Below are positions 1 through 26,691 of a stretch of 26,691 nucleotides of DNA, piece by piece. Below the pieces are notes generated by a model. That model saw only the letters and a program-made list of their open reading frames with translations, had not been told where the DNA came from and searched no databases. The DNA lies in contig JALGZR010000045.1 in the NCBI GenBank assembly GCA_025774805.1, forward strand, positions 1 through 26,691, written 5' to 3'. A program made the position numbers and the translations under genes. Position 1 is the first letter of the stretch, and the number at the start of each line of letters is the position of its first letter. The stretch comes from a bacterium (GTDB lineage: Bacteria; ARS69).

Positions 1-1131
1 CAGCCGCGAGGCGACCTTCGGGAGGATCTTCAGCACCTCCTCGACTTCGGATCGAGTGGAACCCGATCCCAGCGAAAAACGGAGGGAGCCGGCCGCCTCC
101 GCCCGGGATCGGCCCATGGCGACGAGGACGTGGGAGGGCTCGGAAGCGCCCGCCGCGCAGGCGGCTCCGGTCGACACTGCGACTCCCTCCAGATCGAGAG
201 CGATCAACAGGGACTCGCCGTCGAGTCCCGGAAACGAGACGTTGGCCGTGTTGGGCAATCTCGGAACGCCCTCCCCGTTGATCCGGGCTCCGGGGAAGAG
301 CTCCCGGATCCCCTCCTCGAGTCGGTCCCGAAGCTCCGAGAGCCGGGCTCCCTCGTCGGAGAGAGCGGCCACCGCAAGCTCGCTTGCCATTCCGAACCCC
401 ACGATGCCGGGAAGGTTCTCCGTTCCGGGGCGGATCCCGCGCTCCTGACCCCCTCCGGTCTGCTGGGCCCGAATCAGGAGCCCCTTTCGGACGAGAAGGG
501 CCCCGATCCCCTTGGGGCCCCCGATCTTGTGACTGGAGACTGAGGCGAGATCGATCGGCAGCTCGTCGAACCGGAAGGGCATCTTGCCGAAGAACTGCAC
601 GGCGTCCGTGTGGAACGGCACCCCCCTCTCGCGGCAGATCCGCCCGATCTCCGCGAGCGGCGCCAGTACCCCGGTCTCGTTGTTCGCCGCCATGATCGTC
701 ACGAGGACCGTGTCCTCTCCAATTGCCGCGGCGACGTCTCCCGGATCCATCCTTCCCCCATCATCCACCCGGACCCGGGTGACGCGACATCCCTCCTCCT
801 CGAGGGCGTCGAGCGTCTGCAGGATCGCCTCGTGCTCGGTGACCGCGGTGACGAAGTGCGCCGGGCGCGGTCCCGCCGAGCTCCCGAGGCCGCGAAGCGC
901 CAGGTTGTCCGCCTCGGTACCGCCCGAGGTGAAGACCACCTCCGCCGGACGACAGCCGGCGGCCCCGGCGACCCGGCTGCGGGCCGTCTCCCGCAGGTTC
1001 TCCGCGTCGCGGCCGTAGCGATGACGGGATGACGGATTCCCGGGCGCACCCGCCAGGCAGGCGGTCATTCGCTCGACCACTGCCTCGCGCACGGGGGTCG
1101 TGGCGTTGTAATCGAGGTAGATCGAGGGCAA
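1..1131 (-). CDS. Cysteine desulfurase, NifS/IscS-type (3' end outside window)
   Basis: This is a PLP-dependent class V aminotransferase-fold enzyme that takes sulfur from L-cysteine for Fe-S clusters or thiolated cofactors and tRNA. I translated it on the minus strand. It begins with the family's LDYNATTP motif. His100 lies in a TEHEAILQ segment (PLP stacking), the PLP lysine is Lys202 in SSHKIGGPKG, and the catalytic Cys325 is in STGAACAAG followed by EPSHVL, almost where E. coli IscS carries Cys328. That loop length fits group I (IscS/NifS) rather than SufS. 377 codons are present, so only a short C-terminal tail is missing. The start is TTG at 1131, chosen because GGAGGAA lies 9 nt upstream and the family N-terminus begins right there. 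No iscR, iscU or nif genes are visible, so the pathway (general Fe-S or tRNA thiolation) is open. Confidence 0.93.
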   Translation of the reverse strand, partial: MPSIYLDYNATTPVREAVVERMTACLAGAPGNPSSRHRYGRDAENLRETARSRVAGAAGCRPAEVVFTSGGTEADNLALRGLGSSAGPRPAHFVTAVTEHEAILQTLDALEEEGCRVTRVRVDDGGRMDPGDVAAAIGEDTVLVTIMAANNETGVLAPLAEIGRICRERGVPFHTDAVQFFGKMPFRFDELPIDLASVSSHKIGGPKGIGALLVRKGLLIRAQQTGGGQERGIRPGTENLPGIVGFGMASELAVAALSDEGARLSELRDRLEEGIRELFPGARINGEGVPRLPNTANVSFPGLDGESLLIALDLEGVAVSTGAACAAGASEPSHVLVAMGRSRAEAAGSLRFSLGSGSTRSEVEEVLKILPKVASRL

Positions 1132-1353
1132 GACGGCGCTTTCCTCCGGGGGCCGGCGGGAGGATCGGACGGATCGGGCGCGTCCCGCGGCGGGTTCGGA
1201 TGATACTCGGATGGATGAGGGCGGCCCCGGGTCGGCCGGAGCACCCCGCAGGGTGCCACGGGCGGGGGGGCGAGTCCAGACCGCCCGCACGGGAAACGGG
1301 GTCGGAGGTATCGCCGATCGAAATGGGACTTTCCTTCGATCTGGGAGATGCGC

Positions 1354-1359
1354 TATGAT
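1354..1359 (+). promoter_or_regulatory. Candidate -10 box upstream of the toroid protein gene
   Basis: TATGAT is a five-of-six match to the sigma70 -10 box and sits in an otherwise GC-rich gap between two divergent genes. The sequence 17 bp upstream (TTCCTT) is a poor -35. If used, the start would fall near 1366, giving a leader of about 38 nt. Apart from this, the 1132-1403 gap shows no gene. A TATCAT on the minus strand near 1200-1205 has no matching -35. Confidence 0.35.
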
Positions 1360-1403
1360 TCACATGGGAGAGTTCCGCTCGCTTCGCACCGGGAGGCCCC
1401 TGC

Positions 1404-2507
1404 TTGCCCGACACCCGGCTCTGCAGCGCCATCGATTATCTTGCTGCCTGTGATGTCGGGGCGGTGCGGTTGCACGCCGCCCGGACGCTCGCGCGTCCCC
1501 GAAAGTTCGGTCCGATCCAGGCTCTGCGCGACGAGGCGGAGAAGGACATGTTCGCTCGCGACGTCCGCGAGCTCTTCCTTCTCCCCTACGTGGAGGCTCG
1601 GCGCACCGGGCGGTTGCGCGGCCGCGCCTCCGGCATTCTCGGCACGGTGCTCTCCTCCAACGCCTCGGTCGCTCTCGACGCCTTGCTGGCCCGCGGATGC
1701 CAGCGCCCGGTGGGGCCGGTCCCGTACCTCCTCGACGACATGCTGAGCCGCGGGGGCCCCCACGGGTACTTCTTCGAGCCGTATCAGAGAGGCGGTGACG
1801 GGAGCGCCGCCACCGACGAGTCGAAGTACGCGATCGTCACGGCCGCGTACGTTCGCTACCTCATCGCGTACGGCCGCGGCCGCGATCGGCGCGTACGGGG
1901 CGCTCTCGACTGGCTCGTCGAGCATCAGGACGAAGACGGGGCGTGGCGTCCCCGGGACGCCTTCCATCGTCGGGACGAGACGCAGAGCTACCTGCTGACC
2001 CGCGCGGTGGCCGCCGCCTTTGCCGAGCTGCCCGCCACGGGGATGAAACGTTATGCGACGGCGCGGCGAAAGCTGGCCGCAGCCTGGTCCTCTCGGATCC
2101 TCGAACGCTGCCACGATCCCGACGCCGTCCTGACCCGGGTGAACATCGCCGAAGATCCCCGAGGCCCCGCCCGGCACGGCGACGGCCCGGACCTGCCCCC
2201 GAAGCTCCGCGATCGGGTCCTCTACTTCCCTCTCGAGGACCTCTGGCTGGCTCTCTCCATCGGGGCGGCTCCGACCCATTCGCACTTGGCGCCCTGGATC
2301 GAATGGCTGATGGACACGCAGCTCGCCGACGGCTCATGGCGACTCGGCAATCCGGGGCTCCGCGAGAGGCTGCTCCTCTCCGACCCGAACGGCCGCCTGC
2401 GTGCGGAAGCGCTGCACCTCACCGACCCGTGGATCACGCTGCGGGCCGCTCAGATCCTGCACCTGTGCGAACGGCGAGCGCGGACCCGAGTTTCGCAAAG
2501 ACACTGA
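1404..2507 (+). CDS. Alpha/alpha-toroid (prenyltransferase/squalene-cyclase-like repeat) protein
   Basis: A 367-residue, predicted cytosolic protein with no signal peptide or membrane segment. Two segments match the QW-type repeats of the terpene cyclase/prenyltransferase toroid: LDWLVEHQDEDGAWRP near residue 170, and IEWLMDTQLADGSWRL near residue 300. Both have the helix followed by Q-x2-DG-x-W. The DxDD or DxDTAE catalytic motifs of true squalene-hopene cyclases are not evident, so I call the fold and not the reaction. The start is TTG at 1404, with GGGAGG 7-8 nt upstream; nearby ATG codons (1348, 1355, 1364) are out of frame. It overlaps or abuts the next gene, a membrane glycosyltransferase, so the two are probably co-transcribed. 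It may act on or bind a polyprenyl or lipid substrate, but that is inference from fold and context. Confidence 0.72.
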   Translation: MPDTRLCSAIDYLAACDVGAVRLHAARTLARPRKFGPIQALRDEAEKDMFARDVRELFLLPYVEARRTGRLRGRASGILGTVLSSNASVALDALLARGCQRPVGPVPYLLDDMLSRGGPHGYFFEPYQRGGDGSAATDESKYAIVTAAYVRYLIAYGRGRDRRVRGALDWLVEHQDEDGAWRPRDAFHRRDETQSYLLTRAVAAAFAELPATGMKRYATARRKLAAAWSSRILERCHDPDAVLTRVNIAEDPRGPARHGDGPDLPPKLRDRVLYFPLEDLWLALSIGAAPTHSHLAPWIEWLMDTQLADGSWRLGNPGLRERLLLSDPNGRLRAEALHLTDPWITLRAAQILHLCERRARTRVSQRH

Positions 2508-3883
2508 GTCGATTGAGCGCCTCCCGCCCCCTCGCTCTCCCGGCCCTCGGGGTGATCGTCCCGTTCGCCCTTTTGACGCGACTCGACGACCCGGTCGCCG
2601 CCTATCCGCTTCTCTTGCTCCTGACCGGGATGGCCACGGCCGCGTGGCTCTGGGGTTGGCGTCGGGCGGCGTACTCCGATCCGCGGCCGAGGGAGGGGGG
2701 AACGGCGTCCGAGGAGGGTGCGGCCGGGACTTACCCCTCCCGGGCCTGGATTCCCGTTCTCGGCGTTTCGCTTCTCCTCCGGGTTCTCGCTCTCTCTCCG
2801 CAGACCCCGCTGTCCGACGATCTCTACCGGTACCTCTGGGACGGCCGCGTCGGCAACGCGGGGATCCATCCGTTTCGCCACGCGCCGACGTCCGACGAGC
2901 TCGCCTTCCTGCGCGACGGTGAGGTCTGGCCGCGCATCAACCACCCGGACATTCCCACGATCTACCCTCCGACCGCCCAGCTCTTCTTCCGGCTCGTCGA
3001 CGGGATCTCGCCGTCCGCGCTCGGAATGCGCGCTGCCCTGGCGATCGTCGACACACTGGGGGTCGCGCTTCTGGCCCTGCTCCTCCGGCGTTGCGGGCGC
3101 TCCCCCGCGCTGGCCCTCGTGCACGGCTGGTGTCCCCTCGCCGTTCTGGAGAGCAGCGCGGGCGGGCACGTCGACGCCCTGGGCGTCACGATTTTGATCG
3201 CGGGGCTGCTCGCTCTCCGCGGAACGAGGGCCGGCCCGGCCGTCCTGGGGGGTCTCGGGCTGGGGCTCTCGGGAATGGTGAAGCCGATCGCACCGTTTCT
3301 CGCCCCGGTCTTCCTGGCGCGGGGATCCGGTCCGCGCCGGATCGCCGTGGCGGGAGGGGGACTCGCGGCGCTGCTCCTGGTGCTCCCGTACGCCGGCGTC
3401 GGCGAGCGGCTCTTCACGGGCTTTCAAGCGTACGCGGCCCACTGGCGGTTCAACGACGCGGTCTTCTCCCCTCTGATCGCGGTCGGCGCCTCCTACCGGG
3501 CGGCGCGGTTGATCCTCGCCGGAATGCTGGTCGCCGTCGTGATCGTGACGGCATGGCGCTCGCGCGACGCCCTCGCCGCCTCCGGCACGATCGTCCTCGC
3601 ACTGCTCTTCCTCTCCCCGACGGTCCACCCCTGGTACGGGATCTGGCTCGTCCCTCTTCTCGCCTTCTTGCCTCCCGCCCTCCGGCCCGCCGGCGTCGCG
3701 CTCGTGGCCCTCCTGCCGGTCTCCTACGCGGCGGCCTGGCTCGAAGGTCCTTCGGGGGTCTGGGAGGAGCCGCTCTGGAGCCGGATCACGGTGTGGGGTC
3801 CGGTCCTACTTCTCGCGGCCCGGGGAGGGCTGCAGGCTAATCGCGCCCGAGCGCCGCGCGGAAAATCGTCGAGAGGATCTTGA
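2465..3883 (+). CDS. GT-C/GT87-like polytopic membrane glycosyltransferase
   Basis: A polytopic inner-membrane protein of about 472 residues, resembling DUF2029/GT87 and MptB-like polyprenyl-phosphate-dependent mannosyltransferases. After the first hydrophobic helices comes the family-like acidic loop SDDLYRYLWDGRV (residue about 116), then GIHPF, WPRINHPDIPTIYPP and many hydrophobic helices. The paired Asp in the first periplasmic loop is the expected catalytic or metal site of GT-C enzymes. It would transfer a sugar from a lipid-linked donor on the periplasmic face. The start is uncertain. GTG 2465 overlaps the upstream gene by 43 nt, and TTG 2513 lies 5 nt after its stop; neither has a clear ribosome site. 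The 3' end overlaps the convergent GT2 gene by 47 bp. The minus-strand DPM-like enzyme could supply its polyprenyl-phosphate sugar donor, which is inference. Confidence 0.78.
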   Translation: MRTASADPSFAKTLSRLSASRPLALPALGVIVPFALLTRLDDPVAAYPLLLLLTGMATAAWLWGWRRAAYSDPRPREGGTASEEGAAGTYPSRAWIPVLGVSLLLRVLALSPQTPLSDDLYRYLWDGRVGNAGIHPFRHAPTSDELAFLRDGEVWPRINHPDIPTIYPPTAQLFFRLVDGISPSALGMRAALAIVDTLGVALLALLLRRCGRSPALALVHGWCPLAVLESSAGGHVDALGVTILIAGLLALRGTRAGPAVLGGLGLGLSGMVKPIAPFLAPVFLARGSGPRRIAVAGGGLAALLLVLPYAGVGERLFTGFQAYAAHWRFNDAVFSPLIAVGASYRAARLILAGMLVAVVIVTAWRSRDALAASGTIVLALLFLSPTVHPWYGIWLVPLLAFLPPALRPAGVALVALLPVSYAAAWLEGPSGVWEEPLWSRITVWGPVLLLAARGGLQANRARAPRGKSSRGS

Positions 3884-4571
3884 CTCCGGCGCGGACCGTA
3901 CCCGACAGCGTGCCGGTGATCTTCGACCGTCCGATGCGCTTCCGGTAGCTTACCGGGACCTCGACGCAACGAAGCCCCCGCTGCGAAGCTTTGATCTGCA
4001 TCTCCACGGTCCATCCGAAGTCGCGGTCGCGCATCTCGAGTGCCCGGAGCGCCTCGGCGCGAATCGCGCGGAACGGCCCGAGGTCGGTGAAGCGAACCCC
4101 CCAGAACCGCCGGATCAGGAACGTCGCGAGGCGGTTTCCGAGCCGTGCCTGTGGGAGGAGCGCCCCCCGTTCCCGTTGGCCGATCATGCGGCTCCCGATG
4201 ACGAGGTCGGCCCGCCCCTCCAGAATCGGGGCGAGAACGCGGGTCAGCTCCTCGGGATGATCCGAGAAGTCGGCGTCGACGAACGCGATCACGTCGGGGT
4301 TGTCGCACGCCGCGATTCCGGTCAGACACGCCCGCCCGTATCCGGGGCGCGGCTCCCTGACCACGCGGGCACCCCGCTCCTCGGCGACGCGACCCGTTGC
4401 GTCGGACGAGCCGTTGTCGACGACCACCACCTCGTGAAGGAGCCCGGAGGGCAGGCCGTCCAGAACGAGGGGCAGCGATCGCTCCTCGTTCCGGGCGGGA
4501 ATGACGAGGGACACGCGCTCCGCCGGCGTCCTCGCCTCCGCCGCTTCGCACGCGTACGACGCGGCAGCCAC
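3837..4571 (-). CDS. GT2 glycosyltransferase, polyprenyl-phosphate sugar synthase-like (DPM1 class)
   Basis: A soluble GT-A fold family 2 glycosyltransferase of 244 residues. The nucleotide-binding start is SLVIPARNEE (residue 21), then VVVVDNGSSD, the metal-binding DAD motif at residues 99-101 (FVDADFSDHPEE), and GSRMIG. GVRFTDLGPFRAI and the C-terminal VPVSYRKRIGRSKI are typical of dolichyl- or undecaprenyl-phosphate mannose/glucose synthases. It lacks the two C-terminal membrane helices of GtrB-type members, so it would act at the membrane surface. The start is taken as GTG 4571. TTG 4580 is an alternative that overlaps the upstream gene's stop (TTGA), consistent with translational coupling. 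It is probably in one operon with the GT2 gene upstream. Its tail overlaps the convergent GT-C gene, leaving no room for a terminator between them. Confidence 0.85.
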   Translation of the reverse strand: MAAASYACEAAEARTPAERVSLVIPARNEERSLPLVLDGLPSGLLHEVVVVDNGSSDATGRVAEERGARVVREPRPGYGRACLTGIAACDNPDVIAFVDADFSDHPEELTRVLAPILEGRADLVIGSRMIGQRERGALLPQARLGNRLATFLIRRFWGVRFTDLGPFRAIRAEALRALEMRDRDFGWTVEMQIKASQRGLRCVEVPVSYRKRIGRSKITGTLSGTVRAGVKILSTIFRAALGRD

Positions 4572-4576
4572 CGCGC

Positions 4577-6058
4577 TCAAGAGCGGCTGAATCGCGGGAT
4601 CTTCAGGGAGAGGACACCCACGTACAGGTAGCCGAACAGGAAGAGCAGCACGAAGGGAATCGCTCCGAGGATTCCCTCCGACACGACGAAGCAGAGGATG
4701 ATCGTGAAGTACGCCGCGAGACCGAGCTCGAGAAGGGTCGTGGAACTGGGCCGGCCACGGTACCGCTTGTCGACGACCGTCCCCGACCGCCCTCGAATGT
4801 CGAATTTCGGGGTCCGGTGGAACGGCGTTTTCCGGCCGAGAAGCCCCTCCAGGATCGCCCGGGAGTTGCTGACCGACAGCCCGATCGCCACCGACATGAC
4901 CGCGGGGAAGAAGCGCACTTGTTCGATCCACTTGCGACGGGCACCCGCCGTCGCCGCCCCGTAGAAGATGAGCACCGAGACCGTGGAGAAGAAGAAGAGA
5001 ACAAGCTCGATCCCGAAGGCGGCGAGCCCGTGATCCGTGAATCGGTAGAGCGCGACGGGGTACACCAGGATCGACAGAAGCAGCACGAGGACGTACGCCC
5101 CGTTTTGCGTGAGGTGAACGGACGCCTCGATCTTGTTCCGCAGCGGGGCGTCGGACGCCCAGATCCGCGGGAGGATCTTCCTGGCCACCTGGACGGATCC
5201 CTTCACCCACCGGAACTGCTGGCTCTTGAACGCCCGCATATCAATCGGGAGCTCCGACGGACAGGTGTGATCCTTCAGATAGACGAACGTCCATCCGGCG
5301 AGCTGCGCACGGTACGAGAGATCCAGATCCTCGGTGAGCGTGTCCCCCTCCCAGCCTCCCGCCTCCTCGATGCACGCTTTTCGCCAGATGCCGGCCGTTC
5401 CGTTGAAGTTGAAGAAGAGCCCGTTCTTGGACCGCGCCTCGTGCTCGATGACGAAGTGCCCGTCGAGAGAGATCGACTGCACCCGGGAGAGGAGGGAATA
5501 GTCGGGGTTCAAATGGTCCCAGCGCATCTGGACCATCCCGATCCGCGGATCGGCGAAATGGGCCAAGACTCCCTCCAACAGGTCGGGAGGGGGCACGAAG
5601 TCCGCGTCGAAGATCAGCAGGAACTCCCCCCGGGCCCGTTCCAGGCCGTACTGGAGGGCCCCCGCTTTGAATCCCCTCCGGTCGGGGCGGCGGAGGTGCA
5701 CGATGTCGACGCCTCGCCCCCGGAGCCGGGCGACCTCCTCCGCGGCCGCCTCGACCGTGTCGTCCGTCGAGTCGTCGAGAACCTGGATCTCCAGACGATC
5801 GCGCGGATACTCGAGCGCCGCCACCGCCCGGATCAGTCGGCGGATCACGTATCGCTCGTTGTAAACCGGGAGCTGCACCGTGATCCGGGGCGGCTCGGCC
5901 AGGACCCCCGGCAGGAAGCGAAGGCGGCCGGCCCGCCGCCAGAGCCAGAGAAGCCAGAATCGACGCACCCCGAGAAGGGCGAATATGGTCCACAGCGCGA
6001 AGTAGATCGCGACCAGAATCGTGCGGGGAGAGTCGGGGAGAGGAATCTCAGCTCCCAA
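4577..6058 (-). CDS. Processive-type GT2 glycosyltransferase (cellulose synthase-like, membrane)
   Basis: A 493-residue inner-membrane glycosyltransferase resembling BcsA/CslA-like and ceramide-glucosyltransferase-like proteins. An N-terminal helix (about 13-36) precedes the cytosolic GT-A domain: QLPVYNE at 62, LDDSTDDT at 94, metal-binding FDADF at 150-154, TED at 242-244 and QQFRW at 280-284. The last is the Q-x2-RW motif that grips the growing glycan in processive enzymes. At least four hydrophobic helices follow (about 315-380 and 440-485). No PilZ domain is present, so there is no sign of c-di-GMP control within the chain. The product could be a beta-linked polysaccharide such as a glucomannan-like chain; the sugar cannot be read from sequence. 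The start is TTG 6058, supported by CGGAGA 8 nt upstream. Confidence 0.88.
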   Translation of the reverse strand: MGAEIPLPDSPRTILVAIYFALWTIFALLGVRRFWLLWLWRRAGRLRFLPGVLAEPPRITVQLPVYNERYVIRRLIRAVAALEYPRDRLEIQVLDDSTDDTVEAAAEEVARLRGRGVDIVHLRRPDRRGFKAGALQYGLERARGEFLLIFDADFVPPPDLLEGVLAHFADPRIGMVQMRWDHLNPDYSLLSRVQSISLDGHFVIEHEARSKNGLFFNFNGTAGIWRKACIEEAGGWEGDTLTEDLDLSYRAQLAGWTFVYLKDHTCPSELPIDMRAFKSQQFRWVKGSVQVARKILPRIWASDAPLRNKIEASVHLTQNGAYVLVLLLSILVYPVALYRFTDHGLAAFGIELVLFFFSTVSVLIFYGAATAGARRKWIEQVRFFPAVMSVAIGLSVSNSRAILEGLLGRKTPFHRTPKFDIRGRSGTVVDKRYRGRPSSTTLLELGLAAYFTIILCFVVSEGILGAIPFVLLFLFGYLYVGVLSLKIPRFSRS

Positions 6059-6158
6059 GGCACGGTCTCCGAGCGATTCGTGACGGGTCCCGACCCCGAT
6101 CGGCCCGAAGGACCTCTTGGCGATCGGACACTGGTTGGGTTCCGCTTAGAACGGCGGG

Positions 6159-6187
6159 ACAATAGGTAAGGGCTCTTGGACTGTCAA
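6159..6187 (-). promoter_or_regulatory. Sigma70-type promoter for the GT2 operon
   Basis: On the minus strand a perfect TTGACA (-35, 6187-6182) is separated by exactly 17 bp from TATTGT (-10, 6164-6159, four of six). Transcription would start near 6152 and leave about 95 nt of leader before the TTG start at 6058. This is the clearest feature in the 338-bp gap between the divergent GT2 and ECF sigma genes. I saw no convincing promoter for the sigma gene on the other strand. Confidence 0.62.
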
Positions 6188-6396
6188 GTTGGCGCCGTCC
6201 TCGACCCGCGCGCACGTCCTCTCGGTACGCGAAAATCGCGGGCGCGTGACTCCACGGCCTCCTCCGACCGATCCCATCGCCCCGTTCCGCCCGGTTCGGG
6301 AGCCTTCCTTGACCGGCGGGTGGAGGCCCGGTAGCCTCCGGGGCCGACTGACTGCGAATCCCCCTTTCGAGATCCGTCATCTCAGGAGTTGGGCCG

Positions 6397-7014
6397 GTGA
6401 GCCGCCCCGAGGATTCGGCCCTGGTCACGCGCGCCAAGGCGGGCGACCAGGCCGCGTTCACCGAGCTCGTCGAGCGTCATCAGGCGAGGGTGTACAACCA
6501 CGTCCTGCGAATGATGGGCAACCGGCAGGATGCGGAGGAGGTTCTCCAGGACACGTTCGTCCAGGTCTACCGCAACCTGGCGAGCTTCGAGGAGCGTTCC
6601 CGCTTCTCGACCTGGGTGTACCGGATCGCCACGAACGAAGCCCTGATGCGGCTTCGCAAGGCCCACCGGAAGCGGGAGGTCTTCGTTGATGATCACCTCG
6701 GACTCGACTCCCGATGGCACGGGGATCAGATTCGGGGCTTCGCCCGCTCCGCACTCGACGAAGTGGTGGACCGTGAGACCGTTCGGCTCCTGATGAAGGT
6801 GCTGGCGGAGCTTCCGGAGGAGCATCGAGTCGTCTTCACCATGCGGGACATCGACGGACTCACGAACGCCGAGGTGGCCGAAATTCTCGATCTGTCGATC
6901 GCGGCGGTCAAGTCGCGACTCCACCGAAGCCGGCTCTATCTCCGGGATCGCCTCTCTCTGCTCTACGGTCAGGGGGAGGCCTCCGAAGGTCCGCGAGAGG
7001 GAACCAAGCAGTGA
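6397..7014 (+). CDS. ECF RNA polymerase sigma factor (RpoE/SigR-like)
   Basis: A 205-residue group 4 sigma factor that directs RNA polymerase to stress-type promoters. Region 2 spans about residues 10-85 (DQAAFTELVERHQARVYNH, QDAEEVLQDTFVQVYR, FSTWVYRIATNEALMRLRK). A variable linker follows, then region 4 at about 140-188, with ELPEEHRVVFTMRDIDGLT and a helix-turn-helix ending in AAVKSRLHRSR. The GTG start at 6397 has AGGAG 8 nt upstream. The stop overlaps the start of the zinc-finger anti-sigma gene (GTGA), so the two proteins should be made together and the sigma held inactive until a signal arrives. Thioredoxin lies next, which suggests a thiol-redox role; that is inference from context. 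Confidence 0.94.
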   Translation: MSRPEDSALVTRAKAGDQAAFTELVERHQARVYNHVLRMMGNRQDAEEVLQDTFVQVYRNLASFEERSRFSTWVYRIATNEALMRLRKAHRKREVFVDDHLGLDSRWHGDQIRGFARSALDEVVDRETVRLLMKVLAELPEEHRVVFTMRDIDGLTNAEVAEILDLSIAAVKSRLHRSRLYLRDRLSLLYGQGEASEGPREGTKQ

Positions 7015-7292
7015 CGGATTGCCAAGACCACCCGCTCGATTGCCGGAAGGTTCATGAGCTTCTCGACGATTACCTCGACGACGAGCTCAAGGAGGTCGTT
7101 CTGGGCGAACTGGAAACACACCTGGAGATGTGCCCCGACTGCACTCTCCATGTCGACAGTGTGAAGAAGGTCATCCGACTCTATCGGGAAGCGACCGAGG
7201 AGAAGGTCCCCGTGGACATCCAGATCCGCTTGAGGGATGTCCTGGCCCGGGTCCGGGACGAAACCGAAGAACAGGGCGGAAGCGGCGACTGA
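7011..7292 (+). CDS. Zinc-binding anti-sigma factor, RsrA-like (ZAS family)
   Basis: A 93-residue cytosolic protein with no membrane segment. It has the H-x3-C-x2-C signature of zinc anti-sigma factors (THLEMCPDC). Numbered from the GTG start, the key residues are Cys11, His37, Cys41 and Cys44, the same positions as the zinc/redox-switch residues that I recall for Streptomyces RsrA. An extra Cys4 is present. In that family, disulfide formation ejects zinc and frees the sigma factor. The start GTG overlaps the sigma gene's stop by 4 nt, which is typical of a sigma/anti-sigma pair. Thioredoxin downstream would be the natural reductant to reset the switch. Redox sensing is inferred, since many ZAS proteins keep the zinc site without being redox sensors. 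Confidence 0.88.
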   Translation: MTDCQDHPLDCRKVHELLDDYLDDELKEVVLGELETHLEMCPDCTLHVDSVKKVIRLYREATEEKVPVDIQIRLRDVLARVRDETEEQGGSGD

Positions 7293-7355
7293 GCGGGGCG
7301 TTACCGAGAACGTCCGTTCGTGCCGGACGCACGAGCCGCCTCACAGGAGGAAGAC

Positions 7356-7679
7356 ATGAGCAGCGCGTTGGCGGTCAACGATTCGAACTTCGAGACCGAG
7401 GTTCTCACCCGGGATGTCCCGGTCGTCGTCGATTTCTGGGCGGAGTGGTGCGGGCCCTGCAAGCTGATCGCTCCCGTTCTCGACGAGCTCGCGTCGGAGT
7501 ACGACGGCAAGATTCAGGTGGCGAAGCTGAACGTCGATGAGAACCCGACCACGTCCATGAAGTACCAGGTCCGGTCGATCCCGACGCTCCTCTTCTTCAA
7601 GAACGGGGAAGTCGTCGACCAGGTCATCGGTACCCAATCGAAGGGTGATCTGAAGAAGAGATTCGAAGCCGCCCTCTAG
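7356..7679 (+). CDS. trxA: Thioredoxin
   Basis: A 107-residue cytosolic thioredoxin, the normal family length. The redox-active WCGPC spans residues 31-35 (Cys32, Cys35), and the cis-proline loop SIPTLLFF is near residue 75. It reduces disulfides in cytosolic proteins at the expense of thioredoxin reductase, which is not in this window. The ATG at 7356 is chosen over an upstream in-frame start at 7320 because AGGAGGA sits 5-6 nt upstream and the family N-terminus begins there. It follows the sigma/anti-sigma pair by 63 nt in the same direction, so it may be co-transcribed and part of their regulon. Confidence 0.97.
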   Translation: MSSALAVNDSNFETEVLTRDVPVVVDFWAEWCGPCKLIAPVLDELASEYDGKIQVAKLNVDENPTTSMKYQVRSIPTLLFFKNGEVVDQVIGTQSKGDLKKRFEAAL

Positions 7680-7788
7680 CCCCGCTCGTCGCCCCGCGCC
7701 GAGAGGTCTCTTCGCCGGTTCCGGAAGCGGACGCCGGGGGCCTCGATCGCGGGGCTTTCCCGGCCCCGGCCCCACGGAGGGGATACTG

Positions 7789-9948
7789 ATGGACCCGTTG
7801 CCTCGCCCTCGGTTCGATCGCCTCGGGCCCGCGGCACCTCTCCTCGTGCTTCTGGGCTCCGGCGCCGCGGCCGACACCCTGACGGACGCGACCATCTCGA
7901 TCGACGCCCGGGATCCGGCCGCGGTCGCGGTCACCCACCGGGTGACGTGGCGGGTGGACGACGCCGCGTTCCGGAAGGGGATCGAGTTCTTTCTCGCGCC
8001 GGAGGTCCGGGTGTCCGCCGTCGGGTCCGAGGGCGAGAGCCTTCCGCTCGATCGGCGCGACGTGCCCGGCGGAAACCTCGTGGGCTGGTCGGTCCGGCTG
8101 CCCTCCCCGCTCTCCTCGGGGGGCACTCGGGTCCTCGAGATCGAGACCGTCGTTCGACCGGAGGGAGGCCCCGGCATCCGTTCCGGTCCGGACGGAGGTC
8201 GGTTACTCCCCGGTTCGGGTTGGTTTCCCCGGCTCACCCCCGAAGCCGGCGAACGGGTCCCCCACTCCCTCTCGTTCGACCTCCCCGCCGGGATGACCGG
8301 GATCGCCGCGGGAACGGCGGGTTCGGCGGCGGAGCCGTGGGTGACCGACAATCCCGTGCGACCCTTCGCGAGCTGGGGACGGTGGACGCGGACGACGCCG
8401 GGAGAGGGGTTCGTCGCGTACCGGCGCGCGGAGAGCACGGGGGAGATCCCCCGGCTCGATCGGATCGCCTCCCTCCTTGACATCCTGGCCACGGGGGCCG
8501 GAGAAGCCGTCGGTGAAGGGAACTGGAAGCTCGTCGACGTCGGTGACGGAGTCCTCGCCGGCGGAGCCCGCACGCTGCTTTGGGACGAGAGTGCCTTCGG
8601 ATCCGAGTCGGACGAAGCGAAGCGCGCCCTCCTCGATCGCGATCTCGCGGGCGCGCTCGCGGCGTCCTACTGGGCGGAGTGCATGCGCTTCACCGGGGAG
8701 TACGCGGCCTGGATGTCGGGCGGAGTGACCCGCTATCTGGGGGATCTCGCGGCCATCGTTCACGACCGCGGCGACGAGACCATTCCGGTGGAAGCGCGCA
8801 TCATAGGATCCCGACGGGCCGCCTTCCTCGAAGGTCGCGGCGACGATCGACCGCTGCGCGGGTTGATCCCGGGCTCCGCGGAGACGGAGCGGCATCTGGA
8901 CACGCGCGGGGCCCTCGTGGCTCACACGCTGGCGGAATGCGCCTGGTCGAGAGGCGATTGGGTGGTGCTTCTCAACGTCTTCCGGCGGGAGCACCTGCAC
9001 GCCGCCGTCGACTGGGCCGCCCTGAAGGCCGCCGCGGCGGAGAGATTCTCCCTCCCGTTCCACGAGCTGGATCCTCTCCTGGACGGCACCGACCTGCCCG
9101 ACTTTCGGATCGTCGATCACGAACCCGAAGAGGGACGCCAGGGCCCCCGCTATCGGGTCGACGTCGAGAACGTCGGCCAGATCGCCGCGTCGGTCGACGT
9201 CGCCGCGTTCGCGGCCGACGGCGAGCTCATCTGGAACTCCCGCGTGTACGTGCCGGCCGGAGGGATGAGGAGCCAGCGATTCATCGAAGCGGGTCGGGTG
9301 GCCCGGATCGTGATCGATCCTCGCGGGCTGGTCCCCCAGCTCCGACTGGACGACGAGGTCGTCGAGCGGACGGGGGCGGGGAGCGGAGAGCCGTGGGTCC
9401 CCTCCTTCCGCTTCTCGACGTCGGCCTCACTCATCTTCGAGGTGCCCGACCTCACGATCGAGCTGAACGGGATCACGATCTCGGGCTTTCACGGAGCCCT
9501 TCAGAAGTGGCAGACCCCTCGCGGTCCGACCGGCGCCTCCCTGATCGGGGAGGGTAAGGTGACGATCGCTCCTCCCGGGGACCTCGCCGCAGACTTCCGG
9601 GAGAACACCGGAAGCGACCGGCTGACCTTCGACGTCGGCGACATCTGGATCCGATTCCCGCCGGCGAAGTGGGGCGAGATCGAGCCGCAGATCGGTAGCT
9701 ATGTCGGGGACTCCGCGGTTCCACCGCTGGTCCGCCGGGCGCGGGCCATCCATCGGAACGCCGCTCTCGACCACTACCAGCGGGGGATCCAGGCCCTGCT
9801 TCCCCCCCCCGGCGGCGCCCTGGCCTGTTTCGCGCTCGAAGGAGAGTCTCTCCGCTGCTTCCTCGCCCAACCGAATCCCGATGGAACGACGAGCATGCGC
9901 CTCTGGGATCACCCGGGGGGAGAGACGCTCTGGGAGAGCACCCGCTGA
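7789..9948 (+). CDS. Secreted M1 peptidase-like protein lacking the zinc motif
   Basis: A 719-residue exported protein. A signal peptide is likely (hydrophobic stretch near residues 13-25, then GAAADT). An N-terminal beta-rich domain (to about residue 200) resembles the first domain of M1 aminopeptidases. A helical part follows (about 230-430). Within it, residues 283-322 (ending AAWMSGGVTRYLGDLAAI) look like the M1 stretch that carries HExxH and then W-x-EGFA-x-Y. The zinc ligands are absent: ASYWAECMRF stands where HExxH would be, and GG replaces the ExG. The KGALVLH-like RGALVAHTLAE follows, then a beta-sandwich tail and an unclassified C-terminal region. It may therefore be a non-catalytic M1 relative, perhaps a scaffold or binder. 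The ATG has GGAGGGG upstream. Its stop overlaps the proposed CTG start of the next gene. Confidence 0.6.
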   Translation: MDPLPRPRFDRLGPAAPLLVLLGSGAAADTLTDATISIDARDPAAVAVTHRVTWRVDDAAFRKGIEFFLAPEVRVSAVGSEGESLPLDRRDVPGGNLVGWSVRLPSPLSSGGTRVLEIETVVRPEGGPGIRSGPDGGRLLPGSGWFPRLTPEAGERVPHSLSFDLPAGMTGIAAGTAGSAAEPWVTDNPVRPFASWGRWTRTTPGEGFVAYRRAESTGEIPRLDRIASLLDILATGAGEAVGEGNWKLVDVGDGVLAGGARTLLWDESAFGSESDEAKRALLDRDLAGALAASYWAECMRFTGEYAAWMSGGVTRYLGDLAAIVHDRGDETIPVEARIIGSRRAAFLEGRGDDRPLRGLIPGSAETERHLDTRGALVAHTLAECAWSRGDWVVLLNVFRREHLHAAVDWAALKAAAAERFSLPFHELDPLLDGTDLPDFRIVDHEPEEGRQGPRYRVDVENVGQIAASVDVAAFAADGELIWNSRVYVPAGGMRSQRFIEAGRVARIVIDPRGLVPQLRLDDEVVERTGAGSGEPWVPSFRFSTSASLIFEVPDLTIELNGITISGFHGALQKWQTPRGPTGASLIGEGKVTIAPPGDLAADFRENTGSDRLTFDVGDIWIRFPPAKWGEIEPQIGSYVGDSAVPPLVRRARAIHRNAALDHYQRGIQALLPPPGGALACFALEGESLRCFLAQPNPDGTTSMRLWDHPGGETLWESTR
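9932..9947 (+). promoter_or_regulatory. Ribosome site and CTG start of the lipoprotein gene
   Basis: GGGAGA (9932-9937) lies 7 nt before CTG at 9945-9947, which overlaps the stop TGA (9946-9948) of the upstream gene. Reading from this CTG gives a complete lipoprotein signal peptide ending in LVGC. The only standard in-frame start (GTG 9993) is inside the lipobox and would destroy the signal. Confidence 0.55.
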
Positions 9949-11069
9949 GGGCGCGAAGCGCGGGCGGAGTCCTCGTCCTGGCCCTGTCCCTCGTGGGCTG
10001 CGGCGGGGTGAAATCGTTTCGAGACTGTACGATGCCCGCCGCACTCGCCCCGGGCGCGATGAGGCACGACTCGGGGAGCGAGGCCGTCTTCCTCGCTGCG
10101 GACGACTTCGAGCTCCGCCCCGGCGGGCTTCGCCTGATCCACGCCGATCGCGCGGCCGTCGCCCCCCCGTTCTCCTGGACCGACGAGGCGGGGGAGACGG
10201 TCTCCCGCGGGAGCCTGGCCGGGCGGGTCGTCTGGATCAACCTCTGGGCCGATTGGTGTGCCACCTGCCGCGCCGAGTTCCCCGGCCTCCAGCGGATCCA
10301 CGACCGGCTCGCGGACCGCGGTCTCGCGCTGCTCGCCGTGTGCCGCAACTCCACGCGCTCCGGCTTCGAGGCGGCCGTCCGGAAGGATTGGCTCACGTTC
10401 CCCGCGATCGACGCGACGCGGGATTCGGACTTCCCCTTTCCCTTCGGGGCGTTTCCCACGAGCGTCGTCCTGGATCGCGCCGGTCGGGTGCGGGCCTACT
10501 GGCAGGGACACCGTTCTCTGGCGGCGGTCGAGACGCTGCTGCGGGATCTGCTCGCCGAGCCCCCGCGACCTCGCGGGCTCGAGCCGGGGGGGGACGGGAG
10601 CCCACGGCCCGCTTCGGTCGCCGACTCCACCCTCTCCCCCCGAGCGTCGGACTCGGTCGTACGGGCCTCTCTCGAGCTGCCGCGCGAGGAGGCCCCCCCC
10701 GGTGAGCTCGTGGAGGGGCGGCTCGTCCTCGACGTCGATCCGGGATGGCATCTCGTCGGCCCGGAGGATCCGGACCTCGCCTCACACCCCCTCGAGATCC
10801 GGATCGAGACGAGCTCCCCTCGGGCGGTCTTCGATCACCTCCGTCCGCTCCCGCGAGAGAGAGAGCTTGCCGGCCTCACCCGGTCGGTCTATTCGGGAAG
10901 AGTCGAGTTTCCGCTCTGGGGCTTCGTGCCGGCGGACGTGCCGCCGGGCCGGCCCCTCGCCCTCGCGGTCCGGACGACGCTTCAGGCGTGCAACGAGACG
11001 AGCTGCCTCCTTCCCGCCGAGATTCTCCTGTCCGGGAACGTCCGGGTCGCCGATCGTTCGGATCGGTGA
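9945..11069 (+). CDS. Lipoprotein: TlpA/ResA-like thioredoxin domain fused to a DsbD-alpha-like domain
   Basis: A predicted periplasm-facing lipoprotein of 374 residues. The first 20 residues form a lipoprotein signal with lipobox LVGC. Residues about 60-200 are a TlpA/ResA-type thioredoxin fold with WCATC (Cys105, Cys108) and a cis-Pro loop (FGAFPTSVVLD). After a Pro/Arg-rich linker, residues about 235-370 match the N-terminal domain of DsbD. They end in QACNETSC (Cys349, Cys354), where DsbD-alpha carries its two redox cysteines. The fusion would join an electron-accepting domain and an electron-delivering domain in one chain, normally fed by a CcdA/DsbD membrane partner not seen here. The start is CTG 9945, because no standard codon lies in frame before GTG 9993. 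It is coupled to the upstream M1-like gene, so the two may act together in the periplasm. Confidence 0.75.
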   Translation: MRARSAGGVLVLALSLVGCGGVKSFRDCTMPAALAPGAMRHDSGSEAVFLAADDFELRPGGLRLIHADRAAVAPPFSWTDEAGETVSRGSLAGRVVWINLWADWCATCRAEFPGLQRIHDRLADRGLALLAVCRNSTRSGFEAAVRKDWLTFPAIDATRDSDFPFPFGAFPTSVVLDRAGRVRAYWQGHRSLAAVETLLRDLLAEPPRPRGLEPGGDGSPRPASVADSTLSPRASDSVVRASLELPREEAPPGELVEGRLVLDVDPGWHLVGPEDPDLASHPLEIRIETSSPRAVFDHLRPLPRERELAGLTRSVYSGRVEFPLWGFVPADVPPGRPLALAVRTTLQACNETSCLLPAEILLSGNVRVADRSDR

Positions 11070-11080
11070 CAGGGTGGTCG

Positions 11081-11104
11081 TGACCCGCGGGGTTTGACCC
11101 GCGG
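11081..11104 (+). repeat. Short direct repeat in the gap before the histidine kinase
   Basis: The 10-mer TGACCCGCGG occurs at 11081-11090 and again at 11095-11104, a start-to-start distance of 14 bp. It lies just after the lipoprotein gene and upstream of an 18-bp palindrome. It could be a regulator site or chance in GC-rich DNA. Confidence 0.3.
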
Positions 11105-11127
11105 CAGGCCCGGCGCGCGCCGTTCGC

Positions 11128-11145
11128 CGGTCCCGGCCGGGACCG
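11128..11145. promoter_or_regulatory. Perfect 18-bp palindrome just upstream of the histidine kinase start
   Basis: The sequence reads the same on both strands with no loop: half-site CGGTCCCGG, and its complement follows. It ends 19 nt before the ATG at 11165. It could be an operator for control of the two-component genes, or fold in the mRNA beside the ribosome site. The palindrome is seen directly; function is inferred. Confidence 0.4.
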
Positions 11146-11164
11146 CTCCGCCTCCGGGGAGGCC

Positions 11165-12517
11165 ATGCCGAACGCCTCGGAAAGCCAGGACCCGACGGGC
11201 CGGGGAAGGGGGGCACTGCTCCTTCTCTTCCTCGCGCTGATCGTCGTGGTGATCAACGTCTCGAACTGGTTCGTCCTCTCCCGAGTCACCGCCTCGGTCG
11301 ACGAGGAGCTCGGGCTCCGTCTCGTCACGGTGGCCGCCTCCGCCGTGACGACCGCCACGCCGGAGCTTCTCCTCGATCCGGCGGTCGCCGGCGACGAGTA
11401 CGTGCGCCGGGTGCTCCGCGACATCGCGACCCGGCACGAGCTGGAGGACGTTTTCCTGGTGGACACGGACGGGGTCGTGCTCTTCGACCTCGGCGGGGAG
11501 ACGGTCGGCGAGAGGTCCGACCTCGTGGATCTCGAGTTCGCCTCGTTCACCCGGGCGGTGGCCGGCATCCCCGCGGCCTCGCCCTCGCTCGAGATCGGCG
11601 GCGACGTGCTGAAGGCGGGCTACGCCCCGGTCGAGGATTGGGATGGTACGGTGGAGGCGGTGATCGGCGTGACCGCGGGCGGCGGATTTCACGCGCGCGT
11701 TCCCGCCCTGCGGAGGACCCTGCTCGGGATCACGCTGGGAAGCGGAGCGCTGGTGATCCTGCTCGGCGCGCTCTTCTTCGGGATGAGCCGACGGCTCGCC
11801 CGCACGGAGACGGCGCTCGTCCGCGCCGAGACCCTGAGCGCGATGGGGATGATGGCGGCCGGCGTGGCGCACGAGGTCCGCAATCCGCTCGCGATCATCG
11901 CCGGCACGGCGGAGCGGCTCCGCCGCAAGTACGGAACCGGGATAGCCGAAGAGGATCCGCTGTTCGGCTTCATCCCGGAGGAGGTCGATCGCCTCAACGG
12001 AATCGTGAAGGGCTACCTCCGCTTCGCCCGAAACGAGCCGCTCGCATTCGTCGAGTGCGACCTCGCGAAGGCGGTCGAGCGGTCGGCCGGTCTCGTGGCC
12101 GACGAGTTCGCCGGCCGGGGCGTGACGGTGATGCGCGAGGGGTGCGAGGAGCCGGTGCCGGGGCGCGCCGATCCCCAGCGACTGCAGCAGGTGCTGCTCA
12201 ACCTGCTGCTGAACGGAGCCCAGGCGATGCCGGAGGGCGGAACGCTCCGGCTCGCGCTGGAGACGAAAGCGGAAGAAGTACGCATCCGCGTGTCCGACGA
12301 GGGGACCGGTCTCGACGATAAGCAGTTGAGAGGGGCGTTCACGCCCTTCTTCACCACGAAGGAGACGGGGTCGGGACTCGGCCTCGCGATGGCGAAACGG
12401 ATCGTGGAAGGACACGGCGGAACGATCGAGCTCGCGAACCGCCCGGAGGGCGGGGCGATCGTCACGGTTGTGATGCCCCGGCGCGCCCGGTTGCCGGAAG
12501 GGGCGGAGGAGAGCTGA
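11165..12517 (+). CDS. Membrane sensor histidine kinase, NtrB/PrsK-like
   Basis: A 450-residue inner-membrane histidine kinase. TM1 (about 16-38) and TM2 (about 182-204) enclose a roughly 145-residue periplasmic sensor region that looks PDC/Cache-like (FLVDTDGVVLFDLG near residue 100). No clear HAMP or PAS follows. The dimerisation helix carries the phospho-acceptor His236 in GVAHEVRNPL. The ATPase part shows the N box QQVLLNLLLNGAQAM, DEGTGLD (G1), FTPFFTTKETGSGLGLAM (F/G2) and a C-terminal PEGGAIVTVVMP. The style is that of NtrB-type kinases paired with sigma54 regulators. The ATG has GGGGAGG very close upstream. Its stop overlaps the regulator's ATG (TGATG), so the pair is translationally coupled. 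The ligand is unknown but would be sensed in the periplasm. Confidence 0.93.
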   Translation: MPNASESQDPTGRGRGALLLLFLALIVVVINVSNWFVLSRVTASVDEELGLRLVTVAASAVTTATPELLLDPAVAGDEYVRRVLRDIATRHELEDVFLVDTDGVVLFDLGGETVGERSDLVDLEFASFTRAVAGIPAASPSLEIGGDVLKAGYAPVEDWDGTVEAVIGVTAGGGFHARVPALRRTLLGITLGSGALVILLGALFFGMSRRLARTETALVRAETLSAMGMMAAGVAHEVRNPLAIIAGTAERLRRKYGTGIAEEDPLFGFIPEEVDRLNGIVKGYLRFARNEPLAFVECDLAKAVERSAGLVADEFAGRGVTVMREGCEEPVPGRADPQRLQQVLLNLLLNGAQAMPEGGTLRLALETKAEEVRIRVSDEGTGLDDKQLRGAFTPFFTTKETGSGLGLAMAKRIVEGHGGTIELANRPEGGAIVTVVMPRRARLPEGAEES

Positions 12518-13896
12518 TGGCATCGATCCTGGTCGTGGACGACGAGCGGAAGATCACCACGCTCCTCGAGGGGGAGCTGACCGACGCCGGCCACGAGGTG
12601 ACCGTGGCGAACGACGGGGATGACGCGATTCGCCGGCTCGGGACGAAGCGCTTCGACGTGGTGCTCACCGATCTCCGTCTCGGGGGGACCGACGGGCTCG
12701 AGGTTCTCCGCCGGGCGAGGGAGATCGACCCGGAGACCACGGTGCTCCTGATGACCGCATACGCCACGGTGCAGACCGCGGTCGCCGCGATGAAGGAGGG
12801 GGCCGCCGACTACCTCGAGAAGCCGCTGAACCTCGACAAGACTCGACGCGTCATTTCGCAGGCGCTCGAGTCGCGCCGGCTCGCGGAGGAGAACCGCCGT
12901 CTTCGGGAGAGGATGCTCGCGGGCGAGGTCGGAACGGACACGATGGTGCGGGGGAAGAGCGCGGCGATGCGCGACGTGATGGCCCTCGTCGAAAAAGTCG
13001 CGCCGAGCGAGGCGACGGTGCTCCTCACCGGCGAGAGCGGAACGGGGAAGGACGTCGTGGCCCGGGCGATCCACGAACTCAGCACGCGCCGGGAGCAGTC
13101 GCTCGTGACGGTGAACTGCGCCGCCCTGGCCGAGACGCTGCTGGAGTCGGAGCTCTTCGGGCACGAGAAGGGCGCGTTCACCGACGCCTCCGAGCGCAAG
13201 CTCGGATGGTTCGAGGTCGCGAAGGGGGGAACGATCTTCCTCGACGAGATCGGGGAGATGAAGCCCTCGACGCAGGCGAAGCTGCTTCGGGTGCTCGAGG
13301 ACCGGCGCTTCCACCGGCTCGGGGGCTCCACGATCATCGAGGCCGACGTCCGAATCGTGGCGGCGACGAATCGCGACCTCGAGCGGGAGATCGAGAGCGG
13401 ACGCTTCCGCGAGGACCTCTTCTATCGGCTCAACGTCTTTCCGATTCCGCTCCCTCCGCTGCGCGAGCGCCTCGACGATCTCGACGAGCTCTGCGATCAC
13501 TTCCTGAGGCGATGCCGGTACGCGGGTCCGGGGCTCGACCCGGAGGCGAGGGCGGCGCTGGCCGGGTACGACTGGCCCGGAAACCTGCGGGAGCTGCGCA
13601 ACGTGATCGAGCGCGCGGTCATCCTCGCGGGAGAGGGTCCGGTCACCACGGCCGAGATCCACATTCCGCGGCGGCAGCGGTCGAAGGCCGGGGAAGGGGG
13701 GGCCGCGGTGGCCGGAGAGGAGAGCGGGGGGGCCGGAGCCTCGAGCCTCGCGGCGGAAGAGGAGCGGATGATCCGGGAGGCCCTCGCGAGGGCGGGAGGC
13801 AACAAGTCGAAGGCCGCCCGAATCCTGGGAATCACCCGTCGGGCGCTCTACGGCCGCCTCGAGCGGTACGGAATCGAGGGCGGGGAGAAGGGGTGA
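12517..13896 (+). CDS. Sigma54-dependent response regulator, NtrC family
   Basis: A 459-residue activator with the full three-domain layout. The receiver (1-120) has acidic pocket residues Asp8/Asp9, phospho-acceptor Asp52 in VLTDLRL, and Lys in YLEKPL. The AAA+ domain (about 145-385) has Walker A GESGTGK at 172-178, the sigma54-contact loop at 219-224, Walker B TIFLDEIGEM and the FREDLFYRLNVFPI region. A Fis-type helix-turn-helix at the C-terminus contains NKSKAARILGITRRALYGRL. The contact loop reads GAFTDA instead of GAFTGA, a variant that also occurs in natural regulators. A long Gly/Ala-rich linker joins the AAA+ and DNA-binding domains. The protein would bind an upstream palindrome and use ATP to open sigma54 promoters; both a palindrome and such a promoter lie directly downstream of the gene. 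Confidence 0.95.
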   Translation: MASILVVDDERKITTLLEGELTDAGHEVTVANDGDDAIRRLGTKRFDVVLTDLRLGGTDGLEVLRRAREIDPETTVLLMTAYATVQTAVAAMKEGAADYLEKPLNLDKTRRVISQALESRRLAEENRRLRERMLAGEVGTDTMVRGKSAAMRDVMALVEKVAPSEATVLLTGESGTGKDVVARAIHELSTRREQSLVTVNCAALAETLLESELFGHEKGAFTDASERKLGWFEVAKGGTIFLDEIGEMKPSTQAKLLRVLEDRRFHRLGGSTIIEADVRIVAATNRDLEREIESGRFREDLFYRLNVFPIPLPPLRERLDDLDELCDHFLRRCRYAGPGLDPEARAALAGYDWPGNLRELRNVIERAVILAGEGPVTTAEIHIPRRQRSKAGEGGAAVAGEESGGAGASSLAAEEERMIREALARAGGNKSKAARILGITRRALYGRLERYGIEGGEKG

Positions 13897-13929
13897 TCCC
13901 GTCCGCGGCGCTGTCCTTGGGGGTCCGGA

Positions 13930-13949
13930 AGTGTCCCCTGGGGGACACT
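13930..13949. promoter_or_regulatory. Inverted repeat, likely activator binding site (UAS)
   Basis: Perfect 9-bp arms (AGTGTCCCC and GGGGACACT) are separated by 2 bp. The site starts 34 bp after the response regulator gene, and its centre is about 124 bp upstream of the start expected from the sigma54 promoter at 14037-14053. That is the usual distance for NtrC-family enhancers. An AT-rich stretch (about 13982-14016) lies between the two and could aid DNA bending. No T-run follows the arms, so a terminator is less likely. Confidence 0.65.
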
Positions 13950-14036
13950 CGGAGGCCGCCGCGGGCAAGCGCGAGGATTCGCAAAGTGTAACTTGTTAAC
14001 CCAAAAGGAGTTGTATCGAGCCGGCCATCCCCGCCG

Positions 14037-14053
14037 CTGGCACGCGAGCTGCA
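14037..14053 (+). promoter_or_regulatory. Sigma54 (-24/-12) promoter
   Basis: CTGGCACG-N4-CTGCA matches the sigma54 consensus YTGGCACGRNNNTTGCW at all but two positions. The key GG (14039-14040) and GC (14051-14052) have the required spacing. Transcription would start near 14064, about 40 nt before the ATG at 14103, with GAGGAGAGAG as the ribosome site. It follows a sigma54-type regulator gene on the same strand. Confidence 0.8.
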
Positions 14054-14102
14054 TGTCGTTGGGCTGAAGACCGCCCCGGATCGCCTCCGAGGAGAGAGAA
14101 CC

Positions 14103-15155
14103 ATGAGACGCCGACGCAAGCCCCCGCTCCGGACGCTCGTCGCGTGGACCGTCCTGCTCCTTCTGGCGTCGGGGAGCGCCGCGCCGGCGCAGACCGACTC
14201 GCGCCTCGGGGACCAGCTCCAGCGGACCGACGAGGCCCTGGCCCGGGCCGGCGAGATCGTGCGCGAGAGCGAGTCGCTCCGCGCCCGGGAGACCTTCGAG
14301 CAGGCGTTGAATCTCCAGAAGATCGCGTGGGAGAAGTTCCGCGAGCGCCAGCTCCTCGTCTCGGCCCGCCTCACCGGCGAGGCGCGGAATCTGGGCGCGC
14401 GGGCCGTCACCATGGCCCGGGAGGACGCGCAGCTCCGGGCCCGGGCCCGCCGCGAGGGGGAGGCGGCGGAGCTCGCTCTGCAGCGCGCGCGCGAGGAGCT
14501 CGGCCCCGCCGCGAGCCCCTCGGCCCGCCTCCTCTTGGAAAGGGCCCGCTCGCAGATCGAGCGGGGTCGGGTCCAGTTCCACGAGCAGCACTACGAAGCG
14601 GCCCTCCGCCTCGCGATCTCCGCGCAGCGACTCATCCGCCAGGCGCTCGGGGCGGGACTGAATGACGGCGCCCTCGGGTCCCGAGTTCTCCGGGAGCTCG
14701 AACGCACGGATCACCTGATCGATCGGGCGAGGACGATCGTCGGCGACGGCGACGATCCCGAGGCCCGCGAGCTCCTGGAGAGGGCCGCGGACCTCCAACA
14801 CAACGCCTGGAGCCACTACCGGGAGGGCCGCCATCGTGTCGCCCAGGCGACGACCCGGGAGGCCCGGAGCCTCCTTCAGCGGGCGGTGTCCCTCGTCCAG
14901 GGATCGGTGGACCCCGATCGAGTGGAGAGAGCGGTCGCGGAGACGGATCGGCTGCTCGGACGCGTCGCAGAGCTGGTGCGGGACTCCGGCGACGAGGGCG
15001 CGGCCCGGACGCTCGAGAACGCCCTCGAACAGCAGAGGCAGGCGAAGGACCTTCTGCGCGAGGGCCAGCTCCGGGCGGCGTTGGCCAAGACCCGCGTCGC
15101 CCGCCGGCTCGCCACGCGCGCCGCCGGCATGGTCGAGACGGGGGATTCGCGGTGA
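14103..15155 (+). CDS. Secreted helical protein with four tandem repeats
   Basis: I do not recognise this 350-residue protein. A signal peptide is clear: basic MRRRRK, a hydrophobic core near 12-22, then ASGSAAPAQ. The mature chain is almost all charged, amphipathic helix with very few Pro or Gly. Four related units can be aligned at residues about 39-105, 122-183, 197-267 and 275-345, with a period near 78. Each has a helix with an E-R-T-D or A-L-x-R-A pattern, a short break, then a long helix with Q-x-x-A-x-x-x-x-R-E-G/E-x, then an (A)LxxAxxARxLxxRA helix. The build recalls helical-hairpin or TPR-like scaffolds. It is the first gene after the sigma54 promoter, and its stop overlaps the start of the next gene, an outer-membrane barrel. 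A periplasmic partner of that barrel is the simplest guess. Confidence 0.8.
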   Translation: MRRRRKPPLRTLVAWTVLLLLASGSAAPAQTDSRLGDQLQRTDEALARAGEIVRESESLRARETFEQALNLQKIAWEKFRERQLLVSARLTGEARNLGARAVTMAREDAQLRARARREGEAAELALQRAREELGPAASPSARLLLERARSQIERGRVQFHEQHYEAALRLAISAQRLIRQALGAGLNDGALGSRVLRELERTDHLIDRARTIVGDGDDPEARELLERAADLQHNAWSHYREGRHRVAQATTREARSLLQRAVSLVQGSVDPDRVERAVAETDRLLGRVAELVRDSGDEGAARTLENALEQQRQAKDLLREGQLRAALAKTRVARRLATRAAGMVETGDSR

Positions 15156-16474
15156 CTCGCTCCCTCCTGCTCGGAGTCGGGGGGGCGATGCTCGTCACCC
15201 TGTCCGGCGCGGGGGCGGAGTCGACCGAGGGGAAGATCGCCGTCACTCCGAGAGTCGGCGTCGACTTCGAGCACTTCGGCGAGACCTTCCGAGTCACCGA
15301 CACCCGGGACACCGTCGCCACGATCAACGACCTCGGGACGATCGTCGGGCTGACCGTGCAGAGCGGTTCTCCCGGAGCGAGCTCCTTCCGGCTCGATACC
15401 GACTTCCACTACGGCCGGCAGACGCACCGCGTCCGCCTCGATTTCGAGGGCCGGCTTCGCAGTGGTGCGAACACCTGGGAGCTCGAGCACGACGGCTCCT
15501 ACCGCGTCTTCTCCGAGGAGGGGGACTACGCGCTCTCGGGGGACTATCTCCAGGACTACGTGCGCCTCACCTGGGAGCGGCGACTGACCGAGGCCCTGCG
15601 CTTCCGGCTGCGCAACGTCCTCGACTTGACCTGGTACGAGGACCCCGACGAGTACAACCTGACCTCGACCCGGTACCGCCCTTCGGCCGACGTGCGATTC
15701 GCGTTCGGCGATCTCAGCGAGCTGCGGGCGGGGTACGAGCTCGGCCGGCGGACGGTCCCCGATTCGACCTCCCTCAATCACTGGCGGCACGTCGGGCAGG
15801 CGGATCTCTCCCTGCTCTTCGGGTGGACGTCGTCCCTCGACGTCTCGGAGCGAATCGAGAGGCGCGTCTATCCCGAGGGAAGCGTGCGCGAGAGCTCTTG
15901 GGAACATCGCGCGGACATCACCTTCGAGTTCTCCACCGGGGACCGGACGACCTTTCGAGTCGTTCAGGAGAACGAAGTGATCCGGTACGACGAGCCGGAT
16001 GATCTCGACTTCGACTCGGAGTGGGCCCGCACCGGCTTCCAGGTCGAGATTCACCGCACCCGGAATCTCGATCTCTCTCTCATGCCGGTCTACGCGTTCC
16101 TGACGAGCGACGGGGCGCCCGAGGAGGAGTACACCGAGACGGGCCTCGAGTTCGGGATCGACTGGCGGATCGGCGACCACACCTGGATCAATCTCACGGA
16201 CGAGGTCGGGCGCCGGGACTACGAGATCGGTGCGAACCCGGTCGACCGGCCCGAGATCGACAGCATTGCGTCCCTCGCCGCGGACGACGCGTTCGCTCTC
16301 GACACGGCGTTCTCCGACTATGTGTACAACCGCCTCACGCTCCTCCTCACCTCCCAGGTCTCGCCCGGGATCTCCGCGGATCTTTTCGTGAACTGGCAGC
16401 CCGAGAATCACCACGTGAACCGGCACGACACCGACACCCGGATCGTCTCCGGAGGGTTCGAGTACCGTTTCTGA
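15152..16474 (+). CDS. Outer-membrane beta-barrel protein of unknown function
   Basis: A 440-residue exported protein with a signal peptide (MTRSLLLGVGGAMLVTLSGAGA). The rest is built of alternating hydrophobic/polar strands about 10 residues long, rich in Tyr, Trp, Arg, Asp and Glu, such as TFRVVQENEVIRYDE and DLFVNWQPENHHVN. It ends in FEYRF; a terminal Phe after alternating residues is the usual BAM recognition signal. Strand count suggests a barrel of 16 or more strands, but I could not count them exactly. No plug, TonB box or known porin signature was seen. The GTG start overlaps the upstream repeat protein's stop (GTGA), so the pair is translationally coupled and shares the sigma54 promoter. 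Confidence 0.78.
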   Translation: MTRSLLLGVGGAMLVTLSGAGAESTEGKIAVTPRVGVDFEHFGETFRVTDTRDTVATINDLGTIVGLTVQSGSPGASSFRLDTDFHYGRQTHRVRLDFEGRLRSGANTWELEHDGSYRVFSEEGDYALSGDYLQDYVRLTWERRLTEALRFRLRNVLDLTWYEDPDEYNLTSTRYRPSADVRFAFGDLSELRAGYELGRRTVPDSTSLNHWRHVGQADLSLLFGWTSSLDVSERIERRVYPEGSVRESSWEHRADITFEFSTGDRTTFRVVQENEVIRYDEPDDLDFDSEWARTGFQVEIHRTRNLDLSLMPVYAFLTSDGAPEEEYTETGLEFGIDWRIGDHTWINLTDEVGRRDYEIGANPVDRPEIDSIASLAADDAFALDTAFSDYVYNRLTLLLTSQVSPGISADLFVNWQPENHHVNRHDTDTRIVSGGFEYRF

Positions 16475-16638
16475 GCCCCCTCGCCCGGCGGGCGGTCCCG
16501 GTCCGGACAGAACCCGGCTGCGTTTCTCACCGGGCTCGTCGCGGGCAGGTCCTCGAAGGCCGGGCCGGTCCGAGCTTGACGGCGCGTCCCGTCCCGGTTT
16601 TCCATTCCTCCGGTCGAACACCCTTCCGGAGGTCTTTC

Positions 16639-17472
16639 GTGACTGATCTCGCCCGGCCGGTACCGTTCCGGCGCCTTCGCCCTCTCCGCTCTCTCGCGCG
16701 CTCTCTCGTGCTGACCGTCCTTCTCAGCGGATGTGCCGCGATCGGCCAGATGAACATCTTCTCCGAGGAGCAGGAGCTCGCCATGGGCGCGCAGTTCGCC
16801 GCCGAGCTCGAAAAGGAGCTCACGTTCATCGACGATCCGGAGGTCGTCGGTTACATCGACAGGCTCGGGCAGTCCCTGGCGCGTGTATCGAAGCGGAGCC
16901 ACCTCACGTATCGCTTTCACGTCGTCGACACCGACGACGTGAACGCCTTCGCCGTTCCCGGCGGCTACCTCTACGTGAACCGCGGTCTGATCGAGGCGGC
17001 GGACAGCGAGTCGGAGCTCGCCGGGGTGCTCGGTCACGAGATCGGGCACGTGGTGGGAAAGCACAGCGCCCGCCAGCTCAGTCAGCAGTATGGACTCTCG
17101 CTTCTCGCTTCGATGGCCCTCGGCGAGGAGCCCGGCATGCTGAAACAGCTCACCGCCCGGATCATCGCCACCGGGGCGCTCACCCGCTACAGCCGGGAAA
17201 TGGAGTCGGAGGCCGACAGCTACGGAGTTCAGGAGCTGTACGATGCCGGCATCGATCCGAACGGCCTCGCGACTTTTTTCGGCAAGCTCGAGGAAATGCG
17301 CGGCGGTCGCGGGAGCGGCGCCCTCGAGATGTTCTTCTCGACCCACCCGGACCCGGGAGATCGGGCCAATGCCGTCCGTTCGCAGATCGCCGCGCTCCCG
17401 GCCAAGCCCGGTCTGCGGGCGGATTCCCCCCGCTTCCACGAGATCCAGGACCGGGTGAAGAGAGGGAACTAG
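16639..17472 (+). CDS. M48 family zinc metalloprotease lipoprotein (BepA/LoiP-like)
   Basis: A 277-residue predicted periplasm-facing lipoprotein with lipobox LLSGC (Cys32). The M48 catalytic site is complete: HEIGH at 133-137 within VLGHEIGHVVGKHSAR, and the third zinc ligand in MESEADSYG (Glu191). NAFAVPGGYLYVNRGLI upstream of the zinc site and FFSTHPDPGDRANAV near the C-terminus are also typical of the family. Its length fits single-domain relatives such as LoiP/YcaL rather than BepA, which adds a TPR domain. Such enzymes degrade misassembled outer-membrane proteins, so its place after a barrel gene is suggestive. The GTG start at 16639 has CGGAGG 6 nt upstream. The 164-bp gap before it contains TTGACG at 16576 but no good -10. 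Confidence 0.92.
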   Translation: MTDLARPVPFRRLRPLRSLARSLVLTVLLSGCAAIGQMNIFSEEQELAMGAQFAAELEKELTFIDDPEVVGYIDRLGQSLARVSKRSHLTYRFHVVDTDDVNAFAVPGGYLYVNRGLIEAADSESELAGVLGHEIGHVVGKHSARQLSQQYGLSLLASMALGEEPGMLKQLTARIIATGALTRYSREMESEADSYGVQELYDAGIDPNGLATFFGKLEEMRGGRGSGALEMFFSTHPDPGDRANAVRSQIAALPAKPGLRADSPRFHEIQDRVKRGN

Positions 17473-17480
17473 CCTGCATA

Positions 17481-17533
17481 TCTCACCAGCCTCGCCGCGT
17501 GGTCTGCCGTCGCCGCGGCGGAGACCGGTGAGA
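17481..17533 (+). terminator. Structured hairpin after the M48 gene (possible terminator)
   Basis: TCTCACC (17481-17487) pairs with GGTGAGA (17527-17533). Inside it, GGTCT (17501-17505) pairs with AGACC (17522-17526), directly abutting the outer stem. It starts 8 nt after the M48 stop. Only AAA and GC-rich sequence follow, with no U-run, so a simple intrinsic terminator is not certain. A second stem, GGCCATTC/GAATGGCC (17586-17611, 10-nt loop), also lies in this gap. Confidence 0.35.
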
Positions 17534-17709
17534 AAAGCGGGCTCGTGCGCAAAACTGCCTAGATTCTCCTCCTCCTGACAAGCATGGCCATTCCTCGGTC
17601 CGCGAATGGCCGCCGGTGCCTCGAAATACTCCCCGGAAAATTCCCCGAAAAAACACCTCAGTGTTGATTCGATCCCACCGATGAACCGATACGAACGGAG
17701 GAGGATTCG

Positions 17710-18210
17710 ATGCACGCGTTCATCTCACTCCTCGCGCTTCTGGCCGGGCCCACGGCCGACGCGACGGGCGATCCGGCTTCCGGCGCCGGTGTGCTGGCCG
17801 GGCTGGACCGTCTGCACGTCGAAGTTCTGCATCTGTCCGAGATCGTCACCGAGTCTGGTCTCAACGATGAGACTCTCACACGAGAAGTCAGCGGTCAGAT
17901 CTCGAGAGCGGGGTACGTGGTGCTGTCGGCCTCCACCTACAAGCCCGATACGCCGTTCGTGGCCCTGGCGATCGAGGCCGTCGAGCTTCCCCAGGACGGG
18001 GTCGCGTGGCACGTCTCTCTCGAGCTTCAGGAAGGCGTTGTCCTCGCCCGTGACTGCTCCGTCTCGACCTTCGGGTCGACCTGGTACACGTCCACCATGG
18101 GCCTGTCGCAAGCCGGGAATCTGGCGGAAGAGGTTCCCGAGGTCGTCTCGAGACTCGTCGACGACTTCCTCGCCGATGCCGCTTCCACCCGCCCCAGCGG
18201 GAGATCGTGA
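17710..18210 (+). CDS. Small probable exported protein, unknown function
   Basis: I do not recognise this 166-residue protein. The N-terminus (MHAFISLLALLAGPTADA) looks like a short signal peptide with a weak basic part. The mature part has HVEVLHLSEIVTESGLNDETL, a likely helix, then alternating strands around VVLSASTYK and WHVSLELQEGVVL. It ends in an acidic helix (AEEVPEVVSRLVDDFLAD). Such mixed alpha/beta folds with a final helix recall small periplasmic proteins annotated only as hypothetical. One Cys (CSVSTF) is present. The ATG has GAGGAGGA 5 nt upstream. Its stop overlaps the DUF192 start (GTGA), so both are probably translated from one mRNA. Confidence 0.7.
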   Translation: MHAFISLLALLAGPTADATGDPASGAGVLAGLDRLHVEVLHLSEIVTESGLNDETLTREVSGQISRAGYVVLSASTYKPDTPFVALAIEAVELPQDGVAWHVSLELQEGVVLARDCSVSTFGSTWYTSTMGLSQAGNLAEEVPEVVSRLVDDFLADAASTRPSGRS

Positions 18211-18935
18211 TCGTGGTCGGTCCTTCGCTCATGGCCGTGAACGCCACCCGCGACACCGTCCTGGCGCAAAGGCTGGAGTGGGCCGGGACGAGTGACACGA
18301 GGCGACGAGGCCTCCTGGGCCGGACCGAGTTCCCGGCGGGCGAGGGGCTCTACCTCGTGCCCTGCAAGTGGATTCACATGTACGGCATGAAGTTCGCGAT
18401 CGACGTAGCCTTCCTGGGAAGCGATGGGCGAATCCTCGCCGTACACGAGGGTCTTCGCCCCAACCGCCTTTCGCGACCGGTCTTCCGCGCCGAAGGGGTA
18501 CTCGAGCTGCCCGAGTCCACTCTCCGGCGCACCGGGACCCGCGTCGGAGACACCGTCCGGTTCACGGAAGCGGACGTCGACGGGGCCGTTTCGTGTTCCG
18601 ACCTGTCCGATCCGGCGAAGCCGGAGAACGGAATTCGTCAGGAGTGTCGATCCTCGACGGATCGACCTGTGCAACGGGTGAACAGATGCTCGGCTCCGTT
18701 GCGACCTTCCTCGGACGCGCGATCTCAGCGGCGGCAACTCTCGACCGCTCGACGCTCGACCGTCCGAGTTCTCTTCGAGTTGTGCCGTCCGAGAACAGCG
18801 TGCGGAAATGTTGCGCATTCGAAGCGAGCCCGCGTTGACGATCTGCAACTCTCGCACAAGAAGAACCCATTCCCATCACGAATGCAACTACCGTGTGCAA
18901 TTCGTGTTACTCGAAAGGCGCTTGAAGTCTCATGA
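18207..18935 (+). CDS. DUF192 family protein with an unusual C-terminal extension
   Basis: Residues about 15-120 match DUF192: TRRRGLLGRTEFPAGEGLYLVPCKWIHMYGMKFAIDVAFL, with the family's glycine-rich start, the WIHMYGM core and the later FLGSDGRIL strand. The function of the family is not established. The GTG start overlaps the stop of the upstream small secreted protein. The reading frame stays open for another 115-120 codons, to 18935. That part is Arg/Ser-rich, uses AT-ending codons far more than its neighbours (for example AGA, CTA, CAA, GTT) and has no domain-like pattern. A normal DUF192 protein would end near 18600, so the last 330 nt may be non-coding DNA open by chance, or reflect a lost stop. 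The domain is sure; the 3' end is not. Confidence 0.7.
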   Translation: MIVVGPSLMAVNATRDTVLAQRLEWAGTSDTRRRGLLGRTEFPAGEGLYLVPCKWIHMYGMKFAIDVAFLGSDGRILAVHEGLRPNRLSRPVFRAEGVLELPESTLRRTGTRVGDTVRFTEADVDGAVSCSDLSDPAKPENGIRQECRSSTDRPVQRVNRCSAPLRPSSDARSQRRQLSTARRSTVRVLFELCRPRTACGNVAHSKRARVDDLQLSHKKNPFPSRMQLPCAIRVTRKALEVS

Positions 18936-18951
18936 GCGGATGGTTTAGGAT
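18922..18951 (+). promoter_or_regulatory. Candidate sigma70 promoter for the tad operon
   Basis: TTGAAG (18922-18927) and TAGGAT (18946-18951) are separated by 18 bp; each matches its consensus at four of six positions. A start near 18958 would give a leader of about 110 nt before flp. It is the best promoter-like pair I saw upstream of the tad genes, but it is not strong. Confidence 0.38.
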
Positions 18952-18999
18952 CTCCCTACGTCGGACGAAGACTCGAGTGATCGAGACTCTCATCCGGAC

Positions 19000-19037
19000 C
19001 ACGTGTCGCTCCCGTAAGGGGCCCGCCCTGACACGTG
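19000..19037. promoter_or_regulatory. Inverted repeat in the flp leader
   Basis: CACGTGTC (19000-19007) and GACACGTG (19030-19037) are exact complements with a 22-nt loop that itself contains CCC and GGGG runs able to pair. The structure ends 30 nt before the flp start. It could be an operator, an mRNA stabiliser for the highly expressed pilin, or an attenuator. Confidence 0.4.
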
Positions 19038-19067
19038 AATGCTGCCAAACACGGAAAGGATCCTACG

Positions 19068-19229
19068 ATGAACTTCCTGCTCCGAGTCCTCCGCGAAGAC
19101 GACGGTCAGGACATGATCGAGTACGCGCTTCTCGGTTCCTTCATCTCCATCGTGGCCATCGTCGCCCTGCGTGCGATCGGCCCGCTCGTGAACACCGTGT
19201 ACGAAGGAATCCAGGCGGCTCTCACCTGA
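19068..19229 (+). CDS. flp: Flp-type class IVb prepilin
   Basis: A 53-residue major pilin precursor. It has a short leader ending in DDG, then the class IVb cleavage motif G/XXXXEY: cleavage after Gly gives QDMIEYALLGSF, with Glu at +5 and Tyr at +6. A single hydrophobic helix (about 18-37) follows, with a short polar tail. After cleavage by the TadV peptidase encoded next, the helix packs into the Flp pilus filament. The ATG at 19068 is chosen over an in-frame GTG at 19035 because AAAGGA precedes it and the leader length is then normal. It is the first gene of the tad operon, preceded by a structured leader. Confidence 0.93.
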   Translation: MNFLLRVLREDDGQDMIEYALLGSFISIVAIVALRAIGPLVNTVYEGIQAALT

Positions 19230-19277
19230 TCCTGACGACGAAACCGACCAGGGAATGCGGTCCCGGAGGTTCTGACG

Positions 19278-19814
19278 ATGCAAGAGTCCACTCCATCCGT
19301 GATCATCGGGTGCGTGACCTTGAGCCTACTGATCGGAGCCATGGTGATCGACGTCCGGAGCCGCCGCATCCCGAACTGGCTCACTCTTCCCGCTTTGGGC
19401 GCCGGGCTGGCCGTACGGTCCATCTGGGGGGGGCCACAGGAACTCCTCATGGGGGTGGCGGGGGTCTTCGCGGCCCCCGCCTGTCTCCTGTTCCTGCGGG
19501 GGTTCCGTCCCCTGGGAATGGGCGACATGAAACTTGCCGCAGCCATCGGGGCGCTCCTGGGACCGAAGGTCGGTGCCCTGGCGATGGTCATCTCCGGAGT
19601 CGCGGGCGGTCTCCTCGCGATCGGGTACCTGTTCCGAACGAAATCGACGGCCCTGAGCCTTTTTTCGCCGTTCTTCATCGGCGTGCCGTTCCTGAAACGG
19701 CCCTTCACGAATGCGGAAGCGTCCGAGGAACCGGAAGAGCCGGTCGCGATCCCCTACGGAGTCGCGATCGGGGCCGGAACCTTGCTGACCGCCGCATTCG
19801 TGTGGGTAAGGTGA
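19278..19814 (+). CDS. tadV: Prepilin peptidase TadV/CpaA
   Basis: A 178-residue polytopic inner-membrane aspartyl protease (A24 family) that removes the leader from Flp pilin and the TadE/TadG pseudopilins. The two catalytic aspartates are seen at Asp25 (MVIDVRSRRIPN) and Asp83 in the GMGDMK motif, with hydrophobic helices between and after. It lacks the N-terminal methylase domain of PilD, as TadV proteins do. A charged loop near 142-156 (NAEASEEPEEP) precedes the last helix. The ATG has CGGAGG 8 nt upstream. The stop overlaps a possible GTG start of tadE (GTGA). Confidence 0.93.
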   Translation: MQESTPSVIIGCVTLSLLIGAMVIDVRSRRIPNWLTLPALGAGLAVRSIWGGPQELLMGVAGVFAAPACLLFLRGFRPLGMGDMKLAAAIGALLGPKVGALAMVISGVAGGLLAIGYLFRTKSTALSLFSPFFIGVPFLKRPFTNAEASEEPEEPVAIPYGVAIGAGTLLTAAFVWVR

Positions 19815-19819
19815 CCGAG

Positions 19820-20221
19820 ATGCCGCGCTCGATTCTCCGCAGCGACCGTGGCCAGGCCCTGATCGAATTCGCGCTCGTTCTGCCGCTTCTCCTGCTCCTC
19901 GTATTCGGCATCACGGAATTCAGCCGGGCCTGGATGACGGTGAACGTTCTGACCTCGGCGGCGCGCGAGGGAGCCCGGCTCGCGGTCGTCACCGAACCGG
20001 ACCAGGATCGCGTCATCGCGCGGGTCAACGAGGTCTGTACGTCGTCCCGGGTCACTCCGACGGCGATCACGATCACCGGGCCGGATCCTGCCGACGTGGA
20101 GCGCCGGGTCACCGTGGAGGTCGAAGCCGACTTCCAGGTCCTTCCGGGTGAGATCCTGGGGACCTTCTCCGGCACGATCCCGCTTCGCGCAAGATCGATC
20201 ATGCGTCATGAGTCCTTTTGA
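19820..20221 (+). CDS. tadE: TadE-like pseudopilin
   Basis: A 133-residue pseudopilin. SDRGQALIEFALVLPLLLLLVFGI carries the class IVb-like site, with cleavage after Gly, Glu at +5 and Phe in place of Tyr at +6, followed by one membrane helix. The remaining periplasmic domain (AAREGARLAVV, then strands) is typical of the TadE fold. It is processed by TadV and helps Flp pilus assembly. The ATG at 19820 has AGGTG 6 nt upstream. GTG 19811, which overlaps the tadV stop, would add three residues. Confidence 0.88.
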   Translation: MPRSILRSDRGQALIEFALVLPLLLLLVFGITEFSRAWMTVNVLTSAAREGARLAVVTEPDQDRVIARVNEVCTSSRVTPTAITITGPDPADVERRVTVEVEADFQVLPGEILGTFSGTIPLRARSIMRHESF

Positions 20222-20245
20222 GTCGACCACGTGGGAGGCACGTGC

Positions 20246-21139
20246 ATGAAGGAAAGGGACGCCACAGAGAGAGCGGGGGTTGCTTTGCTCAAGGATCGAA
20301 TCGAGTCAACGGACACGAAGGGTCTGGTGATCCTGATCGTATCCGTGGTCTTGGCCGGTCTCTGCGCGGGGGGCCTCTACCTCTACATGAAGAACGCAAC
20401 TCCGATCGCGAGTGTCGAGCCGCCGAAGGTGGTTCCGGTCGTGGTCGCGACAAAGGACTTGACGTTCGGGACGGTCTTGCAGCGGGAGCACCTGAAGCAG
20501 GTCGACTTCCCGCCGGAATCGGTCCCTCGAGGTTACTACTCCGATCTCGACAGCGTGGTGAACCAGAGCACACGGGTCTTCCTGATCGAAGGAGAACCGG
20601 TGCTGGGATCCAAGTTGTCCTCGATCGGGGGAGGACTCTCGCTGCGGATTCCGGAGGACAAACGGGCCATCAGCCTGAGCGTGAACGAGATCACGGGAGT
20701 GAACGGCTTCGTGCTTCCCGGTGATCGCGTCGACGTCCTCGTGACCGTCGACAACGCCAAGGGATCCAACGTCGCGGTCACGGAGACCATCCTGCAGAAC
20801 ATCGAGGTCCTCGCCTCGGGATCCAAGACGGAGACGAAACGGAATCACCAGATCACCGTTCAGACGGTCACGCTGATCGTGGACACGGAAGGAGCCGAGG
20901 CCCTGGCGCTGGGAATGCACCAGGGGGAGGTGAATCTCGTGTTGCGCAACCCGGTGGACACCAAGATCGTCGCGACGAAACTGACGGACACGAAGTCCGT
21001 GCTGGACCTCTACACGACGCGGACGTCGTCGTACAAGCGGCCGTCCACGACGAAGAAGGCTCCGGATCCGGAACCTTCGTACACGATCATCCGGAATGGA
21101 AACATCACGCATCAGTCCTCGCCGGAGAAGAACAAGTAG
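20246..21139 (+). CDS. cpaB: Flp pilus assembly protein CpaB/RcpC
   Basis: A 297-residue periplasmic protein anchored by an N-terminal membrane helix (about 26-47). A SAF-type domain follows (VVVATKDLTFGTVLQREHL, then GEPVLGSKL), and next the family's RAISLSVNEITGVNGFVLPGDRVDVLVT segment. The central beta domain ends with VTLIVDTEGAEALALGMHQGEVNLVLR. The C-terminus is basic and low-complexity (TRTSSYKRPSTTKKAPDPEP). It is thought to help the CpaC secretin or guide the pilus through the periplasm. The ATG at 20246 is preferred over GTG 20231 because GGGAGG lies 7 nt before it. Confidence 0.92.
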   Translation: MKERDATERAGVALLKDRIESTDTKGLVILIVSVVLAGLCAGGLYLYMKNATPIASVEPPKVVPVVVATKDLTFGTVLQREHLKQVDFPPESVPRGYYSDLDSVVNQSTRVFLIEGEPVLGSKLSSIGGGLSLRIPEDKRAISLSVNEITGVNGFVLPGDRVDVLVTVDNAKGSNVAVTETILQNIEVLASGSKTETKRNHQITVQTVTLIVDTEGAEALALGMHQGEVNLVLRNPVDTKIVATKLTDTKSVLDLYTTRTSSYKRPSTTKKAPDPEPSYTIIRNGNITHQSSPEKNK

Positions 21140-21203
21140 CAATTCCGCGGAGGGTCACCCCGAGGGACCCTTCAGGTGATCGCCCCGTGAAACGGAGCCT
21201 TCT

Positions 21204-22400
21204 ATGATTCTCAGGCGCGCGCGACTCTCTCATCCTCGATGGCCGGGGATGCCGATCGTCCTTCTGGCGGGCTGGATTCTGGCACTCGTTCCGAACGAGG
21301 CACGAGCTCAGCCGGCGGCCGAGCCACCGGCCAAGCTCAACGTGACCGTCGGGCAGTCGATCACGCACCGACTGCGGACGGCCGTGAAGACGGTCTCCAT
21401 CGCGGATTCGGACATCGCCGACGTCGTCGTCGCGGGGCCCCAGGAAATCCTCATCAACGGGAAGGAGATCGGGAGGACGACCCTCGTGATCTGGGATGCG
21501 GTGGACGTGTCCACGACCCTCGATCTCGTGGTGCGAGGTCAGTTCAGCGAGCAGAAGATCGAGCTCCGAGTCCAGCTGGCCGAAGTGAATCACTCTCGAG
21601 CAAAAGAAACGGGTCTGGATGCGCTCTTCGAGACGAACCGACTGGATGATCAGGTGCAGGCGGGCTCCTACGCCGGCAACGTCGACACGCCCAGCATCCC
21701 TCTGTCCATTTTCGGAGGGGCGGCGACCGAGGGGGCGGATATCGCGCTCCGGTGGGTGCACGGCAGGGAAGAGATCTCGACCATGGTCCGGGCGATGGTG
21801 GCGGAGGGGGTGATTCGCGTTCTCGCGAAACCCAACGTGGTCGCCGCGAGCGGTGAGAAGGCGTCCTTCCTCTCGGGAGGGGAAATTCCGGTGCCGGTGG
21901 CGAGCTCGGGGTCGACCGGAGGAAGCACCGTGACCATCGAATGGAAGGAGTTCGGGGTCAAGGTCGCGTTCGTGCCGACGATCGTCGACGACGGCGTGAT
22001 CAGCCTGAAGGTCGCTCCGGAGGTGTCGAGCCTCGACTTCGGGAACGGAATCGAACTCAGCGGATTCCGGATTCCGGCCCTCCGATCCCGAAAGGCCAGT
22101 ACGACGGTGGAACTGAAGGACCGGGAGACGCTGGTGATCGGCGGACTCCTCATGGAAGAAGAGACGGATTTCGAGACGAAGATCCCCATTCTCGGGGACA
22201 TCCCGCTCCTCGGATACTTCTTCCGGAGTCAGCAGGCCGCCACGACGATCAGCGAGCTCATGCTGGTGGTGTCTCCCCGAATCGTCCGGCCGCTCGCCCC
22301 GGGGAGGGACGTTCCGCTCCCGACCGACGGGCTGGACGTGCCGGAGGTGATTCCCCGGGACCGAGACCGGGAATTCCGGTCCGAGAGCTTCGGAGGCTGA
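21204..22400 (+). CDS. cpaC: Flp pilus secretin CpaC/RcpA
   Basis: A 398-residue outer-membrane secretin. A signal peptide (hydrophobic core about 17-30, cleaved near ARAQ) is followed by the N-terminal pilus-secretin domain (LNVTVGQSITHRL, VVVAGPQEILINGKEIGRTTLVIWD). A short BON-like/N1 region follows, then the secretin domain: VRVLAKPNVVAASGEKASFLSGGEIPVPV, EFGVKVAFVPTI and TTVELKDRETLVIGGLL, ending in the characteristic VPLLGYFFRS-like and ELMLVVSPRIVRPL strings. It forms the ring through which the Flp pilus exits. The ATG has CGGAG 6 nt upstream. The 64-bp gap before it contains AGGGTC/GACCCT arms (9-nt loop) without a T-run. Confidence 0.95.
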   Translation: MILRRARLSHPRWPGMPIVLLAGWILALVPNEARAQPAAEPPAKLNVTVGQSITHRLRTAVKTVSIADSDIADVVVAGPQEILINGKEIGRTTLVIWDAVDVSTTLDLVVRGQFSEQKIELRVQLAEVNHSRAKETGLDALFETNRLDDQVQAGSYAGNVDTPSIPLSIFGGAATEGADIALRWVHGREEISTMVRAMVAEGVIRVLAKPNVVAASGEKASFLSGGEIPVPVASSGSTGGSTVTIEWKEFGVKVAFVPTIVDDGVISLKVAPEVSSLDFGNGIELSGFRIPALRSRKASTTVELKDRETLVIGGLLMEEETDFETKIPILGDIPLLGYFFRSQQAATTISELMLVVSPRIVRPLAPGRDVPLPTDGLDVPEVIPRDRDREFRSESFGG

Positions 22401-22401
22401 G

Positions 22402-23535
22402 ATGAAAGCGCGGGAGGGAAGCAGGAACAGTCGACGTGCCGGGCCTGTCCGTCTCCTCCTCCGGGACGAGAGGGGAAGCACGCTCATCATGGTCACGGTG
22501 GCGTTCCTCGCCCTCGCCGCGCTGACCGGCATCGCCATCGATTCGGCGGTCATGTGGACCACGAAGACCCAGCTCCAGAACGCGGCGGACGCCAGCGCGC
22601 TGGCGGGGGCCTCGGGTCTCATCGAGGGGTCCGAAGACCTGGCCGTGAGCCGGGCCATCGAGATCGCCGCCGCCAACCGCGCGGTTCAGGACGCGGGGGG
22701 TGCACCGGTGGTCATCACCCCCGAGGATGTGGAGTTCCCGGAGCCCGATATGATCCGGGTCACCGCGCACCGCACCCGGGCGAGCGGAGATCCGCTCCGC
22801 CTGTTCTTCCGCCGAATCGTGGAGCCCGCCAGCGACAACCTCGCCGATGTGACCGCGGTGGCCGCGGCCCGCGCCTACAGCGTTTGCGGGGCGCGCTGCG
22901 TCAGGCCGTGGGCGATCCCCGACCGCTGGGACGACGCCAACGACAACGGAGAGTACGACGAGGGAGAGTACTACCACCCGGAGGGAACCGGGTACGTGGC
23001 CGACCTCGACGTCGGCGCTCAGATCACTCTCAAGGTCGGCAACCCCCAGCAGGCGATCGAGCCCGGGATCTTCTACCCGATCAACTTTCCCCCGCTCGAT
23101 TCCGACATGGGCAATCCGCTGACCGGCGGGGACTGGTATCGGGAGTGGATTTCGGAGTGCGCGCCGTTTCTGGTGCAGATCGGTGATCGTCTCCAGCTCG
23201 AGCCGGGCAACATGGTCGGTCCCACCCGCCAGGGAATGGACGCGTTGATCGCCCAGGATCCGTCCGCATACTGGGACTCCACATTCGAGACGGTGTCCGG
23301 ATCCGCCTACGCCTTAAGCCCTCGGATCGGACTCGTGCCCCTGTTCGATCCGACCCTGCCTCCGGAGTCGGGACGCAACTGGGTGACCGTCACCAAGATC
23401 GGCGCCTTCTTCATCGAGGAGACGGGTCCCGGAGGAGAGGTCACCGGTCGCTTCATCGACACCATAACCGCCGGCAGTGAATGCGAGGAAGGCTCGGGGG
23501 GCGGTTTCGTCATGGGCATCACACTCACTGAATAG
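22402..23535 (+). CDS. tadG: TadG-like pilus assembly protein with an EF-hand-like loop
   Basis: A 377-residue membrane-anchored protein. A TadE/G-like N-terminus (RDERGSTLIMVTVAFLALAALTGIAID) gives one helix, followed by the family's MWTTKTQLQNAADASALAGA motif. The periplasmic part includes a perfect 12-residue calcium-loop pattern at 178-189: Asp178, Asn180, Asn182, Gly183, Asp186 and Glu189 occupy positions 1, 3, 5, 6, 9 and 12. Two cysteine pairs are possible (SVCGARCVRPW and later single Cys). No von Willebrand A domain or MIDAS motif, found in many TadG proteins, was seen. The ATG is 1 nt after the cpaC stop, with CGGAGG upstream. It likely acts in the assembly or tip complex of the pilus. 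Confidence 0.83.
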   Translation: MKAREGSRNSRRAGPVRLLLRDERGSTLIMVTVAFLALAALTGIAIDSAVMWTTKTQLQNAADASALAGASGLIEGSEDLAVSRAIEIAAANRAVQDAGGAPVVITPEDVEFPEPDMIRVTAHRTRASGDPLRLFFRRIVEPASDNLADVTAVAAARAYSVCGARCVRPWAIPDRWDDANDNGEYDEGEYYHPEGTGYVADLDVGAQITLKVGNPQQAIEPGIFYPINFPPLDSDMGNPLTGGDWYREWISECAPFLVQIGDRLQLEPGNMVGPTRQGMDALIAQDPSAYWDSTFETVSGSAYALSPRIGLVPLFDPTLPPESGRNWVTVTKIGAFFIEETGPGGEVTGRFIDTITAGSECEEGSGGGFVMGITLTE

Positions 23536-23552
23536 TGATTAGGGAGGGCCGC

Positions 23553-24755
23553 ATGTCGGACGCTCGGAACGGTGGGAGCTTTCGTTTCGTCCTGATCGAC
23601 GGGGACGAGCTCGCCCGGGTGAAGATCAAGCAGCATCTCTTGTCCTCGGGCTTCCGGGTCATCGGGGAGACCGAGGATCAGAAGGCCGGAATCCGCCTGA
23701 TCCGCGGGCTTCACCCGGATGTGATCATCATGGAGATCGGAGCCGACGCCGGAGCGACTCTGGACGTCGTGCGTCGCCTCCGTGAGGAGCTCCCCACGAT
23801 GGGGCTGATTCTGCTCTCAAGGGATGCGTCTCCCGAGCTCATCCTCGGCAGCGTCCGAGCCGGGGCTCACGAGTTCCTGACCATCCCGATCGATCTGACC
23901 GAGCTCGACCGGGCCGTCGAACGGCTACGGAAGATGATGGCGCACATGCAGACGGCCCAGGGACGACGGGGGCGGACTCTCGCGGTGTATCAGACGAAGG
24001 GGGGCGTCGGCTCCAGTTCCGTTGCCACGAACCTCGCCCTGTCGCTCCTGGCTGAGCCCGAGAGGAGGGTGGGCTTGGTCGACTTCAATCTCCAGGTCGG
24101 AGACCTCGCCCTCATGCTCGACATCGAACCCGAGCACACCTTCGCACGAGGCATCGAGGACGGAACGATCGACGAGGCCAAGCTGCAGACGATGCTCGCC
24201 CGACATCGCTCCGGCCTCCGGCTCCTGACGATCACCGACCGGCCGGAGGAGTCCGATCTCATCCTGCGAAACCACATTCCGGAGCTGTTCGGTCTGCTGA
24301 ACACCATGTTCGATTACGTCGTCGTCGACGTCAATCGACACCTGGACGAGCGGACTCTCGAGCTTCTCGACCTCGCCGACACCATTCTGCTGATCTCCAC
24401 GCTCGACATTCCCACCATCCGGAATGCGCGTCGCTACGTGGACCTCTTCGAACGGCTCGAGATTCCCAAGGAGCGGATCCGCTTGATCGTGAACCGATTC
24501 CAGGAGGGCACCTCGATCACGATTCGGGATCTGGAGAACACGGTCGGCACAGAGGTGTTTTGGTCACTTCCCAACGAGTTTCGGCCCATGCGTGCCGCCA
24601 TCGACTCCGGCAACCCCGTGCTTCTCGACTCCCCCCGGTCGCGGCTGGCACGGAGCTACCGGGAGCTCGGCGCGGCACTCTGTGAGCGTCCGTCAGAGGA
24701 GAACGGTACCCCGCCGAATCAGGACTCACTGCAATCGATGCAAACGTCAGGATGA
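23553..24755 (+). CDS. cpaE: CpaE/TadZ localisation ATPase with a receiver-like domain
   Basis: A 400-residue cytosolic protein. Residues 10-130 fold like a response-regulator receiver (FVLIDGDELARVKIKQHL, then LILLSRDAS and KPID-like TIPIDL), but the phospho-acceptor position is Glu61 (VIIMEIG). It therefore probably works without phosphorylation. A MinD/ParA-type ATPase follows, with the deviant Walker A QTKGGVGSSSVATN (family-typical loss of the second Lys), VDFNLQVGDLALMLD and VVVDVNRHLD. Such proteins place the Tad machine at its site in the cell. The ATG at 23553 is preferred over an upstream GTG at 23535 because AGGGAGGG precedes it. Confidence 0.92.
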   Translation: MSDARNGGSFRFVLIDGDELARVKIKQHLLSSGFRVIGETEDQKAGIRLIRGLHPDVIIMEIGADAGATLDVVRRLREELPTMGLILLSRDASPELILGSVRAGAHEFLTIPIDLTELDRAVERLRKMMAHMQTAQGRRGRTLAVYQTKGGVGSSSVATNLALSLLAEPERRVGLVDFNLQVGDLALMLDIEPEHTFARGIEDGTIDEAKLQTMLARHRSGLRLLTITDRPEESDLILRNHIPELFGLLNTMFDYVVVDVNRHLDERTLELLDLADTILLISTLDIPTIRNARRYVDLFERLEIPKERIRLIVNRFQEGTSITIRDLENTVGTEVFWSLPNEFRPMRAAIDSGNPVLLDSPRSRLARSYRELGAALCERPSEENGTPPNQDSLQSMQTSG

Positions 24756-24758
24756 CCC

Positions 24759-26144
24759 ATGTCACTTCGTGAGAGGATCCAAGGCAAGGCTGCGGCCTCG
24801 ACCAACGGCCGCGACAAGATGGCGAACAGCACGACTACCGTACCCGAATCCCGGCCTTCGACCCAGGGGCTGAGTGATCGGCAGTACGGATTGAAGGCGC
24901 GAATCCACCGGCAAATGGTGGAGCGGTTGAACCTCGCCTCACTCGATATGGCGGACACGGAGGTCTTGCTCAGTCACATCCGGAAGATCATCTCGGACCT
25001 CATCGAAGAGGAGAGGATCCCGCTGACCGACACCCAGCGGGCCGAGCTCGAGCAGGAGATCCTCAACGAGACGTTCGGACTGGGGCCCATCGAACCCTTG
25101 CTTCACGATCCCGACGTGTCCGACATCCTCGTCAACACGTATCGACAGGTCTTCGTCGAGAGATTCGGCCGCCTCGAGCCGACGCGCGTGCAGTTCGACG
25201 ACGACGAGCATTTGATGAAGTTCATCGACCGAATCGTGTCTCGAGTGGGGCGTCGCATCGACGAGTCGTCACCCATGGTGGATGCCCGCCTTCCGGACGG
25301 GTCCCGGGTCAATGCCATTATCCCCCCCCTCGCGCTCGACGGACCGATCCTTTCGATCCGGCGCTTCGGGGTTCGGACACTGGACATGAACGACCTCCTC
25401 GAGAACGGATCGATCAGTGTGGGAATGGCGGAACTCGTGCAGTCGACGGTGAAGGCGCGGCTGAACGTCCTGATCTCGGGGGGAACCGGTTCCGGGAAGA
25501 CGACGCTCCTGAATGCGCTCTCGGCTTCGATCCCGCATGAAGAACGGATCGTGACCATCGAGGACGCGGCGGAGCTTCAGCTACTCCAACCCCACGTCGT
25601 CCGGCTCGAAACGCGCCCCGCCAACATCGAGGGAAGGGGGCGGGTCACGCAGAGGGAGCTCGTGAGGAACGCCCTCCGGATGCGTCCGGATCGAATCGTG
25701 GTCGGGGAGGTCCGGGGGGACGAGGTCCTGGACATGCTCCAGGCCATGAACACCGGGCACGACGGGTCCATCACGACGGTCCACGCGAACAACCCGCGAG
25801 ACGCGTTGCATCGGTTGGAGGCCCTCATGCTTCTCAGCGGCGTGAACCTGCCGACGATCGCGATGCGGCAGCAGATCAGCTCCGGGCTCGACCTCGTCAT
25901 TCACGTCGCACGGTTGTCGGATGGAACGCGACGCCTGACCAGCGTGAGCGAGATCGTCGGAATGGAAGAGGATGTGGTCGCGATGCAGGAGATCTTCCGG
26001 TTCGTGACCGAGGGAATCGCGGAAGATGGGAGGGTCGTGGGCCATTACGAGGCGACGGGCATTCGGCCGAAGTGCGCGGACAGGCTGCTGACCTGCGGCA
26101 TCGACCTCGCCCCCGAGATCTTCATGGAAGCGCACGTGCATTAG
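24759..26144 (+). CDS. tadA: Flp pilus secretion ATPase TadA/CpaF
   Basis: A 461-residue hexameric ATPase that powers pilus assembly, and in some systems retraction. The N-terminal helical region (to about 110) precedes [20 protein letters not shown] and the [32 protein letters not shown] stretch typical of CpaF. Walker A is GGTGSGKT at 241-248, followed by the Asp box ([12 protein letters not shown]), Walker B ([38 protein letters not shown]) and the His box. All motifs are complete. It starts 3 nt after the cpaE stop. It works with the TadB/TadC membrane pair, of which tadB follows. Confidence 0.97.
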
Positions 26145-26152
26145 GAGGCGTC

Positions 26153-26691
26153 ATGGAACGGCTGGTTCTCATACTGAGCGTCGGCGTCTTCCTGACGATC
26201 GTCGCAGGGGGAGTCGGAGTATTCTTCCTGATGGGGGATCAGGAGTCGAGGCGCGTTCGAGCCCGACTGCGGGGAATCCAGTCGCGGGCTCCCGGGGACG
26301 CTTCCGTGCCGGTGATGACGCACGATTTGAGGTACAGCTCGATTGCGCCCCTGGACGTCCTCCTCCGGCATCTGCCCCTCTCTCACCGCGTGCAGGAGCT
26401 CCTCGTCCAGGGGGACACGCAGATGCGGGTCGGGGCGTTCATGCTGTTGACGCTCCTTCTGGTGAGTCTCGGAATCGCGCTCCCCATCCTGTTTCCCCGA
26501 CTTCCGGTGCTGGCCGCCTCCCTGGGTCCCGTCCTCGGCATGATTCCCCTCGTATGGGCTCACCGACGCAAGGTCCGGCGGGCGAGGCACTTCGAGCGTC
26601 TGTTCCCCGATGCGCTCGACATCCTGACGGGGGCACTTCGTTCGGGAATGGCACTCTCCGGGGCCATTCAGGTCGTCGCGGACGAGTGCGC
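26153..26691 (+). CDS. tadB: Flp pilus inner-membrane platform protein TadB (3' end outside window)
   Basis: The first 179 codons of a GspF/T2SSF-family membrane protein. An N-terminal helix (about 4-26) is followed by a basic loop, two hydrophobic helices (about 98-125) and the start of the T2SSF domain. That domain shows HFERLFPDALDILTGALRSGMALSGAIQVVADEC, the usual TadB signature. The ATG has TAGGAGG 5 nt upstream and starts 8 nt after tadA. TadB pairs with TadC to form the platform through which pilin is added; tadC is expected beyond the window edge. Confidence 0.93.
   Translation, partial: MERLVLILSVGVFLTIVAGGVGVFFLMGDQESRRVRARLRGIQSRAPGDASVPVMTHDLRYSSIAPLDVLLRHLPLSHRVQELLVQGDTQMRVGAFMLLTLLLVSLGIALPILFPRLPVLAASLGPVLGMIPLVWAHRRKVRRARHFERLFPDALDILTGALRSGMALSGAIQVVADEC

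Follow-up and report, generated by a model that had tools for sequence, protein, structure and literature searches.

Does a two-component regulator that lies beside two anonymous envelope genes control them, and is such an arrangement confined to one genome or part of something wider? The question arose from a 26,691-nucleotide stretch of bacterial DNA (hereafter the window), in which a first-pass annotation had proposed a self-contained regulatory pair serving two adjacent genes. The features concerned are as follows.

11165-12517, forward strand: sensor histidine kinase with Pfam HisKA and HATPase_c domains, two transmembrane helices and the H-box AHEVRNPL
12517-13896, forward strand: NtrC-type response regulator with Pfam Response_reg, Sigma54_activat and HTH_8 domains
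13910-13929, no strand assigned: weak second operator-like site, GCTGTCCTTGGGGGTCCGGA, with a motif-model score of 8.2, 20 bp 5′ of the strong site
13930-13949, no strand assigned: operator (predicted enhancer site), AGTGTCCCCTGGGGGACACT, centred 98 bp 5′ of the -24 element
14038-14053, forward strand: sigma-54 promoter TGGCACG-CGAG-CTGCA (-24/-12), with a predicted transcription start near 14064
14103-15155, forward strand: gene for a secreted helical-repeat protein with a signal peptide and four three-helix repeats (12 helices)
15152-16474, forward strand: gene for an outer-membrane beta-barrel protein of about 20 strands, with a signal peptide, the C-terminus YRF and a GTG start

By Pfam, the domain content of the kinase and regulator is ordinary, and their genes share a single base according to the ORF coordinates, which bears out the earlier description of a coupled NtrB-like kinase and NtrC-type regulator. 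The regulator comprises a receiver, a sigma-54 AAA+ domain with a GAFTDA loop, and a Fis-type HTH whose recognition helix reads TRRALYGR, so that the parts of an NtrC-type two-component sigma-54 activator (receiver, AAA+ domain with a GAFTGA-type loop, Fis HTH and a neighbouring kinase) are all present. Between the regulator and repeat genes lies a gap of 206 bp that contains both the palindrome and the -24/-12 element. The palindrome, AGTGTCCCC-TG-GGGGACACT, has perfect 9-bp arms (9+2+9 bp), as had been reported for these positions; the window holds five such palindromes against 2.3 expected, and by chance the gap itself would contain about 0.02. Whole-genome scans, which were pattern searches only, found this to be the sole copy in the 5.1-Mb genome at up to 3 mismatches, while the more permissive pattern TGTMCC-N4-GGKACA matches exactly at two more sites in that genome, both lacking a -24/-12 element. 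Measured from the window's -24 element, the two operator sites are at -98 (strong) and -118 (weak). The promoter pattern TGGCACG-N4-YTGCA has a single match in the window with both strands searched, beginning 65 bp 5′ of the ATG at 14103; the near-consensus element noted previously is therefore present, with its coordinates revised from 14037-14053. By the usual rule, a -24/-12 element in this position would start transcription near 14064. Downstream, the repeat and barrel genes share 4 bp, the GTG start of the second running into the stop codon of the first, in agreement with the two overlapping target genes of the first-pass annotation.

Conservation upstream of the repeat gene had been named in advance as one point on which the proposal would stand or fall. 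The window's phylum is represented by five genomes, each from its own genus, and all of them encode the repeat protein, the barrel and RpoN; the four-gene order is the same in all five, although in G004 the locus is divided between two contigs. The promoter pattern TGGCACG-N4-YTGCA, exact or as a one-base variant, is retained in 5/5 of these genomes, in a gap that is otherwise poorly conserved, so that a -24/-12 promoter and an RpoN to use it, two of the marks of a sigma-54 regulon, occur together. The palindrome was likewise kept, both in these relatives and in non-training loci of other phyla, and the -24/-12 element was found to precede the repeat gene both there and in other phyla. One part of the earlier description did not carry over: the targets number two in the window, whereas 4/4 relatives have a third, a small gene for a secreted protein positioned between the other two.

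Beyond the window's own phylum, the order kinase, regulator, repeat protein, barrel was intact on one contig at 38 loci in four phyla, where phylum labels denote a kinship grouping, most genomes appear to be MAGs, and loci of the same genus cannot be counted as independent. These loci are the window, L012-L014, many of the second phylum, and one each of the third (L180) and fourth (L069). The repeat-protein profile matched in 22 of 386 broadly sampled genomes, and the barrel profile in 55/80 genomes of the second phylum, 26/47 of the third and 1/8 of the fourth. A contig query with a single barrel sequence returned no match, and an alignment query returned three MAG contigs. In the third phylum, apart from the one full four-gene copy, most repeat-barrel pairs have the operator but no kinase and regulator linked to them, which does not fit the notion of a self-contained pair. 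These pairs often lie downstream of 23S-5S rRNA genes, and because of these adjoining genes the contigs tend to break at the pairs. We observed the pair directly 3′ of the rRNA genes at L168, L170, L171, L173, L176 and L062.

To define the operator, we applied expectation-maximisation with a symmetric 20-bp model to 35 regulator-repeat gaps and recovered TGTMCC-N4-GGKACA in 35/35. The model was seeded with the consensus from a prior inverted-repeat listing, and the information of the resulting motif (16.8 bits) compares with 5.9 +/- 0.5 bits (maximum 6.7) in shuffled sets given the same seed. A plain search for the best inverted repeat in each gap gave weak, scattered matches, whereas the shared motif was clear with the symmetric model. 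Site centres are mostly 80-130 bp 5′ of the -24 element, and in many of the homologous loci a further site lies 20-23 bp from the first. Scored with a matrix hand-written from the known consensus, a -24/-12 element stands at a similar place in most of the gaps; at L112, L115, L128, L069, L176 and L180 it is weak or displaced. In a held-out test on non-training loci, 22/25 repeat genes had the operator at p<0.05 relative to shuffles of the same DNA. When operator and -24/-12 element were required together within a fixed spacing range, the combination preceded 55/64 repeat genes, a set that includes the training loci, and occurred at 10 further positions in the 1,683 kb of strand scanned. On the protein side, the recognition helix TRRxLYxR is nearly invariant among the module regulators, which is what a shared operator would predict. 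The sigma-54 contact loop differs by lineage: GAFTDA in 5/5 genomes of the window's phylum, and GAFTGA in 33/40 module regulators. In NorR, the GAFTDA change relieves repression, and the regulator of the window's lineage may accordingly be tuned differently.

We then considered the places outside the repeat genes. Half of them (5/10) lay just 5′ of members of one lipoprotein family (L060, L069, L131, L143 and L144), and an exact-pattern search added two more operator-preceded members (L191 and L192). A second family, designated lipoprotein family 1, has the operator and -24/-12 element in 4/4 relatives from the window's phylum, where its gene is unlinked to the module, and in 3/3 copies from the third phylum; in G010, G077, G158 and G324, from other phyla, it adjoins or lies near the barrel gene. 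No copy of lipoprotein family 1 was detectable in the window's genome. Since operator and promoter also precede lipoprotein genes, they mark a conserved envelope regulon rather than a local quartet, and the predicted targets are extracytoplasmic throughout. The claim of a self-contained system thus held in part: the regulator, palindrome and sigma-54 promoter most likely do control the repeat and barrel genes, while in relatives the same elements serve lipoprotein genes as well. As regards its regulatory wiring, we consider it very probable from sequence comparison that this locus is the regulator-bearing part of a conserved sigma-54 envelope regulon. The recurrence of the same arrangement in at least four phyla argues for a real control circuit, and an apparently undescribed one; within the collection of papers searched, we found no report of the module or of its operator.

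In the mechanism that we propose, the membrane kinase would read a cue on the periplasmic side and phosphorylate the NtrC-type regulator; a periplasmic signal is plausible given the two-transmembrane topology predicted for the kinase. The regulator would bind TGTMCC-N4-GGKACA about 100-150 bp 5′ of the transcription start, and its AAA+ domain would remodel the sigma-54 polymerase waiting at the -24/-12 element, switching on the repeat-barrel operon. The operator resembles those of the NtrC regulon (TGCACC-N5-GGTGCA) in serving the same regulator class and in occurring as tandem palindromes 5′ of a -24/-12 element, but its spacer is one base shorter and its half-site is different.

What the circuit would switch on is less readily named. 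The AlphaFold2 model of the repeat protein (42-sequence alignment; pLDDT 92.9, pTM 0.65) comprises a signal peptide and 12 helices in four three-helix units, matching the secreted four-repeat helical protein foreseen by the first-pass annotation. Neither this protein nor the barrel matched a Pfam or NCBIfam family at E<=0.001, PDB sequence searches with both profiles gave nothing meaningful, and the scanned lipoprotein families had no Pfam match. The repeat protein did not reach the TPR cut-off (TPR_12, 12.9 vs 30.1 bits), and the repeats of the model have three helices, not two. A single repeat aligned with 2pmr, an uncharacterised three-helix archaeal protein (Z 10.2, rmsd 2.2, 74 residues), and with 4fzo (Z 11.4 over 80 residues), although helical bundles often give Z values of this size; the DUF357 score in a repeat-protein homologue was 16.2 vs 29.4 bits, and the likeness of the modelled repeats to 2pmr may reflect no more than a widespread way of packing helices. 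The barrel model (about 20 strands, pLDDT 59) matched outer-membrane barrels in general and no one family, which supports its earlier assignment to the outer membrane. In L068 (oriented 12933-14585) and L071 (9776-11380), from two other phyla, the barrel appeared by eye to carry an N-terminal helical stretch, as if fused, and this stretch resembled the small secreted protein that the relatives of the window encode. The periplasmic sensor region of the kinase (about 150 aa) can be aligned across modules, and it matched no Pfam family among 21 orthologues.

Because no characterised relative is known for the sensor region, the repeat protein, the barrel or the lipoproteins, an envelope function is read from predicted location and co-regulation only. 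We tentatively suggest, at somewhat below even confidence, that the likeliest common role of the products is to make up one inducible assembly in the outer membrane: the barrel would be its pore or anchor, the repeat protein would serve it as a scaffold or partner in the periplasm, and the lipoproteins would be additional subunits or its cargo. The broader proposal, to which we give an even chance, is that several little-studied phyla possess a widespread, undescribed outer-membrane apparatus (repeat protein, small partner, barrel and lipoproteins) whose genes are all switched on together by a sigma-54 two-component circuit that is dedicated to them and has an operator of its own, conserved across phyla.

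Among other readings of the products, an envelope-stress circuit of the ZraSR-ZraP type is unlikely but deserves serious weight. Here the kinase would sense damage or metal, the repeat protein would be a chaperone or buffer feeding back on the kinase, and the barrel and lipoproteins would be repair parts. The locus shares the logic of ZraPSR, which responds to zinc and envelope stress in enterobacteria: a membrane kinase, an NtrC-type regulator and a sigma-54 promoter driving a secreted helical target. AtoS and ZraS were the best-scoring NCBIfam models for the kinase and AtoC and ZraR were among the best for the regulator, all below cut-off, and a BepA-like M48 gene lies 3′ of the barrel gene in two genomes. 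The shortfalls are nevertheless large for both kinase (197 vs 479 bits for ZraS) and regulator (403 vs 760 bits for ZraR), and the sequence of the repeat protein showed no link to ZraP, with nothing ZraP-like at E<=10. The target is instead a 12-helix repeat protein accompanied by a barrel and lipoproteins, behind a different operator and in other phyla. ZraP systems are not known to have a barrel partner, which also counts against this reading.

Rather improbable, in our estimate, is a ligand-induced outer-membrane uptake channel, in which a kinase of DctB type would bind a periplasmic small molecule and induce a specific pore assisted by lipoproteins and periplasmic proteins. DctBD and other transport-inducing kinase/NtrC pairs likewise combine a two-transmembrane kinase bearing a periplasmic region with sigma-54 activation of linked envelope genes. 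The sensor region here looks Cache-like by eye (..DTDGVVLFD.., ..KAGYAPV..AVIGVTA..), but the dCache_1 and sCache_3_2 matches came from one member each of the 21 at E ~0.06, which is chance level. Structural matches of the barrel include the substrate-specific channels OccK/OccD, CymA and LamB, yet siderophore receptors and porins score equally against a model of such low pLDDT. In contrast to DctBD, the targets are outer-membrane and secreted proteins with no inner-membrane carrier, and no conserved linked inner-membrane transporter or catabolic gene was found.

A split type 11 secretion system, in which barrel and helical-repeat partner would carry the co-regulated lipoproteins to the cell surface, seems to us distinctly improbable. 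The barrel strands of the model exceed the number expected for Slam, whose barrel has 14. The parts list is similar, a helical N-terminal domain, a barrel and lipoprotein cargo, and SlipAM was the commonest Pfam match of the barrel family (4/53 members at E<=1, best E 0.0019). The best SlipAM (PF04575) score is however below the Pfam cut-off (18.2 vs 22 bits), and the match is absent in 49/53 members. Slam systems also pair a barrel and helical partner with lipoproteins (PMC8406197, PMC5449769), but here these are separate genes outside SlipAM and under dedicated sigma-54 control. AlgK/AlgE-like polysaccharide export was rejected, AlgE being one of many barrel matches and no conserved synthase gene being linked. 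Finally, it is scarcely credible that a generic NtrC pair just happens to lie next to genes it has nothing to do with and that palindrome and promoter are there by accident: such pairs and -24/-12-like strings are common, but gene order, operator and promoter are conserved in four phyla and hold up in held-out tests.

Returning to the conserved sigma-54 envelope regulon, it is unusual for operator, promoter and regulator to be conserved jointly across several phyla that have been little studied. Through this conservation, outer-membrane and lipoprotein genes that were anonymous become a single unit open to experiment, whose operator motif can find further members in these genomes. A survey of the bacterial exterior found sigma-54 promoters to be associated generally with envelope and lipoprotein genes (PMC3162934). 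The theme of sigma-54 and the exterior is shared, but where the survey gives general associations, the present case is a defined regulon, and it extends the idea of sigma-54 governing the cell exterior (PMC3162934).

With regard to the surroundings of the module, we sought a constant flanking gene across phyla and found none. A tie to the Tad pilus cluster downstream in the window (18932-26144; TadE-like, RcpC/CpaB, secretin, TadG-like, TadZ/CpaE-like with a receiver, and TadA-like ATPase) was dropped for that reason, the Tad flank being no more constant than the others. A TlpA/redoxin-like protein is encoded immediately 5′ of the kinase gene (9993-11069) and is retained in G001, G003 and G004. 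The M48 metalloprotease 3′ of the barrel gene (16639-17472, start inferred) is BepA/LoiP-like and occupies the same position in G004; in E. coli, BepA helps barrel assembly. Further upstream, an ECF-type sigma factor (6397-7014; Sigma70_r2, r4_2) is conserved in G003.

Follow-up and report, generated by a model that had tools for sequence, protein, structure and literature searches.

A helical-repeat protein, a predicted outer-membrane barrel and a lipoprotein linked by gene order and by a putative σ54-dependent promoter

Results

The locus

The window, which is the whole stretch of DNA analysed here (26,691 nucleotides), carries on its forward strand the genes of a sensor histidine kinase (11165..12517), of an NtrC-type σ54 response regulator (12517..13896), of an apparently exported helical-repeat protein of 350 aa, hereafter HR (14103..15155), and of a predicted 20-stranded outer-membrane β-barrel, hereafter BB (15152..16474), whose start overlaps the HR stop. 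Between the regulator and HR genes lie a palindrome, TGTCCCCTGGGGGACA (13932..13947), which is a putative activator (UAS) site, and a forward-strand σ54 -24/-12 element, TGGCACGCGAGCTGCA (14038..14053), the palindrome being 106 bp upstream of this element. The barrel gene is followed on the same strand by that of an M48 metalloprotease lipoprotein of the BepA/LoiP kind (16639..17472, start codon approximate), whose score with the NCBIfam BepA model (3.9e-41) is yet far below the curated cut-off. The protease gene follows the barrel in genome G004 also (L019), and its membership of the cassette is uncertain.

The kinase gene is preceded by those of a 719-residue apparently exported protein without Pfam match (7789-9945) and of a TlpA-like/DsbD-N protein (9993-11066), homologues of which are found in the same order in L012 and L013. 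A Tad/Flp pilus gene set occupies positions 18932-26144 and includes a TadE-like protein (by reading), RcpC/CpaB, a secretin, a Tad-like protein, a receiver-ParA protein (CpaE-like) and a T2SSE ATPase.

Four three-helix units in HR

The N-terminus of HR, MRRRRKPPLRTLVAWTVLLLLASGSAAPAQ, reads by eye, without a predictor, as a signal peptide, which probably covers residues 1-29 (14103..14189) and ends in AAPAQ; helix 10-21 of this region is of low confidence in the AlphaFold2 model. The ungapped self-comparison of mature HR gives its top offsets at 160, 239 and 80, with scores of 109, 89 and 72 against a best score of 42 in 500 shuffles, and no other high offsets. With gaps allowed, the best self-alignment reaches 156, and 200 shuffles reach 74 at most. 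The repeat is thus significant, and the four helical units of the original prediction are confirmed, with a period of about 80 residues instead of about 78. A unit profile built from the family detects exactly four units in the window HR (i-E-values from 1e-24 to 3e-33): residues 30-108 (14190..14426, 9.7e-29), 110-187 (14430..14663, 1.1e-24), 191-268 (14673..14906, 3e-33) and 270-345 (14910..15137, 1e-27). The borders previously drawn at 39-105, 122-183, 197-267 and 275-345 were each a little short. The profile was built partly from the window HR's own four units, so that the independent support comes from the repeated units, some of them weak, which the same profile detects in relatives outside the profile-building set. 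According to this profile, HR contains four units in the window family and in candidate division GN15 and about five in the phylum of G007; in the phylum of G080, its length corresponds to about six units, some of which are weakly detected.

The AlphaFold2 model of HR, obtained from a six-sequence alignment (pLDDT 88.6, pTM 0.48), contains 11 helices after the signal region: 27-56, 59-80, 84-133, 139-160, 164-185, 189-215, 219-240, 244-266, 271-295, 298-319 and 323-346. The expected helical repeats are therefore found, with three helices per unit and a long helix, 84-133, common to units 1 and 2. The pTM of 0.48 indicates that the units are well predicted and that their mutual arrangement is uncertain, so that a rigid rod would go beyond the model.

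One HR unit superposes on the three-helix bundles of the uranyl-binding protein 4fzp and the DUF357-like 2pmr with 1.4-1.8 Å over about 73 residues; the VIA comparison gives Z 11.2-11.6 and 1.8-2.9 Å over 73-81 residues. These two are single-domain proteins without sequence relationship to HR above cut-off: DUF357 (PF04010) is absent from the Pfam matches of the window HR, and the G080 relative reaches 12.4 bits for a cut-off of 29.4. A VIA Z below about 13 can reflect an arrangement common among helical bundles, and no function of HR can therefore be drawn from 2pmr or 4fzp. Spectrin-like tandem repeats, such as those of EzrA, resemble HR by their three-helix units placed end to end and by a long helix running across two units, as 84-133 does in the model; they differ from the HR units of about 80 residues, EzrA aligning only with 24 Å rmsd, and there is no sequence match. 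Whole-chain fold matches in the structure search (TM about 0.2) are without meaning.

HR has no family above cut-off in Pfam, NCBIfam or PHROGs, in agreement with the earlier view that it belongs to no named family. Nor is it a TPR protein by family test, which agrees with the original reading: the best TPR profile of Pfam, TPR_12, gives 12.9 bits for a cut-off of 30.1 (E 0.13), and the self-comparison, which peaks at 80, 160 and 239 only, lacks the 34-residue two-helix period. No match to a ZraP or CpxP-Spy-type family was found in Pfam or NCBIfam. HR is charged, rich in Ala, Arg and Glu, and devoid of cysteine; its top matches among PDB sequences are only designed helical proteins, the best of which, 5cwm (5.6e-6), probably reflects helical composition. 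The HR of G007 (L016 8585-9913) gives a weak NCBIfam match to PhoU (8.6e-05), far below cut-off, which is probably a helical resemblance only.

The barrel

The AlphaFold2 model of BB (pLDDT 85.3, pTM 0.77) is a closed barrel of 20 amphipathic strands, the chain ending with the aromatic residue of a C-terminal YRF, and its best structural matches by Foldseek are outer-membrane barrels of the PDB. No named family was found for BB in Pfam, NCBIfam or PHROGs, and no match among PDB sequences. A weak DUF2860 match of BB (E 0.11) falls short of its cut-off and was discarded. An MtrB-like cytochrome conduit was rejected as well, since the match to MtrB, which tops the Foldseek list, is a generic barrel match and HR has no cysteine. 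A crude strand-alternation count gives 27 K/R against 33 D/E among the predicted inward-facing residues, a pore which is by this count not electropositive.

Relatives, gene order and LipX

A single-sequence scan of named genomes gave no HR relative; an alignment-based search gave three named HR loci, in Gemmatimonadota DHS20C21, Gemmatimonadetes HKST-UBA01 and candidate division GN15. In the window's own phylum, HR is present in all five sampled genomes. The order kinase, NtrC-type regulator, HR, BB is kept in G001, G002 and G003, and the locus of G004 is split between one contig with the kinase, the regulator and the start of HR and another with the end of HR, BB and the M48 protease. The GN15 contig has this same order at about 30% HR identity.

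A third family, the lipoprotein LipX, accompanies HR and BB in other lineages. G010 and G061, which belong to a second small phylum, have HR, BB and LipX in this order. In the phylum of G080, where 23 of 40 genomes possess HR, LipX stands beside HR in nearly all loci, with the order HR-LipX-BB or LipX-HR-BB; in the larger stretches of these loci, a BB match (most loci) or an ORF that resembles a barrel and ends in an aromatic residue follows. HR is also found in 11 of 17 genomes of the G007 phylum, G007 itself having HR and BB on different contigs. The members of the LipX alignment share 31-40% identity with its first sequence, and searches of Pfam, NCBIfam and PDB sequences gave nothing above cut-off for LipX. 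No LipX was found in G007 or in the genome of the window, whose assembly consists of 284 contigs. In G001-G004, LipX lies away from the HR operon, behind a σ54 element which is accompanied by an exact palindrome in G003 and G004 and by a palindrome with 1 or 2 mismatches in G001 and G002. In L017 (5808-8537) and L031 (3661-6390), the gene following LipX encodes a 909-residue predicted membrane protein.

Among 116 sampled genomes, BB occurs in seven and HR in eight, and all seven BB genomes have HR. When the five genomes of the window family are collapsed, BB is present in 3 of 112 and HR in 4 of 112, an overlap for which we calculate a chance probability of about 2e-5. G049 has HR, very divergent, with a full promoter, and neither BB nor LipX was detected there. 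The coupling of HR to a barrel gene, noticed originally in the window, is upheld by the gene overlap, by the same order in other phyla and by this co-occurrence; the original picture had overlooked the σ54 promoter, the palindrome, the two-component regulator and LipX.

The promoter

The palindrome belongs to a class that we define as TGT(A/C)CC-N4-GG(G/T)ACA, of which no description was found in the literature searched. A possible second copy, TGTCCTTGGGGGTCCG (13912..13927), degenerate and recognised by reading the sequence, stands 20 bp upstream of the main one, and tandem copies are likewise visible beside the main palindrome in the operons of G150, G129, G080 and G160. The class is rare: pattern searches find three copies in the window's 5.1 Mb genome, one of them before HR, and none to four copies in each of nine related or HR-bearing genomes. 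A copy precedes HR in G000, G007, G010, G049 and G060 (genome search) and in G080, G129, G160 and G170 (from the loci), and HR operons of 6 phylum-level groups share the palindrome in their upstream regions. The σ54 element of the window, which has equivalents in relatives, scores 20.1, a value reached by none of 200 Markov-shuffled upstream regions.

The upstream regions of 35 HR or LipX operons were scanned for both elements and compared with shuffled regions. The best palindrome match has at most two mismatches in 33 of them, three in one and four in one, and in 34 of the 35 the best σ54-like match is found downstream of it. About a dozen operons have a weak σ54 element (shuffle p above 0.05), most of them with TTGA, TTGT or TGTA in place of TGC in the -12 part; GN15 is also among these, and there the match with the highest score (at -11) is unlikely to be the promoter. 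The spacings between palindrome and σ54 element range from 90 to 147 bp and fall into groups near 90-94, 102-107, 111-116, 122-125, 132 and 146-147, which repeat about every 10.9 bp, as in helical phasing (R 0.59 for 32 gaps; R 0.56, p 0.002 for 23 unique gaps). The figure for unique gaps is the safer one, because related operons share ancestry. Furthermore, the composite pattern palindrome-N74-104-TGGCAY gives seven matches in 38 genomes against one control match, and six of the seven are HR operon promoters. A reading of the palindrome as the terminator of the regulator gene was rejected, since it stands elsewhere upstream of HR, LipX and the kinase-regulator genes and since its distance to the σ54 element is kept. 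Judging from sequence, we hold this σ54/palindrome regulatory architecture to be highly probable.

The pattern occurs before a few other genes. The seventh composite match, in G155, precedes the gene of a short secreted WXXGXW-repeat protein (L194 1144-1464, minus strand). In G010, a palindrome (L056 2587-2602) and a σ54 element precede a DUF4382 lipoprotein gene that starts at about 2836. Another exact palindrome of the window's genome (L054 5522-5537, G000 C49) is found upstream of Poly_export and Wzz genes (4517-5428 and 3074-4501, minus strand), with no recognisable σ54 element near it in L054.

The two-component system

The kinase contains HisKA (8.1e-10) and HATPase_c (1.2e-24) domains according to Pfam, and two apparent membrane helices, seen by sequence reading only, surround an extracytoplasmic segment. 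It has an orthologue adjoining the regulator in GN15 and in the family's four other genomes; in G049 and G129, the kinase adjoining the regulator is homologous to that of the window over nearly the whole length. The regulator combines Response_reg (1e-26), Sigma54_activat (5.1e-71) and HTH_8 (1.4e-13) domains, the latter being a Fis-type HTH with the recognition helix ITRRALYGRLE. A helix of the form (T/S)RRx(L/I)Y is present in the window, GN15 (ITRRRLYSRM), G010 (MSRRRLYSRM), G049, G170, G160, G007 and G129; ITRRx(L/I)YS is found in the best regulator match of G049, G170, G007 and G129 and in a lower-ranked match of G160. This HTH type is thus kept in most of the HR-bearing genomes examined in other phyla, even where the regulator is unlinked to HR. 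In G080, no regulator with a matching helix was found among the regulator tails read. A different NtrC-type regulator, with another HTH, adjoins HR in G171 and G173, so that adjacency to HR alone is no proof. In G010 and G061, the kinase and regulator genes are not beside HR and are themselves preceded by the palindrome, which suggests autoregulation. The two-component system encoded next to HR is the probable switch of the operon.

Discussion

The model towards which we lean, with restrained confidence, is that of a σ54-switched envelope assembly of HR, BB and LipX in which HR would be the periplasmic adaptor. An envelope signal would be perceived by the sensor kinase, which would phosphorylate the NtrC-type regulator. 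The binding of the regulator to the TGT(A/C)CC-N4-GG(G/T)ACA palindrome would activate the σ54 promoter about 100 bp downstream, and HR, BB and LipX would be produced on demand as one envelope assembly. HR, made of four tandem three-helix units, would form a rod-like, extended adaptor from the barrel into the periplasm, and the relatives with five or six units would represent longer versions of it. The repeats, the fold class, the gene order, the co-occurrence, the promoter architecture with its conservation and the co-conserved regulator helix are computational findings; we infer the periplasmic location of HR, its contact with BB and LipX, the binding of the regulator to the palindrome and the adaptor role itself. 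Sequence reading or structure prediction gives the cassette products either an export signal or a barrel fold, so that the most economical account is an outer-membrane assembly in which HR is the periplasmic adaptor. A functional partnership of HR and BB is likely, and a physical complex between them is plausible. The signal peptide, the tandem units of three helices and the pairing with a barrel are all compatible with the periplasmic scaffold, perhaps reaching the outer membrane, that was originally imagined for HR. The assembly may serve the upkeep of the envelope, or export.

A bolder and more doubtful proposal is that HR, BB and LipX constitute a new kind of trans-periplasmic outer-membrane machine, switched by a σ54-dependent two-component system in at least six phylum-level lineages. 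If so, the number of three-helix units would determine how far it extends. Gene order, co-occurrence and a promoter that is nearly unique connect three families for which no named model exists (the helical repeat, the barrel and the lipoprotein); the lineages concerned are represented here mostly by fragmented genome assemblies. The palindrome and the σ54 element predict the regulator, the regulon and a route to the inducing condition, and this handle makes the function of the cassette testable.

An envelope stress response of the ZraPSR kind is a somewhat unlikely alternative, in which the kinase-regulator pair would induce HR as a chaperone-like or feedback protein of the periplasm, and the barrel and lipoprotein would be co-induced repair parts and not binding partners of HR. 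The E. coli regulator ZraR, which depends on σ54, controls a very small regulon tied to envelope stress: it switches on the chaperone ZraP as well as its own genes (PMC7657598). The cassette has the same layout, with an NtrC-type regulator, a σ54 promoter for an exported helical target beside the regulator genes (by sequence), a small regulon, and the autoregulation suggested here in G010 and G061; the ZraS/ZraR and AtoS/AtoC models give good scores for the kinase and the regulator. The all-helical, charged and apparently exported HR and the BepA/LoiP-like protease gene after the barrel point in the same direction. However, family searches do not identify HR as a homologue of ZraP, HR matches no metal-resistance or CpxP/Spy-type family in Pfam, the cassette palindrome was not found described, and the cassette operon includes a barrel and a lipoprotein whose presence in the same operon across phyla argues for a shared structure. 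ZraP is, moreover, unlike a tandem array of four to six units.

Less probable still is a role in polymer export, in which HR and BB would be a two-chain analogue of AlgK-AlgE, the periplasmic helical-repeat protein guiding a polysaccharide towards the porin in the outer membrane. In that system, the lipoprotein AlgK, which contains TPRs and sits in the outer membrane, and the barrel AlgE are separate chains believed to form a complex, and an electropositive path has been described in AlgEK (PMC9734138). The predicted structures of HR and BB reproduce the association of an exported helical-repeat protein or domain with an outer-membrane barrel seen in AlgK-AlgE, PelB, PgaA and BcsC, and the palindrome before the Poly_export and Wzz genes in the window's genome would agree with such a role. 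On the other hand, that palindrome lacks a visible σ54 element, the HR units are three-helix units of 80 residues and not TPRs, BB has 20 predicted strands, and its inward-facing residues are, by the crude count given above, unlike the electropositive AlgEK path. Furthermore, neither a glycosyltransferase nor a synthase was recognised among the neighbouring ORFs looked at in the cassette loci, of which a part were identified.

That HR is an unremarkable charged coiled-coil or TPR linker placed beside a barrel by chance, as its Ala/Arg/Glu-rich composition and the weak TPR_12 match might suggest, is very improbable, the cut-offs being missed, the period being that of 80-residue three-helix units, and the BB pairing and promoter conserved across phyla contradicting it.

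In the G080 phylum, the longer barrels may carry an HR-like hairpin at their N-terminus: only two of 16 score above all of 320 shuffles, which is suggestive at most.
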